A stretch of DNA of 59,638 bases from Tropicimonas isoalkanivorans (GTDB taxonomy: Bacteria > Pseudomonadota > Alphaproteobacteria > Rhodobacterales > Rhodobacteraceae): positions 1 to 59,638 of the forward strand of contig NZ_FOLG01000020.1 in assembly GCF_900112335.1 (NCBI RefSeq), written 5' to 3'. Both the position numbers and the translations under genes were made by a program. Below are positions 1 through 59,638 of the stretch, piece after piece (the stretch's first letter is position 1; each line of letters begins with the position of its first letter). Below the pieces are notes generated by a model that was given only the letters and a program-made list of their open reading frames with translations, was not told where the DNA came from and ran no database searches.

Positions 1-191
1 CAGTCGCGGTCCCGGTAACCGTTTCGCTGAACCTCCCGCAGGGGAGAGCGAGCGCCCTTCGCGGCACCGGTTCGCGCCTCGACCTCCACTTCCATGATCC
101 GCTCGGCCGCGAAGGCCAGCATCTCGCGCACGAGATCGCCATCGGCCTGCTTCTCAACCAGCTCAATCAGCGTCATTCTGTCATCGGTCAT
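1..191 (-). CDS. IS256-family transposase, N-terminal part only
   Basis: The minus strand encodes MTDDRMTLIELVEKQADG and onward through EVEARTGAAKGARSPLREVQRNGYRDRD, the usual start of IS256-type (mutator-like) transposases: a short helical leader, a 'LIELVEK' segment, then the conserved 'RNGYR' stretch. The DDE catalytic residues would lie beyond the left edge. I prefer the ATG at 191 over the in-frame ATG at 197, because a GGAG ribosome site sits 6 nt upstream of 191 but touches 197. About 63 residues are visible. Whether the element is intact cannot be judged from here. Confidence 0.75.
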   Translation of the reverse strand, partial: MTDDRMTLIELVEKQADGDLVREMLAFAAERIMEVEVEARTGAAKGARSPLREVQRNGYRDRD

Positions 192-337
192 CGTCATCTC
201 CGTTCTTGGTTCAAGGTCTTGCAACCCGAACCTTCTCGAAGATCGGCGGTGGCCGCCAGCGTCACACCCGGCCGCGCGCTGCGCTACGCCGGGGGCTCCG
301 CGCGCGGCCTCCTACACCAAGCGTTGGGACACTACCC
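1..337 (-). mobile_element. IS256-family insertion sequence, one end (truncated by window)
   Basis: The transposase reading frame runs leftward off the window and its 5' untranslated region lies to its right. Reading the minus strand from about position 337, the sequence begins GGGTAGTGTCCCAACGC, which resembles the terminal repeat style of IS256-family elements, so I place a tentative right boundary there. The opposite end is outside the window, so neither the second inverted repeat nor a target duplication can be checked. The boundary is an inference; the transposase identity is better supported. Confidence 0.4.
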
Positions 338-486
338 GCCTTGCGGGTAAGCGCTTCCGAATAGTTTCCGTCGCCCTTAAGCGATGACAGACTTACTTTG
401 CCGGACGAATAGTAGCTGCGACGAGGCATAACCTGTAAGCACCCTTTCGATTCGATGCAGGCGCCAGATATGTGTCGTGGCAAATG

Positions 487-969
487 TCATTTCAGACCGA
501 GACAGGCCTCTAAAGCACTGGCCAGATCCTTCTCCGAAAACTCCGACGTGATCTCGACGTCCTCGAGATGCGCGATCGCCGCCTTGGTCTCTTCGTCGAT
601 CGGAGACAGGAACCCGTTTTCCTTCGTCGCGAGCGCGAAGGACCGTCTCATGAAGTTGCCACGAACTTCTCCAAGCATTTGGAGCTGGCGTCCGTTGTTG
701 CCGTCAGTGAGCACGACACGATTGTTGACGCTCACTCTGACGTAGGGGGCTGGTGTATCGCTCGGGGCCTTGGATTTCATGTCGTGAAAAATGAGCCCCT
801 TTGGGCTCGGTTCCTCACGTCGTCGCGCCTGCTCCTGGCGCATCTTTGTGAAACCGCCGTTGCTGATCTGATCGGCAAGTTTCCGAATTACGGGCGCATT
901 CTGCGAAATCAATCGCTTTGCCTGCGTGTCCTCTTCCCGTGGTCCGTCGCGCTTAGAGAATATGTCCAT
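487..969 (-). CDS. hypothetical protein (160 aa)
   Basis: I do not recognise the family. The start at 969 (MDIFSKRDGPREED) is preceded by a strong ribosome site, GGGAGGAAGAGAAT, directly ahead of the ATG; a longer in-frame extension to 1170 has no comparable site and a less protein-like composition. The N-terminal third is basic and charged (QEQARRREEPSPKG). The centre (YVRVSVNNRVVLTDGNNG, then QLQMLGEVRGNF) looks like beta strands, and the C-terminus is acidic and helical. No signal peptide or membrane segment is seen. It lies between the IS element and the monooxygenase cluster and could be a downstream member of either or neither. Confidence 0.6.
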   Translation of the reverse strand: MDIFSKRDGPREEDTQAKRLISQNAPVIRKLADQISNGGFTKMRQEQARRREEPSPKGLIFHDMKSKAPSDTPAPYVRVSVNNRVVLTDGNNGRQLQMLGEVRGNFMRRSFALATKENGFLSPIDEETKAAIAHLEDVEITSEFSEKDLASALEACLGLK

Positions 970-1206
970 ATTCTCTTCCTCCCTGATGGGTGACCCTAGC
1001 AGTTCGAGAATCGCATTGCTACGGCAAGTTGGCACAAGCGACGCGGTTTTCTTACCTAACGGCAACTCGTGCGGTTCAGTGGTGCCGAAGGCCGCTTGAC
1101 TGGCTCGGTAAACGGAGACCTCGGCGAGCGATTCGGTCCTTCGCGCAGCCAAATCATCCTCAGACGGCACCGGATCGAGCGTTTTGGGCGACTCTTCGTC
1201 GTCGAA

Positions 1207-1362
1207 TCAATAATGCACGGGCTCCGTTACCGGCAAAGACAGGTGCAACGTCCGTCGACTCGACAGGCGGGGCCACAAGTCGTGGCTCCCTCGGTTCGCC
1301 AGATTTATGGCGTGCAGCATCACCGAGCGGATCTCCGCTACCTGAATGCTACTTTCGTCCAT
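1207..1362 (-). CDS. possible small protein (51 aa)
   Basis: A short frame begins MDESSIQVAEIRSVMLHAIN and ends with PVTEPVHY. It is preceded by an excellent Shine-Dalgarno, AAGGAGG, 6 nt before the ATG. It lies on the same strand as and about 140 bp downstream of the glyoxalase gene. It has no recognisable domain. The first 28 residues could form an amphipathic helix. Evidence is the ribosome site plus plausible composition only; it may equally be the remnant of a longer gene, because the flanking 970-1206 and 1363-1503 stretches hold no other gene I can support. Confidence 0.35.
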   Translation of the reverse strand: MDESSIQVAEIRSVMLHAINLANRGSHDLWPRLSSRRTLHLSLPVTEPVHY

Positions 1363-1503
1363 GTCTGTCCTCCTTCATCAATCTGCCCTCCTTCTTCAAG
1401 ACGTCTGCATCGGCGTGCCTTCCCGCGCCCGGCAGGAATGCGCATGTGCCATCGTCACAGCTTTGCGCCGTTCCGCCACACGCATGGACGAAAGCCCGCA
1501 CGA

Positions 1504-1899
1504 CTACACGAAGCGGCCCGCCCGTTGCAGGACCTCGATCTGGTATCCGTCCGGATCCTTCACGAAAAAGAACCGTGCAAAGGTAGAACCGTCTCGCTCG
1601 AATTCGACGATATCGCGTGGCGAGAAGCCCGCTGCGCCGAGGCGCGCGTGCTCGGCGTCCAGATCCTCTACCGAGAAAGCCAGATGCCCGTAGCCGTCCC
1701 CAAGGTCATACGGTTCGGTTCGGTCCTTGTTGATCGTGAGCTCCAGTTCGAACGGCGTCTCGTCGCCCCGCAGGTAAACCAGCGTGAAGCTCTTGAAGTC
1801 GAACCGTTCGATGTGGGTCAAGCCGAACGCCTCCCGATAGAAGGCGACCGAACGATCCTCGTCCAGTACGCGGATCATGGAGTGAATTGCTTTGGCCAT
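1504..1899 (-). CDS. gloA: lactoylglutathione lyase (glyoxalase I), VOC family
   Basis: A 131-aa vicinal-oxygen-chelate protein that aligns by eye with glyoxalase I along its length: AIHSMIRVLDEDRSVAFYRE at the start, FELELTINKD, GYGHLAFSVEDLDA, and DPDGYQIEVLQ near the end. The four expected metal ligands are present: His6 (IHSM), Glu in ELEL, His in YGHLAF and Glu in QIEVL. Glyoxalase I isomerises the methylglyoxal-glutathione hemithioacetal to S-lactoylglutathione in the cytosol. It is the last recognisable gene of the leftward monooxygenase cluster, 117 bp after the alcohol dehydrogenase. That suits removal of methylglyoxal formed from acetol, a possible oxidation product of acetone (inference). 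Confidence 0.85.
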   Translation of the reverse strand: MAKAIHSMIRVLDEDRSVAFYREAFGLTHIERFDFKSFTLVYLRGDETPFELELTINKDRTEPYDLGDGYGHLAFSVEDLDAEHARLGAAGFSPRDIVEFERDGSTFARFFFVKDPDGYQIEVLQRAGRFV

Positions 1900-1931
1900 G
1901 GCGTTGCTCGCTGCTAGTCGGAAGGCAAGAT

Positions 1932-1964
1932 CCTGCGGTCGGCGCCACTGTCGCCGACCGCAGG
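1932..1964. other. perfect 13-bp inverted repeat between adh and gloA
   Basis: CCTGCGGTCGGCG (1932-1944) is followed by a 7-nt loop and its exact reverse complement (1952-1964). There is no T-tract on the leftward side, so it is not a classic intrinsic terminator. It would fold very stably in the leftward transcript after the dehydrogenase gene, and could protect the upstream message's 3' end or partly attenuate gloA. The function is inferred; the repeat itself is directly visible. Confidence 0.6.
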
Positions 1965-2016
1965 GGACGGACCGGTCAGGTGGGGAGAGGCACCGACCGG
2001 CTGGGGAGACTTGGAT

Positions 2017-3060
2017 CTAGGGCACGATGACGCCCCGCCCGGTGAACTTGCGGTTTTTGAAGTCGTCGATCGCCTGGTTGATGTTCGCGAGCTTGTATTC
2101 GGTCTGGTGCATCTTCACCTTGCCGTCCGCATTCATCTCCATCAGTTCGACCAGTTCCACGTAGTCGCCGACAAGGCTGCCACCGATCTTGATTTCCCTT
2201 GCGACGAGGTCGAGCGTCGGGACTTCGACGGTGCCGCCGTAGCCAACCATGATGAGCTCTCCCCCCTGACGCAGCAGCTGCCAGCACGTATTCTCCGTGC
2301 CGTGCTCGCCAACGAAGTCGATTGCCACATGGGCGCCGCCGCCGGTGATATCCTGAACTTCCGCGATGAGGTTCGGGCCTCCGTCCAGAACGAAATCGGC
2401 GCCCAGTTCTTTTGCCAGAACCTGTGCCGCCGGCTCACGGTCGACCGCGATCACCCTGGCCCCGCTCGTGTGCTTGAGCACCTGCAGCGCGATATGACCC
2501 AGCCCGCCGATCCCGAGTAGCAATACGTAGCCACCGGGATTGAGACGCTTGGCTGCCTTCTTCGCGGCTCGGTAGGCCGTGATCCCGGCGTCCGCCATCG
2601 GCGCCACTTCCAGCGGGGTGATGCCCGTGTTCAACTTGATCACCGAACTCTCGTTGGTCTTGAAGTACTCGGCAAACCCGCCGTCGAGCCCAAGTCCGGG
2701 AAAGAGGCCGTGGTCGCAGTACATGTCGTGGCCGTACCGGCAATTGAGGCACACGCCGCAACTCCGATGCGGGTGGCAGATCACGGCGTCCCCGGGCTTG
2801 ACGGATGTGACGGCGCTTCCAACGTCCTCGACCCAGCCGGCGTTCTCATGACCCATGATGTAGGGAAGGAGCGTCCCTTCGGTATCCATGATGTTCTTCC
2901 AGACACCCTCGATGATGTGCAAGTCGGTGCGGCACAAGCCGGCCGCACCGACCTTGACGATCACCTCATGGGGGGCAGTGATCGTGGGAGGACGGACGTC
3001 CTCAATCTTCAAATCCACGTTCATTGCGGGATCGTATTCGTACAATCTGGCAGCCTTCAT
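2017..3060 (-). CDS. zinc-dependent NAD(P) alcohol dehydrogenase of the monooxygenase cluster
   Basis: A 347-aa medium-chain dehydrogenase. Catalytic zinc ligands are visible as Cys in GLCRTDLH and His-Glu in IMGHENAG. The structural zinc lobe shows the Cys cluster SCGVCLNCRYGHDMYC. The Rossmann segment is LLLGIGGLGHIALQVLK with the acidic AVDRE at the end of the second strand, which suggests NAD rather than NADP. Full length for the family. The start at 3060 has AGGAG upstream. In propane-oxidation clusters this position is held by an enzyme oxidising the alcohol product (2-propanol or acetol); the exact substrate cannot be told from sequence. Same strand and likely same transcript as the chaperonin gene, 59 bp downstream of it. 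Confidence 0.9.
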   Translation of the reverse strand: MKAARLYEYDPAMNVDLKIEDVRPPTITAPHEVIVKVGAAGLCRTDLHIIEGVWKNIMDTEGTLLPYIMGHENAGWVEDVGSAVTSVKPGDAVICHPHRSCGVCLNCRYGHDMYCDHGLFPGLGLDGGFAEYFKTNESSVIKLNTGITPLEVAPMADAGITAYRAAKKAAKRLNPGGYVLLLGIGGLGHIALQVLKHTSGARVIAVDREPAAQVLAKELGADFVLDGGPNLIAEVQDITGGGAHVAIDFVGEHGTENTCWQLLRQGGELIMVGYGGTVEVPTLDLVAREIKIGGSLVGDYVELVELMEMNADGKVKMHQTEYKLANINQAIDDFKNRKFTGRGVIVP

Positions 3061-3119
3061 CGGCGTATCTCCTGTGTGCAGACGTCGGCCGCGGCGCCGG
3101 GGCGCGCGACCGAATTGGA

Positions 3120-4751
3120 TTACGGGCGGCCGAGAAGCTCGGCACCACCTCCGAGCGCGGGGCCCTCGGTGGGATCGGCTTCGCCTTCCTCAAGATCGCC
3201 GACGAGGGTTTCGGTGGTCAGGATCAGCGTTGCGACCGACGCCGCATTCACCAACGCGCTCGCGGGCACGCGGGCGGGATCGATGATCCCTGCGTCGAAC
3301 ATGTCGCCGAAGCTGCCGGTCGCAGCGTCGTAGCCTTGGCCAGCGGCGGCACCGGCCACTTTTTCGACGACTGTCTCTGCGTCAGCGCCAGCGTTTGCGG
3401 CGATCCGCCAGACCGGCTGGGTCAGAACGGACCGCACTAGCGCGATGCCTTTGCCGACGTCGCCGATCGCGGTCAGGTTATCGAGCACCGGCGCGACCTG
3501 TGCCAACGCCGTACCTCCGCCAGCGACGACGCCGTCTTCGGCGGCGGCCCGAACCGCGCAGAGCGCGTCTTCGATCAACTGGATCTTCCGTTTCTGCTCG
3601 ACCGGAGTGAACCCTCCGGCATAGATGATCGCGCTGCCGCCGGACAACTTGGACAGGCGCTCGCGCAACTTGTCCTGTTCGATGTTGGGCGGAGCGACAT
3701 CGTGCATGCGCTGCACCTGGTTGCGGCGGGCGACGACAGCCTCCTTGTCGCCCTCTCCACGCAACACGCTAGTGATCGAGGAGGTCGCGCGCACCATCTC
3801 GGCCCCGCCCAACTGGGCGCGGGTCACGTTCTCGATCTTTTTGCCAAGGTCCCGCGCGAGGACTTCGCCGCCGGTGATGATCGCCAGATCGTCCATCATG
3901 GCGGCCCGCCAATGACCGTACTCCGGCGGGTGCACGATCAGAAACTTGCCGGCACCACCATCGTTCAGCAGGCGGACGACGACCTCCGGCGCGATCTCCT
4001 CCGCGATGATCAGAAGCGGCCGCCGCTCCCCTTCGGCAATCGAAATGGCCTGATCGAGGATCGCCGGCTGCAGGATTTTCTGATCGGTCATCAGGATAAG
4101 GGGATTGCGAAGCACCGCCTCCATGTGCTCCCGGTCCGTCACCATGTGGTGCGAGATATATCCCCGCTCGAAGGACATGCCTTCCATCACTTCCATGGTG
4201 GTGTCGATCGTCACGCCGAAATCGGCCGAGATCACACCGTCGCGGCCCACGCGACGGAATGCTTCCGCCACCAGGTCGCCCAGCTCCGGATCGGTCGCCG
4301 AGACGCGCGCGACAGCGCTGAGGTATTCCGGATTCGCCTCGCACTCGCGCGAGCTCGCGTCAATCTCCGCGACGACCCGCGCGACGGCCATATCGATGCC
4401 CTTGCACAGATCGACCGGGCGCACGCCACTGTCGGTCAACGCGACGCCCTTCTGGATCATCGCATTGGCCAGCACGATCGCCGTCGTCGTGCCGTCTCCG
4501 GCAACCTCGTTGGTCTGCATGGAGACCTCACGCACGACTTGTGCGCCCATATTCTCGAAGCGGTCGGTGAGCTCTATCTCGGATGCGATGGACACGCCGT
4601 CCCGCGTGACCAGCGGCGTTCCGACTGGACGGTCGACCATCGCGTTCAGCCCCTTCGGCCCCAGTGTCGGCTCGACGGCCGCCGCCAATCGCGCGACGCC
4701 ACGCGCCAATGCCTTGCGAGCGAATTTCCCGTGTACCAGTAGTTTGGCCAT
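3120..4751 (-). CDS. GroEL-like chaperonin dedicated to the di-iron monooxygenase
   Basis: A 543-aa Hsp60-family protein with the nucleotide-binding signatures VEPTLGPKGLNAMV and EVAGDGTTTAIVLAN and the C-terminal GVVAGGGTALAQVAP. The ATG at 4751 is preceded by GGAGGAGGAAGAC. It lacks the Gly-Gly-Met tail of housekeeping GroEL and ends in GGGAELLGRP. Comparable genes in actinobacterial propane monooxygenase operons (mimG) were shown to be needed for the hydroxylase to fold in a foreign host, which fits its place here. No groES is adjacent, so it presumably uses the chromosomal co-chaperonin or works without one (inference). Confidence 0.9.
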   Translation of the reverse strand: MAKLLVHGKFARKALARGVARLAAAVEPTLGPKGLNAMVDRPVGTPLVTRDGVSIASEIELTDRFENMGAQVVREVSMQTNEVAGDGTTTAIVLANAMIQKGVALTDSGVRPVDLCKGIDMAVARVVAEIDASSRECEANPEYLSAVARVSATDPELGDLVAEAFRRVGRDGVISADFGVTIDTTMEVMEGMSFERGYISHHMVTDREHMEAVLRNPLILMTDQKILQPAILDQAISIAEGERRPLLIIAEEIAPEVVVRLLNDGGAGKFLIVHPPEYGHWRAAMMDDLAIITGGEVLARDLGKKIENVTRAQLGGAEMVRATSSITSVLRGEGDKEAVVARRNQVQRMHDVAPPNIEQDKLRERLSKLSGGSAIIYAGGFTPVEQKRKIQLIEDALCAVRAAAEDGVVAGGGTALAQVAPVLDNLTAIGDVGKGIALVRSVLTQPVWRIAANAGADAETVVEKVAGAAAGQGYDAATGSFGDMFDAGIIDPARVPASALVNAASVATLILTTETLVGDLEEGEADPTEGPALGGGAELLGRP

Positions 4752-4817
4752 GTCTTCCTCCTCCACCGCGCGGCAAGCCGCGGGTGCCAATTTTCAGGCT
4801 TTCTTTGCGTTTTCGGG

Positions 4818-5621
4818 CTATCCCGCGCTGGCACCCCTGCCCTTTGTCGGCACGCGTCCCGCGATGAAGTCCACCAGTGTCGGCCCCTCCGGCCCGATCT
4901 CGACCTCCTTGTAGCGGGACGATGCCAGCCCTTTGCAAAGCGCGCCGTTGAATTCCATGTTGATCCGGATACCCCGGAGTCGTGCCAGATGCGCCTTCAG
5001 GTCCATCGGACCGATCGATTGCCCCTCCCAAGTCGGGAAGGCCGGATCGTCCGGGCCTTGGGCGAGCCCGCGGGACATGAGCAACGCACGATATCGCGGT
5101 TTCTGCCGTTCCTCCTCCCCACCCGCGAATGCGATGCGGTCGAAGGTGCCGAGCGTCATCGTGACGATGTCCTCAGCGGGCAAGCCGCGCTCCTGCAGTG
5201 CGAGGAGCATGACTTCCTGACGGCGATCGAACGCCTTCGCGTCGAACTTGGCCGTGACTTCGCCGAGGTCAGCGCCGTCGCAGTACAGTGCGAAGACCTC
5301 GCTGAAGGCCCGTCCGCTGTTGACCCCTTCGTTCACTTCGTCGCCAAAGCAGTGGTCGCGCAGCGAAACGGTGACCCCGCGCACCCACGGGAGGGAAGCG
5401 ACCTCCCTGCGAATGCCGAAGGCCATCAGGAACGCGAAGTTCGGCGAGCACCAGTAGGTAGGAAGCCGAAACTCGACCTCCACCTTGTTCGAGCTGCTGA
5501 CCTTTACGGTCTCGACGAAGCCCATGTCGGTAATGGGCTCGTCGAGCTCCGGATCGGTCACCAGTTCAAGGCGTTCCCAGACCTCGGTCTCCAGATCCGC
5601 CATGATGATGTCCAGAAACAT
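4818..5621 (-). CDS. DUF59 (MIP18-like) accessory protein of the monooxygenase cluster
   Basis: A 267-aa protein. Residues about 10-110 form a DUF59/MIP18-type domain (VTDPELDEPITDMGFVETV), a family linked to iron-sulfur or metal-centre assembly; a Cys follows in PTYWCSPNF and another in LRDHCFGDE. The second half (about 140-267) is helical and unassigned. The start at 5621 is chosen over an upstream Arg-rich extension because it follows the amidohydrolase stop by 4 bp with GGCGGAG upstream. Homologous genes sit between the amidohydrolase and the chaperonin in mycobacterial mim clusters. A role in maturing the di-iron hydroxylase or the reductase's iron-sulfur centre is an inference. Confidence 0.8.
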   Translation of the reverse strand: MFLDIIMADLETEVWERLELVTDPELDEPITDMGFVETVKVSSSNKVEVEFRLPTYWCSPNFAFLMAFGIRREVASLPWVRGVTVSLRDHCFGDEVNEGVNSGRAFSEVFALYCDGADLGEVTAKFDAKAFDRRQEVMLLALQERGLPAEDIVTMTLGTFDRIAFAGGEEERQKPRYRALLMSRGLAQGPDDPAFPTWEGQSIGPMDLKAHLARLRGIRINMEFNGALCKGLASSRYKEVEIGPEGPTLVDFIAGRVPTKGRGASAG

Positions 5622-5625
5622 CCTC

Positions 5626-6648
5626 TTACTCCGCCGCAATCTGGACCGGCGCACCCGCGAGCGTCTTTTTCTTCGCGTCGACGTCGATGTCATAGATGCG
5701 GGCCGCATTGAGACCGAGGATCTTCTCCTTGATTTCGTCGGTCAGCTGCACGCCGCGTTCCTGGGCGATGTCGTCGGGAATCTGGAAATTCCAGAACTTC
5801 TCGACCAGCCATTGCGGCGTCCAGATCGCATAGTCCGAGCCGAAAAGCAGCTTGTCTTCGCCAACCCAGAACAGAAGCTCTGCAATCACCTCGGCGAAGT
5901 ACCGGGGACGTGCGTGAATGAAGGGCAACGCGACGGCCAGCCCACCGTAGACATTCGTCTCCTGCACCGCGATCCAGCAGAAATCATCCAGCCGCGGAAG
6001 TCCGCAGTGTTCGATGATCCAGTTCAGGTTCTGGAAATCGGTGGCGGCGTAATCCACGTCGTGGACATCAAAGGCATCTTTGTTCAGCGGGATGATCGTC
6101 GGCCCCTTGTGAACGTGGATGTTCTTGATCCCCAGCTTTTCGCAAAGTTCGAAGCAGCGATAGGCGTCGGGGTCGTTCAGGGCCCAACCCTTGGACTCCC
6201 CGTTCCACTCGGCCGTGTACATCTTCACGCCTTTGATATCGAACTCTTCCTTCATGTAGTGGATGTACTCGAGCGCCTTTTCACCATCGCGCGGGTCAAA
6301 GGCGCCGTTCACGATGAAGCGTTCAGGGTGCCGTGACGCCATGGAGGTGCTGCGCTCGATGGACGAGAAACCGTCCTTGTAGAAGTCGCGAAGGTAGGTC
6401 GACTGAATGATCGCCATGTCGTCGGGACCGTCCACGAAAAGGTCGCGATAGATATCGTCCTCGGTGTACTTCTCGAACCTCGCCTTCTCCCAGAGTTGCT
6501 CGGGCGGGCTGAGGTTGGTGTGATAGGCGTAGAAGCAATCGATGAACTGCTTGCCGTGGATGTTTTTCTGGTTCTCGGGGCTGCCGTCCCAGAAGTGGGT
6601 GTGGCCATCGAGCACGAAGATCTCTTTTCCGTTGGGTGCCTTGTACAT
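5626..6648 (-). CDS. amidohydrolase-family protein (PF04909-like) of the monooxygenase cluster
   Basis: A 340-aa TIM-barrel hydrolase. The metal-binding HxH is in VLDGHTHFWDG near the N-terminus. Later metal-site candidates are IHVHKG, WIIEHCGLPR and the Asp of LLFGSDYAIWTPQ. This pattern is typical of the amidohydrolase_2 group that includes aminocarboxymuconate decarboxylase. The start at 6648 (MYKAPNGKE) has GGGAGG 6 nt upstream, whereas the ATG at 6666 does not. The gene is conserved next to propane/acetone monooxygenases, but its substrate there is not established, so I give none. The DUF59 gene follows directly. Confidence 0.85.
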   Translation of the reverse strand: MYKAPNGKEIFVLDGHTHFWDGSPENQKNIHGKQFIDCFYAYHTNLSPPEQLWEKARFEKYTEDDIYRDLFVDGPDDMAIIQSTYLRDFYKDGFSSIERSTSMASRHPERFIVNGAFDPRDGEKALEYIHYMKEEFDIKGVKMYTAEWNGESKGWALNDPDAYRCFELCEKLGIKNIHVHKGPTIIPLNKDAFDVHDVDYAATDFQNLNWIIEHCGLPRLDDFCWIAVQETNVYGGLAVALPFIHARPRYFAEVIAELLFWVGEDKLLFGSDYAIWTPQWLVEKFWNFQIPDDIAQERGVQLTDEIKEKILGLNAARIYDIDVDAKKKTLAGAPVQIAAE

Positions 6649-6731
6649 TGCTGTCCTCCCTGGCATGTGCTGTCTGCAGGTCTCCGGGGCCGGGCGATGC
6701 CGCCCCCGGATCCGGGTCGGGTCGCTTCCGC

Positions 6732-7103
6732 TCAGATGTATTCCATCACGTCGTCCATGTTCCCGAAGAGGATCACGGTGTTGTCGTCGACGCGGACCAT
6801 CCGTCCGTAGTGCGTGGAGGTGTTGACCTCGAAGATCTCGGCGGTCATTTCGCGGCCCAGAAATTCGCTGATTTCATCCATCTTGAAGACGAGTTTGCCA
6901 TGGCCGTCGATCCGGATGGTGGCCGGATTGTGGGTGACCACGACGTTCGGGTCCTGCTCTTCCATGAACTCGGCGATGGCGCGCGCCTCGACGGAATCGT
7001 TCATGGTGACACCGCATTCGTCAGAGATCGTCTGATCGAACTTGATGTCCTTCATCGATTTGAAGATGTTCTTGTTGCCAGCGCTGCGTGATACCACAGA
7101 CAT
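6732..7103 (-). CDS. prmD: di-iron monooxygenase coupling (effector) protein, MmoB/DmpM family
   Basis: A 123-aa small acidic protein with the MmoB/DmpM layout: NDSVEARAIAEFMEEQDPNV, then NPATIRIDGHGKLVFKMDE and a final beta segment NTVILFGNMDDVMEYI. These cofactor-free proteins bind the hydroxylase and tune oxygen activation and substrate access. It lies 16 bp downstream of the small hydroxylase subunit, as expected for PrmD/MimD, and before the amidohydrolase. Length is normal for the family. Confidence 0.9.
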   Translation of the reverse strand: MSVVSRSAGNKNIFKSMKDIKFDQTISDECGVTMNDSVEARAIAEFMEEQDPNVVVTHNPATIRIDGHGKLVFKMDEISEFLGREMTAEIFEVNTSTHYGRMVRVDDNTVILFGNMDDVMEYI

Positions 7104-7119
7104 TGCGTGTTCTCCTTGT

Positions 7120-8184
7120 TTAGCGGCTGAGCCCGAGCTCTCCCAGAATCTGGGAGAAGCGCTCGTGCGAGACGGTCTTGACGTGTTCGAAGGAAACCGG
7201 CTTCGAATGCGGTTGCGACCAGACTGGCTGCAGCGCCGCGGCGGCAGCGTCGGCCAATGCGGAATGCTTCTTCGTCCAGCTTTCGAAGATCGCCTTGTTT
7301 TCCTTGGCGTGGGTCTCGTCGTTGATGAGCAGGTAGATGAGGTCGATCGTGTTCGCGAGATTGCGCTCGTAATCGGCCTCGGCCGCGGAGATGACGGGCG
7401 GCGTAACGAAGTCGTTGTTCGCTGCGGCGGCCTGCATCAGGAAGCCGGACCGGAACAACTCGCCAACCAACGGCTCGAAGATGATGTTGATGGCGAAGTA
7501 CTGCTCCAGATAATCCTCGGCGCCCATGATCGTCTCGATCGCTTCGCGGGTCGGCTGCCAGATCGGATCCTCGAGCCAGGCCTTCTTGCCGAGCTCGTCA
7601 TCCCACCCGTCGATGTCCATGCCTATTTCGGCCAGGTAAAGGGTGATGTCCTGGGCCAGCCGCATCTTGTAGGAGGAATTGGTCAGCGTCGCGTTGTTGA
7701 TCATCTGCGTGTAGCCGTAGCGCTGCGCCTGCATCAGCGAGGTGCCAAGGCCGAATTCCGCGTGCTTCCAAGCGCCAAGGTGCTTTTGCAGGATCGTCGT
7801 CCAGACCTTGTCGAAGGCCGCAGGCGCACCGGCCTTGCGGGCATTGGTAATGACGCTCTGCACCATCGTTTCTATCTTCGACTGGCGCTGATAGTGCGTC
7901 CGCTCCCATTCCTGGTCGGGGGCACGGAACGCATGCCAGTTGCTCGACTTGATCGCGGTGTTGTCCTTCTGGTACGCGCCACCGCCCTTGCCGCCTTCGA
8001 ACTCGATGATCCAGTTCTGGATCAGGTAGCGCTCGGGATCTGGTTGCACGTCGACGGTGACGTCCTCGTAGTGGGTCGCCCGCTTGCCGCGCGGTTCGAA
8101 GTAGTTGTATTTGCGGCTTTTCGAGCCGACGAATTGCGCGGCACCGGCTGCGCCGGATCCGACTGAGCTTGATGTTGCTACCAT
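7120..8184 (-). CDS. prmC: propane/acetone monooxygenase hydroxylase small (beta) subunit
   Basis: A 354-aa ferritin-like subunit of a soluble di-iron monooxygenase. Recognisable segments are PRGKRATHYEDVTVDVQPDP, the helix EWERTHYQRQSKIETMVQ, and LYLLINDETHAKENK near the C-terminus. Beta subunits keep the fold but lack the di-iron ligands of the alpha subunit. It pairs with PrmA in an (alpha-beta)2 hydroxylase in the cytoplasm. Order in the transcript is alpha, reductase, beta, coupling protein, which is the order of the group-5 (Prm/Mim) enzymes rather than methane monooxygenase. A TGGGAGGCTACC ribosome site precedes the ATG. Confidence 0.92.
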   Translation of the reverse strand: MVATSSSVGSGAAGAAQFVGSKSRKYNYFEPRGKRATHYEDVTVDVQPDPERYLIQNWIIEFEGGKGGGAYQKDNTAIKSSNWHAFRAPDQEWERTHYQRQSKIETMVQSVITNARKAGAPAAFDKVWTTILQKHLGAWKHAEFGLGTSLMQAQRYGYTQMINNATLTNSSYKMRLAQDITLYLAEIGMDIDGWDDELGKKAWLEDPIWQPTREAIETIMGAEDYLEQYFAINIIFEPLVGELFRSGFLMQAAAANNDFVTPPVISAAEADYERNLANTIDLIYLLINDETHAKENKAIFESWTKKHSALADAAAAALQPVWSQPHSKPVSFEHVKTVSHERFSQILGELGLSR

Positions 8185-8232
8185 GGTAGCCTCCCTGGAG
8201 TTTTGTTCACGTCACTAGCGTTCGGGCCGGTC

Positions 8233-9291
8233 TCAGTGACCCGAAGAACCGGAAGTCGGCGTGAACTTGTCGTAGAAAATGCGGTCGGTATCGAAGTCGT
8301 GCATGAAGAGAACTGGCGTCAGCGCGTCGATCATCGGTGGCGGACCGCAGGCATAGACATCGCCGTCGCCGTCGATCCCGAGTTCCTTCAGCCGCGTGTC
8401 GACATATTCGTGAACGAAGCCACGGGCGCCGTCCCAGTCATTTCCCTCTTCCTCGTGGCTGAGGACGGGGATGAACTCCACGTTGGGATGCGCTTCGGTA
8501 ATCGCACCGATTTCGTCGAGCTTGAAAAGGTCGTCCCGGGTGCGCGCACCATAGAAAAAGTAGATGGGGCGATCCTCTCCACTCACCACCTGGTCATTGA
8601 GGATCGACCAGACAGGCGACATGCCGGACCCCGCACCGACCAGGATCACGGGTCCGTCTCGGTTTTCCCGTCGGAAGCACATTCCGTAGGGTCCTTCGAT
8701 CCGGACGTCGGCCCCGGCTTTGATACCTCCGTCGTCAAGTTCGTTGGAAAAGCGGCCGTCGGGATATTTCTTGATGATGAACCCGAGTTTTTGGGTTTCG
8801 CTCGGCGGATTTGCCATGGAGAACGAGCGTGTAATCTCCTCCCCCGTTTCCGTTTTGACCGTGATGTCGACATATTGACCCGCCCAGAATTTCAAAGGCG
8901 CGTCCAGTTCGATTTGGACACCGCGAATATCGTGGGTCAGTTTCTGAAAATCGACGATCTTGCCGGAAAACTGTTTCACCGGGATAGATTTCGACAACAC
9001 TTCTTCGTCGTAGTTGAGAAGCTCGATCTCCACGTCGCTGTAGGCAACAGCCCGGCACATCAAGATGTGGCCGCTGTCCCTTTCCATGTCGTTCAGCGCG
9101 AAAGTGGAGTAGTTCAATAATTCCGTTTCACCGTCGAGCCGGACGCATTTGCAGGCCGAACACTGTCCCTCCTTGCATCCGTGGGGCAAGGCGATCCCCT
9201 GTCGGAATGCGGCGTTCAAAATGGTTTCGTCTTCCTCGACTTCGAACTCCACGCCTACCGGTTCCAGTCGGACGTTGTATGTGTCCGTCAT
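8233..9291 (-). CDS. prmB: monooxygenase NADH reductase, 2Fe-2S/FAD type
   Basis: A 352-aa electron-transfer component. The N-terminal plant-type ferredoxin domain holds the four cysteines (GCKEGQCSACKC and later ILMCRA). The FAD-binding domain has EITRSFSMANPPSE. The NAD domain has VILVGAGSGMSPVWSIL and FFYGARTRDDLF. It passes electrons from NADH to the hydroxylase. The start at 9291 (MTDTYNVRLE) follows AAGGGAGGACACG; a longer upstream frame lacks coding character. It is separated from prmA by 80 bp that contain a strong hairpin, and is followed by prmC. Confidence 0.93.
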   Translation of the reverse strand: MTDTYNVRLEPVGVEFEVEEDETILNAAFRQGIALPHGCKEGQCSACKCVRLDGETELLNYSTFALNDMERDSGHILMCRAVAYSDVEIELLNYDEEVLSKSIPVKQFSGKIVDFQKLTHDIRGVQIELDAPLKFWAGQYVDITVKTETGEEITRSFSMANPPSETQKLGFIIKKYPDGRFSNELDDGGIKAGADVRIEGPYGMCFRRENRDGPVILVGAGSGMSPVWSILNDQVVSGEDRPIYFFYGARTRDDLFKLDEIGAITEAHPNVEFIPVLSHEEEGNDWDGARGFVHEYVDTRLKELGIDGDGDVYACGPPPMIDALTPVLFMHDFDTDRIFYDKFTPTSGSSGH

Positions 9292-9335
9292 CGTGTCCTC
9301 CCTTTTCACGCGGCGCGAGACTCGCGCGCCTGAGT

Positions 9336-9361
9336 GCAAGGGCGGCCTGGGCCGCCCTTGC
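9336..9361 (-). other. strong intercistronic hairpin between prmA and prmB
   Basis: GCAAGGGCGGC (9336-9346) and GCCGCCCTTGC (9351-9361) form an 11-bp perfect stem with a CTGG loop, beginning 10 bp after the prmA stop. A second GC-rich repeat (9312-9330) follows. No T-run comes after either, so complete termination is unlikely. Such structures often protect the 3' end of the first message, giving more hydroxylase alpha subunit than reductase (inference). Confidence 0.65.
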
Positions 9362-9371
9362 AGGCCTGCGG

Positions 9372-11036
9372 TCAGTTGCAGGGATTGATGGTGAAGCCCG
9401 CGCGGTACTCCGCGATGTGAGCTTCGCGTTCGCTCTCGGACATGGCGCGGAGCGCGTTGAGCGGCGACGCGAGGGTATTGCCGCGCACGTGCTCGAGCTT
9501 CCACATGTCCTTGTCGTCGAAGCGCAGGTGCGGTTGCGGCACCAGGGTCTCGCCGTCATCGCGAACGAAGTTGAGATCCTTGATGGCGTCCGCCAGATCC
9601 CAGCCGTCGTAGACGGATTCCCACTCACGCTTGCCGGAGAACTTGCCCATCGCCGGGGTCGGGCGTCCCTGGTACTCGTCAGAGAAGGCCTCCACTGCCG
9701 TCCAGCGATCGAGTTCGTGAGCAAACGTGTGAAGTTGCCCGTCGATCTCGTCGACCACCATGTCTTCCCGGATAAGGCAGGGCACGAGGCACGACCAGCA
9801 GCGGTGCGGATAGACGTAACCGACGTCCTCGTTGAAAGTGATCACCTTTTCGCCGGGCTTCGAGAGCTTGCCATACCATTTCCAGAAATCGCCGAACTCG
9901 GCGTACCATCCAGGGTACTTGTGCTCGAACCACTCGAAGTCCTTCTCGGTCTGGGCTTCGATGCGCCAGAAGTTGACGGGCCAGCCGACGGAGAAGAACT
10001 GGGCGACCTTGTGGACGTAGTTCTTTTCGGTGATCCGCTTCCAGGCTTCCTGCACGTCGTCGTGGTGGATCTTCACCCCGTACTTCTCGAGCGGCAGCAT
10101 GTAGGTCCGATAGTAGTCTTCGAAGATCCAGCGGTGCCACATCTCCGCGTAGGATTCCTTTTCCTTGTCGCGGTTGGTGGTGCCGTATTCGATGAACGTC
10201 CCGATGGCCGCGTCCACAATGGCGTGGTTCTGCCAGAAGGCGTACCGCAGGTCGCGCTCGAGCAGAAGGTGATTGTCCGGCTCTTTCAGGGCGGCCATCA
10301 ACAGCGAGTGACCGTTGCCGATGTGCCGGCTCTCGTCCGACTGCACCGACAGGAACACCGTGGGCAGCGCGTAGTCGCCGTTGCGGGCGGCTTCGGACGG
10401 CATGGCCACGAAGAGCGTGTTGGTGAACGCGGTTTCCGCAACCACCGTCAGGTACATGCAGGCGGCGGTCATAGTGTCGCCAGTGATGAACCCTTCACCG
10501 AACTGGCGGCCGATGGTGGTGGCATAGCACTTGCCAAAGGCTTCTTCGGTGATGTCGAAGCCCGCCGGGTCGATGTAGTTCTCCATGTACCACTTCTTCA
10601 GGTTCATCTGAATCGTGGAGTGGCGGAATTCGTCCACCATCTGCATGGTGAAGCCGGTGCGCAGATCTTCGCCCGGGGACAGGCGGGCAACCATCGCCAT
10701 GGAACGTGCCGCCGAGATTTCCGGGAATGGGATGATCGCTAGGAACAGCTTCATCCACTCGATCCAGCGCGGCTCCACGTTGCGGAACATGTCGCCCCGC
10801 AGCGCAGCGTCCAGCGCCCCGTAAACGCGGTTGTCCTTCTCCTCCTCCATTGGGAAATAGGACCGCAGAACCTGTTTCATCGGGTCGCGCGGCGCCTTGG
10901 TGATCTTGTAGTCGGTCGGGAAGGTCGATGCTTCCTGCACGTAGGTGGGGTTCCAGCCAAGATCAGAGATCTTCTTGGTTGCCTCCCCTACCGAAATGCC
11001 ACGCTGCGACGTGATCTTGTTTAGCGTCAAAGTCAT
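9372..11036 (-). CDS. prmA: propane/acetone monooxygenase hydroxylase large (alpha) subunit
   Basis: A 554-aa di-iron hydroxylase subunit. Both DExRH iron-ligand motifs are visible: [15 protein letters not shown] in the first ligand pair and [15 protein letters not shown] in the second. The overall sequence ([20 protein letters not shown] at the start, [20 protein letters not shown] late) is that of the PrmA/MimA group. This group oxidises propane at C2 and, in mycobacteria, also acetone and phenols; the substrate here is not proven. The ATG at 11036 has AAGGAGG 8 nt upstream. An in-frame extension to 11129 has no ribosome site. It is first in its transcript, with a sigma-54 promoter about 250 bp upstream. 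Confidence 0.95.
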
Positions 11037-11284
11037 GCCATGAGCCTCCTTGGAGCTCCGCGACCGATGACCCGGTCGCTTTTTGGCGGCTTTCGCCGTT
11101 TGGTTCTGGCGCCCTGCGTCCTCGGACATCAGGGCGACGGTTCGGGCAAAGGTTGAAAAGATCGGCGTCTCCGCATCGACCGTCGCTTCAGCTTGAAGTC
11201 ACACGGTCGCTGTTCTCGTCTCCCTGTCCTTCGTTCTTGGGGCAGACTCCTGGTGGAGCCGCTTGCGTCTTGTGCCTTTCTTTC

Positions 11285-11300
11285 TGCAAGGGCCGTTCCA
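11285..11300 (-). promoter_or_regulatory. sigma-54 (-24/-12) promoter for the monooxygenase operon
   Basis: The minus strand reads TGGAACGGCCCTTGCA. The consensus is TGGCACG-N4-TTGCW; only one position of the fixed bases differs, and the invariant GG and GC are 10 nt apart as required. Predicted start of transcription is near 11274, giving a leader of about 240 nt before prmA. The leader has two further hairpins (near 11055-11075 and 11083-11096). The adjacent rpoN paralogue makes the match more meaningful than chance. Confidence 0.72.
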
Positions 11301-11474
11301 GAACCGCCGGAGATGGGAAAATTTGGTGCCGAGGCGCCTAACTACTTGCAACCAAAAGAGATATTATTGATGCATTTTTAGTCGGTTCTAAAACACCGAG
11401 TGCGCGGGGTCCGGTAAGAAAAGACCGGTGTTACAAAACCTTACAGTTGGCTTTACGCTTTCCGCAGGCTGGCA

Positions 11475-11487
11475 TTTACAGTGTAAA
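11475..11487. promoter_or_regulatory. candidate upstream activator site (palindrome)
   Basis: TTTACAGTGTAAA is a perfect palindrome about an odd centre base, roughly 195 bp upstream of the -12 element, a typical distance for an enhancer bound by a sigma-54 activator. A further TTACAGT half-site lies near 11440, and a CCGGT/ACCGG inverted repeat at 11411-11428. No NtrC-type activator gene lies in the window, so the binding protein is unknown. The rest of the 11301-11631 stretch shows no gene. Confidence 0.45.
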
Positions 11488-11631
11488 GCCCTGTGAACAT
11501 GCGACGTGCTCAAATTTGGTCCGTCGCGATTGATCAGGGTGTTTGGTGCCCATTATTCACCAGCCGCCAAGACGCGCGGCATGTTGCTCGCAGGCCGGAA
11601 AGAGCGAGGCACTGCACGCTCAGTTGGTGAA

Positions 11632-12933
11632 TTATCTCTTCGCGGTTACGGGGTGTGTGTGCCGCATCACGCCCGCATCATCGAGGCGCTGGCGTCTCTT
11701 CGAGACAGCCGGAATGCCGATCTCCTGACGGTACTTGGCGACCACACGCCGCGAAACGAAAATCCCTTCCGCAATCAGGAGGGTGACCAGGCGCCCGTCG
11801 CACACGGGCCTGTCATGTGTCTCGGCGGAGACCAGCGCCTTGATCCGGGCCTGCACCTTGGGTTTGGAGTGCTCGCTGCCGGCAGACGCTGAACTTGAAC
11901 AGAGCGACCGCGCCGGGACGATTCCGCCGGGCCCCTCGATCAGCAACCCATTGAGAACGCGGCTCACCGTGCTGAGGTGGAACCCGGTCTCCTCGGCAAT
12001 CTCCGACAGGCTCAGCACGCATTGCGCCTCGGCGCCCTTGAGGAAAAAGTCCTTTTGGCGCTCGACCAGACAGCCCACCACTTGCTCCAATGCCGATCGA
12101 CGCAGGTCCAGCATGCGCTTTAGCGACCGCGCTCGCGATAGCGCCTCCCGCGTCTCCGGTCCGCTCTGCGTCCGGGGCACGTCTGCTATGGCAATGTCCG
12201 GCACAGCCGCGGACCGGAACCCGATCTCGACGCCGGTTTGGGATACGCGGACGGTAACGTCCGGCTCCCGCTCCAACGCGGGATCGTTGCAGAACTGGCA
12301 TCCCGGCTTAGGATCGAGCCGACGGATCTGGGACAGGTATCTGCCGATGTCCTGTTTGCTCAGACCTGTCGCGGCCGACATGGCGTCGACTCCACCGGAC
12401 TCCAGCACATTCAGATGACCCAGCACGCGGACCATCGGTTCCGTGAGGAGATCGCGATCCTCCAGTTGCAAGCGAAGGCAATCCGTCAGATCCCGCGCGA
12501 ACAACCCCGCGGGCGTCACCCGCCCCTGAACCAGCTTCAAGGCGGCCTCTATCACCTCTTCGGTGACGCCGAGGGACTCGGCGATCTCGGCCACGGACCG
12601 ATCCAGCCAGCCGGACGGCTCGAGATGGTCGATCAAGCCAAGAACGAGCCGTTCCACCGGACCGCCCCGAGATAGGAGTCCCGCAAGTTCGCGCAGCACG
12701 TGGTCGTAGAGGCCGGTGCAGGGTTGCGCGGCCGTTGCCTCGATCACCTCCGCCGGCGCCGCCATGTTCGCGCTGGTCCACATGTGCCGGTCCACGGTGA
12801 CAAAGGGGTTTGTCGCGGCGATGCCCTTCAGGTGGTTTTCCAGATCATCGACAGACATCTGCAGGATTTCCACGACCTGCCCCAGCCCAAAGATCTGAGC
12901 CTGACTGTTCCGAACCTGAAGTCCGAGGCTCAT
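11632..12933 (-). CDS. rpoN: RNA polymerase sigma-54 factor (extra RpoN paralogue)
   Basis: A 433-aa sigma-54 protein. Region I is shortened and divergent but recognisable (GLGQVVEILQMSVDDLENHL). The core-binding part includes GLIDHLEPSGWLDRSVAEIA. An HTH follows (LSEIAEETGFHLSTVSRVLNG), and the RpoN box appears as SRRVVAKYRQEIGIP. It directs polymerase to -24/-12 promoters and needs an AAA+ activator. The usual rpoN neighbours (lptB, hpf, ptsN) are absent, so this is probably a second copy tied to the monooxygenase genes whose sigma-54 promoter lies 330 bp downstream. The start has no obvious ribosome site. The C-terminal tail (VSKRRQRLDDAGVM) is basic. Confidence 0.88.
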   Translation of the reverse strand: MSLGLQVRNSQAQIFGLGQVVEILQMSVDDLENHLKGIAATNPFVTVDRHMWTSANMAAPAEVIEATAAQPCTGLYDHVLRELAGLLSRGGPVERLVLGLIDHLEPSGWLDRSVAEIAESLGVTEEVIEAALKLVQGRVTPAGLFARDLTDCLRLQLEDRDLLTEPMVRVLGHLNVLESGGVDAMSAATGLSKQDIGRYLSQIRRLDPKPGCQFCNDPALEREPDVTVRVSQTGVEIGFRSAAVPDIAIADVPRTQSGPETREALSRARSLKRMLDLRRSALEQVVGCLVERQKDFFLKGAEAQCVLSLSEIAEETGFHLSTVSRVLNGLLIEGPGGIVPARSLCSSSASAGSEHSKPKVQARIKALVSAETHDRPVCDGRLVTLLIAEGIFVSRRVVAKYRQEIGIPAVSKRRQRLDDAGVMRHTHPVTAKR

Positions 12934-13028
12934 GAAACCATGTATCCAGCCTCAGGTGCACAATCCGACTGCACCGGCCTGTCCGGACGGCCTATCCAGC
13001 GTGTTTCCACCACGCTACCATCCACGCC

Positions 13029-13997
13029 ATGAGTGATCGCGATCCCCTCCACCGCAGCATCCCGCCCAATGCCGCGCCCGAGTTCTACTACCCGGGCCTG
13101 TCGCCGCAATTGCTCGCGCGTGTGAAGCAATTGTGGTCGGCGCAGGCGCTCGACTTCGACCGCCACTGGCACCACGCCATTCGCGAGCTGTCGAGTTTTT
13201 GCGCGGTGCCACGCGTGGACATCGCGGCGACCAGCGCGGAGGTTGATCTCGTCTTCCTGTTCGATCAGTGCCTGATCTGGACGCGCGCGCTGCATTCCGC
13301 TGCGCGCCTTGGGCTCGATCATACCGTGGAGGGGCTGACCGCTGACCAATGGCACGGCCTGGCCGCGCTTTCGGCGCGGCTGACCGAACAGCTCAGTGCG
13401 CTGCGGCTGCTGGCGCTCAACGATCTGCCGATGCCGGCGATGCAGATCGCCCGGTCCATCTCCGAGGACGTCGACATGGCGCTGGTTCTGCTGATGCGGC
13501 CCAAGCTGGCCCGGCGGTTCGCGGAGTGCCGCGACGTCGAGGAGGCCAGTGATTTCTGGCGGCGTCACATTGCCGGCGGGCGCGCTTACCGAACCATCTC
13601 GGAAACGCTCTATTCCGTGGGGGTCGATCATTCGGCGGACACCGACTACGCCAAATGGCGCAAGCAGGTGCTGACGATCCTCGGCGCCGCGGTCCATAGC
13701 AATGCGCTGAGTGTTGATGTGCCCGAGCGCCGCGTCGGGGCGGTTCTGCTGAATGACGACAGCCTGCATTTCGCAACCTTTCGACTGCATGAGCTTTGCG
13801 CCTATTCCTTGCTGGTGAAACCGGATCTGCCAGAGGTTCTGCAAGGTGCGGTCGCCTCGGCGGCGGGCAAGCCCGGGACCAGCGGCCAGCTTGCCGAGTT
13901 GGCCGGTCCCCTAAGTTCGATCCTGATCAGTCAAATCGCGAGCCTCGCCACTCCGGCCTCACCGGTCGAGCCGCATCGGACGGCGGCACACGTCTAG
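13029..13997 (+). CDS. hypothetical protein (322 aa), divergent from rpoN
   Basis: I do not recognise the family. It is a soluble, mostly helical protein with no signal peptide or membrane segment. Repeated patches such as PEFYYPGLSPQLLARVKQLW and ALNDLPMPAMQIARSIS suggest a helical bundle or repeat fold. Codon usage and composition are convincing. It is transcribed away from rpoN across a 95-bp gap, and its end overlaps by 4 bp the end of the small leftward gene next to it. The association with rpoN suggests, but does not show, a regulatory or accessory role. Confidence 0.7.
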   Translation: MSDRDPLHRSIPPNAAPEFYYPGLSPQLLARVKQLWSAQALDFDRHWHHAIRELSSFCAVPRVDIAATSAEVDLVFLFDQCLIWTRALHSAARLGLDHTVEGLTADQWHGLAALSARLTEQLSALRLLALNDLPMPAMQIARSISEDVDMALVLLMRPKLARRFAECRDVEEASDFWRRHIAGGRAYRTISETLYSVGVDHSADTDYAKWRKQVLTILGAAVHSNALSVDVPERRVGAVLLNDDSLHFATFRLHELCAYSLLVKPDLPEVLQGAVASAAGKPGTSGQLAELAGPLSSILISQIASLATPASPVEPHRTAAHV

Positions 13998-14173
13998 TGC
14001 ATCGGGTCCTTTTCGCCGCCGATCCGGTTCTCGGCGACCCATTGCGCGGCCAGAATAAGGGCGCCGGTCGCAAAGTCCTTGCCGTGTTCCTCCACCATCG
14101 ACTCGGCGATCTTGGCGAGCGATGCGAAGAAACGGTCTTTGCTCTGGTCTTCGGCGGTCAAGGCTTGGGTCAT
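13994..14173 (-). CDS. small hypothetical protein (59 aa)
   Basis: MTQALTAEDQSKDRFFASLA begins a helical, acidic peptide ending in ENRIGGEKDPMH. The ATG at 14173 is preceded by GGGAGGGAACACCC. It follows the beta-propeller-like gene by 25 bp on the same strand and is probably co-transcribed. No known domain is recognised. The stop overlaps the convergent 322-aa gene by 4 bp. Confidence 0.6.
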   Translation of the reverse strand: MTQALTAEDQSKDRFFASLAKIAESMVEEHGKDFATGALILAAQWVAENRIGGEKDPMH

Positions 14174-14198
14174 GGGTGTTCCCTCCCGTGAATTGGTA

Positions 14199-15332
14199 TC
14201 ACTTGAACATGTTCTTCGGAAAAGTGGCGATCGAGACGGTGCCATCGGCCTGACCGATGGCGAGATGGGCTCCGTCATCGGACCAGGCCATCGAGGTGAC
14301 CGGCTTGCCGCCCCCTTCGCGGAGCATCAATTCGTCGCGTCGTCCGATCTGACAGATTGTCACCAGTCCATTCGCATAGGCAACGGCACAGAGATCGCGT
14401 TTGGGGTGAGCCGCCACATGATCCACGATGGTCAGCCCTGGCTTGCCGCTTTCCACCGGGGTGCCCTCGTGGTCGCCGAACGGCAGGTCCGGCAAGCGCC
14501 AGCCGACAACCCGAAACGCCCCGGACGAAATCAGCGCCTGAGCCGACGCACTGATAGCGACGTCAGAGACTGGCGCCGGATAGTCGACGATCCGGTCGCT
14601 TTGGCCTGCGGGAACGTCGACCAGAAGGACGCATTTGTTGCCGCACCCGGCTGCCAGCCAGCGATTGTCCTGGGACCAGCTCAACGTGTTGACCTCGCCG
14701 TCGCATTCGATCTGCGCGAGGCGTTCGAGGCTATCGGCCGCGAGAATGCTGAGATGCCCCGGCCCCCAGCACGCCAGCATCTGGCCGTCAGCGGAGACGG
14801 CCATCCTGCGCACCTCATGACCCAGACCTGCGGTATGGCTTGCGTCTGACGCATCCGCCGGAACAAGCGTCACGCGCTCGCCCAACGCAAAAACGATCTG
14901 GTTCTGAGTGGGCAGTGTCGTGAACGCCGTGACGGGACCTTCCGCAGCTGTCTGGCGCAGTGTCAGGCCGCGCGCTGTCGCCTTCCAGATCTCCGAACCT
15001 GTGCGGTGCAGAAACGCGAACCCTTGGTCTCCCAGCCGGCACATCGGTGCGTCCTGATCGGCGATTGTCCCCTCCGCGAGGATCGGTGTGGGCAGTGCCT
15101 TTTCGCGAGCCCGGATCATCGTGCGCCCGGTCTCCAGCTCCATCCGCATCCGTTTATCGGGCGGTTCAGAATCCTCGGTCGGCACAAAGGCCAGCGTCCG
15201 ATCCGCCAACAGAGCGGCCACGGCCGATCCATTGGCGTTGAAGAGGACCTGCCGCACCTCGGCGCCGAGTGTCCAGGACCGTGCAATCAGGTCAAAGAGA
15301 GAAACGGCCTGGGGTGGTTTGTGTTGGGTCAT
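14199..15332 (-). CDS. WD40-like beta-propeller protein, function unknown
   Basis: A 377-aa protein with several degenerate WD-repeat blades, each of the form 'VRRMAVSADGQMLACWGPGHLSIL', e.g. EVNTLSWSQDNRWLAAGCGN, PVSDVAISASAQALISSG, and KPVTSMAWSDDGAHLAIGQA with the final GTVSIATF. These proteins serve as protein-binding platforms. It lacks a signal peptide, so it acts in the cytoplasm. The start at 15332 overlaps the stop of the preceding small gene (ATGA), showing translational coupling. A link to the monooxygenase or to the sigma-54 paralogue is only positional. Confidence 0.75.
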   Translation of the reverse strand: MTQHKPPQAVSLFDLIARSWTLGAEVRQVLFNANGSAVAALLADRTLAFVPTEDSEPPDKRMRMELETGRTMIRAREKALPTPILAEGTIADQDAPMCRLGDQGFAFLHRTGSEIWKATARGLTLRQTAAEGPVTAFTTLPTQNQIVFALGERVTLVPADASDASHTAGLGHEVRRMAVSADGQMLACWGPGHLSILAADSLERLAQIECDGEVNTLSWSQDNRWLAAGCGNKCVLLVDVPAGQSDRIVDYPAPVSDVAISASAQALISSGAFRVVGWRLPDLPFGDHEGTPVESGKPGLTIVDHVAAHPKRDLCAVAYANGLVTICQIGRRDELMLREGGGKPVTSMAWSDDGAHLAIGQADGTVSIATFPKNMFK

Positions 15333-15622
15333 GCGTCGTCTCCTCTGGTCACGGAGGTCAATTCTGCGTCCAGCGACGAAAGGCGCGCTTCGAGGCGCTG
15401 GACCTCCTCCATGCACCTCTCGAGTGCTTGGTAGGTCTCGCGACGTTTTGCGTCGCTTTCTTCATCCGACGTCCCGTCCTCTTCCGCCTTCATGTCGAGC
15501 ACCATGAGTCCGCTCGCGATCTGGCTCAGGCGAAGATGCTCCACATTCGCGGCTGCGATGTCCTGGGTCGTCCTAAGCCGTTCCATCAGGATGTCTTCCA
15601 CCCCGCGCGATTGACCTGTCAT
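15329..15622 (-). CDS. small coiled-coil-like hypothetical protein (97 aa)
   Basis: The start at 15622 (MTGQSRGVEDILMERLRTTQ) is preceded by GGGGCGG; a much longer upstream in-frame extension is Arg/Ser/Pro-rich and looks non-coding. The body is highly charged and helical (CMEEVQRLEARLSSLDAELT), consistent with a coiled coil. It is translationally coupled to the WD40-like gene and might be its partner (inference). Family not recognised. Confidence 0.65.
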   Translation of the reverse strand: MTGQSRGVEDILMERLRTTQDIAAANVEHLRLSQIASGLMVLDMKAEEDGTSDEESDAKRRETYQALERCMEEVQRLEARLSSLDAELTSVTRGDDA

Positions 15623-15672
15623 GCGCCGCCCCTGTAGATCGGAGCCGTTCCAAGAACTGAAAGGACAGGACG

Positions 15673-15945
15673 ATGATCGACCCCGCCGACATCCGTTTCT
15701 TCCAGGCGCTCCAACAGGCCTGCGCTTCGTCTGACGAGGTCGACCCGGACTGCAAGGATGCGATCGCGCGTGCGGTCGAATCCGGGAACCCCGAGAGCAT
15801 GCGTGACGCGCGTCAGAGCTTCGACGCTCTTGACCCGGCCGTGAAGGACAAGATCCTTCAGAAGGCCCACCGGGCGATGGCCACGGACCTCTCCGCGATT
15901 TGGGATATGCTCCCAAACGCACCGGGACGCCAGCGCCCGAATTGA
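15673..15945 (+). CDS. small hypothetical protein (90 aa)
   Basis: MIDPADIRFFQALQQACASS begins a short acidic helical protein ending NAPGRQRPN. AAAGGACAGGACG lies just before the ATG. It is divergent from the coiled-coil gene with a 50-bp gap, so the two may share a regulatory region. No recognised domain, no membrane segment. Confidence 0.6.
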   Translation: MIDPADIRFFQALQQACASSDEVDPDCKDAIARAVESGNPESMRDARQSFDALDPAVKDKILQKAHRAMATDLSAIWDMLPNAPGRQRPN

Positions 15946-16294
15946 CGTCGCACCGCAGGCGCGAGGCGACCACTTTTTCATCGTATTGAACAACGGCCCT
16001 CCCCCGTGTGATCGCCCGGTGCTTCGGGTGGCAAGCAGGGTATCGAAGGCGCCCCATGTCGCAACGAATTCCGACGTTTTAAGCCGGATTCCCGGTTTCC
16101 GTCCCGGCGCGTGGATCGAACCGTAAAGTTGCATTACAGTGCTATGTTTTAGACTGTAACGTTCTGCATCGGTCGCCGTTTCGCTGCAATGCAGCGTCGG
16201 GTAAAAGCACCTTGGACGCCGAATCAGCAGGGTTGATTCCGTCTGGCGATCTGGCCCACCCTTGCCGCGATCCGACGCAAGGTGAGCTGCGCCA
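15946..16294. other. intergenic region with an inverted repeat
   Basis: No gene seen. It contains TTACAGT (16134-16140) and ACTGTAA (16153-16159), an inverted repeat with a 12-nt spacer. The half-site is the same 7-mer found in the palindrome upstream of prmA. It lies about 135 bp ahead of the GNAT gene and might be an operator. The rest has no recognisable structure. Confidence 0.35.
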
Positions 16295-17131
16295 ATGGAC
16301 ACGTTCCCATCCATCCTGAACGCTGGATCTGTCATCCTGCGCCCTGTCGAACGGCGCGATCTGGAACAGGTTGTCCGCCACCTCGCGGACCCTAGGGTGT
16401 ACCCGTGGCTCGCAGCCGTGCCCCACCCTTTCACCCCCGAAGATGCCGACGCGTTCTATGGATACAGCCAAAACCCGACCGAGCGCGTGCGCGTCCTGGA
16501 ACGAGACGGAGACGTACTGGGGTGCCTCTGCCTGGGAACCGCCGTCTGGTACTGGCTCGACCCCGCCCATTGGGGGCAGGGCCTGATGAAGACGGCCATG
16601 GACTGCGCCCTTGCCGCCTACTTTACGTCCCTTGTGCCGCCGCTCGTCGCCACCTCCAGGGAGGACAACCCGGCCTCACTTTCCCTCCTCGCCCGCCTTG
16701 GCTTTTCCCGGGCCCCCACCGGCCGCCGCATGTTCTTTCATGGAACCGAGAGCGCCCACCCGTGCCGCGACTACGTGATGACACCGGAGCAGTGGCACTT
16801 CCTCCACCCACCACGCCTCGCTTCCAACGGCGTTACCCTCCATCCGGCCCGCCAAAAAGACGCGGAACTCCTGTCGCGAATGTTACCCCGGTCCGGCGGT
16901 CCGTCTTCGGAAATCTGGCCAGGTTCCGATCCATTCGACCTGTCGCGATTCATCGAGACGCACCGCCACCGCGGCAATCACACAGGACTTTTTGTAATTC
17001 AGGACGACGATCGCCGCCCAGTCGGCGTGGTGCTGCGCCGGGCTGGTGAGGGGCCGAACACGCTATTCTTGACTCCGGAGGATGCGCGCCGTCATGGAGA
17101 TTCAGTCGGAAAACTGACTTGGTCAGGTTGA
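16295..17131 (+). CDS. GNAT-family N-acetyltransferase, possibly with a second degenerate domain
   Basis: A 278-aa protein. Residues about 10-165 form a RimJ/RimL-like acetyltransferase: SVILRPVERRDLEQVVRHLA, then WLDPAHWGQGLMKTAM as the acetyl-CoA loop and EDNPASLSLLARLGFSR as the C-terminal helix. Residues about 175-278 start again with GVTLHPARQKDAELLSRMLP and DDRRPVGVVLR, resembling the first half of another GNAT domain that breaks off before the acetyl-CoA loop. Substrate unknown. It is monocistronic. Confidence 0.75.
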   Translation: MDTFPSILNAGSVILRPVERRDLEQVVRHLADPRVYPWLAAVPHPFTPEDADAFYGYSQNPTERVRVLERDGDVLGCLCLGTAVWYWLDPAHWGQGLMKTAMDCALAAYFTSLVPPLVATSREDNPASLSLLARLGFSRAPTGRRMFFHGTESAHPCRDYVMTPEQWHFLHPPRLASNGVTLHPARQKDAELLSRMLPRSGGPSSEIWPGSDPFDLSRFIETHRHRGNHTGLFVIQDDDRRPVGVVLRRAGEGPNTLFLTPEDARRHGDSVGKLTWSG

Positions 17132-17550
17132 TATGGCCACTGGCACCCATCTAGCCTGGTTCCAGATGCTATCGCGAGGTAGCCAGACGCCCTAAGGGAC
17201 ATGGTGGTCTTGGTCTTTGGCGGCTCCCTCGGTGACGAGTTAAAGTCGGCAAACTCCACCCTGACCGTACATTCCGATGACCACCCCGCTTAAACCGACA
17301 AGCGGCGCCAAATGTCCACCATCACCGCGGACACTAACCTTCCGCATCTCCGACACAGGACCAAACCTAAGCCATCAACAGCGAACCGTTTTATGGCTTA
17401 CTTCAATCCCGCGCTAGTGATGCCAGTCCTCGACGTTCCGAAGCGGAAGCGGGAACCGGACATCCTGAATTCCGCCAGTCGGATAATTTCGGGCATGGAA
17501 AAAACGTATTTTGTGGGCCGGTGCTGATCGTTCGTCATTGTGAGTAGCAC
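17132..17550. other. intergenic region with a doubtful short frame
   Basis: An open frame of 71 codons (17312-17527, plus; MSTITADTNLPHLRHRTKPK) exists but has no ribosome site and no recognised similarity. I do not call it a gene. Nothing else is seen: no hairpin with a T-run and no convincing promoter. Confidence 0.3.
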
Positions 17551-18492
17551 CTACGCGGCGCTTCGCAGGGCGCGCGAAAGACGACGAATGCGGATCGCGC
17601 GGTTTAGCTCACCGCCGAAGATCAAAACCAGCGCGGCCAGATACAGGAAGTAGAGCGCTGCAATTATGCCCGCGAGGCCCCCATAATAACTTGAGTACGT
17701 GGCAAAATTCGCGAGGTAGAAGGAGAAGGCCGCAGTCAGCGTGATCCATGCACCGACCGTGAACAGCACGCCAGGATAGATCGACGAGAATCGCGTACGC
17801 CGAGCTGGCAGGAAAACGTGCGCCAAGAACAGCGAAGAGACGAGAATGAGGGCAGCCGTCGGGTAACGGACGAAGCGCACTGTCACTGAGGCCGGATCGA
17901 AGCCGGGAAACAGCACGTGCAACCACGACCCGGCGCGCGGAGCCAGTACGAGAAGATATCCGACCAGTACCAGCACCAGACTGGCGATCACGACCATCAG
18001 GGCCATCAATGGATAGAGGACATACCACGCGCGGGTCTCGCGGACCCCGTAGGCCCGGTTGAGACCCACCCGCACGCCATCCACACCGCCGAGCGCGAAC
18101 CAAATGGTCAACAGGATACCAGCGGACAGCACTCCGCCGCGCTGGACCGTCATCACTTGCTCCACCTCCGATACGATCGGCTCGATGAGCGCTGACGGGA
18201 CGATGGCGATAAGAAACGAGTTCAGATCATCGGCCATGCTCTGACTTCCAACGAAGGCAGTTAGAGACGACGTAAAGATGAGGAATGGGAAGACCGCCAA
18301 AACCACCCGGAAGGCAACGTTTCCGGCAAGCCCAAAGGCATCGTCGCTCCAGAGCCGCAGCCCAGCCTCCCGGAGAATTGCCCACACTGCGCGCCAACCT
18401 GTGCCGCGCAGCAGCCCTTCCGGGTTGTCGGTGACGATGCCGTGGGTAATGACGGCGTCGCGCCCCGCTTCGGTCGGCGTACGTTCAGCCAT
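17551..18492 (-). CDS. YihY/virulence factor BrkB family inner-membrane protein
   Basis: A 313-aa protein with about six hydrophobic segments, including FRVVLAVFPFLIFTSSLTAF, LSAGILLTIWFALGGVDGV, LMALMVVIASLVLVLVGYLL and GIIAALYFLYLAALVLIFGG. The conserved AFRVVLAVFPFLI region and the SSYYGGLAGIIAAL motif near the end are characteristic of the family. The family was once named ribonuclease BN; its function is not settled, though transport has been proposed. The C-terminus is Arg-rich and cytoplasmic. It stands alone next to the transposon scar. Confidence 0.88.
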   Translation of the reverse strand: MAERTPTEAGRDAVITHGIVTDNPEGLLRGTGWRAVWAILREAGLRLWSDDAFGLAGNVAFRVVLAVFPFLIFTSSLTAFVGSQSMADDLNSFLIAIVPSALIEPIVSEVEQVMTVQRGGVLSAGILLTIWFALGGVDGVRVGLNRAYGVRETRAWYVLYPLMALMVVIASLVLVLVGYLLVLAPRAGSWLHVLFPGFDPASVTVRFVRYPTAALILVSSLFLAHVFLPARRTRFSSIYPGVLFTVGAWITLTAAFSFYLANFATYSSYYGGLAGIIAALYFLYLAALVLIFGGELNRAIRIRRLSRALRSAA

Positions 18493-18535
18493 TCGGCATC
18501 CCTCGCTTCAAGCCAGACATTTAGCCCTCTTGGTA

Positions 18536-18895
18536 TCAGCGGGCCAAGGCACCTTCCGCCAAAGCACGTCTGGATGCCAGCCTTGGATCAACGTGGCCCG
18601 CCAGCGTCATCCCCTCCGTTTGGTCGTGGGTCACGTCGATAGTCCTAGTGCCAAGCATCGCGTGAAGGCGCTTGATCTGGCTCCGCATCTCGACACGAAG
18701 CTTGGCATCCGAATTCGACAGCTGTTCGTCGAACAGGAAAACCGAGGGTCCACGCACGATTGCCCGCCCCATGGCTGCCCGCTGCCTCTGTCCACCGGAG
18801 AGTTGCGCCGGCCGACGGCCCAACAGCGGCTCGATCTGCAGGACGCGGGCGCGCCCTTGGGTCAGGACCCAATTATTTCCGCTTGGTCGCGTCAT
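18536..18895 (-). pseudogene. fragment of an ABC transporter ATPase (sugar/glycerol-phosphate type)
   Basis: The frame contains [20 protein letters not shown] (the signature and its following helix), [19 protein letters not shown] (Walker B, normally FLFDEPLSNLDAKLR) and [13 protein letters not shown] (the switch His). The Walker A half is missing at the N-terminus and the C-terminal domain is lost after MTLA. Pro to Gln in the Walker B region and Leu to Ser in NLDAKL are decay-type changes. It was once an UgpC/MalK-like importer ATPase; no permease is nearby. Confidence 0.8.
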
Positions 18896-18922
18896 TCACC
18901 GACTGAAAACCGAGCGGTGAAC

Positions 18923-19341
18923 ATGTCTGATCTCTTCTGGCTGTCGGACGCGCAGATGGCGTGTCTGGAGCGTTACTTCCCGAAGTCCCGCGGCAAGCCG
19001 CGCGTCGATGACTGATGTGTGCTCAGCGGAATTATCTTTAGAAATTGCGATGGGTTGCGTTAGCGTGACGCGCCTTCGGAATATGGCCCGAACAAGACAC
19101 TCTGCAACCGTTGGAGACGGTGGGGCGACAAGGGTATCTTCGCGCGGATCATGGCTGGTCTGGCCGCCGAGCACGGCGAGGAAAAGACGGTCATGATCGA
19201 TGCGACCTATCTGAAGGCACACCGGACCGCGACCAGCTTGGCCGGGAAAAAAGTGGGGCGTGGCCGCCTGATTGGCAGGACCAAGGGCGGCATGAATACC
19301 AAGCTGCACGCTATCTGCGACAGCCTGGGTCGGCCGCTGAA
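18923..19341 (+). pseudogene. remnant of an IS5-family transposase
   Basis: Starts MSDLFWLSDAQMACLERYFP, typical of this transposase group, and hits a stop at 19013. After a short degenerate stretch the homology resumes in another frame as AGLAAEHGEEKTVMIDATYL, KAHRTATSLAGKK and GRLIGRTKGGMNTKLHAICD, then stops abruptly after GRPLNIV near 19341. The first catalytic Asp (MIDATYL) is present, but the rest of the catalytic domain is gone. Internal deletion, frameshift and truncation make it non-functional. Confidence 0.85.
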
Positions 19342-19387
19342 CATAGTAAGTGCTCAGGCCACCCCGCATGTATAATACAATAAGAAA

Positions 19388-19405
19388 ATCCGGCCGCAGC
19401 CGGAT
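19388..19405 (-). terminator. intrinsic terminator, leftward
   Basis: ATCCGGC, loop CGCA, GCCGGAT form a 7-bp stem. On the minus strand it is followed by TTTTCTTATT, so it would stop transcripts moving left. No leftward gene lies immediately to its right, so it may be a leftover, or may insulate the defence operon from antisense reading. Confidence 0.5.
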
Positions 19406-19526
19406 CGGGAGAACGCTTTCGCGAGGGCAAGTGGCGGAGGGAGTGTAACGAATACCGAACTCTCTCCGTTCTTGGCGGGTACAATTTTTATTGCTGGCAC
19501 CTTTCCGCTTCGATAGCGTGTGAGCA

Positions 19527-19560
19527 GCCCAGAAATTGGGCGCGCACAGTTCGCGTGCGC
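19527..19560. promoter_or_regulatory. inverted repeats upstream of the WYL regulator
   Basis: GCCCA-N5-TGGGC (19527-19541) and GCGCAC-N7-GTGCGC (19542-19560) lie just before the WYL gene start. WYL regulators of the BrxR/CapW type bind inverted repeats at their own promoter, so these are candidate operators. They could also form RNA hairpins near the ribosome site. No -35/-10 pair is convincing; the AT-rich stretch 19482-19495 is the likeliest promoter region. Confidence 0.35.
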
Positions 19561-19583
19561 GCAGGACTGGGCGGAGGCGAAAC

Positions 19584-20471
19584 GTGGACAGGGACAAGGC
19601 TGAACTTCGCTGGGGCATCGAGCAGCGGCTCGAGTTCATCGAGTTCCGCCTGTTCTGGGAGGGGCACGTCAATCGCATCGACGTGATGCAGCAGTTCGGC
19701 GTCTCGGTGAACCAGGCATCCTCGGACCTGAACCGCTACATCGCGCTGGCGCCGGACAACATGGTCTACGACAAGAGCGCGCGCACCTATGTCCGCGGGC
19801 CGGACTTCGATTGCAAGTTCCGCCCGCCAGACGCCGCGCACTACCTCGCCCAGCTTCGACTGGTTGCCGACGATGTGCTAGAGCGCGAAGAGTGCTGGAT
19901 CCCTGACCTACCGTCCTACGCCTCCGCACCAACGCCTGTGCGCGGCGTCGATCCGGTGACGCTCCGCTCGGTTGTCGGCGCCATACGTCGGTCCGAGGCG
20001 ATCGAGGTGAAGTACCAGTCCCTGTCGACCCCGGAGCCGCGCTGGCGCTGGATCGCTCCGCACGCCATCGGGTTCGACGGGTTCCGCTGGCATACGCGGG
20101 CGTTCTGTCTGACAGACGATTGCTTCAAGGACTTCCTGCTCTCACGGATCCTCGACATCCGCGGATCGCGGGAGAGCGCCACATCGGCCGACGACGACAG
20201 CGATTGGCATTCCGAGCTCACCCTGGAGGTCGGCCCGCACCCTGATCTCTCGGAGACGCAGGCCAAGGTCATCGCGCTCGACTATGGGATGCGAGGCGGC
20301 AAGGCGAAGATCAAGGTGAGGCGCGCGCTCCTCTACTACGCGCTCAGGCGGCTTGGGCTCGACACCGACCCGGCCGCGCGGCGCCCACAGGATCAGCAGA
20401 TTGTTCTTCTGAACCGTCAAGCAGTCCTTGGGATGAACGGTGCCGCCAGCAGTGCTCAGGAGCCTTCATGA
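19584..20471 (+). CDS. WYL-domain transcriptional regulator of the defence operon
   Basis: A 295-aa protein beginning with GTG at 19584, chosen because GGAGG lies 6 nt upstream. Residues about 5-75 form a winged-HTH (EFIEFRLFWEGHVNRIDVMQ, then FGVSVNQASSDLNRYI). Residues about 130-200 form the WYL domain (WRWIAPHAIGFDGFRWHTRA, FLLSRI). The C-terminal part resembles the WCX extension. This layout is that of BrxR/CapW-type regulators that repress defence operons and are thought to respond to phage-linked ligands. Its stop overlaps the helicase start (ATGA), so it is the first gene of the operon. That it represses this operon is inferred. Confidence 0.85.
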   Translation: MDRDKAELRWGIEQRLEFIEFRLFWEGHVNRIDVMQQFGVSVNQASSDLNRYIALAPDNMVYDKSARTYVRGPDFDCKFRPPDAAHYLAQLRLVADDVLEREECWIPDLPSYASAPTPVRGVDPVTLRSVVGAIRRSEAIEVKYQSLSTPEPRWRWIAPHAIGFDGFRWHTRAFCLTDDCFKDFLLSRILDIRGSRESATSADDDSDWHSELTLEVGPHPDLSETQAKVIALDYGMRGGKAKIKVRRALLYYALRRLGLDTDPAARRPQDQQIVLLNRQAVLGMNGAASSAQEPS

Positions 20472-23400
20472 GAGCATTTGAGTTCGATCACCACGTGATC
20501 AGTTCATACGAGCGTTTTTCCCGCTCTTTCAGCAGTATTCGCTCCGAAGATCTTCGGGCAGCGATTGATGCACAGTATGATGCCGGTCGGTTCTGGCCCG
20601 ATGCTCTCCTTTCCTTGAACCCCAGGTATCTTTCGGGTCCCAGCGTGGATGACCTGGTCGCTTCAGGTGATCTGGACGAGGGAACTGGAAAGGTCTTCCG
20701 GTTCGGCGAGAAACCTCTCCGACTCCATCGACACCAGGCGGAGTCGATCGCCAAGGCGAAATCCGGAAAGAGCTTTGTCGTCACGACAGGAACCGGCTCC
20801 GGCAAATCGTTGTGCTTCTTCGTGCCAGTTGTCGACGCCATCATTCGGTCCCTGCGTGCCGGCAAGCCTCGAACAACGCGCGCTATCATCGTCTATCCGA
20901 TGAATGCTCTGGCAAACAGCCAGATGAAGGAAATCGACAAATTCATCGGACAGTCAGGGCTTCCTGACGCCCTGAAGCCTGTTGTCAAACGCTACACGGG
21001 GCAAGAAAGCCAAGAGGAACGTCAACGGATCGCGGCCAATCCGCCAGATATCCTGCTCACGAACTACATGATGGCGGAGCTCCTGCTGACCCGCCAAGAC
21101 GACCTGGACGCCCAGGTGGTCAAGAACGCGACCGGTCTTGAATTCGTCATCCTCGACGAGCTGCACACCTATAGAGGGCGCCAAGGCGCGGATGTGGCGG
21201 TGCTCGTTCGGCGACTGCGCGACCGTTGCTCCCCTGACAAGGCTCCGATCTGCATAGGCACATCGGCGACGATGGCTTCAGAAGGCAACGAGGAAAGCCG
21301 AGCGGTCGCCGTGGCCAAAGTCGCGACAAGGCTCTTCGGCTCCGAGATCGGCCCGGATGCCGTAATAGATGAGTCCCTGCAACGGGCTACTGACGACACT
21401 ATCACTCTTGCGCAAGCGACCGCCGCACTGGCTGATGTGGTGCGAAAGCCTCTCCCGGCAGGCTTGGACGACGAGCAGCTCAGGAAGCATCCGCTCGCGG
21501 TATGGGCGGAGCTTGCGCTCGGACTCGATGACGGGCTGGAGCTGAAACGAAAGAAGCCCATCCCCTTCGAGGACGCCGTCAAACGGTTGGCCGAAGACAC
21601 TGGTGTCGACGCAGAGCATTGTCGGAAACAGCTCGAAGGTTTTCTGACGCTGGTAAGCCTCCCCGAATATCAGCGCGGTGGGACCGGGGACGGAGCGTTC
21701 CTCGCATTCAAATTGCACAGGTTCATTTCCGGCGCGGGTGAGGTCTTCACCACGCTTACGGACAAGCCACGCACCGTCCTGTTCGAGGGTCAGCTCGAGG
21801 ATCCCGATGCTCCGGGCAACCGGCTTTACCCAACACGCTTCTGCAGAAACTGCGGACACGAATACCACGTCGTCACCAAGAACGAGGATGACGGCCACAT
21901 CAGGTTTCTCCCCCGCAATATCGACGATACGCCGCTGGAAGCCGAAGACGACGATGATGTGGCGGGATATCTCTGCCCGGCGCCAGACAACGATCCTGAT
22001 TTCGCCTTCGATGGCGACTTGAACGGCTACCCGGAGAGCTGGCTCGAAGAGCGCAATGGCATCGAACGGCTGCGGTCCTATCGCAAGAAGCGCGCGCCCA
22101 TCTCCTATGTCGTGACGCCAGACGGCCGGCATGGCGCTGGTGGGAGAGAGTTCTGGTTCATCCCCGGAAAGTTTGCATTCTGCCTCTGCTGCAAGGACGA
22201 GCCCAACCAGGGGATGCGTGAGCGCAGTAAGCTCGCGGGCCTCTCTGGCGAAGGGAGGAGCTCCGCGACGACCCTTCTCGTGTCCAGCGCTCTCGAGTGG
22301 ATGAACAAGCCGACGAGCGGCGTTCCAAAGACCAAGCGGAAACTGCTTGGGTTCACGGACAATCGGCAAGACGCGGCGCTTCAATCCGGCCACTTCAACG
22401 ACTTTCTGTTCGTGAGCCTTCTGCGTGGGGCCATTCTGCGGGCCATAATTGCAGCAGGGCCCGAGGGCCTGACCGAGGATGAGTTTGGTCTAAGCGTCGT
22501 CAAGGCGCTCGGCTTCACGTCTGCAAACAAAGAGGCACGTGCCCACTGGATGCTCGATCCATCGGCTGGCGCCGTCATTCGGGAAGACGCTCAACGTGCG
22601 CTTGCAAAGGTCCTGGCTCACCGAGTTTGGACTGACCTCCGCAGGGGTTGGCGCTACACGAACCCCAGCCTCTCCGTTCTGAAGCTTCTAGATGTTGAGT
22701 TCGTCGGCGTCGCCGACATGGCATCAGACCGGGAAAGGCTGATGACAGTCCTGCCCGAACTCGGCGATCAATCCGAAGAGCAGAGAGCCATCCTGCTAGA
22801 GACCGTGCTGGGCGCAATGCTCGAAGGCCTTGCTGTCAACACGGAAGCCTTGGACCTGACTGTCCTGGACGGCGTCGCGCAGAAATCACGGTCGCTGTTG
22901 CGCGCTCCGTGGGCGATAGATGCCAAGGAGAACCCGCGCGGGCGGTCGTCGCTGCTTCTGCGCGCACCAGGCAAGAACGCCGTGGGCCTTCGTGAGGAAC
23001 AGACACTCCTTCGCGCCGGTCACAACTCCCGCATTGCGCGGCTCATCAACAAAAAGAGCGTGCTGGGCACGAAGCTCGGGCGGGACGATTACCTCGCGTT
23101 CTTCTCGCGCCTGCTTGAGCTATTCGCCGATGAGGGCTTGATTGTCCCGGTCGAGCTCGACGCTGATCTCGTAGGCTGGCGGCTGACGCCCTCTGCCGTC
23201 CGCCTTGTCCCCGGGCCCGCGCTCTCCGACGAGAGCGAACGGGGAAACCGATACTTCCACGATCTGTACGCATCGATTGCGGACGATCTGGCATCGGGTC
23301 ACAGCGCCTATTGGGGGCTGGAGGGGCGCGAGCACACCGCGCAGGTTTCCCAAAGACAGCGTGAATGGCGCGAATGGCGGTTCAGGTATGAAGACGACGA

Positions 23401-25648
23401 CCTCGAAAACCTCAATACCTCGGAGTATCGGACCGAAATCAAGACCACCGGGGAATCCGACCAGTTCCTTCCAGCGCTGTTCTGCTCGCCGACCATGGAG
23501 CTTGGGGTCGACATCTCGGCGCTCAATGCCGTCTATCTAAGGAACGTCCCGCCGACGCCCGCCAACTACGCGCAGCGTGCTGGCCGCTCGGGCCGGTCTG
23601 GCCAGGCTGCGGTTGTGGTGACGTACTGCGCATCGGGCTCTCCACACGACCAGTACTTCTTCGAGCGTCGCAATGACATGGTGGCGGGTGTCGTGCGCCC
23701 GCCTGCGCTGGACATCACGAACGAAGAACTGGTGCGTTCGCACCTGCATGCGGTCTGGCTTGCTGAGAGCCGACTGGCACTCAAACCCGACATCCCGGAT
23801 ATCCTCGACCTCGGTGGCGATCGCTATCCGCTGAAGCAAGAGATCCTGACCACCATTTCCAAGGCCGATCTCGTCTCTCGTGCGCGCGGACCAATGCAGC
23901 GGGTGCTCGATCAGATTTTGGCCGCTGATCAAGGAACGCTGCCTGTCTGGATGGGGGATCCGGAAGAGTTCGTTCTTCATGTGGCAATGAACGCTCCCAA
24001 GGAGTTCGATCGAGCGTTTGACCGTTGGCGCGAGCTCTACAATTCTGCTCGCACTCAGTTGGCCGAAGCCAACGCCCGATCAGAGATAACAGGGCTCTCG
24101 GCTGTCGACCGCCGCAAGATCAAGGCCGCACAGATGCAGGCCAGCGACCAGATTGCGATCCTCGAACAAGGAAAGGCATCGAACGGATCAGACTTCTATT
24201 CGTACCGCTACCTCGCGACGGAGGGCTTCCTACCCGGCTACAATTTCCCGCGCCTGCCGCTCTATGCATTCGTGCCTGGCGAGGGAAAAACCGGCTCGTT
24301 CCTCTCTCGCGCGCGCTTTCTTGCGATATCGGAATTTGGACCGCGCAGTCTGATCTACCACGAAGGTCGCGCCTACCGGGTGATGAAGGCAAAGCTCCCT
24401 CCAGAGGTTCGCGAAGGCGACGGATCGGAACTCGCGACCAAGGACATCTACATTTGCGCAAACTGCGGAGCCTGCCACGAAGGAGAGGTAGAGCGCTGCC
24501 ATGGCTGCGACGCACACATGGCCGGAGAGGTGCCCATCAAGCGCACGCTCCGCATCGACAATGTGGAAGCCGCCCCCACTGAACGCATCACCGCGAACGA
24601 TGAAGAGCGCGTGCGACAGGGCTTCGACATCCAGACCGTATTTTCGTGGCCGAAGAAGGACGATCAGTTGCAGGTCACGAACGCGGAATTCAAATGCGGC
24701 GAGACTTCTCTGCTCGCACTGCAATACGCCAACAGCGCCGAGATTAGTCGTCTGAACAAGGGTCTGAAGCGCCGAAAGGACCAGACGGTTTTCGGCTTCA
24801 ATATCGATCCCCGTACAGGCTACTGGGCAAAATCTGAGGACGAGGATGCGGAGACCGACGCTCCGCCCGATGTAGTCAAGCCAGTCCGGATCGTGCCGAT
24901 CGTAAGGGACCGCAAGAACGCGCTTCTGTTCCGCTTCAAGAAGCCGGAAAACTTTGACCCAAGCACGATCACCACCGTTCAACATGCGCTCTTGCGGGGG
25001 ATCGAGGTCGTCTACCAGCTTGAAGAAGGCGAGATCCTGAGTGAGCCGCTTCCTGCTCGCGATAACCGCCGCGCCATTCTTGCCTACGAAGCCACGGAGG
25101 GAGGGGCCGGTGTTCTTACGCGCCTGATGGATAATCCAGAAGCGATCAGCGAGGTCGCTCGGACAGCACTTGGGCTCATGCACTTCGAAAACATCGACGC
25201 GGCGGTCGCAAGCGGAGACGCAAGCCTGCTGACCGAGAAGGCAGACGATGCCTGCGTCAGAGGGTGCTACCGCTGCCTGTTGTCGTACTTCAACCAGCCG
25301 GACCATGAGCAGATTGACCGCGGCAGCGAGGAGGTTACCCAGCTATTGGTTGACCTTGCGCGCGGTCGCACGGTCCTTGAGCGGCGGGCCGCGCCAGACG
25401 GCGCGTCGTCACCGTGGCTGAAGGCGTTTGAGGCTGCTGGTCTCCCGCAGGTCGACACCATTGGCCTCAGCTTTGCCGGTGCGGAAGCGGAATTCGTATG
25501 GCGCGGGCACTTTGTCGCCGCAACGAGCCAGGCGGTTTCCGCAGACATGGCCAATGAAGCAGCCAACAAAGGCTGGGAATTGATCGCTCTTCCAGCATCG
25601 GCCGAGGCTGGCGTCCCCAAACAGTTGCTTGATCTATTGAAAGGGTAA
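20468..25648 (+). CDS. giant superfamily-2 helicase with C-terminal DUF1998 (DrmA/DrmB-like fusion)
   Basis: A 1726-aa protein. Walker A is TTGTGSGKS (about residue 103), the DExH box is ILDELHTYRGRQG (about 228), and motif VI is YAQRAGRSGRSG (about 1035). The roughly 800-residue gap between them holds an insertion with Cys pairs (CRNCGHEYH near 458, FCLCCKDEPN near 570). A zinc-ribbon-like segment ICANCGACHEGEVERC is near 1330, and the DUF1998 end has CVRGCYRCLLSYFNQPDHEQ near 1600. DISARM splits these functions between DrmA (helicase) and DrmB (DUF1998); here both lie in one chain, as also in Druantia DruE and MrfA-type helicases. Start has AGGAG upstream. Role as the DNA-translocating core of the defence complex is inferred. 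Confidence 0.88.
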   Translation: MRAFEFDHHVISSYERFSRSFSSIRSEDLRAAIDAQYDAGRFWPDALLSLNPRYLSGPSVDDLVASGDLDEGTGKVFRFGEKPLRLHRHQAESIAKAKSGKSFVVTTGTGSGKSLCFFVPVVDAIIRSLRAGKPRTTRAIIVYPMNALANSQMKEIDKFIGQSGLPDALKPVVKRYTGQESQEERQRIAANPPDILLTNYMMAELLLTRQDDLDAQVVKNATGLEFVILDELHTYRGRQGADVAVLVRRLRDRCSPDKAPICIGTSATMASEGNEESRAVAVAKVATRLFGSEIGPDAVIDESLQRATDDTITLAQATAALADVVRKPLPAGLDDEQLRKHPLAVWAELALGLDDGLELKRKKPIPFEDAVKRLAEDTGVDAEHCRKQLEGFLTLVSLPEYQRGGTGDGAFLAFKLHRFISGAGEVFTTLTDKPRTVLFEGQLEDPDAPGNRLYPTRFCRNCGHEYHVVTKNEDDGHIRFLPRNIDDTPLEAEDDDDVAGYLCPAPDNDPDFAFDGDLNGYPESWLEERNGIERLRSYRKKRAPISYVVTPDGRHGAGGREFWFIPGKFAFCLCCKDEPNQGMRERSKLAGLSGEGRSSATTLLVSSALEWMNKPTSGVPKTKRKLLGFTDNRQDAALQSGHFNDFLFVSLLRGAILRAIIAAGPEGLTEDEFGLSVVKALGFTSANKEARAHWMLDPSAGAVIREDAQRALAKVLAHRVWTDLRRGWRYTNPSLSVLKLLDVEFVGVADMASDRERLMTVLPELGDQSEEQRAILLETVLGAMLEGLAVNTEALDLTVLDGVAQKSRSLLRAPWAIDAKENPRGRSSLLLRAPGKNAVGLREEQTLLRAGHNSRIARLINKKSVLGTKLGRDDYLAFFSRLLELFADEGLIVPVELDADLVGWRLTPSAVRLVPGPALSDESERGNRYFHDLYASIADDLASGHSAYWGLEGREHTAQVSQRQREWREWRFRYEDDDLENLNTSEYRTEIKTTGESDQFLPALFCSPTMELGVDISALNAVYLRNVPPTPANYAQRAGRSGRSGQAAVVVTYCASGSPHDQYFFERRNDMVAGVVRPPALDITNEELVRSHLHAVWLAESRLALKPDIPDILDLGGDRYPLKQEILTTISKADLVSRARGPMQRVLDQILAADQGTLPVWMGDPEEFVLHVAMNAPKEFDRAFDRWRELYNSARTQLAEANARSEITGLSAVDRRKIKAAQMQASDQIAILEQGKASNGSDFYSYRYLATEGFLPGYNFPRLPLYAFVPGEGKTGSFLSRARFLAISEFGPRSLIYHEGRAYRVMKAKLPPEVREGDGSELATKDIYICANCGACHEGEVERCHGCDAHMAGEVPIKRTLRIDNVEAAPTERITANDEERVRQGFDIQTVFSWPKKDDQLQVTNAEFKCGETSLLALQYANSAEISRLNKGLKRRKDQTVFGFNIDPRTGYWAKSEDEDAETDAPPDVVKPVRIVPIVRDRKNALLFRFKKPENFDPSTITTVQHALLRGIEVVYQLEEGEILSEPLPARDNRRAILAYEATEGGAGVLTRLMDNPEAISEVARTALGLMHFENIDAAVASGDASLLTEKADDACVRGCYRCLLSYFNQPDHEQIDRGSEEVTQLLVDLARGRTVLERRAAPDGASSPWLKAFEAAGLPQVDTIGLSFAGAEAEFVWRGHFVAATSQAVSADMANEAANKGWELIALPASAEAGVPKQLLDLLKG

Positions 25649-25653
25649 TCCTT

Positions 25654-28416
25654 GTGCTGAGTTTCTCACCTGGCGATTTGGTTCGGGCCCGAGGTCGCGA
25701 ATGGGTGGCGCTCCCAGCGCCACGCGCAGGGATTCTTGCGCTTCGACCGCTGTCGGGAAACGAGAACGACATCGTTGTCCTGGACCCCACACTGGAAATC
25801 GCATCGGTCGAAGCAGCACGGTTCGATCTCCCAGAAGATGCGCGCACTACCGTGCAAGCCAAGGCTGCGCTCTTGGCGGACGCACTGCGGCTCACACTTC
25901 GTCGCGGCGCCGGGCCTTTCCGATCTGCCGCGCAACTCGCCTTTGAACCACGGACGTATCAGCTTGTGCCGCTTCTCATGGCGCTCAGGCTCCAAGTGCC
26001 ACGTCTGCTGATCGCGGACGATGTCGGTATTGGCAAGACCATCGAAGCGGGCTTGATACTGCGGGAGTTCATGGACCGTGGCGAAGTCGATGCATTCTCG
26101 GTTCTTTGCCCACCCCACCTCGTGGATCAGTGGATCATCGAGCTCAAGGATCGGTTCGGAATCGACGCAGTCGCCGTGACTTCCGGCACAGCGGCACGCC
26201 TCGAGCGAAATCTGCCGCTCGCTCAGACCCTTTTCGACGCTTACCCCCACACAGTTGTCAGCCTCGATTACATCAAGGCCGAGAAGCGACGGGAGGGGTT
26301 CGCGCGGGCCTGTCCCGACTTCGTGATCGTTGATGAAGCCCACGCTTGTGTGGGCACCCACAAAGGCAAACAGCAGCGTTTCGAGTTGCTACAGGGACTC
26401 GCGAAGGACGCGGAGCGCCGGTTCATCATGCTCACGGCCACACCGCATTCGGGCGACGAGGAAGCATTTGCTAGACTGCTCTCACTGATCGACCAGGACT
26501 TCGCCACGCTGGACTTCGACAGCGCGAGATACCGAGAGCGCCTCGCGAGGCACTTTGTCCAGCGTCGTCGCGTGGACCTCGTCGAGGGCGATTGGCACGA
26601 GGACCGATCATTCCCGAAACACGAAACCACAGAGCACGCCTATCGGCTCTCGCCCGAGCACCTGGCGTTCCAGGAAGCCGTTCTGGACTATTGCCTCGAG
26701 GTGGTCTCGAAAGCGGGAGAGCAAAAGAGGGATCAGCGCCTGGCGTTCTGGGGCACCCTCGCTCTCATGCGCTGCGTCGGTTCCTCGCCCGCGGCGGCGT
26801 TGAGTGCGCTGAGAAATCGTGCCGCCAACGAAGCAGAGCGTCTCGAACCGCAGATCTATGACGAAGACGGCGACGACGAAGATGCCGTGGACATCGAACC
26901 GAGCACGGCATTCTCAGATGATCCCGCACTCCGTGCGCTCATCGATCAGGCCGGCGATCTTGTTGAAGCGAAAGATCCAAAACTCGATGCCCTCGTCGGT
27001 GCGCTCCAACCGCTGATCAAGAGTGGCGCCAACCCGGTCGTCTTCTGCCGGTACTTGGCCACCGCCGAACACGTGAAGTCAGGCCTGCGGAGAGCGTTCC
27101 CAAAGCTAATCATCGAGTCGGTAACTGGAGAGCTGACCCCGGACGAACGCCGCGATCGTGTTGCCGAGATGGCGCCGGAAGATGCGGAAGAAGGTGCGCA
27201 GAGAATCCTGGTGGCGACCGATTGCCTCTCGGAAGGCATCAACCTGCAGCAGCTTTTTGACACGGTCGTACACTACGATCTCTCTTGGAATCCGACCCGA
27301 CATCAGCAGCGTGAAGGACGGGTGGACCGCTTCGGCCAGCCGGCCGAGCTGGTTCGCTCGATCATGATGTTCTCGCCGGACAGCGCCATCGATGGTGCCG
27401 TCCTCGATGTGATCCTGCGAAAAGCGGAGGAAATCAGGAAGGCAACAGGGGTGACGGTTCCTCTGCCTGACGAGCGCGGGCCGGTCACAGACGCCCTGAT
27501 GTCCGCAATGATGCTCCGCCGTGGTGGGCACAAGCAGCTCACGCTCGACCTTCGCCTCGAGGATGGCACGAAGGTCATGGAAGCGCGTTGGCGCGATGCC
27601 AGCGAGAACGAGAAGAAATCGCGTGCCAGGTTCGCCCAGAACGCGATGAAACCCGCTGAGGTCGCGCCGGAGTGGGACAAGGTCAGAAGCCTGCTCGGCT
27701 CGCCCGAGGACACGAAGCTTTTCGTCGAGCGCGCGATGTCACGGTTCGGTGTGCCGCTTGAGAGAAAGCGGAACGTCTATGTCGCTCACGTTCACGCGCT
27801 CCAGCAGACCCTGAAGGAGAAGCTTGAACAGCGCGGCCTCGAGAAATCCGTCAGGCTCGCCACCGCAGAGCCTGCTCCCTCTGGAACGTCCCTCCTAACG
27901 AGAACCCATCCGCTGACGGCGTCGCTCGCCGAAAGCCTTGTCGAGGCGTCGTTGGATCAGGAGGCACTTCCAGATCTTGGCATTGGCCGCGTCGGTGCAT
28001 GGCCGACAACAGCGGTGTCGGCGATGACACGCGTCGCCCTCGTGCGCGTCCGGTACAAGCTCACGATCCACGCCAGAAAGGAGCGGCTCCTTCTGGCCGA
28101 AGAAGCAGCGCTGGTTGCCCTCCAGGGCAGAGGCGTTGTGGCGACCGGCGAAGACGTCCGCAACATGCTCAGCACGCCGGCCACAGCCGACCTCGCGGCG
28201 ATCGCACGAGATCGGATGATCAATGCCGCCAAGGCGGACCTGCCCGGTTTGCTCACTGGACCCTTGGCGGACTTCGTCAAGAAGAGGGCTGCGGAACTCG
28301 TCGAGGATCACGCTCGTCTGCGTGCCGCGGCCGGATCCATCTCGCGCGTCAGCGTCGAAGCGGTCCTTCCGCCCGACGTGATCGGCTTGTTCGTCCTCAT
28401 GCCGGGCGAGGTGTGA
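25654..28416 (+). CDS. SNF2-family helicase/ATPase, DrmD-like
   Basis: A 920-aa protein starting with GTG 5 bp after the helicase stop. Motifs: LIADDVGIGKTIEAGLI (Walker A, about 119), VIVDEAHACVG (DEAH, about 226), LTATPHSGDEEAF (motif III, about 262), VFCRYLATAEHV (start of helicase C, about 462) and QQREGRVDRFGQ (motif VI, about 550). The C-terminal 300 residues are helical and charged. The GIGKT-DEAH-TATPHSG set is that of the SNF2-like ATPases found as DrmD in class 1 DISARM and in RapA-like proteins. It probably remodels or translocates on DNA with the partner helicase and methylase. Confidence 0.88.
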   Translation: MLSFSPGDLVRARGREWVALPAPRAGILALRPLSGNENDIVVLDPTLEIASVEAARFDLPEDARTTVQAKAALLADALRLTLRRGAGPFRSAAQLAFEPRTYQLVPLLMALRLQVPRLLIADDVGIGKTIEAGLILREFMDRGEVDAFSVLCPPHLVDQWIIELKDRFGIDAVAVTSGTAARLERNLPLAQTLFDAYPHTVVSLDYIKAEKRREGFARACPDFVIVDEAHACVGTHKGKQQRFELLQGLAKDAERRFIMLTATPHSGDEEAFARLLSLIDQDFATLDFDSARYRERLARHFVQRRRVDLVEGDWHEDRSFPKHETTEHAYRLSPEHLAFQEAVLDYCLEVVSKAGEQKRDQRLAFWGTLALMRCVGSSPAAALSALRNRAANEAERLEPQIYDEDGDDEDAVDIEPSTAFSDDPALRALIDQAGDLVEAKDPKLDALVGALQPLIKSGANPVVFCRYLATAEHVKSGLRRAFPKLIIESVTGELTPDERRDRVAEMAPEDAEEGAQRILVATDCLSEGINLQQLFDTVVHYDLSWNPTRHQQREGRVDRFGQPAELVRSIMMFSPDSAIDGAVLDVILRKAEEIRKATGVTVPLPDERGPVTDALMSAMMLRRGGHKQLTLDLRLEDGTKVMEARWRDASENEKKSRARFAQNAMKPAEVAPEWDKVRSLLGSPEDTKLFVERAMSRFGVPLERKRNVYVAHVHALQQTLKEKLEQRGLEKSVRLATAEPAPSGTSLLTRTHPLTASLAESLVEASLDQEALPDLGIGRVGAWPTTAVSAMTRVALVRVRYKLTIHARKERLLLAEEAALVALQGRGVVATGEDVRNMLSTPATADLAAIARDRMINAAKADLPGLLTGPLADFVKKRAAELVEDHARLRAAAGSISRVSVEAVLPPDVIGLFVLMPGEV

Positions 28417-28418
28417 TC

Positions 28419-31400
28419 ATGGCGCGCAAACCGATTTCCGACATGTCCGCATGGCCCTCGCTCAGCCTCGAGGGCAACCTGATCGCGCCCGCGATGATCG
28501 CCAGGATTGACCAGCGGGACGCACCGGAACAGGCGCCGGAGGACTACGCTGTCCGCAAGGGCCTCACGATCCGCGAGGAAATTTCGACGGCATTCCGGGT
28601 CGGCCAATCTCATTTCGATGCCTTCGCGAAGCTCGAGGCTCCTTCCCAGGACGCCACCCGGCGTTTCATCGTCGGCCTCTTCAAGGAGACTTTCGGGTTC
28701 CACGACCTGGCGCCAGCCGCTGCACCGCTTGCCATGATCGCCAGCGGACGGGTTCCAGTGGTCGTGGTGCCGCCGAGCGAGACGCTGGACCGCCGCAGCC
28801 CGACCCTTTCCGTCGATCGCTCCCGCTCGCCCGCCTTCGCGCTTCAGGACTACCTCAACGACTCCGAAGAAGCGCTATGGGGCATCGTCACCAACGGCAC
28901 CCACCTTCGCCTCATGCGGGACAACGCGTCCCTGACGCGCCCCGCCTACATCGAAGCCGACCTCGCCCAGATCTTCTCGACCGAGGACATCGCGTCCTTT
29001 GCCGCGCTCTGGCTCATCATCCACCGGTCACGCTTCGGCGCCGCTGACACCCCGGCCACCGACTGCCCGCTCGAGCGGTGGCGCGAGGCTGGCTCGCGTG
29101 AGGGCGAGGCCGCGCGCGACCGCCTGGCCGAGCAGGTCCAGATCGCGCTCAAGGTGCTGGGTTCAGGCTTCCTCGAGGCCAACCCTGACCTCGCGGCGAA
29201 ACTGAAATCTGGCGAGGTGAACCTCACCGTCTGGTTCAACGAGCTCCTCCGCCTCGTCTACCGGCTGATCTTCCTGATGGTTGCCGAGGACCGGAACCTC
29301 CTCCACCCGGCGAAGTCGAAGGCCGAGGCTCGGGCGCTCTACGCCGAGGGCTACAGCCTCGCGGCGCTGCGCAAGCAGTGCTACCGCGCCGCCACCTGGG
29401 ACAAGCACCACGACCGCTACGAGGGCATCAAGATCGTCTTCCGCGCGCTCGCCCACGGGGAGGAGGCGCTCGCCCTCCCGGCGCTCGGCGGCCTCTTCGC
29501 CGAGGACAGACTGCCCCACCTCGAAACCGCCCGCCTGCGCAACCGCGCCTTCATGGAGGCGCTCTACCGACTCTCCTGGCTTGCCGACAAGACCGGCATG
29601 GTCCCGGTCAACTGGCGCGCGATGGAGACCGAGGAACTGGGCTCGGTCTACGAATCCCTCCTCGAACTCCAGCCGCAGCTGGGCGACGACGGCAAGACGC
29701 TCGTCTTTGCGTCAGAGGCGGCCGAGCAGAAGGGTAACCAGCGCAAGACCACCGGCTCCTACTACACGCCTGACAGTCTGGTTCAGGCGCTGCTCGACAC
29801 CGCGCTCGACCCCGTGCTCGACAAGACTGAGGCCGAGGCTGACGATCCCGCCAAGGCGCTGCTAAAACTCTCGGTCATCGACCCCGCCTGCGGCTCGGGC
29901 CACTTCCTGCTGGCCGCCGCCCGCCGCATCGCCACGCGGCTCGCCCGCATCCGGGCCGAGGGCACGCCCTCGCTCGCCGATTTCCGCCATGCGCTGCGCG
30001 ATGTCGCGCGTTGCTGCATCCACGGGGTGGACCGAAACCCGATGGCGGTAGAGCTGACCAAGGTCGCGCTCTGGATCGAGACGGTGGACCCCGGCCTTCC
30101 GCTTGGTTTTTTCGACGCGCAGATTCGCTGTGGCGACGCACTTCTGGGGGTGTTCGACCTGAAGGTGCTGGAGGACGGCATCCCCGACGCCGCCTACAAG
30201 CCGCTCACAGGTGACGACAAGGACATCGCAAGCATCTACAGGAAGATCAACGCCGCGGCGAAATCTGGACAGGGCGGGTTCGACTTCGGGACCGGGCTCA
30301 ACAAACTACCAGAGACCAAGCCGTTCGCTGTCGACTTTTCAGGCTTCCGCGATTTGCCCGAAGACACGTTGGACGAAATCGGCGCCAAAGCTGCGCGCTT
30401 CAAGGAGCTCCGCAAGAAGCAGGACTTTGTCCGTGCAAAGGCGGCGTGCGACCTTTTCATTGCAGCATTCCTGCTACCCAAGACTGGCAACGCCCCAACA
30501 GGTCCGTTCGAGCGAACCGTCCCGACGACCGAAGAGATCTGGATGGCGCTCAACCAAGGTAAAATCCGGAATGCAATGCTCGATGCTCCAAAAGCTGCTC
30601 GTGAGGCTCGGGCCTTTCACTGGCCCCTAGAGTTTCCCGATATCATGCAGCGTGGAGGCTTCGACGTCGTCCTTGGTAACCCGCCATGGGAGCGCGTCAA
30701 ACTTCAGGAGCAAGAGTTCTTTGCCCTTCGCGACGCCGAAATCGCCACGGCGAAGAATGCCGCGGCCCGCAAGCGACTCATCGACCAGCTGGACGAGAGG
30801 AATCCGCGCCTTGCGAAGGAATGGCAGGATGCGTTGCGGACGGCCGCGACCGAAAGCCATTTCATGCGGGAATCCGGCCGCTTCCCTCGCGGCGGTGTCG
30901 GCGACGTGAACACCTATGCAGTATTCACCGATCATTTCTGGCAGCTCACGAAGGCCTCCGGGTACGCGGGCCTCATTATCCCCACCGGGCTTGTCAGCGG
31001 TTTTACTTACCGCGCTTTTCTCGGAGAGCTTCTAAGTACAAAGTCTCTCGTTGCGTTCTATGGTTTCGAGAACGAGGATCTGATCTTCCCGCATATCACC
31101 AACAAGGTGAAGTTTGGTCTGCTTACGATGGCTGGACGTGCTGTCGGCATTGAGAAGCCGTGGTTCACGGCGCATATCCGCCAGCCGTCGGAGATCGCCG
31201 ATCCGGAAAAGCGCTACTCGCTTACTGTCGATGAGATCAGGGCCATCAATCCGAACACCCTGAACCTCCCGGCCTTCCGTTGGTCGCGCGACGCCAAAGT
31301 CACGGCGGCGATCCACATGGCGGCGCCGATCCTTATTGAGAAGGATGGGAATACAGTCACGGCGAACCCCTGGAAAGCGTCCATGGCAACGCTATTCCAT

Positions 31401-32894
31401 ATGTCCGGCGCATCAGAGCACTTCCTTGATCACGCAGAAATAAATCCGAGAATTGCCGAACGCGATGGTGCGTTGGCCGTTCTACGCGATGGTCGACGAG
31501 TATATCCTCTCTATGAGGGGAAAATGTACTGGCACTTCGATCACCGCTACGGAACCTACGAAGCCCAAACTGAAAAGCAGGCAAATAAAGGTGTTCTGCC
31601 TCGCGTGACGAAGCAGCAGCATAATGACCCAGAATACAGGGTCGAACCTAGATACTGGGTTGATGCGAAGCTGACCGACATCGCCTTGGCCGAAGAAGCC
31701 GCGCGACCATGGTTCTTCTCGTGGAGGGATGTTGGGATTTCGGAAAGAACTTTGATCGGCACGGTTATTCCCAAGACGGCGACTGGCGATAAGGCGCCAG
31801 TCCTATTTGCAGACCAATCACCGCTTCTCTTCTCAGCGCTATCAGCGACTCTCGGCTCTCTTGTCGTCGACTATGCTGTTCGCCAGCGTGCGATGAACAT
31901 CAAATTCTTCGTATTGGAACAGGCACCGGTCTTGGTACCGAGCTTTTTTGACCATGAATTGCCATGGCTCGGTTTGACGCCCGCTAACTGGTTGTCCCCG
32001 CGTATCCTTGAGCTCTGTTATACAAATGTGGAACTTACGGCATTCGCGCGAGACCTAGGGTTTGAGGGTGCTCCATTCACATGGTCCGAAGATCGACGCC
32101 CGACTCTACAAGCAGAAATCGACGCAGCCATGCTGCACTTTTACGGGTTGAACCGCGAACAATCGGAATGGGTGCTCAACTCCTTCACAGTGCTCCGGAA
32201 GTACGAGGAGCGTGACCACAACGAGTTCCGCACCAAACGGCTGGTTCTGACGGCCTACGACGCTATGGCAGCGGCCAAGGCATCAGGCACTGCATACCGG
32301 ACGCCTCTGTCCCCACCGCCTGCAGATATCAGCCTCTGCCATGGCGCGGAGGTCTCCAAGTTCGCTCAGGTCCAGCGACCGCTTGAGGTTACGCCGCTTG
32401 AGCAACTTCCGGACGCCGCATGGGCGCGCGCGGCGCCGTCACGACAGCATGATCCGTCGGCCGCACTCGCCGCAATTCTGAAGTCGCTGAATGGCCCGAC
32501 GCCGATCCGCACCATTCGTCTGACCGCCGCGATCATGCTGGAGCCCCACCTCTTGACGCCGATCCTTTCACCTGAGGATCAGACCCAATGGCGGCGGCTG
32601 GTGGGCCAAGAGGCAGAGCCCCGCTCTGGAAATGTCGTCGGCTTCTCGGGGCGAACCACGCCGGGATGGAATGCCGCCATCACCAACCATCGAGGCAACG
32701 GTCGACTGCTAGAAGACATCGCGGCGAGAACGTGGACTCCAGGCACAGGTCTGGAAGCTTTTGACATTTCGGGCTGGCCAGAAGGGCGCGCAAGGTTTGT
32801 GCTCGACGCGCTGCGAAACCTGGACATCGATGCAACCGTGAACGCTGCTCCTGCCGAAGTCCGAGACTGGATCGCAAATGCCGCAGCAGGATGA
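28419..32894 (+). CDS. large N6-adenine DNA methyltransferase (DrmMI/Eco57I-like)
   Basis: A 1491-aa protein; ATG at 28419 with GAGGTG upstream, 2 bp after the SNF2 gene. The AdoMet site is DPACGSGHFLLAAARR (about 487) and the catalytic motif IV is VVLGNPPWERV (about 753). TTGSYYTPDSLVQALLD precedes motif I, as in Eco57I, PglX and DrmMI enzymes. The first 430 residues and the last 600 are likely DNA-recognition and partner-binding parts. No nuclease motif (PD-ExK) is evident near the N-terminus, so I read it as a methylase, not a self-contained type IIG enzyme. It should mark host DNA so that the operon's effectors spare it (inference). The last 17 bp overlap the next gene. Confidence 0.9.
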   Translation: MARKPISDMSAWPSLSLEGNLIAPAMIARIDQRDAPEQAPEDYAVRKGLTIREEISTAFRVGQSHFDAFAKLEAPSQDATRRFIVGLFKETFGFHDLAPAAAPLAMIASGRVPVVVVPPSETLDRRSPTLSVDRSRSPAFALQDYLNDSEEALWGIVTNGTHLRLMRDNASLTRPAYIEADLAQIFSTEDIASFAALWLIIHRSRFGAADTPATDCPLERWREAGSREGEAARDRLAEQVQIALKVLGSGFLEANPDLAAKLKSGEVNLTVWFNELLRLVYRLIFLMVAEDRNLLHPAKSKAEARALYAEGYSLAALRKQCYRAATWDKHHDRYEGIKIVFRALAHGEEALALPALGGLFAEDRLPHLETARLRNRAFMEALYRLSWLADKTGMVPVNWRAMETEELGSVYESLLELQPQLGDDGKTLVFASEAAEQKGNQRKTTGSYYTPDSLVQALLDTALDPVLDKTEAEADDPAKALLKLSVIDPACGSGHFLLAAARRIATRLARIRAEGTPSLADFRHALRDVARCCIHGVDRNPMAVELTKVALWIETVDPGLPLGFFDAQIRCGDALLGVFDLKVLEDGIPDAAYKPLTGDDKDIASIYRKINAAAKSGQGGFDFGTGLNKLPETKPFAVDFSGFRDLPEDTLDEIGAKAARFKELRKKQDFVRAKAACDLFIAAFLLPKTGNAPTGPFERTVPTTEEIWMALNQGKIRNAMLDAPKAAREARAFHWPLEFPDIMQRGGFDVVLGNPPWERVKLQEQEFFALRDAEIATAKNAAARKRLIDQLDERNPRLAKEWQDALRTAATESHFMRESGRFPRGGVGDVNTYAVFTDHFWQLTKASGYAGLIIPTGLVSGFTYRAFLGELLSTKSLVAFYGFENEDLIFPHITNKVKFGLLTMAGRAVGIEKPWFTAHIRQPSEIADPEKRYSLTVDEIRAINPNTLNLPAFRWSRDAKVTAAIHMAAPILIEKDGNTVTANPWKASMATLFHMSGASEHFLDHAEINPRIAERDGALAVLRDGRRVYPLYEGKMYWHFDHRYGTYEAQTEKQANKGVLPRVTKQQHNDPEYRVEPRYWVDAKLTDIALAEEAARPWFFSWRDVGISERTLIGTVIPKTATGDKAPVLFADQSPLLFSALSATLGSLVVDYAVRQRAMNIKFFVLEQAPVLVPSFFDHELPWLGLTPANWLSPRILELCYTNVELTAFARDLGFEGAPFTWSEDRRPTLQAEIDAAMLHFYGLNREQSEWVLNSFTVLRKYEERDHNEFRTKRLVLTAYDAMAAAKASGTAYRTPLSPPPADISLCHGAEVSKFAQVQRPLEVTPLEQLPDAAWARAAPSRQHDPSAALAAILKSLNGPTPIRTIRLTAAIMLEPHLLTPILSPEDQTQWRRLVGQEAEPRSGNVVGFSGRTTPGWNAAITNHRGNGRLLEDIAARTWTPGTGLEAFDISGWPEGRARFVLDALRNLDIDATVNAAPAEVRDWIANAAAG

Positions 32895-34854
32895 TCTCTT
32901 CCCGGTTCCGCCACTAAGCGTTGAAGTTCCGAAAAGCCTAACGGAGCCGAGGCTCTGGGTACGACGGCTCAAGATCTGGAAGGAGCCGGGCGGCGAGGTC
33001 ATTCGGGACATCGAGTTACGGCCAGGGCTCAACATCATCTGGTCGCCAGACGGAGATGACGATCCCGATGGGGGTGGCCGGGCCATCGGCCATGGCAGCG
33101 GAAAGACGCTGTTCTGCCGTTTGCTGCGCTATTGCCTCGGCGAAGTCCGCTTCGCAGACGAGGTCCAGCGCGATGCCATTTCCAGCGCTTTTCTGAATGG
33201 CGTCGTCGGGGCTGAGGTGATGCTTGACGGAGTGTGCTGGGCGGTAGCGAGGCCACTCGGCATCGGTCGCAAGCACTTCGCTGTTGAAGCCGGCAGCCTC
33301 GACGTCGTTGCGAAGATGGAGGGAACGGCTACGGGCATAGAGCCGCTGATCGACGCCATCGAAGCCGCGATCCTCGGCGATGGCACCTCTCGGTTGGCTA
33401 GGCTCTCAGCTGGTCAGCGGGCTTGGCCGATCGCCCTCGCGTGGGCGGCACGCGATCAGGAATGCCGTTTCGACGACGTCCTGGATTGGCGTTCATCGGC
33501 ATCAGGATCGGATGCGCCGCAGCCGGCAAGTGGTGATGCGAAAGGACCTCGATTGCTCGCGATGCGGGCGTTCTTGAACGCAATCACGGATGAAGAGCAG
33601 GCCGCACGCCGCGGAGAGCAGGATCTGGCAAGCCAACTTGATCAAGCAAAACGGCAACGGTCGTTTCTCGAATGGGATCAAGCGCGGCGCGTGGAGCGCC
33701 TCGTTCGCGATCTCGGTCTTAGCGATACATCCCTGCCTGATATGCCGCTTCTCCTGGACTCCTTGAAGTCGGCCGCGAAGGAGAGACTTGCCGCCGTGAC
33801 AAGACTGCCATCGGGGGTTGGCGCTGAACTTGATGAGGCCAGGCGTACTTCACAAGATGCGCGTACTGCACTGCGCAATATTGAACTGAGGGCCGCTGAA
33901 CTCGACGTGAGATTGCCTCTAGAAGAAAAGCTACTCGCACAGATGAGCAGTGAAATTCCGGGACTCTCTGCAGCCGCTCAGTCCGCGCTTAGTCAGGTCT
34001 GTCCCATCTGCGAGGTGCCAATCGACACAGCGCTCGCGGAAGGCTGCAAGCTGTCTCACAGACTACCCGACCAAGCACAGTGTCGTGCCCGGCTGGAGGC
34101 GAAACGAGAGGAAATACATACTCAGAAAAACGAGATTGCGGGCATTAAGGATGAAATTGGCGCCCTGAAGCCCGCAATCTCTCTAGCGAGCCAAAATGCT
34201 CGACAGGCAGAGGATCGGGTGGATCGCCTCGAAAAGGCTGCTGACGCTCGAAACACAAGCTGGCGAATTGCCACTCGAGGTGTTGAGGATGTTCAGCGAA
34301 CGGCAGAAATCGTCGATGAGGTCGCGCGTGCGGAAGCTGCTATAAGAAAACTGGAAGACGCGTTGCAGGGCACCCGCGAACAGCTTCGAGGCTTCGAGGA
34401 CAAGCAGGCAAAGGCAATCGGCGCTGTATCCCAGAAGTTCTCAGCGATCATTCGGCGTTTGCTCGGTGACGATGCCAAGGGCTTTGTGCGTCTGACTGGT
34501 AAAGGTCTTGAGATTGCTGTTGAAGCCGGGGGCGATAGGCGAACAGCTGCCATTCAGTCTTTAAAAGTGCTCGCCTTCGATCTGGCTTGTCTCTGTTTAA
34601 GCGTTGAGGGCCGCACGCGGATCCCCGCCTTTCTGATCCACGACAGTCCGCGCGAGGCCGATTTGGGACAAACGATCTATGATGAGCATTTTCGGCTTTT
34701 ACGAGAACTCGAGGAAGAACTGGCGGGTGGGACCTTCCAGTATCTGATTACAACGACAACAAGGCCACCTCATGACGTCAACAGAGGGCCTTGGCGACGT
34801 GCGGTATTGCGCGGTGCGCCTGGCCGCGAACGATTGTTGGCCTGTGACCTATGA
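32878..34854 (+). CDS. Rad50/SMC-like ATPase with CxxC hook, defence operon
   Basis: A 658-aa ATPase overlapping the methylase by 17 bp. The Walker A is IGHGSGKTLFCRLLRYCLG (about 70-85), with a signature-like RLARLSAGQRAWPIALAWA (about 175). Two long coiled-coil stretches flank CPICEVPIDTALAEGC (about 374), which resembles the zinc hook of Rad50. Near the C-terminus PAFLIHDSPREADLG is the Walker B region and QYLITTTTRPP the following strand. The layout is like small SMC/Rad50 relatives that partner nucleases or methylases in defence operons. Binding DNA ends or tethering the complex is a plausible role. Not an ABC transporter: no membrane partner, and a long coiled coil. Confidence 0.82.
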   Translation: MPQQDDLFPVPPLSVEVPKSLTEPRLWVRRLKIWKEPGGEVIRDIELRPGLNIIWSPDGDDDPDGGGRAIGHGSGKTLFCRLLRYCLGEVRFADEVQRDAISSAFLNGVVGAEVMLDGVCWAVARPLGIGRKHFAVEAGSLDVVAKMEGTATGIEPLIDAIEAAILGDGTSRLARLSAGQRAWPIALAWAARDQECRFDDVLDWRSSASGSDAPQPASGDAKGPRLLAMRAFLNAITDEEQAARRGEQDLASQLDQAKRQRSFLEWDQARRVERLVRDLGLSDTSLPDMPLLLDSLKSAAKERLAAVTRLPSGVGAELDEARRTSQDARTALRNIELRAAELDVRLPLEEKLLAQMSSEIPGLSAAAQSALSQVCPICEVPIDTALAEGCKLSHRLPDQAQCRARLEAKREEIHTQKNEIAGIKDEIGALKPAISLASQNARQAEDRVDRLEKAADARNTSWRIATRGVEDVQRTAEIVDEVARAEAAIRKLEDALQGTREQLRGFEDKQAKAIGAVSQKFSAIIRRLLGDDAKGFVRLTGKGLEIAVEAGGDRRTAAIQSLKVLAFDLACLCLSVEGRTRIPAFLIHDSPREADLGQTIYDEHFRLLRELEEELAGGTFQYLITTTTRPPHDVNRGPWRRAVLRGAPGRERLLACDL

Positions 34855-34867
34855 GGATCAATGTGCA

Positions 34868-35632
34868 ATGATCCTAGCGCCGCAGCCCTTCGTCATCCGC
34901 CAGGAATGCGACAAGGTCGCGTTTCAGAATGGCTTTCGCCGCAAGTTGGACGAAAATGAGGGATGGGCCAGCTTTAGCTCGACCACGGTGCCCGGCACGA
35001 TCCATCTCGCTGCAGGCGGCGCACGGGGCCCGTGGTTTCTCGCCTTGGATCACACGGGCGTCATTGAAGAGCTTGATATGCCCGCCGTGGACATGCCGGG
35101 TCCAGGTCATGCCCGCTACGCATTCGAGACGCTCGGCCAAGTCTACATCGTGTTACCGCGGATCTACCAACTGGCGGCGAGCCTGCCTGATGCGCCGCTT
35201 CGGGAGTTCGAGACGAAGATCAAGGACCTTCCGAAAACGACGGAGGCCGAACGCCTCGTCGTTCAGCGCATCGGCCAGGACATCTTCCGCGTGGGCCTGA
35301 TCGAGTATTGGCAGGGGCGATGCCCGATGACCGGCATTACCGATACAGCGCTGCTGCGCGCCTCGCACATTATTCCATGGAAAGATTGCGCGAGCGATGC
35401 AGAACGCCTCGACGTCCATAACGGCCTCCTGCTCTCGGCCTTATGGGATGCTGCCTTTGATCGCGGGCTTGTAACGTTCGATGACGAGGGCCAGCCGCAA
35501 TTTTCACCCTTCCTGAGCGACAGCGCTCGCGCCGAATTTCGCTGGCAGGAACCGATCCTGTTGACCGACAAGCATCGGAGGCAACTGACCTGGCACCGCA
35601 CCAACGTCTTCGTTAGACAAGGAGGAGCTTAA
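34868..35632 (+). CDS. HNH endonuclease, last gene of the defence operon
   Basis: A 254-aa protein. The C-terminal nuclease domain shows GRCPMTGITDTALLRASHII with PW after it, then HNGLLLSALWDAAFDRGLVT, the HNH_2-type pattern in which His (ASHI), Asn (HNGLL) and Asp (AFD) form the metal site. Residues 1-130 are beta-rich and may read the target. I place the start at 34868 (MILAPQPFVI), 13 bp after the ATPase stop with GAGG upstream; an in-frame ATG at 34772 would give 286 aa but overlap the ATPase by 83 bp. It is the likely DNA-cutting effector. It ends 9 bp from the convergent darG gene. Confidence 0.85.
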   Translation: MILAPQPFVIRQECDKVAFQNGFRRKLDENEGWASFSSTTVPGTIHLAAGGARGPWFLALDHTGVIEELDMPAVDMPGPGHARYAFETLGQVYIVLPRIYQLAASLPDAPLREFETKIKDLPKTTEAERLVVQRIGQDIFRVGLIEYWQGRCPMTGITDTALLRASHIIPWKDCASDAERLDVHNGLLLSALWDAAFDRGLVTFDDEGQPQFSPFLSDSARAEFRWQEPILLTDKHRRQLTWHRTNVFVRQGGA

Positions 35633-35641
35633 GAGACTGGT

Positions 35642-36676
35642 TCAGGCGCTTGCGAGCCACCCCTTGTTCTGCAAGTTCTGGAGAGCGATACCAATCTGGC
35701 GCGGGGAGAAACGCTTCTTGCGTTCGTTCCACGCATAAACCTTTTCGATTGCATCCTCTGCGCTAACAGCCTTTTCCCGCGTCGTCACCCAGTGCACGGT
35801 TGCGAGAAGTTCTAGGCCAAATGGTGTCTCGAACCCCTCTACAAGCTCCGCCACACGATCGAAGCGCGCGGCTGTATCTTCGTTATCCGACAAGAAGGAC
35901 TCCGCGTCCTTCACCGCGCCGGGAACCAGTTCAAGCTGCTTTTCGGGCGCATCGCCACCATCGGCGTATCCCGACACGAGATGCCCCTCGACCGCGCGAA
36001 GGACGTGCCGCAGATTCTCGGCGTAAGGGCCATACGGCGCCTTCGCATACTTGAGGCGGAGTGGCTCGCCTGCTTCCTGCATGAAATACATCAGTTTATG
36101 CACTTCAAGTAGCGTCACGAACGGGTCCATTAGCCCGCCAAGATAGCGATTCATTAGAACCACCAGCGCTGCTCGTCCGGGGCTCATCGTTGGAACTTCC
36201 CGCGACTTCGTTATGACCGGCGCACTATTTGGCTCAAAGACAATGATCTCCAAGTCCGGCAGGTCGCGCAGCGTGGCTTCGATCCGGGGACGAACGTCCT
36301 CCCAGTTCAGGCCACCTAGACCGCTCCCAAGCGGCGGAATGGCGATCGATCTGATGCCACGTTGCCGAACCTCTTCGGCAAGGGCGACAAGCCCGGAATC
36401 GATATCCTCCATCCGACTTTTCCCGCGCCAATGCCGCTTCGTCGGGAAATTGATGATGTACTTGGGGTTTGTCAGTGTATGGCTCTCGAAGACGAACATC
36501 TTGCCCGGCTGAACTTCATCGCGCTTACAGGCCGCTTCGTAAGCCTTGAAATTCGCCGGAAATGCATTCTTGAACTGGAGTGCGATGCCACGGCCCATGA
36601 TTCCGACGCAGTTCACCGTGTTGACGATCGCCTCTGCGTCCGCCTGCAAAATGTCACCTGTCACATATCTGATCAT
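35642..36676 (-). CDS. darG: DarG-type antitoxin: macrodomain DNA ADP-ribosyl glycohydrolase
   Basis: A 344-aa protein. Residues 1-155 form a macrodomain: YVTGDILQADAEAIVNTVNC, GIMGRGIALQFK, NFPTKRHWRGKS (with the Lys expected at the active site) and IPPLGSGLGGLNW. Residues about 165-344 (HKLMYFMQEAGEPLRLKYAK, YGPYAENL) match the C-terminal domain of DarG, which also blocks the toxin by direct binding. It removes ADP-ribose that DarT places on thymidine in single-stranded DNA. The ATG at 36676 is preferred, since GGGGAGG lies 6 nt upstream; the ATG at 36682 touches the ribosome site. Follows darT by 13 bp. Confidence 0.92.
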   Translation of the reverse strand: MIRYVTGDILQADAEAIVNTVNCVGIMGRGIALQFKNAFPANFKAYEAACKRDEVQPGKMFVFESHTLTNPKYIINFPTKRHWRGKSRMEDIDSGLVALAEEVRQRGIRSIAIPPLGSGLGGLNWEDVRPRIEATLRDLPDLEIIVFEPNSAPVITKSREVPTMSPGRAALVVLMNRYLGGLMDPFVTLLEVHKLMYFMQEAGEPLRLKYAKAPYGPYAENLRHVLRAVEGHLVSGYADGGDAPEKQLELVPGAVKDAESFLSDNEDTAARFDRVAELVEGFETPFGLELLATVHWVTTREKAVSAEDAIEKVYAWNERKKRFSPRQIGIALQNLQNKGWLASA

Positions 36677-36689
36677 GATCATCCTCCCC

Positions 36690-37325
36690 TTAGTAGTACC
36701 ATTCTCTTTTTACTTTTACTTGCGGTCTATGCTGACTCGTCCCGAACGCTGCCATTGCACGAGCACCAACTTGTTCGGAATGTACACCGATCCCGCGAAC
36801 AAGCTCCCAAGGAAAGCTCTCATGCATGAGAAACTCTGCCATTTTGTGATCGCGACAAGAAACCCAGTTTCTTGCATTGATCGCATCCCAGTTCACTTGA
36901 TCGAGCTTTGAGAGATCGTTGTAGAAGTCAGCGGCGCGGTTTGCGGCATTTATATCAGTAAATGCCCAGTGGCGATTATTCGCTGTTGCCCAATCTACGA
37001 CTTCAAGCATATCCGCGACGAGATGAACGACTGGACCCTGCCCATCCTTGTACGCCACGTTCGGGTGGTTTCGCCGTGAAATCACATAGAGCATCACAGA
37101 ACGCGGACAGAGATAGAACGGAACATAGTCGCCCACGCAAGTGCCGGGATTGCATTGTACGGGTAGAACAAGGCGGTCAGCCTTGATCTCATTGTTTCCG
37201 ATCACCGCCGCGCCCTGCCGCTTGACCATCACAGAGTCAGGCCACAGGCAACCGTCCCCGACAATCGACGCCAGGTTGTCGACATGGACTATGTGGTAAA
37301 TCCTTGGCCGGTCAGGTGTCGGCAT
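36690..37325 (-). CDS. darT: DarT-type toxin: DNA ADP-ribosyltransferase
   Basis: A 211-aa DUF4433-family protein. The NAD-binding start is YHIVHVDNLASIVGDGCLWP. The ADP-ribosylating turn includes PRSVMLYVISRRNHP, and the catalytic Glu is in DHKMAEFLMHESFPW. DarT modifies thymidines in single-stranded DNA with NAD and so blocks replication; DarTG pairs are known to abort phage infection. The order toxin then antitoxin is usual. Length is normal. The composition is slightly more AT-rich than the phage genes to its right, in keeping with acquired cargo. Confidence 0.92.
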   Translation of the reverse strand: MPTPDRPRIYHIVHVDNLASIVGDGCLWPDSVMVKRQGAAVIGNNEIKADRLVLPVQCNPGTCVGDYVPFYLCPRSVMLYVISRRNHPNVAYKDGQGPVVHLVADMLEVVDWATANNRHWAFTDINAANRAADFYNDLSKLDQVNWDAINARNWVSCRDHKMAEFLMHESFPWELVRGIGVHSEQVGARAMAAFGTSQHRPQVKVKREWYY

Positions 37326-37346
37326 GATTAGGCATCCATTCTCACA

Positions 37347-37565
37347 TCATTCACCTTCCCTCGTTAATTTCGCGGCAACGGCTGGTGCATCTTCCGCTGC
37401 CATCCCGTCCATGACCCAGCGATCAACATCGCTCAGCTTGAACTTCCAAAGCCGCCCAACTCGCTGAGCGGGCAAGCTCTTGGATTCGATCCAACGGTAG
37501 ACCGTGTCCTTCGCGACCCCCAGGTGGGCGGCCACTTGATCAACGGAAACCCATGGTTCAGTCAT
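37347..37565 (-). CDS. excisionase-family HTH DNA-binding protein
   Basis: A 72-aa MerR/excisionase-type helix-turn-helix: MTEPWVSVDQVAAHLGVAKD, then TVYRWIESKSLPAQRVGRLW and the wing FKLSDVDRWV. The start at 37565 follows GGCGGCGGGATG-like sequence; a longer frame to 37691 is not needed for the domain. It lies 21 bp before darT on the same strand, so it is probably the first gene of a three-gene operon and its regulator. Such small proteins often head toxin and restriction operons. A true phage excisionase is less likely, since no integrase is beside it. Confidence 0.75.
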   Translation of the reverse strand: MTEPWVSVDQVAAHLGVAKDTVYRWIESKSLPAQRVGRLWKFKLSDVDRWVMDGMAAEDAPAVAAKLTREGE

Positions 37566-37700
37566 CCCGCCGCCGTCCTCTTCGGCCCGTGCTTGTCGCC
37601 TTGAATCGACAAGAGTCGACGAAACCCGTATAGCACGCTCCTGTGTTCCTCTAAAGTTCTTTCGCGGAAGGCAGCACATCCAGTCTGTCATTATGCCGAT

Positions 37701-37952
37701 TCAACGGCACGCCCGAACCTGATCTCTCACGACGCTGTAGTCAGCGAGCATTTCGGCGATAGCCGACCCCTCCGGCAGCAGACCGAGCTCGTATGCTGCG
37801 CGCGTCCGGAAGTCGCGGCTGTACTCGACGATAGTCGGACACGTCCCTTGCCCGCTACCGTCAGAACCGTCCGTCGCGCAGCCGCTCAGCAAGCTCGTTG
37901 CGATCGCGAGGACGGTGAGCCGCCGCTTCCAGCATCTGGCGTTGCACGTCAT
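37701..37952 (-). CDS. outer-membrane spanin subunit (Rz1-like lipoprotein)
   Basis: An 83-aa protein: MTCNARCWKRRLTVLAIATS, then LLSGC as a lipobox, so the mature protein would begin at Cys with a short Gly/Ser/Asp linker. An alternative ATG at 37973 gives 90 aa. It starts inside the end of the preceding frame (overlap about 90 bp), the classical nested arrangement of Rz and Rz1. Spanins fuse inner and outer membranes in the last step of lysis. It is the last phage gene on the left. Confidence 0.6.
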   Translation of the reverse strand: MTCNARCWKRRLTVLAIATSLLSGCATDGSDGSGQGTCPTIVEYSRDFRTRAAYELGLLPEGSAIAEMLADYSVVRDQVRACR

Positions 37953-38118
37953 TGGCCTTCTCCGTGGTTTCAAGGCGCTCGGCCAGGCGTCCCGCTCGCT
38001 CCCCGGAGCGGCGCAGGGCCAGCAGGAACAGCAGGATCGCGAGGGCTGTGACGCCGTAGCGGAGCGCCGTACGCGCCAATGCCGATCCGGCGAGCGTGGC
38101 GAGGAGCGCGCCGATCAT
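37861..38118 (-). CDS. inner-membrane spanin subunit (Rz-like)
   Basis: An 85-aa protein with one N-terminal membrane segment (YGVTALAILLFLLALRR) followed by a charged helical, coiled-coil-like tail (RAGRLAERLETTEKANDVQR). This is the i-spanin layout: anchored in the inner membrane with a periplasmic helix. Its start overlaps the endolysin stop (ATGA), and its 3' end overlaps the lipoprotein gene. A holin is a possible alternative, but the coiled coil favours a spanin. Confidence 0.6.
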   Translation of the reverse strand: MIGALLATLAGSALARTALRYGVTALAILLFLLALRRSGERAGRLAERLETTEKANDVQRQMLEAAAHRPRDRNELAERLRDGRF

Positions 38119-38789
38119 CGCCGCCCCCGTCGCCAGTCATCGAGCCGGGCGTAAATCGTGACCGCGATGCCGCCGAGCGCCACGGCGATGAACACCCACC
38201 GCAGGGTGTCGAGATACGGGACCAGCGGCAGGATGGCGGTCTGGGTCTCGGCGAGGACGCTCTGCGCCACCTCGACCCCCGCGACACCCACCGTCGCCAC
38301 GCCAGCCGCGCCGCCGCCCTTCATGGTGCGGCTTTCGGCCAGCACCTCGCGGGCGGGCGGCGACTCTGCTGCGAATGCGGTCGCTCGGACCGGGAACCGC
38401 TCGCCCCACTGGCGTGCGGGGCCGAGGTCCACATGGATGAATCCCGAGCGCGGATAGAAGCCAAAGCCGAGGAACCCGACCTCGCGCGCCGCGGCCTCGA
38501 AGGTCATGGGGTCGTGGTTCGCCATGGCGATGTCGAAGGCGGCGCCGTCCATGTGCTTCGACCTCGTGGCGCCACCCACGGCGCGGTTGTGCTCCAGGCT
38601 CCGATAGGCGGAGCGGACGATCAGCGGCTTGCCCAGCCGATCGCGGAGTGCCTGCAGCTTGTCGAGCGCGGGTTCGTTGACCAGCAGCTTGCCAGTGCCC
38701 CGGCAGGCGATCTCGGCGGGCGAGAAGTTGGGCCAGCGCCAGGTGCTCTCGGGCACATCACGCCAATGGCGGTGGAAGGTCGTCGTCAT
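38115..38789 (-). CDS. phage endolysin: M15-family peptidoglycan peptidase with C-terminal membrane anchor
   Basis: A 224-aa protein. Residues 15-130 are a D-Ala-D-Ala carboxypeptidase/M15 domain with zinc-site motifs RSKHMDGAAFDIA (His, Asp) and SGFIHVDLGPARQW (His). After an Ala/Gly-rich linker, residues about 180-210 (TLRWVFIAVALGGIAVTIYA) form one membrane helix. The C-terminal end is basic. It cleaves peptide cross-links of the cell wall at lysis. The C-terminal anchor is unusual for an endolysin and might hold it at the inner membrane until the holin fires. GGAGGACCCCC precedes the ATG. Confidence 0.82.
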   Translation of the reverse strand: MTTTFHRHWRDVPESTWRWPNFSPAEIACRGTGKLLVNEPALDKLQALRDRLGKPLIVRSAYRSLEHNRAVGGATRSKHMDGAAFDIAMANHDPMTFEAAAREVGFLGFGFYPRSGFIHVDLGPARQWGERFPVRATAFAAESPPAREVLAESRTMKGGGAAGVATVGVAGVEVAQSVLAETQTAILPLVPYLDTLRWVFIAVALGGIAVTIYARLDDWRRGRR

Positions 38790-38801
38790 GGGGGTCCTCC
38801 G

Positions 38802-38830
38802 AAAACGAAAAACCCGCCTCGAGGGCGGGT
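38802..38830 (-). terminator. intrinsic terminator upstream of the endolysin gene
   Basis: ACCCGCC and GGCGGGT form a 7-bp stem with a 5-nt loop (38812-38830). On the minus strand it is followed by TTTTTCGTTTT. It lies between the holin candidate and the endolysin and would stop or reduce transcription into the lysis genes, perhaps needing antitermination late in infection (inference). Confidence 0.8.
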
Positions 38831-38863
38831 CATTGCGGGCTGATGAAAGGGGATGGTGAGGGG

Positions 38864-39151
38864 CTACGGGCTGCCGCCGAAGATCTTCAGCTTGATGGCG
38901 ATGCCCGCGAGCAGCGCCAGCATCACGGCGGTGGTGATCATGCGGACGGCGGTCTGCATGGCGGTGCGGCGGACCAGCCGGATGCAGTCGACGAGCGAAC
39001 GCAGATCGCGGATGTCGAGCGCGGCCTCGTCGCCGTCGAGGCCGACATCGGCCAGCGCGCGCTTCGCGCCTTCCTCGGCCGCCCGGGTCAGGATCGCTTC
39101 GAACTCGGCGTCGGGGATGCGGACGAAGCCGTCGGATCGGGGTGGTGTCAT
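38864..39151 (-). CDS. DUF6127-family membrane protein, holin candidate
   Basis: A 95-aa protein starting MTPPRSDGFVRIPDAEFEAI, with a charged helical N-terminal half and one hydrophobic helix near the end (MITTAVMLALLAGIAIKLKIF). The start at 39151 has GGAGGATCCG upstream. I assign DUF6127 by overall look. It is common next to tail-fibre and lysis genes of alphaproteobacterial phages. A holin role is inferred from position and the membrane helix. Confidence 0.65.
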   Translation of the reverse strand: MTPPRSDGFVRIPDAEFEAILTRAAEEGAKRALADVGLDGDEAALDIRDLRSLVDCIRLVRRTAMQTAVRMITTAVMLALLAGIAIKLKIFGGSP

Positions 39152-39170
39152 CGGATCCTCCTTCCGCCGC

Positions 39171-40247
39171 TCAGCCGATCTTGCAGCCCCAGAATGACGT
39201 CTGTTCGGCGGCGAAGTAGCCGTCCGCGACCCGGAAATACCCCTGCAGCTCGACGGTATCACCCGCAGTGAGCGGAACCATCGTCTGCAGCCAGATCGCG
39301 GTGGCGAGCGAGACATGGGTGGCGGAAATTTCGCCGAGGGAGCCGCGGATTTCGGTCGTCCCGTTCAGCACGAGCCGCCCGCGCATGCGGGCGGTGGTAC
39401 TGGCGTTGACCTTGTACATGAGCGTCGCGCCGAAGAGGTAAGTGCCGTCGACAGGCGCCACGAAGTGATTGTTCGCCGCGTCGAAGGCCCCCTGATCGTT
39501 GTAGTGGGTGTTGTTCATGCCGATCTTCGTCCAGGTGCCGACGCCGACGTAGTTGTCGTAGTTCGTGTACGCCTTGAACCGCGGCAGCCGGGGCTGGTCG
39601 ACGATGCCGGTGGCGTTGTCGACGCTGAGCCCGTCGAAGAAGGTGCTGCCGTCGGCGGAGACCGCGAGCCGGAAGCGGTCCGAGCCAAAGAGGCCGACCA
39701 GCGCCTTGGTCACGAAGCCGGTCTGGAGCGTCAGACCGAGATCGTCGCCCGCAGCCTCCTTGTTCATGGTGTAGAAGAGATCGCCAGTGCCGCCCTCGGC
39801 CACGGTCTTCGCCGTCCAGAGCGCGGCGTTCAGCTTGGCCGAGAACGGGTTCGACGCATCCGCCGTCGTGCCGACCCCGAGCAGCGCCATGTTCTGCAGC
39901 GCCGTGGGTGTTGTGCCGACCCAGCCCGCGCCGTCATAGACCAGCAGCAGGCCCTCATCCTCGACCCATGCACGCCAACCTGCGCGAGGTGGCAGGCGCA
40001 GCCAAGCGCCGTCGGTCCAGAGCGCAACGTTCAAGTCCCAGCCCGCCCAGTCGCCGGTGGCGCCCGAGCCAACGATGTAGCGGTCGCCGTTGGCGGGACT
40101 GCCCGGCGGCGCAGTCACGCCCCGGTCGAGCACCGAGAGCTGGACGAGCCCGTCGAGAATCCGCAGCGCCTCGTTGTGGGTGACGTGCTTCTGGGCCTGC
40201 GCCGCGAGGATGTAGGGCAGCAGCAGATGGGTTGTGGCATCGGACAT
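39171..40247 (-). CDS. DUF2793 phage tail protein with C-terminal jelly-roll-like domain
   Basis: A 358-aa protein. Residues 1-130 are a DUF2793 domain (LLLPYILAAQAQKHVTHNEA, GDRYIVGSGATGDWAGWD). Residues about 225-358 (RFKAYTNYDNYVGVGTWTKI, APVDGTYLFGATLMYKVN, VELQGYFRVADGYFAAEQTS) resemble a C1q/TNF-like beta domain of the kind that ends phage fibres. It probably contacts the host surface. It follows the tip protein by 10 bp. The adhesin role is inferred. Confidence 0.78.
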   Translation of the reverse strand: MSDATTHLLLPYILAAQAQKHVTHNEALRILDGLVQLSVLDRGVTAPPGSPANGDRYIVGSGATGDWAGWDLNVALWTDGAWLRLPPRAGWRAWVEDEGLLLVYDGAGWVGTTPTALQNMALLGVGTTADASNPFSAKLNAALWTAKTVAEGGTGDLFYTMNKEAAGDDLGLTLQTGFVTKALVGLFGSDRFRLAVSADGSTFFDGLSVDNATGIVDQPRLPRFKAYTNYDNYVGVGTWTKIGMNNTHYNDQGAFDAANNHFVAPVDGTYLFGATLMYKVNASTTARMRGRLVLNGTTEIRGSLGEISATHVSLATAIWLQTMVPLTAGDTVELQGYFRVADGYFAAEQTSFWGCKIG

Positions 40248-40257
40248 GGGATGGCCT

Positions 40258-43200
40258 TCAGAATAGTAGCGTGACGGTCTTGGGCGCGCCCCGCCCCACG
40301 AGGGCGGAGAGCTGGAAGAGGCGGACGTCGAGCGTGTCGCCGGGGCCGAGCGGCGCGCCCCAGTCGGCGGTCTGCTGGGCGGCCGTGTAGACCGCGCTCG
40401 TGGTATTCACGCTCAGCACCCGCTTCATGGCTGCACCGTCGAGGATCTCGACTTCGTAGGCTTCCAGTTCCTCGGCCAGCGGCACCTCGAGCCCGCCCCA
40501 GCTGTCGGCCGCGAGCGCGCGGGACCGGCGCGTCCAACGGATCGTCAGATCTCCGGGACTGCGCGGCGTGCGCCATGGCTGCTCGACATGGGCGACGGAG
40601 AACGGCCGCAGCCCGACGCCATCTGGGGTGAAGGACTGCGCGACATAGGTCTCGTCGCTGACCGGACGGCACGCAGGGCCGACGCGCCAGTTCCATGGGA
40701 TCCCAAGGTCGGCCTCGGCGATCGGCAGGGACGCGAGGTTGTCGTCGAGTACCACGACCCTCGCGCCAGCGGGCGCCGGGTTGCCCACTGCGCCTTCGGT
40801 CCCACGTTGGCCGCGGAGGAGACGGGTCAGGCGATAGCGGCCGGGGGCGATCAGTTCGGCTGCGCCCGCCTGCACGATCTCCCAGACGCCGGGCGCACTC
40901 TCGATGGCCAGCGCGTTCGCCCCGCCGAACAAGGTCAGGTCTGTCACGCTCTCCAGCGTGCCGGTCAGCAGATCGACCACCAGCACGTTGCCGAGGTCGA
41001 AGCGCGAGGTCGGGCCCGCGTAGAAGTCGGAGACCAGCGCCCCGACCCGGGCACGACTGCCGAACGTCGTCAGCAGCTCGAAGCCATCGGTCGACGGGCT
41101 GCGGAACACCGCCATCTCTCCGGGCCACGGCACGGCATGCGCCGCTGCGAAGGGGCGATGCGCGGGCTGGTCCTCGGTCAGCTGCGGCAGGTCCATCAGC
41201 ACCGCATCCGGCGCGCCGAACACGACCGCCCGCGTCAGCGACGCCGCGCGGGGATCACCGGACGGCAGATCATAGGTCGCGCGGTCCTGGCGGACGGCCT
41301 CGATGCCACGCGCCTCGGCGTCGGCGATGGAGACGAGCCGCAAATAGACCAGCCGCCCGTCATGCGCGAGCCGGATCGCGTCGGCCGGATCGAGCGCGAG
41401 GCGCGAGGGCGGAAGACGGAACGCCGCCGTCTCGCGCCCCACCCACGCCTCCATCAGCGCACGGCGGCAGCGGCGCTCGGCCTCCTCGGGCGGGACCGCC
41501 ATGGGGAAGGACTCCGAGGCGATCCGTGTCGTGTCCACGGTGATGCGTCGCGCCTCGACGAGGGCCGCGTCGTAGTCCTCGTCCGCCCGCGCGACCTGCC
41601 ACTTCAGCGCCTGCGGCAGTTCCGTCTCCTGGCCGCGCGTCAACTCGAGAATGTCCCCTTCACGACCGGCGACCAGATCGTCGGGCGCAAGGGTCGCGAC
41701 GGAGGCCCGGCCGCGTAGACGGAAGCGGATCACGCCCTCGGTCTCAACGGCGTCCAAGCCGAAATGCCGCGACAGCGTGGTGATCGAGGCGCGCGGGCTT
41801 TCCAGCGCCGTGATGGCGTAGCCCTCGACGGCGCCCCAGAGGCCGGAGACGTCGATCCGGTCCTCGGGCAGCCCGGCGCTCAGGCAGAGGTGCCGGACGA
41901 GCGCGGCCAGCGACACCGCGCCGAGCCGCCCGGTCAGCCAGTGCCCCAGCCGCCAGTTCGCCCCGTCCGTCCAGACGTCGGTCAGCGCTGGAAAGAACGG
42001 ATGGGGCCGCGCGTCCCAGGTCCAGGCGGCGCATTCGGGCACATGCACCATCCGGCCACCGTAGACCGACGAGAGTGGGTTGTTCGCCGGGGTGCCCCAC
42101 CAGAGATATGTCGCCTCAAGATAGGCCCGCTGGATGGCGTCATCCCGCCAGCCCCGCGAGAAATGCGGCGTAAAGCTCTCCGACGACTTCGGGTCGAAGA
42201 AGACGTTAGGCTGGTTCGTGCCCCGGTCGATGGCGGGACATCCGAGTTCTGTGAACCAGATCGGCTTGGACTGCAGCACCCATGCGGTTGGTGTCCCGCT
42301 TTCCACCCCGCCCGGACGGTCGTAGTGCGCGTTCGACCACCAGCTGCGCAGATCCTTGTAGCGGAAGACCCACGGCTTTCCGGCGGCACCGTCGGTGATC
42401 GGGGTGCGGACCTGCGCGGAGCGGTCCGCCGCGCTGGCATAGAACCAGTCGAAACCTTCCCCGCCCGCGATGTTCGCCTGCAGGTAGGCGCGGTCATAGA
42501 TCGCGGGCCAGCCCTCGACCGCGTCGGCATGCTCGAAGCCGTCCCGCCAGTCGGAGAGCGGCATGTAGTTGTCGATCCCGACGAAATCGATCTCGGGATC
42601 GGCCCAGAGCGGATCGAGGTGAAAGAACACGTCGCCGCTGCCGTCGCCCGGCTGGTGCCCGAAATACTCGCTCCAGTCTGCCGCATAGCCGATCTTCGTC
42701 CCGGACCCGAGGATTGAGCGCACATCGGCGAGGAGATCCCGATAGGCCTGCACGGCCGGATAGCTGCTGGCGCCCGACCGGATGGTGGTCAGCCCCGGCA
42801 TCTCGGTGCCGATCAGGAAGGCATCGACCCCGCCCGCCGCGGCGCAAAGATGGGCGTAGTGCAGCACCATGCGGCGCAGGCCCCAGTCGCCGGATGGCCC
42901 GGTCCAGGAAGCCGACTGACCCGAGACGCTGAAACTGGCTGGCGTGGCCGCGCCAAACAGCGCCGCGACCTGCGTGGCCGCCGTGGTGGTCTTGTCGACC
43001 GATCCCGCGAAGCCCGCAGCCGGAGAACAGGTAATCCGCCCCCGCCACGGGAAAGCGGGCTGGCCCGTTCCGGCGGCGTTGTCGGAATACGGGTTCGGCA
43101 GGCTGTTGCCGGGCGGCACGTCCATCAGGATGAACGGATAGAAGGTCACCCTCAACCCGCGCGTCTTCATTTCCTGAATGGCCTGCACAACGGCGAAGTC

Positions 43201-44223
43201 GGACGGCGTGCCGCCATAGACGGGGCGGTCCTCTGCATCCCGGCTGACGAGGAAGGCGTTGGCGCGGCTGACGCCGTTCACCGACCAGCTGACCGGCGTG
43301 GTCGATTTGGCCGCCACCTCGACGCCCGGCCGCACCTTGCAGGCGCCCGCGCGCAGATCGTCCCCGAACCACGCCACCACAAGGCTGACGCTCTCGACTG
43401 CCGGGGCCATGGCCTGAAGCCGGTCCAGCGCCTCCACCATGTCGGTGGCGTCGGCCAGCGCGTTCAGGTTCTCCGCCTGCGTCACCCCGCCATCGGTCTT
43501 GCGGATGGCTTGAGTCGCATAGGTGAACTCGCCCGAGGCGGGGATCATGGTGACGGTCTTGGTCAGCCCCTCTGCGGTGTCGGGATCGGCGAGTGGGCGG
43601 AACACCTCGAAAGACAGCTGCGGCAGCCGGTTGCCATAGTTGGAGAGCGCCAGTTCCTCGAAAACGACATAGGCGGTGCCGCGATAGGCGGGCGTGCTGG
43701 CCGCGCCCATCCTCGCGGCGATGAACGGGTCAGAAACTTGAGCTTCGTCGCCCGGATACCAGCGCCAGGTGACGCCGGAGAGGTCCATCGGCTTGCCGTC
43801 GGCCCAGATGCGCCCGATCCCGGTGATCGGGCCTTCGCAGAGCGCGACGGCGAAGCTCGCGAAATAGAGATACTCGGTCGTCTTGACCTTGCCGCCCCCG
43901 CCGCCCTTGCCGCCGCCTTGGGTGGTGGTCTTCGTCTCCTCGCGAAAATCCGTCGCCCAGGTGATGTTGCCGCCCAGCCGCATCCGGCCATAGAGCCGCG
44001 GGATGACCGCCCCTTCGGTGGCCGAGGTGATGCGCAGCGTGTCGAGCCGCGCGCCCTCGATGCGCTGGGTAGGCGCCAGCGACGAGATGATCCAGCTGTC
44101 GACGACCGAGCCGATGGTCGAGCCGATGAAGCCGCCGATGGTCGCGGCGCTGACGCCGAGGATGGCGCCGCCGATGCTGCCGCCAATGGCGGCGCCAGCG
44201 GCACCGAGAACGAGGGTGGCCAT
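40258..44223 (-). CDS. GTA gp15-like baseplate/tail tip protein with TIM-barrel (host specificity)
   Basis: A 1321-aa protein. The Gly/Ala-rich start (GAAIGGSIGGAILGVSAATI) is typical of this family. A glycoside-hydrolase-like TIM barrel spans about 420-740 (FVGIDNYMPLSDWRDGFEHA, WFTELGCPAIDRGTNQPN). A phage-tail_3-like domain follows in the second half. It resembles the 'megatron' tip protein of the Rhodobacter gene transfer agent, which forms the hub of the tail and docks at the cell. It sits at the usual place after the NlpC/P60 gene. Full length for the family. Confidence 0.9.
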   Translation of the reverse strand: MATLVLGAAGAAIGGSIGGAILGVSAATIGGFIGSTIGSVVDSWIISSLAPTQRIEGARLDTLRITSATEGAVIPRLYGRMRLGGNITWATDFREETKTTTQGGGKGGGGGKVKTTEYLYFASFAVALCEGPITGIGRIWADGKPMDLSGVTWRWYPGDEAQVSDPFIAARMGAASTPAYRGTAYVVFEELALSNYGNRLPQLSFEVFRPLADPDTAEGLTKTVTMIPASGEFTYATQAIRKTDGGVTQAENLNALADATDMVEALDRLQAMAPAVESVSLVVAWFGDDLRAGACKVRPGVEVAAKSTTPVSWSVNGVSRANAFLVSRDAEDRPVYGGTPSDFAVVQAIQEMKTRGLRVTFYPFILMDVPPGNSLPNPYSDNAAGTGQPAFPWRGRITCSPAAGFAGSVDKTTTAATQVAALFGAATPASFSVSGQSASWTGPSGDWGLRRMVLHYAHLCAAAGGVDAFLIGTEMPGLTTIRSGASSYPAVQAYRDLLADVRSILGSGTKIGYAADWSEYFGHQPGDGSGDVFFHLDPLWADPEIDFVGIDNYMPLSDWRDGFEHADAVEGWPAIYDRAYLQANIAGGEGFDWFYASAADRSAQVRTPITDGAAGKPWVFRYKDLRSWWSNAHYDRPGGVESGTPTAWVLQSKPIWFTELGCPAIDRGTNQPNVFFDPKSSESFTPHFSRGWRDDAIQRAYLEATYLWWGTPANNPLSSVYGGRMVHVPECAAWTWDARPHPFFPALTDVWTDGANWRLGHWLTGRLGAVSLAALVRHLCLSAGLPEDRIDVSGLWGAVEGYAITALESPRASITTLSRHFGLDAVETEGVIRFRLRGRASVATLAPDDLVAGREGDILELTRGQETELPQALKWQVARADEDYDAALVEARRITVDTTRIASESFPMAVPPEEAERRCRRALMEAWVGRETAAFRLPPSRLALDPADAIRLAHDGRLVYLRLVSIADAEARGIEAVRQDRATYDLPSGDPRAASLTRAVVFGAPDAVLMDLPQLTEDQPAHRPFAAAHAVPWPGEMAVFRSPSTDGFELLTTFGSRARVGALVSDFYAGPTSRFDLGNVLVVDLLTGTLESVTDLTLFGGANALAIESAPGVWEIVQAGAAELIAPGRYRLTRLLRGQRGTEGAVGNPAPAGARVVVLDDNLASLPIAEADLGIPWNWRVGPACRPVSDETYVAQSFTPDGVGLRPFSVAHVEQPWRTPRSPGDLTIRWTRRSRALAADSWGGLEVPLAEELEAYEVEILDGAAMKRVLSVNTTSAVYTAAQQTADWGAPLGPGDTLDVRLFQLSALVGRGAPKTVTLLF

Positions 44224-44232
44224 GTCGGAGTC

Positions 44233-44667
44233 TCAGCGTTGCGGGAACAGGAAGGCGAAGGCGATGCGCCGCCGCCAGGATGGAGAGAGCGGTTCCTCGA
44301 TCACGCCGAGCCGCTCGTAGGCGTGGAGGAAGGTATCGGTACCAGTCAGGATCCCGACATGCTTGGCGATGGCGCGCGGCTTCATGCGGAAGAGCACCAG
44401 CGCGCCGGGACCGGCCTCGGCGGGCGACACCTCGGTCATCATGGCGCGCGCACCCTCGGCCAGCACCTCGCGCGGCCCGGTCTCACCCCAGTCGCGGCTG
44501 TAAGGCGGGATCGGGAACGGCTCGGGGCCGACGACCTCGCGCCAGACGCCCCGGGCCAGCCCGAGGCAATCGCAGCCGACGCCGCGCAGGCTCGCCTGGT
44601 CGTGGTAGGGCGTGCCGAGCCAGGAGCGCGCTGCGGCGATCACCCTGTCCGGATCGGCGGGCTTCAC
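44233..44667 (-). CDS. NlpC/P60-family tail peptidase (GTA gp14-like)
   Basis: A 144-aa protein. The catalytic Cys is in GVGCDCLGLARGVW, preceded by AARSWLGTPYHDQ; the His is in AIAKHVGILTG, followed by HAYERLGV. Phage members are carried in the tail tip and cut cell-wall peptide bonds during DNA entry. The start overlaps the stop of the DUF2163 gene (ATGA), and it is followed by the tip protein gene. Confidence 0.92.
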   Translation of the reverse strand: MKPADPDRVIAAARSWLGTPYHDQASLRGVGCDCLGLARGVWREVVGPEPFPIPPYSRDWGETGPREVLAEGARAMMTEVSPAEAGPGALVLFRMKPRAIAKHVGILTGTDTFLHAYERLGVIEEPLSPSWRRRIAFAFLFPQR

Positions 44668-45548
44668 AGCACGCCCCCGTCATGCCCGCCGTCCTTCGTG
44701 GCGTAGCGCAGGACCGCGTCCTGGCCGGGGATGTGCGGAAAGCCGCGGAAGTTGGCGGTGTTGGCGAACTTGGCCCCGCAGGTCTCCATCCGCTTGTCGC
44801 AGCCAGCGCGGATGGTGAAGGCATCGTCCTCGGCGATCGCCCGCACCGGCGCCTCGAGCAGGGTCAGCACAGCGATGCCGTCTGTCACGTCATGGCCCAG
44901 CACCTCGGTGCGCCGCCCCGCATTCGCGCCGCTCGTCCAGTCCAGCGTGCCAAAGGTGAACCAGCCCGCCTCGAAGTCGCCGAGACCGGAGGCGGTGAAC
45001 GCCCGGTCGCGCAGAAGATCGATCACGGTGCCCGCGCCCTTGAAGGCGGGGTCTTCCAGATCGACGCCGCAGCGCGCATCGCCGAGCGCGGCATCGCAGG
45101 TCGCCTGGAAGGTCCGCCCGACCGTCTGGCCGAGCACATGGGCGAGCGAACGGACCTCGGCGACGAAGGAGAGCCGCCCGCGCCGGATCTGGCCGATAGC
45201 GCCGCGCCGCATCAGCACGCGCTGGCTCGTGTCCGCCCAGTTCACGCGCCAGACCTCGACCTCGGCATTGTCCCAGCGGCCGTCGAGGATGTCGGTCTCG
45301 GTGATGCGGTCCGAGGTCAGCACGCCCTCGGCATCCTGCGCATCGACCGACAGGTCCGAGCCCGACCGCACCTCGGACGCCGTGAGCCCGCTCTCAGGTT
45401 CGAAGTCGGTCCCGTCGAAGCTCAGCGTCCGGTCGTGGTCGGTGAAGCCGAAGATGACGCCATCGGCCCGGGCGATCCGCCAGCACCAGGCGAGCGTCGT
45501 GGTGCCCTCGTCGAGATGGGATTGCAGGGCAGGATCCAAGTTCTTCAT
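44664..45548 (-). CDS. DUF2163 tail tip protein (GTA gp13-like hub)
   Basis: A 294-aa protein: HLDEGTTTLAWCWRIARADG, TDHDRTLSFDGTDFEPESG in the N-terminal half, and the C-terminal Cys motif GCDKRMETCGAKFANTANFR followed by GFPHIPGQD. This is the standard DUF2163/BR0599-type pair found in GTA-like tails; the Cys in CDAALGDARCG may also help bind an iron-sulfur cluster, as described for the Rhodobacter GTA. The start at 45548 overlaps the previous stop; the longer in-frame extension is a shadow. Confidence 0.9.
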   Translation of the reverse strand: MKNLDPALQSHLDEGTTTLAWCWRIARADGVIFGFTDHDRTLSFDGTDFEPESGLTASEVRSGSDLSVDAQDAEGVLTSDRITETDILDGRWDNAEVEVWRVNWADTSQRVLMRRGAIGQIRRGRLSFVAEVRSLAHVLGQTVGRTFQATCDAALGDARCGVDLEDPAFKGAGTVIDLLRDRAFTASGLGDFEAGWFTFGTLDWTSGANAGRRTEVLGHDVTDGIAVLTLLEAPVRAIAEDDAFTIRAGCDKRMETCGAKFANTANFRGFPHIPGQDAVLRYATKDGGHDGGVL

Positions 45549-46171
45549 CGGCGCAGTTCCAGAAGCGGGATGGAGGTGATCGAGCCGAGCCGCTCGAGAT
45601 CGAGCGTCACGTCGAGCACGTCGGTGTCGAAGCGGACCGGCACGTCGAACTCGAAGCCCGCGGTGATGGCGACGCCAGCACCCGGCGCAGCGCTGAAGGT
45701 GACGACGCCGGTGGCGGTGTCGACCGACCAGCCGGAGAGCTGCTCGACGCCCGCCAGCGCGACGCGCACGCTGCCCGCCACCGGCTTGGCGATGGCGCGC
45801 GTCCAGGATTGCGCCCCGGATGCGTAGCGCTTCACCAGCTGGAACGCAGTGGCGGTGCCGTCGCCGGTGCCGATCGACTGATCGGTGGGCGACGGCGTGG
45901 CTGACGGCAGGCAGGACTTGTGATCGCCCCAGTCCTTGAAGCGGAAACCGTGCAGGCGACCGTTTCGCGCCTCGAAGAAGGCGACGACCGCCGCCAGATC
46001 GTCGGCGCGGCGGATGCCATAGGCGACGTCGTAGCGGCGGCGCGAGTTGGCCCAGCTGGCGTTGCGCTCCTCGTCGCCCGAGGCGAGTTCGACGATCTGG
46101 GTGCGCCGCTCGGGCCCGCCCCGTGCGCCCCGGCTGATGTTGTCGGGAAACCGGACCTCGTGAAACGCCAT
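45545..46171 (-). CDS. DUF2460 distal tail protein (GTA gp12-like)
   Basis: A 208-aa protein (MAFHEVRFPDNISRGARGGP, VAFFEARNGRLHGFRFKDWG, FEFDVPVRFDTDVLDV). DUF2460 proteins form the distal tail ring that links the tail tube to the tip. The ATG at 46171 shares a base with the tape-measure stop and has GGAGGGG upstream; a GTG one codon earlier is possible. Translational coupling runs through the whole tip module. Confidence 0.92.
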   Translation of the reverse strand: MAFHEVRFPDNISRGARGGPERRTQIVELASGDEERNASWANSRRRYDVAYGIRRADDLAAVVAFFEARNGRLHGFRFKDWGDHKSCLPSATPSPTDQSIGTGDGTATAFQLVKRYASGAQSWTRAIAKPVAGSVRVALAGVEQLSGWSVDTATGVVTFSAAPGAGVAITAGFEFDVPVRFDTDVLDVTLDLERLGSITSIPLLELRR

Positions 46172-48588
46172 CACATGCCCCTCCGCCCGAGCGACACGGC
46201 GCGAGCGATGTCCGCCGCGACCTGCGTGCGGGACTGCCGGAAGCTCTCGGCATCGCGGGCCATGATGGTGATGTTGACCCCGCCACCCGTGCCGTAGGCC
46301 TGCGCCTCGCGCCGCGACAGCACGCGCTCGCCCCGCTGCAGGATCGCGGGCACCTCGTCATGGCGTAGGCCCGCCATGCCGCCGGAATGCATCCGGGGCG
46401 CAGCGGCAAAAGCCATGGCCGGGACCATCCGCGAGTGTCCGGCCGATCCGACCATCCCGCCCGCATGCAGGACGTTGGCGAAAATGCCGCCCGCCCCAGA
46501 GAACACGCCGGAGAGCGCATTGGCGATCGGCCCGAGGATGAACCGTCGCGCCGCAAGCTGGGCGAGATCGGCCAGCAGCGAGGTGACGAGATCGCGGAAG
46601 TTCAGCTTGCCGGTCTTCACGAACTGGCCAACGGCGTTCTCGGCCGACTGGAAGGCCCCGACCAGGCTCTGGCCGATATCGCCGCCGATCTCGCGCGCCT
46701 TGCTGGCGTAGTCCGACAGCGCCGCCGTGACCGCCTGCCAGCCGGCGACGGCCGCCTCGGTCGCGGGCTCCTCTGCAGCGGCAGCAGCCCCGGCCGCCGC
46801 GCCTGCACCTGTCGCCGCTCGTCCGGCATCGCCGAGCGCCGTCTCCAGCCGTTCGGCCGCACCGGTGGCCTCAGTCAGCGCATCCGCGCTCGCCTCGTCG
46901 GTGCCGCGCACGGCATCGCGCAGCGCCTGCCAGCTTTCGAGCGGCGCGCGGGCCCCTTCCGCAAGATCGCGCGCGGCTCCGCGATACAGGTTCGCGGACT
47001 CGAGCGCCCTGTTCGCCGCGTCGGTCAGGCCGAGATCGGGCGCGGTCAGCGGGTTGTCCTCGAAGGCCCGGTCGAAGGCTGCCTGCGCCGCTGTCGTGGC
47101 AGCGCTGGCCGCGCCCTCGAAGCGGTTCTCGATCTCGCCGAGATCGAGGTCCGGCACCAGCGAGATGCGACGCTCCGAGCCCAGCGCTTCCAGCCCCTGG
47201 TTGATGCCGCCGATGAAGCCGTTGATGCGCGAGACCACGCCGTTCAGCATCGCCTCGACACCGTCGACAAGGCTGTTGGCCGCCTGGAACGCCAGATCGC
47301 CGATGGCGGCCGGCAGCAGACCCCAGATCGCCTTGATCGCCTCGTAGGCCCCCTCGAACGTGTTCGCGGCCGTGTTGCCGAAACCGACCACGCTCTCGAT
47401 GGCGCTCTGCATGCCCGAGGCGGCGTCCGCCTTCAGGTCGAAGAACATCGCCGTGGCGGCGGCACCCGCCGCAGCGGCGCCCATCTTGATGCGTTCCCAG
47501 ACCTCGACCGCGACGTCTTTCAGCAGCGACATCGCCTCGCCGAAGCCGCCCGCGCCGGAGACGAGACGGGTGAACTGGTAGACGAGTTCACCTGCACCAA
47601 CGATCAGCGCCCCGATGCCGGTGCGGATCAGCGCCCCGCGCAGGACGACCAGCGCCGTGGCAAGGCCGCGGACCGAGAGCGCGGCAGCGGCCATCCCGGC
47701 GACCCAGCGTCCCGCGAGGAACGCCGCGAAGGTGGCGGCATAGGTGGTCAGGCGGCCGATGTTGTCGAAGAGACCGCGGATCGCGATGCCGAGCGGGCCA
47801 GAGCGGCTGGCGACCGCCGCCATGGCGTTGGCGACCGCTTCCAGCGCAGGCGCCGCTGCGACGGCAAGCTGGTTCGACAGCCCGCGCCAGATCAGCCCAA
47901 GCCGGGAGATCGCGTCGTTCGTCCGCTCGATCTGGTCGGCATCCTGCTCGGAGACGACGACGCCGAAGGCGCGCACGTCCTCGGTCGCCTGGCGCAGCGT
48001 CGCCGTGTCGATCCGGCTCATGGCGATGGAGCCTTCCTCGCCGAAGAGCTGGCCCGCGACGGCCGCGCGCTCGGCCGCAGGCACGAAGCTCTCGATGGCG
48101 GCGTTGATGGCGCCGACGCGCTGATCCAGCGGCAGCGCAATCAGGTCGGTGGCCGAAAGCCCCAGCCGATCGAGCGCCTGCGCCGCGGGACCGGTCCCGG
48201 CGGCCGCCTGGCTCAGACGGCGCGTCAGATCCTTCGTCGCCTGCTCGATTCCGGACATCGACACGCCAGCCAGCTCGCCCGCGCGCTCCAGCGTCTGGAT
48301 CGAGGCGACGGTGGTGCCGAGCGACTGCGCGAGCTTGGCCTGCGCATCGACGGTCTGGAGGCCAGAGCGGATCATCGCCACGCCAGCGGCGGCGGCCGCT
48401 GCCACGGCGGCTGCGGCGGCCACACGAACCCGTCGAGAGAAAGCCGCAAGCCGGGTGTTTGCCGCTTCCATCTCGCGGCTGAGCCGGCCGAAGCCTCGCG
48501 ACCCGGCCTCACCGACACCTTCCAGCTCGGCGCGCACCTGTCGGCCGCCAACCGCAGCAAGGCGGACAGAAACGCGCTTTTCAGCCAC
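46171..48588 (-). CDS. phage tail tape measure protein
   Basis: An 805-aa protein starting with GTG (AEKRVSVRLAAVGGRQVRAE). It is long, Ala-rich and helical with hydrophobic stretches (AAAAAVAAAAAAGVAMI, and around 285-350), typical of tape-measure proteins that set tail length and help DNA cross the membrane. The C-terminus (GMAGLRHDEVPAILQRGERV) is the conserved end of this group. Lies immediately after the tail assembly chaperone, as expected; its first bases overlap the frameshifted extension's stop. Confidence 0.92.
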   Translation of the reverse strand: MAEKRVSVRLAAVGGRQVRAELEGVGEAGSRGFGRLSREMEAANTRLAAFSRRVRVAAAAAVAAAAAAGVAMIRSGLQTVDAQAKLAQSLGTTVASIQTLERAGELAGVSMSGIEQATKDLTRRLSQAAAGTGPAAQALDRLGLSATDLIALPLDQRVGAINAAIESFVPAAERAAVAGQLFGEEGSIAMSRIDTATLRQATEDVRAFGVVVSEQDADQIERTNDAISRLGLIWRGLSNQLAVAAAPALEAVANAMAAVASRSGPLGIAIRGLFDNIGRLTTYAATFAAFLAGRWVAGMAAAALSVRGLATALVVLRGALIRTGIGALIVGAGELVYQFTRLVSGAGGFGEAMSLLKDVAVEVWERIKMGAAAAGAAATAMFFDLKADAASGMQSAIESVVGFGNTAANTFEGAYEAIKAIWGLLPAAIGDLAFQAANSLVDGVEAMLNGVVSRINGFIGGINQGLEALGSERRISLVPDLDLGEIENRFEGAASAATTAAQAAFDRAFEDNPLTAPDLGLTDAANRALESANLYRGAARDLAEGARAPLESWQALRDAVRGTDEASADALTEATGAAERLETALGDAGRAATGAGAAAGAAAAAEEPATEAAVAGWQAVTAALSDYASKAREIGGDIGQSLVGAFQSAENAVGQFVKTGKLNFRDLVTSLLADLAQLAARRFILGPIANALSGVFSGAGGIFANVLHAGGMVGSAGHSRMVPAMAFAAAPRMHSGGMAGLRHDEVPAILQRGERVLSRREAQAYGTGGGVNITIMARDAESFRQSRTQVAADIARAVSLGRRGM

Positions 48589-49245
48589 TGGAATGATCCA
48601 TTTGTTCGTTGATCTTCGCCACCATCACCGCCTCGATGACGGGCAGCAGTTCGGCCATGGCGATCGGCGGCACGCCGAGGGCATCACCGAGCGCGAGCGC
48701 TGCCGACATGTCCCAGCCGATCACGGCGCCGGGCAGCACGCGCAGCTGGCCGCCGAGACGGCCGACCAGGTCCCAGACCTGCCAGCCCTCCGGCGTTTCC
48801 GGACGGTTCAGCCGCGCCGGGCAGTCCGGGCAGGCTTGCGTACAGGCTTCGCAGTATCGCTCGCCCCCGCCGAAGGACCATTCGGCGAGAGCGCGGAGGC
48901 GTTTTTTTCCTGTTCCAGCAGTAGGCCCTTAGAGACGTAGGTCAGCTGGAATGCCTCGAAGATCGGCCAGACATCGAGCAGCGCGTCGATTGCCTCCGGG
49001 CTAGGATCGATCGGCTTGCCGTCCGCATCGCCGATGCCCTCCCAGGCGAGCACGGCGCGGCGCGCGAGCGCCTTGGCGAAGGCGACGGCGCGCTCCTCGT
49101 CGGTGGCCTCGTCAGGCACAGCTTCCACGACCGGATCGCTGCGCGTCGCCACCATCAGCGCGGTCGTCAGTGGGCGAAGTTGCACGCGAACGCCAGGGGC
49201 AAGGTCATGCCAGCGCGGGGCGTTGGTCAGATCGAGCGTGAGCAT
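48581..49245 (-). CDS. tail assembly chaperone, frameshifted G-T fusion product
   Basis: If ribosomes slip back one base at 48907-48901, translation leaves the 145-aa chaperone frame and continues for 106 more residues to a TGA at 48583-48581, 8 bp inside the tape-measure gene. The extension includes RYCEACTQACPDCPARLNRP (a CX2CX3CX2C cluster), PEGWQVWDLVGRLGGQLRVL and LLPVIEAVMVAKINEQMD. This frame has no stop and no ATG or GTG start that could produce its Cys-rich part alone. The G/GT arrangement is established for lambda and many siphophages, where GT binds the tape measure. Here it is read from sequence, not demonstrated. Confidence 0.75.
48808..49245 (-). CDS. tail assembly chaperone (G-type, zero-frame product)
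   Basis: A 145-aa protein: MLTLDLTNAPRWHDLAPGVR, RAVLAWEGIGDADGKPIDPS, FEAFQLTYVSKGLLLEQEKN. It sits between the tail tube gene and the tape measure, the position of lambda G and GTA gp10-type chaperones. Its ATG shares a base with the tail tube stop. The C-terminal 30 residues after EQEKN are low in structure (ASALSPNGPSAGASDT), as is common for frames that end after a slip site. Confidence 0.82.
   Translation of the reverse strand: MLTLDLTNAPRWHDLAPGVRVQLRPLTTALMVATRSDPVVEAVPDEATDEERAVAFAKALARRAVLAWEGIGDADGKPIDPSPEAIDALLDVWPIFEAFQLTYVSKGLLLEQEKNASALSPNGPSAGASDTAKPVRKPARTARRG
48858..48907 (-). promoter_or_regulatory. -1 ribosomal frameshift signal: slippery heptamer plus hairpin
   Basis: On the minus strand the zero frame reads GAA AAA AAC, which contains A AAA AAC (48907-48901). 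After a 7-nt spacer (48900-48894) comes a hairpin: CGCTC (48893-48889) pairs with GAGCG (48862-48858), and TCGCCGAA (48888-48881) with TTCGGCGG (48874-48867), with a 6-nt loop and a 4-nt bulge. Slip site, spacing and structure match the known design of programmed -1 signals. In E. coli AAG is slipperier than AAC, so efficiency could be modest. Confidence 0.75.
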
Positions 49246-50183
49246 CAATACGTCTCCACGTCGTTCACAAGAGTGGCGGTGCACATCCGACCGACGACGC
49301 TGTCGCGGGCGGCCTGCCAGTCGAAGGTGGCCTGCACGCCCTGCGGCCCGGAAATCTCGATGCGCGGGCGCGGCAGGTAGACTGCATGCACTGTGAAGGT
49401 GAAGCTTTCGCCGGACGGCAGGACGTAGGCGAATTCCATCTCGCAGGCCTCGCCATTGATCGCCTGCGTCACCAGCGTCTGGTCGGCGAAGCGCACCTCG
49501 ATCCGGCCAGTGAGCGCCGCGATGGACGGATCCGCGCCGTCGATACGGCCGTCCGAGCGGATCGTCTCGATCCGGTCGAGGTTGTTGGCGTAGGTGATCT
49601 CGGCCGAGACCACGTTGCCGAGCGCCGTTCCGTTGCGCGTGATCGCCCCGTTGAAATGCCCGAACCGCTTCAGCTCCAGTGCAGCCGGCGTGCCGGCGCT
49701 GGTTGTCGTGCCGACCGTCTCGCCTTGCGCCACCAGCCGGGCCGTGGCCGTCAGCAGGCCGGAGCGCTGCATTTGCCAGGTGATCTGGTCGAGAACGCAG
49801 CCCGAGTACATCGCATAGCGCGGCACTTCCGGCATGCCGGTCTCGATCGACATGCTGGGCAGCGTCCAGGAGCCCGACTGGAACTCGTGCGTCCAGGGGC
49901 CGGTGCCTGTCGTCGTCGGTGACCCGAAGGCCGCCTTCAGCCATAAGCCGAGGGCCTCGGCGTCGAGCGGCACGACGATATCGCCGTCGGCCGTCACCGC
50001 GTCCTTGATCGGCGCCAGCGGATCGCGGCCGTAGCCGAGAAGCTCGGAGTTGAGAAGCGGCTGCTCGGCGCCGAGCGTGGTGCTGGCAAACGGCATCTTG
50101 GTGAAGCCGCCCACAGGGGGCGTTCCATAGGTCGTCTCGAACGCAAGCGCCATCAGCGCCCGCGCCCCCTGGGCTCGTGCCAT
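49245..50183 (-). CDS. phage major tail tube protein
   Basis: A 312-aa protein: MALAFETTYGTPPVGGFTKM, GDIVVPLDAEALGLWLKAAF, and LTGRIEVRFADQTLVTQAIN toward the end. It is beta-rich, without membrane segments, and is located between the tail terminator and the tail chaperone, as the tail tube gene is in siphophages. The C-terminal 70 residues (RIEISGPQGVQATFDWQAAR) are typical of this tube family. It polymerises around the tape measure. Confidence 0.85.
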   Translation of the reverse strand: MARAQGARALMALAFETTYGTPPVGGFTKMPFASTTLGAEQPLLNSELLGYGRDPLAPIKDAVTADGDIVVPLDAEALGLWLKAAFGSPTTTGTGPWTHEFQSGSWTLPSMSIETGMPEVPRYAMYSGCVLDQITWQMQRSGLLTATARLVAQGETVGTTTSAGTPAALELKRFGHFNGAITRNGTALGNVVSAEITYANNLDRIETIRSDGRIDGADPSIAALTGRIEVRFADQTLVTQAINGEACEMEFAYVLPSGESFTFTVHAVYLPRPRIEISGPQGVQATFDWQAARDSVVGRMCTATLVNDVETY

Positions 50184-50207
50184 GGTGTTCTCCTCGGGTT
50201 GTCGGGA

Positions 50208-50627
50208 TCAGCCGACCGGATCGGCCGTGGAATAGTGCAGCACCACCGGGATCACGGCGGCCTTCAGGCTGGCCGCGCCCTCGACCGGCAGATCCACCGG
50301 GCGCGGAGCTTCCGCCTCGACCCAGTCGCAGAGCCCGCCCAGCGTACGGTTGGCCGCGATTGCCGTCGCGATGCTGGCGCACAGCGTGTCGAAGACGGCA
50401 TCACGGTCGGCGCCCTGCACGACCGCCTCGAGCTCGGCGCGATGCTGGTAGTGATAATTCAACGGCGACAGGGTCACCTCCGGCTCCCCCGGCTCGCCGT
50501 CGCGGAGGATCAGGAGGCCGGCAGTTGGCACACGCTCGGGCAGCACCTCGCCGCGAAGCGCGGTGGCGGGCAGCGCCGAGAGCCGCGCGTGCAGCGCGGC
50601 GAGGATGGTTTCGCGAGGAGTGGGCAT
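50208..50627 (-). CDS. tail terminator-like protein (gpU-like)
   Basis: A 139-aa protein: MPTPRETILAALHARLSALP, REVLPERVPTAGLLILRDGE-type N-terminal half, and HYQHRAELEAVVQGADRDAV with LCASIATAIAANRTLGGLCD in the second half. The pattern of an N-terminal helix, beta strands and a repeated 'D..F..L...I..A' helix is that of gpU-like terminators that cap the tail. In databases this group is sometimes mislabelled acyl-CoA transferase. Position just before the tail tube gene supports the call. It begins next to the two plus-strand genes. Confidence 0.75.
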   Translation of the reverse strand: MPTPRETILAALHARLSALPATALRGEVLPERVPTAGLLILRDGEPGEPEVTLSPLNYHYQHRAELEAVVQGADRDAVFDTLCASIATAIAANRTLGGLCDWVEAEAPRPVDLPVEGAASLKAAVIPVVLHYSTADPVG

Positions 50628-50705
50628 GGCGATCGAGTTTTCTGTTGTTGAACAGGCTGTTGCGTGCGAGACAGACGCGTAATGGTTGCAGTTGGAGGCA
50701 AAAGA

Positions 50706-50945
50706 GTGTCGGGCAAACAGTTCTTTGAACGCATCAAGGGGCCAATGAATAACTACGAAGACTGGTACTCATATCGCAATGAGAATGGTCAGGTCATCAT
50801 TACCCACACATGGAGTCACGTTTCTCCCAGCTTGTCTGCCAATCATGGCAGCAAAGAATACACCGTTGAAGAATTCCAAGAGAGTGAAGATGTGCATTCT
50901 GGCGCCAAGATCGCCCTTGATAAGGCGCTGAAAGCGGAAAAATAG
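50706..50945 (+). CDS. small cargo (moron) gene of unknown function (79 aa)
   Basis: On the strand opposite to all neighbouring phage genes. I choose GTG at 50706 (VSGKQFFERIKG), because GGAGG lies 7 nt upstream; an ATG at 50682 would add 8 residues but lacks such a site. The protein is soluble: MNNYEDWYSYRNENGQVIIT, HTWSHVSPSLSANHGSKEYT. No family recognised. The base composition is clearly more AT-rich than the genes either side. It is probably co-transcribed with the following gene, 84 bp away. Confidence 0.6.
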   Translation: MSGKQFFERIKGPMNNYEDWYSYRNENGQVIITHTWSHVSPSLSANHGSKEYTVEEFQESEDVHSGAKIALDKALKAEK

Positions 50946-51029
50946 ACTTCGGCGAAGCCTCTAAACTCTCGCCGCCCACGCTTCATATGCGTGCAATCTG
51001 TACAACAGACCACCCCAGGAGAATGAGCT

Positions 51030-51656
51030 TTGTTTGGATTCGGGAAATCGAAAAAGGACTATAAGAAGATCTGCCAAGATCCCGCAGCAGTCGCTAAGTT
51101 GCTCTACACAGACCGATCCAAAACTGCTGAGATACTGGGCGATAGCGATTTCATCGGCGCATGGCTCGATAGCGAAAACCAGCGCGAGATCACCATGATC
51201 ATCAGGAAGCAAGCCATCGCCGGCGACGTCCCCTCCTTAAAGCAGATGGTATGGCTTCTTGGGAATATGCATCAAGAAATTTCCCAAGCCGAAATCCCTA
51301 AGGAGAAAAAATTAGAGGCGCTTATCGGCCTTCTCTCAGAAAGGATAAATTACTGCGACAAGCTCATTTCAAAGGGGGTGCCGCAGCACTACTACGCAAT
51401 GATTTCATTGCACCACTTGTACAGGGCTCTTCATGAGCTCAGCAAGCCTGGCACGCTGGAGAAGACGCGCGACACTCTCAACGAGATGGTCAAACACGCA
51501 CATGCTGTCGTGGAGATGGGCAAGGACCATCCTACATTTGACGGAGATTCTGGTTTCATTGAGGATGCGAAAAATATCCTCCGTGAAGGCGATGATTTTC
51601 GGAAGCTTCTAAACGCTATGGGAGACGACATTTCGAAGCTCGACGGACAACGCTAA
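51030..51656 (+). CDS. cargo (moron) gene of unknown function (208 aa)
   Basis: A helical, charged, soluble protein: MFGFGKSKKDYKKICQDPAA, EISQAEIPKEKKLEALIGLL and LNEMVKHAHAVVEMGKDHPT. The helices could form a repeat-type (TPR-like) fold. The frame begins with TTG at 51030, with AGGAG 11 nt upstream; no better start fits. It is AT-rich compared with the flanks, lies on the plus strand and ends 6 bp from the convergent DUF6441 gene. Unrecognised. By position it is a candidate for superinfection exclusion or other host-benefit function (inference). Confidence 0.7.
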   Translation: MFGFGKSKKDYKKICQDPAAVAKLLYTDRSKTAEILGDSDFIGAWLDSENQREITMIIRKQAIAGDVPSLKQMVWLLGNMHQEISQAEIPKEKKLEALIGLLSERINYCDKLISKGVPQHYYAMISLHHLYRALHELSKPGTLEKTRDTLNEMVKHAHAVVEMGKDHPTFDGDSGFIEDAKNILREGDDFRKLLNAMGDDISKLDGQR

Positions 51657-51662
51657 GCCTCA

Positions 51663-52298
51663 TCATCCGATCTTCCCCTCCACCCAGTTCGCCACGATCA
51701 GACCCGGCACGCTGTCGAGCGCTCGCTCGGCGTCGCGGTCCAGATCGAGCCGCTTGGGCAGTTTGACCTGCGGGACCAGCAGGAAGATCGGCGCGGTGAC
51801 CTGGTTGCGCCCGGTCCTTGAGCGTGACGCAACCACCTGACCACGGGTGTTGATCCGGGCCCTTTCGGCCACCAGCAGGCTCGGACCGCGGCGCCGGAAG
51901 ACGAAGCGCAGGCGCAGGCCGCGGCGGCGTTCCCATTCGCCGGGGGTGAGCTTGGCACCTCGGAGGCCGCGGCCGGCGGCTTCGGTCGGGATCGCCAGCC
52001 AGAACCCGTCTTTTGAGCGGATCAGCGGACCGGTGTCATGCGCGCCGACGATGACCGGGGCCTTGGACCAGACGAGCGCCGCGGCGTTCAGGCTCTCGCC
52101 GACCTTGGGGTAGGTCTGGCTCCGGATCGAGTTCGCCAGCCGTCGCCCGAGCCCTGCGCCGGTGATCTGGCCGCGCCAGGCGGTCTTGAGCCCGGTGCCG
52201 GCCTCGCGCATGGCAGCGGTGACAGCCTTCTCGCCGGCCTTCACCTCGGCGGCCATGGCGGCAACGAGATCGGGCGTGATGTCGAGCTTCAGCTTCAT
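51663..52298 (-). CDS. DUF6441-family phage head-tail/minor tail protein
   Basis: A 211-aa protein: MKLKLDITPDLVAAMAAEVK, LKTAWRGQITGAGLGRRLAN, PVIVGAHDTGPLIRSKDGFW and the C-terminal LIVANWVEGKIG. This is the DUF6441 pattern and takes the HK97 gp10-type slot between connector and tail terminator. It starts 5 bp after the head closure gene. Probably part of the neck; exact role unknown. Confidence 0.8.
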   Translation of the reverse strand: MKLKLDITPDLVAAMAAEVKAGEKAVTAAMREAGTGLKTAWRGQITGAGLGRRLANSIRSQTYPKVGESLNAAALVWSKAPVIVGAHDTGPLIRSKDGFWLAIPTEAAGRGLRGAKLTPGEWERRRGLRLRFVFRRRGPSLLVAERARINTRGQVVASRSRTGRNQVTAPIFLLVPQVKLPKRLDLDRDAERALDSVPGLIVANWVEGKIG

Positions 52299-52303
52299 CG
52301 CGG

Positions 52304-52615
52304 TCAGGCCGGGCGCAGATCCACGGTCCAGACGAGCCGCTCGCGGTCGCGGATGGGCTCGCCCTGGATGAGGAAGGCCTCGCCGTCGATCTCGATCCGG
52401 TCGCCGGGCCGCGGGGTCGCCACCTCGGCGAGGCGCAGGTCCAGCCGGGTGGTCTCGGACCAGATGCGCGCATCGCCGATGCCGGTGACGTCGTCCGGCC
52501 GCCGCAGGATGGCACGGACCAGTGACGGCGCGCCGCCCTCGGCCGTATAGACGACCTCGCGCGACAGATGCGCGTCCGCGAAGAGCGCGTCGAGAACGGC
52601 GGCGAAGGCGGTCAT
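52304..52615 (-). CDS. head-tail joining protein (gpFII-like, head closure)
   Basis: A 103-aa protein: MTAFAAVLDALFADAHLSRE, IWSETTRLDLRLAEVATPRP, GDRIEIDGEAFLIQGEPIRD. The beta pattern of GDRIEIDGEAF followed by RERLVWTVDLRPA matches lambda gpFII-like and related closure proteins. The start at 52615 shares a base with the stop of the DUF2190 gene. The longer in-frame stretch to 53017 is antisense-type shadow. Confidence 0.72.
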   Translation of the reverse strand: MTAFAAVLDALFADAHLSREVVYTAEGGAPSLVRAILRRPDDVTGIGDARIWSETTRLDLRLAEVATPRPGDRIEIDGEAFLIQGEPIRDRERLVWTVDLRPA

Positions 52616-52950
52616 CAGAAGCTGCCGTTCAGCCGCACCCGGCCGATGGTGTCGCCGGCCCCGCCGGCCACGGCCTGGACTGCCACGCCGATGAGGGTGT
52701 TGTCGGTCGCGACCGTGGTGCAGCGCTTGTTCGTGTCGTCCCAATAGATCTTGGCGCCGACGGTCCAGGCCTGCGAGCCGACCTTGGTGATGTCGAAGAC
52801 ACCAACGAGCGCGGTCTCGACAGGCTCGCCGAGGGCGGCGTCTCCGGCGGCGACGCCGAAGATGGAGCCGACGAGCAGGCCATTGCCGGAGGCGACGGCA
52901 TAGGGCGCGGTCAGGGTTATGGTGTTGCCGGGCTGGACGTAGTTTTTCAT
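52615..52950 (-). CDS. DUF2190 capsid-associated protein
   Basis: A 111-aa protein: MKNYVQPGNTITLTAPYAVA, SGNGLLVGSIFGVAAGDAAL and WTVGAKIYWDDTNKRCTTVA. This is the compact beta pattern of DUF2190, a family that decorates or stabilises capsids in many phages. It follows the capsid gene by 77 bp, with a hairpin between. GAGGATCCTCCGC-type sequence precedes the ATG. Confidence 0.9.
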   Translation of the reverse strand: MKNYVQPGNTITLTAPYAVASGNGLLVGSIFGVAAGDAALGEPVETALVGVFDITKVGSQAWTVGAKIYWDDTNKRCTTVATDNTLIGVAVQAVAGGAGDTIGRVRLNGSF

Positions 52951-52976
52951 GCGGAGGATCCTCGTGGAAAGACGAA

Positions 52977-52998
52977 GGGCGGCCCGTCAGGACCGCCC
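52977..52998 (-). terminator. hairpin after the capsid gene, partial terminator
   Basis: GGGCGG (52977-52982) and CCGCCC (52993-52998) form a 6-bp GC stem. On the minus strand it is followed by TTCGTCTTTCC, a weak T-rich stretch. It may lower transcription of later genes relative to capsid or protect the capsid message. Confidence 0.45.
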
Positions 52999-53027
52999 GC
53001 GTGTCAGGGTTCAGCATGGGGTGCGGG

Positions 53028-55091
53028 TTACGCGCCCGGGTTCTTGTAGAGGCCGCGCCAGTCGATGGCCTTGGCGCCGAAGTCGAGGCGGCACTTGATC
53101 TCGACGCCGTCCACGTCGAAGCCGTTGCGGGTCTCGATGTAGGCGCCCTGCTGGCCCTCGAGATAGGCGTACTCGATGGTGTCGATCTGGTTCGGAGAGG
53201 CCGCCAGGTACCAGGCCGTCTCGCTCGCCGCGTCGAGCCGCGGCTCGGCGATGGGCGAGAGCGTGCGGATCGATTGCGGGACCACGTTGCCGCTCTGGGC
53301 GGGCACGAGGTTCTGGGCGACCAGCTGCTCGGCCTTGAGTTCCAACGCCGCCGGGACGATCAGGAAGGCGGGCCGGATGTTCAGCACCGTCTTCTTGTCG
53401 AGCCCGGTCTGCTTGCGCATCGCCGCCCGCGCGAGCCCCACGCTGTCCACCCCGAGCGCCGCACCGGCGCCGGCGAGGTTCTTGTGGGTCGAATGGAAGA
53501 GCGCGGTGCCGTCCGCCATCGCGGGGTTCGACGTCACGATGTCCCAGACCACGTCGGACTCGAGCTGGGCGATGGAGTTGCCGTACATCGCCGGGATGCG
53601 CGTGAAGGCGTCGAGATCGTCGTTGATCAGCACCTGCCGGGTAATGGCGACAACGCGGCCGTAGGTCTCGATGCGGTAGCTCTCCTTGCTCTCGCCGAGC
53701 GTGCCGCGCTTGAACTCGCCGCTCTCGCCGACCTTCAGGAGCTGCGGCGCCTCGCCGAGCTGGACGCGGTGCATCGCCTTAAAGTCGGTCGCGAGAACCT
53801 GCCGGCAGAAGAGCGGGAAGGTCCGCGGATAGGCCTCGTAGGCCTGGCGCAGCGTCTTGTTGGTGACGGCGGCGAGGATCTCGGGGAAGTCCGAGGTCGA
53901 GTGCAGCGCGCGCGTCGCGACCTCGTCGCGCGACAGGCCCCGGGTGCTGGCGCCCGCCGTTTCGAGGCTTTCGCGGGCGAGTTCCATCAGCGTCATGCCG
54001 CGGTATTCGCGCGCAGCGTCCTCCAGCGGGAACAGCGTCGGGCTGTAGCGGTGCAGGAGCGCATTCGAGATCGCCGCGCGCCGCGTGACCGTGGCGTCGC
54101 GCCCGCCGAGCGGGATCGAGACATGGGGGAAGGTCCGGGTCTCGTCGGCCTTGGCCGCCACCTGGTCGAGGATCAGCCGGCGGGCCTCGTCGATGGAGAC
54201 GCCGCGCTTGATGAGGTCGTCGGCGAAGCCGCGCTCGAGATGGAGCTTGTCGGCGAGGCCGTGGATCGTGGAGACGCGCTCCCGCTCCTGCGCGCGGGCC
54301 TCGCTGACCAGCGCGTCGGTGTCGACGCTGCGGCTGCGACCCTCAGGCGCCGGATCGGGCGCGGGTTTCGTGGCCTTGGGTTTCGTGTCGGCGGCGCGGG
54401 TCTGCGTGTCGGCAGCGCCGGTCTTGTCGTCGGTCATGCTCGTCTCCTCGGGCGCTGCCGTGGTCTTGCTCTGCTCGGCCGTCTCGGCCGGGGTCTGGGT
54501 CCTGTCGGTCATCGGGGATGCTCCTTCGCTGGTGGGGGCGTCCCGGCGGTGGAGGACGCAGTCGTGATGTTCGCTGTTGGAACGAAAGCCGGCGGCGGGA
54601 TCGGCGCCGACCGGCACGGCCGAGATCTCGAACGGGGTCCAGTCGACCGCCCGCCAGAGCTCCCGCTGGCCGTCCGGCTTCGAGATCTCGAAGCGGTGGA
54701 CCTGGTAGCCGATGGAGACCGCGCGGATGTGCCCGGCCTCGATGTCGCGCCAGATGTCGCCCACCGCGTCGCGTTCCGAGAGCCGGATGCGCGCGATGCC
54801 TTGGCCGTTCTCGATCCGCGCCGAGCCCGGCACGACCGAGCCGATCACCGCGTCGAGATCGTGCGCCTCGTGCACCTTCAGGAACGGCGCGCCCGCGTTC
54901 AGCCGGTCGAGCCGCACATGCTCGGGCGCCATGCTGAGCTCCTCGTCATGCGGCTCGCCGAAGAGCGCGGCGCGCCGCACCCGGGCGCCGGTCGACCAGA
55001 TCACCTCGACGCTGCGGGTCTCCGGGTCGATGCTGTTCGGCGCAAGCTCCGCCGACCGGCGGAAGGCCGGCAGTTCGATCGTCTGCTCCAT
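53028..55091 (-). CDS. prohead protease-major capsid protein fusion
   Basis: A 687-aa protein. Residues 1-170 are a prohead protease: FLKVHEAHDLDAVIGSVV with the active His, then GHIRAVSIGYQVHRFE with the Ser, in the usual order. Residues about 190-300 are a charged linker rich in Thr, Ala and Lys that would act as scaffold. Residues about 320-687 are capsid (ISNALLHRYSPTLFPLEDAA, GNSIAQLESDVVWDIVTSNP, TKKTVLNIRPAFLIVPAALE-like). Protease-capsid fusions are known in a subset of phages; the protease should cut itself and the scaffold away. GAGGATCC precedes the ATG. Confidence 0.92.
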   Translation of the reverse strand: MEQTIELPAFRRSAELAPNSIDPETRSVEVIWSTGARVRRAALFGEPHDEELSMAPEHVRLDRLNAGAPFLKVHEAHDLDAVIGSVVPGSARIENGQGIARIRLSERDAVGDIWRDIEAGHIRAVSIGYQVHRFEISKPDGQRELWRAVDWTPFEISAVPVGADPAAGFRSNSEHHDCVLHRRDAPTSEGASPMTDRTQTPAETAEQSKTTAAPEETSMTDDKTGAADTQTRAADTKPKATKPAPDPAPEGRSRSVDTDALVSEARAQERERVSTIHGLADKLHLERGFADDLIKRGVSIDEARRLILDQVAAKADETRTFPHVSIPLGGRDATVTRRAAISNALLHRYSPTLFPLEDAAREYRGMTLMELARESLETAGASTRGLSRDEVATRALHSTSDFPEILAAVTNKTLRQAYEAYPRTFPLFCRQVLATDFKAMHRVQLGEAPQLLKVGESGEFKRGTLGESKESYRIETYGRVVAITRQVLINDDLDAFTRIPAMYGNSIAQLESDVVWDIVTSNPAMADGTALFHSTHKNLAGAGAALGVDSVGLARAAMRKQTGLDKKTVLNIRPAFLIVPAALELKAEQLVAQNLVPAQSGNVVPQSIRTLSPIAEPRLDAASETAWYLAASPNQIDTIEYAYLEGQQGAYIETRNGFDVDGVEIKCRLDFGAKAIDWRGLYKNPGA

Positions 55092-55104
55092 GGATGGATC
55101 CTCG

Positions 55105-56655
55105 TCAGGCCGCTTCCGCGTCCGGGTCTGTTTCTTCGCCTACCGCTTCGCTGCTTGAGGCGGTGTCATTCGGATCGGTCGCGGGGTCGGCTGGCGCATT
55201 GGCTTGCGCGCTGCCGGTCTTGGTGACCCGGCGCGGGTCGCTGTCGAGCACGAGGCCCAGCTCGTCGAGCCTGGCGTTCGTGGCCGCGATCTCGGCCAGC
55301 ACGGCGTCGGGGTTGCGGCCCTGCCGGGCGATGGCCTCGGCCAGCGTCATCGTGCCGGAGCGGATGGCTAGCAGATCGGCCATCGCGTCCTTCTGCGGAT
55401 CGACCGCCTCGAACTTGGGCGGCGACCATTCCACCGGCACGTCCGGCGTCGGGATGCGCCCGGCCGCCCATGCGGCCTCCGTGAACCACCGCCAGACAGG
55501 CGCGCAGAACATCGGGATGAAGAGCTGCCACTGCACGGCGTCGATCATCCGGCGGAACTCGACGAGCCCGGCCCGGATCGACGAGTAGTTCACCTGGCTG
55601 AGATCCCCGGTCAGCAATTCGTAGGGCACCCGGAAGCCGGCCGAGATCGTGTGCAGGCTCGCCCGCTTGTACTCGCCGTAGCCGCCCGTGGCCGCGGGCT
55701 GGTTGAAGCGGATGTCCTTGCCGCCGCGGGCATAGGCGATGAGACCCGGCTCGAACTGCTCCACCCGGTTGCCGTCGGCGTCGACCACAGCGGGCGCGAT
55801 GCCCTGCTGGGCCTCCTCGTCGCCGAAGACGATGGCGGTGACGCAGGCCTCGGTCTTCTTGCGCACGATCTCGGCCACCTCGTAATCGTCGAGATCGCGA
55901 AGCGCTCGGATCACCGGCGCGCCCCAGGGAACGCCGCGCGCCTGCGTGCGCTGCTTCTCGTAGACATGGGCGATCTCGGTCGCGGGGACCGCGCGGCTGG
56001 TGAGCCCGCCCGTCAGGTTGAGGCTCGGGCCGCCGGGATGCGCGCCGAAGAGCCAGTAGGCCCGGCGCCGCCCGAGCGCGTCGAACTCGATGCCCTGCAC
56101 CGCCTGGCCCGCGCCGAGCGCGCCGTTGCGGGTGGCGTCGAGGAAGTCGGCCTCGAGCAGTTGCAGCTGGACCGGCGGCATGACGCCATCGCCGGGTCGG
56201 CGCGGGCGACGGCGGACCAGGACCTCGCCGGCCTCGACCATCTCGCGACAGGCGAGCGTCTGCAGCCCGTAGAAGTCGAGCTGGCCGTCCGCGTCGCAGC
56301 CCCGCGCCCAGATCTCGAACAGCCGGTCCACCTCGCGGTCGAGGGCGGCGTCGCCGCTGGCGGCGCGCGGCATGATCCCTGCGCCGACGATGTTGTTCAC
56401 GAGCACCGACACCGCCTTGGCCGCGTGCGGGTTGTTGCGCACAAGATCCCGCATCCGGTCGCGCAGGAGCGCGCCGGCGCGGCCGATCTCGGCGTCGGCC
56501 GAGGATCCCGGAGCGTGCCAGCCATCGGTGCGCCGCCCGCGGGCCGCGCCCTCGTAGGAACGGGCGAGCCCCTCGAAAGCCTGCCGCGCCAGCACGCGCC
56601 GGGTGGCCGCTCGAGGGGCGACCGAGGCGATGGCCCTGTCGAGCCACGAGACCAT
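55105..56655 (-). CDS. phage portal protein, lambda gpB family
   Basis: A 516-aa protein: DRMRDLVRNNPHAAKAVSVL, VNNIVGAGIMPRAAS, LLEADFLDATRNGALGAGQA, KKTEACVTAIVFGDEE and ISAGFRVPYELLTGDLSQVN. These are conserved segments of lambda-type portals. It forms the dodecameric ring through which DNA is packed. The acidic C-terminus (SSSEAVGEETDPDAEAA) is flexible. Start shares bases with the stop of the gpW-like gene. Confidence 0.95.
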   Translation of the reverse strand: MVSWLDRAIASVAPRAATRRVLARQAFEGLARSYEGAARGRRTDGWHAPGSSADAEIGRAGALLRDRMRDLVRNNPHAAKAVSVLVNNIVGAGIMPRAASGDAALDREVDRLFEIWARGCDADGQLDFYGLQTLACREMVEAGEVLVRRRPRRPGDGVMPPVQLQLLEADFLDATRNGALGAGQAVQGIEFDALGRRRAYWLFGAHPGGPSLNLTGGLTSRAVPATEIAHVYEKQRTQARGVPWGAPVIRALRDLDDYEVAEIVRKKTEACVTAIVFGDEEAQQGIAPAVVDADGNRVEQFEPGLIAYARGGKDIRFNQPAATGGYGEYKRASLHTISAGFRVPYELLTGDLSQVNYSSIRAGLVEFRRMIDAVQWQLFIPMFCAPVWRWFTEAAWAAGRIPTPDVPVEWSPPKFEAVDPQKDAMADLLAIRSGTMTLAEAIARQGRNPDAVLAEIAATNARLDELGLVLDSDPRRVTKTGSAQANAPADPATDPNDTASSSEAVGEETDPDAEAA

Positions 56656-56861
56656 CAGCGATCCCCGCGCGAGAAGCCGGCGAAGCCCGCGATGGGCCGG
56701 GCTGTGGCGCCGGCGATCTGGCGCTCGATGGTGCGGATGCGCCCGAGCAGGTCGTCGGCCGAGCCGTAGTCGACGGTCTTGCCGTCATAGCTGACCCGGG
56801 TGGTGCCGCTCGCATAGGCGCGCCGGAGAGCCGCGAGCTCCGCTTCCGTCCAGTCCGCCAT
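56655..56861 (-). CDS. gpW-like head-tail joining protein
   Basis: A 68-aa protein: MADWTEAELAALRRAYASGT, TRVSYDGKTVDYGSADDLLG, RIRTIERQIA. The short helix, beta-hairpin ('VSYDGKTVDYGS'), helix layout is that of lambda gpW. It lies between large terminase and portal, exactly as lambda gpW does. The ATG at 56861 shares a base with the terminase stop. Confidence 0.9.
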   Translation of the reverse strand: MADWTEAELAALRRAYASGTTRVSYDGKTVDYGSADDLLGRIRTIERQIAGATARPIAGFAGFSRGDR

Positions 56862-58855
56862 CAAAACCATCCTTCCCGCCGCCCGAGCCAGTCGGAGCGG
56901 CGCTTGCCTTGCGGGCCCGCGTCGGGCCGCCCGATCAGGCCGGCCGGGCTGTCCATCCCGCTCGGCACGCCGAGTTGCGCCTCAAGATCGGCCCATGTCG
57001 CCTCGGGCCAGCGATCCGCGCCGGCGATCCAGGCGGCGGCGCGGGCATAGACCCGGCAGTCCAGCGCCTCGTTGCGCTCGCGGAGCTTCTGCCATTCGAG
57101 CTTCGCGAAGCCGCGGCGGTTGCGCACCGTCACCAGCTGCTCCGCCGTCAACTGCCGGATCCACTCCGTGTCGGCCCAGCCGGGCAGATGCACCGTGCCG
57201 GGCGGGAACGCGGCGCCTTCATTCAGCTCTTCCGAAGTCGGCCGGGCCAGCCGCAGGAAGCGGTAGGTCTCGGCCTTGAAGGTCGAGGTGGCCACGGTCC
57301 AGAGCCGCGCGCCCCGGCGCAGGCGTTTCCCGCCCGCGGTGGCGTCGACGAAGGTCGGCCCCGACACCGGGCTCACCCGGTTGAAGCCCTCGAGCCCCTT
57401 CACCGGCGCCACCTGCACGAAGCCGACCGAGCGGGCCCATCCATAGACCGCAGCCGTCTCGTAGCCCGTGTCGATGGCGAGCCGGGCAAGACCCAACTCC
57501 GCGCCACCGGCATGCCGCCAGCTGCGCCCGAGAAGATCTGTCAGCGCCTCCCAGCTATCAGGTCGCGCTGGCCCGCCCTCGATCACGACATGATCGACGA
57601 GCCAGCTTTCCAGCCCGCGGCCCCAGGCCCAGACATCGACCTCGATCCGGTCCTTCTGCACGTCGGCGCCGGCGGTCAGGAACAGCCCGCCCGCGGGAAC
57701 GGTCCCCGCCGGCCAGTCCTCGCGCCGCTCGGCGATCCGCTGCCAGCCCGGCGCATCGCCGGTCTCGATCCAGGTCTCGCCGAGCACCGTGTTGCGGAAC
57801 ACCCGCTCGGCCTCGTCGGATCCCGCCGCCGTCTCCTTGTCGCGTGCGATGTCGGCCCAGCTCTTCCACCCCGGCGGCGAATAGAGCGCCGAGAGATGAA
57901 ACCCCACCGTCCGCGCGTCGCGGGGCTCGGCGGTCGCCCGCCATTCGCCAGCGGCCAGCATCGCCGGCTTGTGGTGCTCCTCGATCCGCTCGTCGCAGGC
58001 ATCGCAGTGATACGCCGCCGTCTCCGGTTTGCCCTTCTCCCAGCGCAGCCGCTCGAACCGCAGCCACTGCATCGCGCCGCAATGCGGGCACGGCACGAAG
58101 AACCGGCGCTGGTCGCTCGCCTCGTATTCCCGCTCGATCCGGCTGACGCCGCGGATCGTGGGCGTCGAGACCAGGAAGACCTTCCGCCGGTGAGCGAAGG
58201 TCAGCGAGCGCGCCTCGGCGAGGCCCACCGGGTCGCCTTCCTCGTCGGCCGAGGCGGGATAGGCGTCGACCTCGTCGAGGAAGACGTAGCGGGCCGGCAT
58301 CGAGCGCAGCCCCACCGCCGAGTTCGCGCCGGTCATCACCAGCACGCCGCCGGGGAAATCCTTCGACAGCTGCGTGTTGCCGCTGTCGCGCGCCCGCGCC
58401 GGGCGGACCCGTTCCTTCAGCGCCGGGCTTTCCTCGATCAGCGGGTCGATCCGCTGGCGCGAGTTGCGCTTGGCCAGCTCCACCGTCGGCTGGACCGCCA
58501 GCATCGGGCCCGGTGCGTGGTGGATCACGAAGCCAATCCAGTTGTTCCCCGCCTCGGTCGCGCCGACCTGCGCGGCCTTCATGAACACGATCCGCTGGGT
58601 CGGATCGCCGGGCGAGAGTGCGTCCATGATGGCGCGCATGTAGGGCGTCCGCTCGGTGCGGTATCGGCCGGGCTCGGCGCTTGCGCGCGAGCTCAGCCAG
58701 CGATGGATGTCCGACCATTCCGAAACGGTCAGCCATGGATCGGGCGTGAGCCCGCGGCCCCAGGCCCGGAGCAGCGCCTCGGCCCCATCGAATTGCGTGA
58801 CCTCTTCAGAGGGCGATCCTGGGCTGGGCGAGTTCCTCGAGATGGGCGCGGACAT
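56861..58855 (-). CDS. phage terminase large subunit, lambda gpA family
   Basis: A 664-aa packaging motor. The ATPase part has VFMKAAQVGATEAGNNWIGF (Walker A-like) and ARYVFLDEVDAYPASADEEG (Walker B). A zinc-finger-type segment FFVPCPHCGAMQWLRF and YHCDACDERIEEHH follows. The nuclease half includes LTAGADVQKDRIEVDVWAWG and LAIDTGYETAAVYGW. It cuts and packs DNA into the prohead. It overlaps the small subunit by 50 bp. A lambda-type motor suggests packaging from cos ends. Confidence 0.95.
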   Translation of the reverse strand: MSAPISRNSPSPGSPSEEVTQFDGAEALLRAWGRGLTPDPWLTVSEWSDIHRWLSSRASAEPGRYRTERTPYMRAIMDALSPGDPTQRIVFMKAAQVGATEAGNNWIGFVIHHAPGPMLAVQPTVELAKRNSRQRIDPLIEESPALKERVRPARARDSGNTQLSKDFPGGVLVMTGANSAVGLRSMPARYVFLDEVDAYPASADEEGDPVGLAEARSLTFAHRRKVFLVSTPTIRGVSRIEREYEASDQRRFFVPCPHCGAMQWLRFERLRWEKGKPETAAYHCDACDERIEEHHKPAMLAAGEWRATAEPRDARTVGFHLSALYSPPGWKSWADIARDKETAAGSDEAERVFRNTVLGETWIETGDAPGWQRIAERREDWPAGTVPAGGLFLTAGADVQKDRIEVDVWAWGRGLESWLVDHVVIEGGPARPDSWEALTDLLGRSWRHAGGAELGLARLAIDTGYETAAVYGWARSVGFVQVAPVKGLEGFNRVSPVSGPTFVDATAGGKRLRRGARLWTVATSTFKAETYRFLRLARPTSEELNEGAAFPPGTVHLPGWADTEWIRQLTAEQLVTVRNRRGFAKLEWQKLRERNEALDCRVYARAAAWIAGADRWPEATWADLEAQLGVPSGMDSPAGLIGRPDAGPQGKRRSDWLGRREGWF

Positions 58856-59363
58856 GGGCCTCCAGAACCTTCTGCATGGCCGCCGTTTCCGTTCCCAACT
58901 CCGCCGCCATCAGCGCAGCCACCCGCGCCGGCCAGTTCACCCACGCGTCGCGTTCCTCGCGCGCGAGCCGGAAGACCAGTGCCGTGGCGCGGTCGCGATC
59001 GACGAGCTCGCCCTTCAGCTTGGCGAGCCGGATGCGCCGCTCCTGCGCCTTCAGCACCTCGTGCGCCGTCTTCGCCTGCAGGAAGGTCGTGCCGCCGCCC
59101 GTTGCGGGGGCCGCGAGACCCTGTTCCTTGAGGGTGTCGCCGACGGCGGAAACCGCCGCCTCGGGCACAGGCTTCATCTTGTACGCCGGCGCCTTCCTCG
59201 TCTTCGACGGGTCCGTCGCCTCCGCCCGAAGCCGGTCCGACGCCGTGGCGTCGATGCTGCCATCCTCGTGCAGGACTAGGCGGCCGGCGGCCTTCGCCTT
59301 CTGGATCGCGCCGCGCGACAGCCCGACATGGGCGGCGTACTGGCGCTCGCTCATGCCTTGCAT
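58806..59363 (-). CDS. phage terminase small subunit-like DNA-packaging protein (Nu1-like)
   Basis: A 185-aa protein: MQGMSERQYAAHVGLSRGAI begins a helix-turn-helix (QYAAHVGLSRGAIQKAKAAG), then a variable linker, then a long charged helical part (TFLQAKTAHEVLKAQERRIR, LAKLKGELVDRDRATALVFR). This order and its place before gpA match lambda Nu1-type subunits, which recognise cos. It is the first gene of the leftward late module. Confidence 0.82.
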   Translation of the reverse strand: MQGMSERQYAAHVGLSRGAIQKAKAAGRLVLHEDGSIDATASDRLRAEATDPSKTRKAPAYKMKPVPEAAVSAVGDTLKEQGLAAPATGGGTTFLQAKTAHEVLKAQERRIRLAKLKGELVDRDRATALVFRLAREERDAWVNWPARVAALMAAELGTETAAMQKVLEAHVRAHLEELAQPRIAL

Positions 59364-59475
59364 CGCCAGCCCCGATTATCATTCAAAGTCAGGTGCTTAT
59401 GTCGTTGATAAGCCTCGCGGACAGAGCGAACGTCCATCCCACAAGGACGATGCAACTTACGAAGGAGCCACCACG

Positions 59476-59638
59476 ATGACCACCCGCTTGAACCCGATCA
59501 CCACCCCGCGCCACGAACTCCGCGCCGAGAAGGCGCGCCGGAACAAGGAAGCCGCGCTGAACGCCTTCATCGGCAAGAAGGCCGAGATCGACGAGATGCT
59601 CGCCCGCCTGCAGGCGCTCAGCGACGACCACTTCAACG
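59476..59638 (+). CDS. small phage-associated protein, N-terminal part (runs off window)
   Basis: Begins MTTRLNPITTPRHELRAEKA and continues with a charged helix (EIDEMLARLQALSDDHFN) past the end. AAGGAGCCACCACG lies just before the ATG. It is divergent from the terminase gene with a 112-bp gap. Similar short proteins are frequent next to terminase genes of Rhodobacterales prophages; function unknown. It shows that the phage region goes on to the right. Confidence 0.75.
   Translation, partial: MTTRLNPITTPRHELRAEKARRNKEAALNAFIGKKAEIDEMLARLQALSDDHFN

Follow-up and report, generated by a model that had tools for sequence, protein, structure and literature searches.

Organisation of the operon

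The window analysed here, a stretch of 59,638 nucleotides from Tropicimonas isoalkanivorans, contains six genes on the + strand at positions 19584-35632, which confirms the location given in the original prediction. Neighbouring genes overlap by 4-17 bp or are separated by gaps of 2-13 bp, given an HNH start at ATG 34868. With this start, the proposed compact array of six one-strand genes, with overlaps or gaps of at most 13 bp, was borne out, as was its description as a helicase-methylase operon of defence type. Its predicted role is in defence. The features are as follows:

19584..20471, + strand: WYL-domain regulator, facultative (Pfam WYL, 1.3e-9)
20468..25648, + strand: YprA-family DEAD helicase of ARMADA I type, 1726 aa (DEAD, Helicase_C and MrfA Zn-binding domains)
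25400..25645 (approximate limits), + strand: eroded C-terminal Vsr-nuclease remnant of the YprA helicase (motif residues missing)
25654..28416, + strand: RapA/BrxHII-like SNF2 helicase, 920 aa (SNF2 and Helicase_C domains)
28419..32273, + strand: N6-adenine methylase core, PglX-like, residues 1-1285 (Eco57I and N6_Mtase domains; DPACGSG and NPPW motifs)
32274..32894, + strand: methylase C-terminal tail of type A, candidate SMC dock, winged-helix-like in the structure model
32878..34854, + strand: LmuB-like SMC/Rad50 ATPase, 658 aa (partial match to PADLOC LmuB, 9.1e-20; motifs)
34868..35632, + strand: HNH_2 nuclease, 254 aa from the likely start (Pfam HNH_2, 3.2e-11; relatives; VcaM4I match)

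The whole methylase spans 28419-32894 and comprises 1491 aa counted from the ATG at 28419. The SMC protein carries a Walker A motif (GHGSGKT) near 33088, a CPIC hook near 34000 and an HDSPRE motif near 34639. The longest HNH open reading frame opens at 34772; the ATG at 34868 is the likelier start, in agreement with homologues, and the low confidence of the structure model of the longer frame at residues 1-25 (pLDDT <50) fits this start. The WYL gene is facultative or often lies beyond the stretch read.

Comparison with known systems

The core of the operon corresponds to ARMADA type I, a system introduced by Bell et al. in a preprint of 2025 (PMC12458937): a YprA helicase, a BrxHII-like (RapA-like) helicase and a PglX-like methylase lie adjacent, with YprA first. 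The operon is therefore not a new DISARM subtype, and the proposal of a distinct new subtype was not upheld. The window differs from ARMADA type I in the deleted Vsr site, the HNH nuclease in trans, and the SMC protein with its methylase tail; the main text of PMC12458937 names neither an SMC nor an HNH partner for this type. According to the same preprint, the type I helicase "typically" ends in a Vsr nuclease that is predicted to be active. This feature is missing from the window and from a clade of 48 helicases described below, which, given the wording "typically", marks a variant. ARMADA type II, in which YprA follows the BrxHII-methylase pair and precedes a GajB-like helicase fused to RelE, was excluded, as YprA comes first in the window and SMC and HNH genes follow.

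DISARM shares a YprA-type helicase, an SNF2 helicase and an adenine methylase with the window. It differs in that DrmA- and DrmB-like parts are fused in the window, as predicted, and the profile matches are partial. DISARM was excluded on the basis of this single fused helicase and the absence of a PLD protein (DrmC) from the operon, so that the original exclusion of classical DISARM stands. None of DISARM, Dpd, Druantia and Hma is matched in full, and the partial PADLOC matches include DruE and LmuB. The DruE matches are the best PADLOC matches of the YprA helicase (best 9.7e-81), which belongs to the same branch as the Druantia helicase. Druantia was rejected, as these matches are partial and DruE-like only, a methylase and a RapA helicase are in place, and none of DruA-D, DruF-H or DruM was among the PADLOC matches of the scanned window proteins. 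The SNF2 helicase matched profile PDLC02853, labelled DpdE, over its full length (2.2e-198). This was the sole Dpd-labelled match among the seven window proteins scanned, and Dpd was excluded, there being no match to dpdA-C (7-deazapurine modification) among them. Hma, described in the accessible part of PMC8565338 as three genes for a helicase, an m5C methylase and an ATPase, was excluded on that description, since the window methylase is of the N6-adenine type.

Like Lamassu/ABC-3C systems, the window has a short SMC/Rad50-like ATPase of LmuB type, with an altered Walker B, a zinc hook in type A members and a partner domain beside the SMC. The difference is that the candidate partner domain is fused to the methylase, or to Res in the Type III systems discussed below. 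No match to LmuA effector or LmuC genes was found in the window operon; the methylase tail may play the part of LmuC. Type III restriction-modification is related in that two such systems bear the same kind of Res tail and an SMC, whereas the window is without Mod/Res.

Conservation of the gene set

A profile scan of genome contigs covered the best 80 of 554 methylase relatives. Among these 80 loci, a RapA helicase was found at most 1.5 kb upstream of the methylase in 74, a YprA helicase in 74 and both helicases in 71, a recurrence beyond what chance would give. Several loci missing a helicase are cut by contig ends. Gene order was reversed in the cyanobacterial relatives L100, L110 and L115, in agreement with PMC12458937. 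The set of YprA, RapA, methylase, SMC and HNH occurred together in 18 of the 112 loci whose methylase was usable (window included), in hosts as varied as Rhizobium, Mesorhizobium, Agrobacterium, Ancylobacter, Paracoccus denitrificans DSM 413 and one Deltaproteobacteria MAG. The expected recurrence of all six genes thus held for five of them; the WYL HMM matched only 9 of 114 sequences. Among relatives, the interval between methylase and HNH holds GmrSD, UvrD, PtuA, AbiLi-like and other defence-type genes.

As anticipated, both the ATPase and HNH proteins of full length occur chiefly with this operon. The SMC matched 9 of 398 genomes. Eight of these belong to the 13 genomes whose methylase match is strong (>500 bits); the ninth has only a methylase fragment beside helicase and HNH remnants. 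Any HNH match was found in 41 of 369 genomes and a full-length one in 6, located in four ARMADA loci, the remnant locus and one contig-edge copy; the last adjoins a short methylase-end match.

Seven viral methylase loci served as a hold-out set, and a full helicase C-terminus was present only in L197 and L198. In both of them Vsr is intact and HNH is missing, and they therefore bear on only one side of the Vsr/HNH relation. The SMC had no match in the phage collection. A viral scan with the tail returned nothing, and one with a mixed SMC alignment returned only two contigs already found.

Loss of the Vsr site and retention of a separate HNH nuclease

In the window helicase, the Vsr residues of PDFxY, VDGPHH and RD are gone, and the deletion spans the second motif. 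Vsr-deleted helicases form one clade of 48 entries with 100% local support. An HNH gene accompanies 46 of these 48 operons, within 5 kb in 45 and at 8.2 kb in L093; the two HNH-free operons look damaged, with an IS21 element directly after the methylase in L060 and a truncated methylase in L079. Among Vsr-intact entries with a known outcome, 27 of 29 are without HNH and two carry HNH together with an intact Vsr; 17 of 95 entries have no call for Vsr or HNH. HNH is also absent from the actinobacterial entry L145 (Vsr deleted), from eight further entries with an altered Vsr motif and from L110, which has no C-terminus at all, so Vsr can decay without this HNH. The loss of Vsr in the presence of HNH amounts to two changes on the tree, for which the independent-pair test has no power, and is nearly one evolutionary event.

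Sequence covariation links the HNH to the helicase. Across 15 loci, HNH covaried with YprA at r 0.95 and with SMC at r 0.41. Holding SMC constant left the first value at 0.94 (p 0.001), and holding YprA constant took the second to -0.22. This set leaves out L044 and L072 because their SMC is in two pieces; an exploratory run used their best SMC piece. Some residual covariation connects HNH with the methylase (partial r 0.28, 46 loci), and that of HNH with the helicase extends across the exchanged genes that lie between them. Together, these observations suggest that the separate HNH nuclease probably replaces the lost Vsr of the helicase in trans.

The HNH may instead be a modification-dependent nuclease whose presence in one ARMADA lineage is an accident of descent; we consider this reading rather unlikely. 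The HNH is confined to one clade, and the closest solved relative of its HNH part is VcaM4I (6yex; E 1.9e-34 by sequence profile, 3.3e-9 by fold), a modification-dependent EVE-HNH enzyme according to the accessible part of PMC7897488. The likeness lies in the HNH catalytic domain; the sequence match is limited to this part, and fold comparison of the N-terminal domain of the window HNH gave no clear match. Against a chance companion, HNH has been retained through the deep divergence of the clade, its covariation is specific to the helicase, and gain followed by loss agrees with a sister clade that possesses HNH and Vsr together.

The methylase tail and its SMC partner

In each of the 31 loci with an SMC, the methylase tail measures at least 161 aa, and no short-tailed locus has an SMC. 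Among 112 loci, 31 have both, 62 neither, three the tail only (the long methylase ends of L062, L089 and L128) and none the SMC only, with 16 lacking a call. Independent pairs gave 12 contrasts, on average 11.9 in the same direction (median p 0.0005). In the viral loci L196 and L198 the methylase ends in a long tail that belongs to neither type, and no SMC is present. The tail covaries with the SMC at r 0.95, compared with 0.37 with its own methylase core, although tail and SMC genes are neighbours and linkage alone could raise their correlation.

The SMC is distributed separately from the HNH. SMC is missing from 31 of the 52 loci that have an HNH at most 5 kb away, and six SMC loci read for at least 4 kb downstream have no HNH; in a seventh, L093, it is the distant copy noted above. 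The SMC is thus an independent, exchangeable add-on tied to the methylase tail, and the suggestion that SMC and HNH replace DrmC as a unit is contradicted by these loci. Septu is an ATPase-HNH pair, and this known design, with the LmuB profile matches of the window SMC, could favour SMC and HNH as a single Septu- or Lamassu-like effector pair joined to ARMADA. That arrangement is highly unlikely: the loci having one gene alone, and the HNH-SMC covariation that disappears once YprA is held constant, led us to rule it out. It is also decidedly unlikely, if somewhat less so, that SMC and HNH are unrelated, self-acting defence genes in a hotspot within an ordinary ARMADA I operon. The other defence-type genes hosted by the methylase-HNH interval agree with such a hotspot, but nearly all operons that have lost Vsr keep the HNH, which covaries with the helicase over that exchanged interval, and the methylase tail always accompanies the SMC.

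Two Type III restriction systems, one for each tail type, also carry such a tail on their Res subunit together with the cognate SMC, which identifies tail and SMC as a portable cassette. Tail and SMC might travel together through adjacency alone, without protein contact, given that the two coding regions share 17 bp in the window and lie side by side among relatives. We regard this as rather doubtful, since inserting an SMC gene needs no in-frame methylase tail, and both tail types recur on Type III Res proteins, each with an SMC of its own type. The candidacy of the tail as a dock draws on tail/SMC co-occurrence, covariation, the Type III Res tail and the structure model. The tail and SMC are probably a docking domain and a Lamassu-like DNA sensor, and the presence of the pair on unrelated restriction enzymes suggests a plug-in DNA sensor.

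Homology was undetected between tails A and B (hhalign probability 1%) and between tail A and the 165-residue partner of the closest SMC outside ARMADA (Priestia, L195). Against solved structures, tail A matched nothing by sequence and gave no significant fold match. LmuC chains (9uxh_D, 9ny5_C), ScpB and MukE occupy fold ranks 2, 3, 5 and 12 with E >1, and the fold list includes many MarR-type winged helices, so that these ranks are a hint only. The SMC profile matched chiefly coiled coils in the PDB. In the literature, mostly outside subscription papers, no SMC partner was found for either ARMADA or Type III systems.

Proposed mechanism and significance

We consider it somewhat more probable than its negation that the operon represents ARMADA type I in an HNH-bearing lineage, with an SMC add-on, and acts as follows. 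The methylase would mark host DNA as self, and the two helicases would load onto, and travel along, unmarked or replicating foreign DNA. In other ARMADA systems cutting is assigned to the Vsr domain fused to the YprA helicase; with that fused site gone, it would pass here to the separate HNH protein, cooperating with the helicase. The Lamassu-like SMC ATPase may dock on the winged-helix-like methylase tail, adding sensing of DNA structure or DNA ends, and holding, independently of the HNH step; the tail-SMC pair would be a cassette moving between systems. This model builds on what was observed, namely the gene content, the deleted Vsr, the retained HNH, the blocks of covariation, the joint occurrence of tail and SMC, and the presence of the cassette on two Type III Res subunits. 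The broader idea of a general plug-in, in which a winged-helix dock and its cognate SMC move between the ARMADA methylase and Type III Res, together with the exchange of Vsr for HNH, has about an even chance of being correct.

What this analysis adds to PMC12458937 is the Vsr loss with HNH retention, the SMC-tail add-on and the cassette on Type III Res. The accessible part of a 2026 review (PMC12904381) describes the restriction mechanisms of BREX, DISARM, ARMADA, MADS and Druantia as unknown, and a clade in which the predicted cutter has seemingly shifted from a fused domain to a separate gene offers a handle on restriction. If the cassette is real, SMC sensing would be attachable to differing restriction enzymes, Lamassu-type DNA sensing would be linked to restriction-modification, and an SMC partner would be predictable from a short C-terminal tail.

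Identity of the operon

The six genes were recovered where the original prediction had placed them, on a single strand with overlaps or gaps of no more than 13 bp. In gene order, domain scans identified WYL, DEAD plus MrfA Zn-binding helicase (YprA), SNF2 (RapA), Eco57I/N6 methylase, LmuB-like SMC ATPase and HNH_2 domains. The operon and its surroundings are as follows:

2017-12933 (-), phenol/methane-hydroxylase-type operon with genes for a reductase, a chaperonin, a zinc dehydrogenase and a sigma-54 factor; lies upstream of the defence genes
19584..35632 (+), six-gene operon
35642-37325 (-), DarTG pair (macro-domain DarG and DarT ADP-ribosyltransferase), immediately downstream of and convergent with the operon

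Near about 38000, downstream of DarTG, GC content rises from ~0.57-0.62 to 0.67-0.73, a possible island edge.

Gene composition and order match ARMADA type I as described in the available portion of the 2025 preprint (PMC12458937), and we place the operon in this type putatively, on composition and order rather than on a tree. In the main text of the preprint, SMC and Rad50 do not occur, and HNH and WYL occur once each, both within the reference list. Gene order is reversed in the Nostoc and Synechocystis relatives (loci L100, L110 and L115), and in a Nocardioides relative (L066) the locus is followed by an AAA gene and a McrC gene.

Relatives were drawn from genome samples, plasmid records and one contig scan with a 13-sequence methylase alignment, from which the best 80 of 554 relatives were taken. 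This non-random sample of 113 loci plus the window was classified by per-gene HMMs, with a usable methylase in 112, and a helicase tree of 95 YprA cores, C-terminus left out, was built with FastTree.

A probable exchange of Vsr for HNH

ARMADA helicases are reported to carry a predicted active Vsr nuclease at the C-terminal end (PMC12458937). The helicase of the window is missing the Vsr residues PDFxY, VDGPHH and RD, with a deletion spanning the second motif. This deletion was observed in 49 of 95 helicase rows: 48 form a single clade (100% local support), and the other is the actinobacterial row L145. Within the clade, HNH lies no more than 5 kb after the methylase in 45 of 48 rows; in L093 it is 8.2 kb away, with 66% identity to an Acinetobacter HNH. 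The two rows without HNH look damaged, with an IS21 element directly 3' of the methylase in L060 and a methylase match ending at residue 1017 in L079. HNH is absent from 27 of the 29 Vsr-intact rows with known outcome. The other two, L134 and L135, both belong to the four-row sister clade of the Vsr-deleted clade, which fits HNH gain preceding Vsr loss. The HNH-free exceptions to a strict rule are L145, eight altered-motif actinobacterial rows, and L110, which has no C-terminus. With 2 changes, the main transition amounts to almost a single event, which leaves an independent-pair test without power here.

Among 369 genomes, 41 gave any HNH match and six a full-length match: four ARMADA loci, a remnant (genome G089) and a contig-edge copy adjoining a 29-residue methylase-end match (G614). 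The predicted HNH structure is a confident model (mean pLDDT 89.9); its best fold match was VcaM4I (E 3.3e-9), followed by TagI (E 0.026), and its N-terminal domain gave no clear match in the fold search.

Sequence identities were compared across the 15 loci with all parts, where HNH correlated with RapA (r 0.96), YprA (0.95), the methylase core (0.77) and, lowest, the adjoining SMC (0.41). Controlling for SMC left HNH-YprA at 0.94 (p 0.001), and controlling for YprA brought HNH-SMC to -0.22. In the wider set of 46 HNH loci, HNH-YprA was 0.89 and HNH-methylase 0.81, with partial correlations of 0.67 and 0.28, respectively, both exceeding permutation. The HNH protein is therefore part of the core and tracks the helicase most closely.

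A mobile pair of methylase tail and SMC

The window SMC contains Walker A, a CPIC hook and HDSPRE, which we take to be Walker B with Ser at the expected catalytic Glu position; HD[SC]PRE is kept in 14 of 14 aligned SMC sequences. In SMC loci the methylase extends 161-208 residues past its core, or 676 in two loci with a differing C-terminal half, and SMC-free methylases extend at most 88 residues, except in L057, L062, L089, L112, L125 and L128. Across 112 loci, 31 had a long tail with SMC, 62 a short tail without it, three a long tail without SMC, none a short tail with SMC, and 16 were unscored. Well-supported branches of the helicase tree yield 12 independent pairs with contrasting SMC state, of which a mean of 11.9 differ likewise in tail (median p 0.0005). 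An SMC match was obtained in nine of 398 genomes. Eight of these are among the 13 genomes whose methylase match is strong; the ninth match is a fragment adjoining remnants of helicase and HNH.

Two tail types without detectable similarity to each other were found, A in 21 loci, including the window, and B in 10. Tail identity correlated with that of the SMC at 0.95 versus 0.37 with the tail's own methylase core for type A, and at 0.94 versus 0.76 for type B. The helicases of L042 and L091 are almost identical, but L042 is tailless and has a UDG-like gene replacing SMC between methylase and HNH, so this exchange was very recent.

The predicted tail structure is winged-helix-like at its core, with a mean pLDDT of 70.1 overall and block means of 81-92 across residues 81-130 and 151-210. 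The tail fold search returned nothing significant; LmuC (ranks 2-3), ScpB (5) and MukE (12), all with E above 1, stood among MarR-type regulators.

Long methylase tails of neither type occur in L112, L125, L128, L196 and L198, with SMC absent wherever the downstream region is readable; on visual inspection, those of L112 and L125 resemble S24/LexA. The C-terminal end of the methylase may serve as a site of fusion in general.

Two remnants were also observed. On Paracoccus versutus plasmid pBEN (L034, 17794-22964), the last 73 methylase residues, SMC, HNH and a DarG-like gene persist and are about 86% identical to the window in DNA sequence, with the ARMADA core absent and conjugation genes adjoining. 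The second (L169 7854-8933, in G089) retains a complete HNH, with fragments of RapA (94% identity over 63 residues) and of the SMC end.

The pair was also found on Type III systems. On a viral contig (L192), SNF2, DUF4391, Mod and a 1237-aa Res are followed by a type A SMC, and Res residues 1056-1220, at the C-terminus, match tail A (E 2.1e-36). In L168 (genome G549, from the window's phylum), Mod and a 1271-aa Res precede a type B SMC, and Res residues 1094-1247 match tail B (E 3.8e-23); G549 also carries an ARMADA locus, L050, with tail B and a type B SMC. Neither Res matches the opposite tail type. Both Type III SMCs nest within ARMADA SMCs of the same type, one with L088 (support 97) and the other with L050 (support 93); the cassette has therefore moved at least twice, in one direction or the other. 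On Burkholderiales plasmids (L039, L040), a far-diverged Vsr-intact ARMADA core bears tail A and its cognate SMC without HNH, and the C-terminal half of the methylase differs.

Between methylase and HNH, other loci contain weakly UDG-like, UvrD/GajB-like, PtuA, AbiLi-like or NsnB/HEC-03-like genes, or an HD, IrrE-like, Schlafen or DprA protein; elsewhere GmrSD follows the SMC or the slot is empty. This slot is a small defence-gene hotspot.

Proposed function

According to a Lamassu review, the C-terminal domains of LmuA may act as docking stations, LmuC is the middle component, and Walker B of LmuB carries a Glu-to-Gln change (PMC10586767). The tail/SMC pair may be analogous to this arrangement.

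We lean modestly towards reading the operon as ARMADA type I with HNH in place of Vsr and a tail-held SMC; the genetic arrangement is observed and the mechanism is proposed. The methylase would mark self DNA, and unmarked DNA would be processed by the two helicases and cut by HNH instead of Vsr, with the SMC, held on the methylase tail, contributing a DNA-structure sensing step. Neither the HNH-for-Vsr exchange nor the tail/SMC cassette was found described in the literature searched. The ARMADA core is already known, and this operon is a variant of it, with a possibly new portable module.
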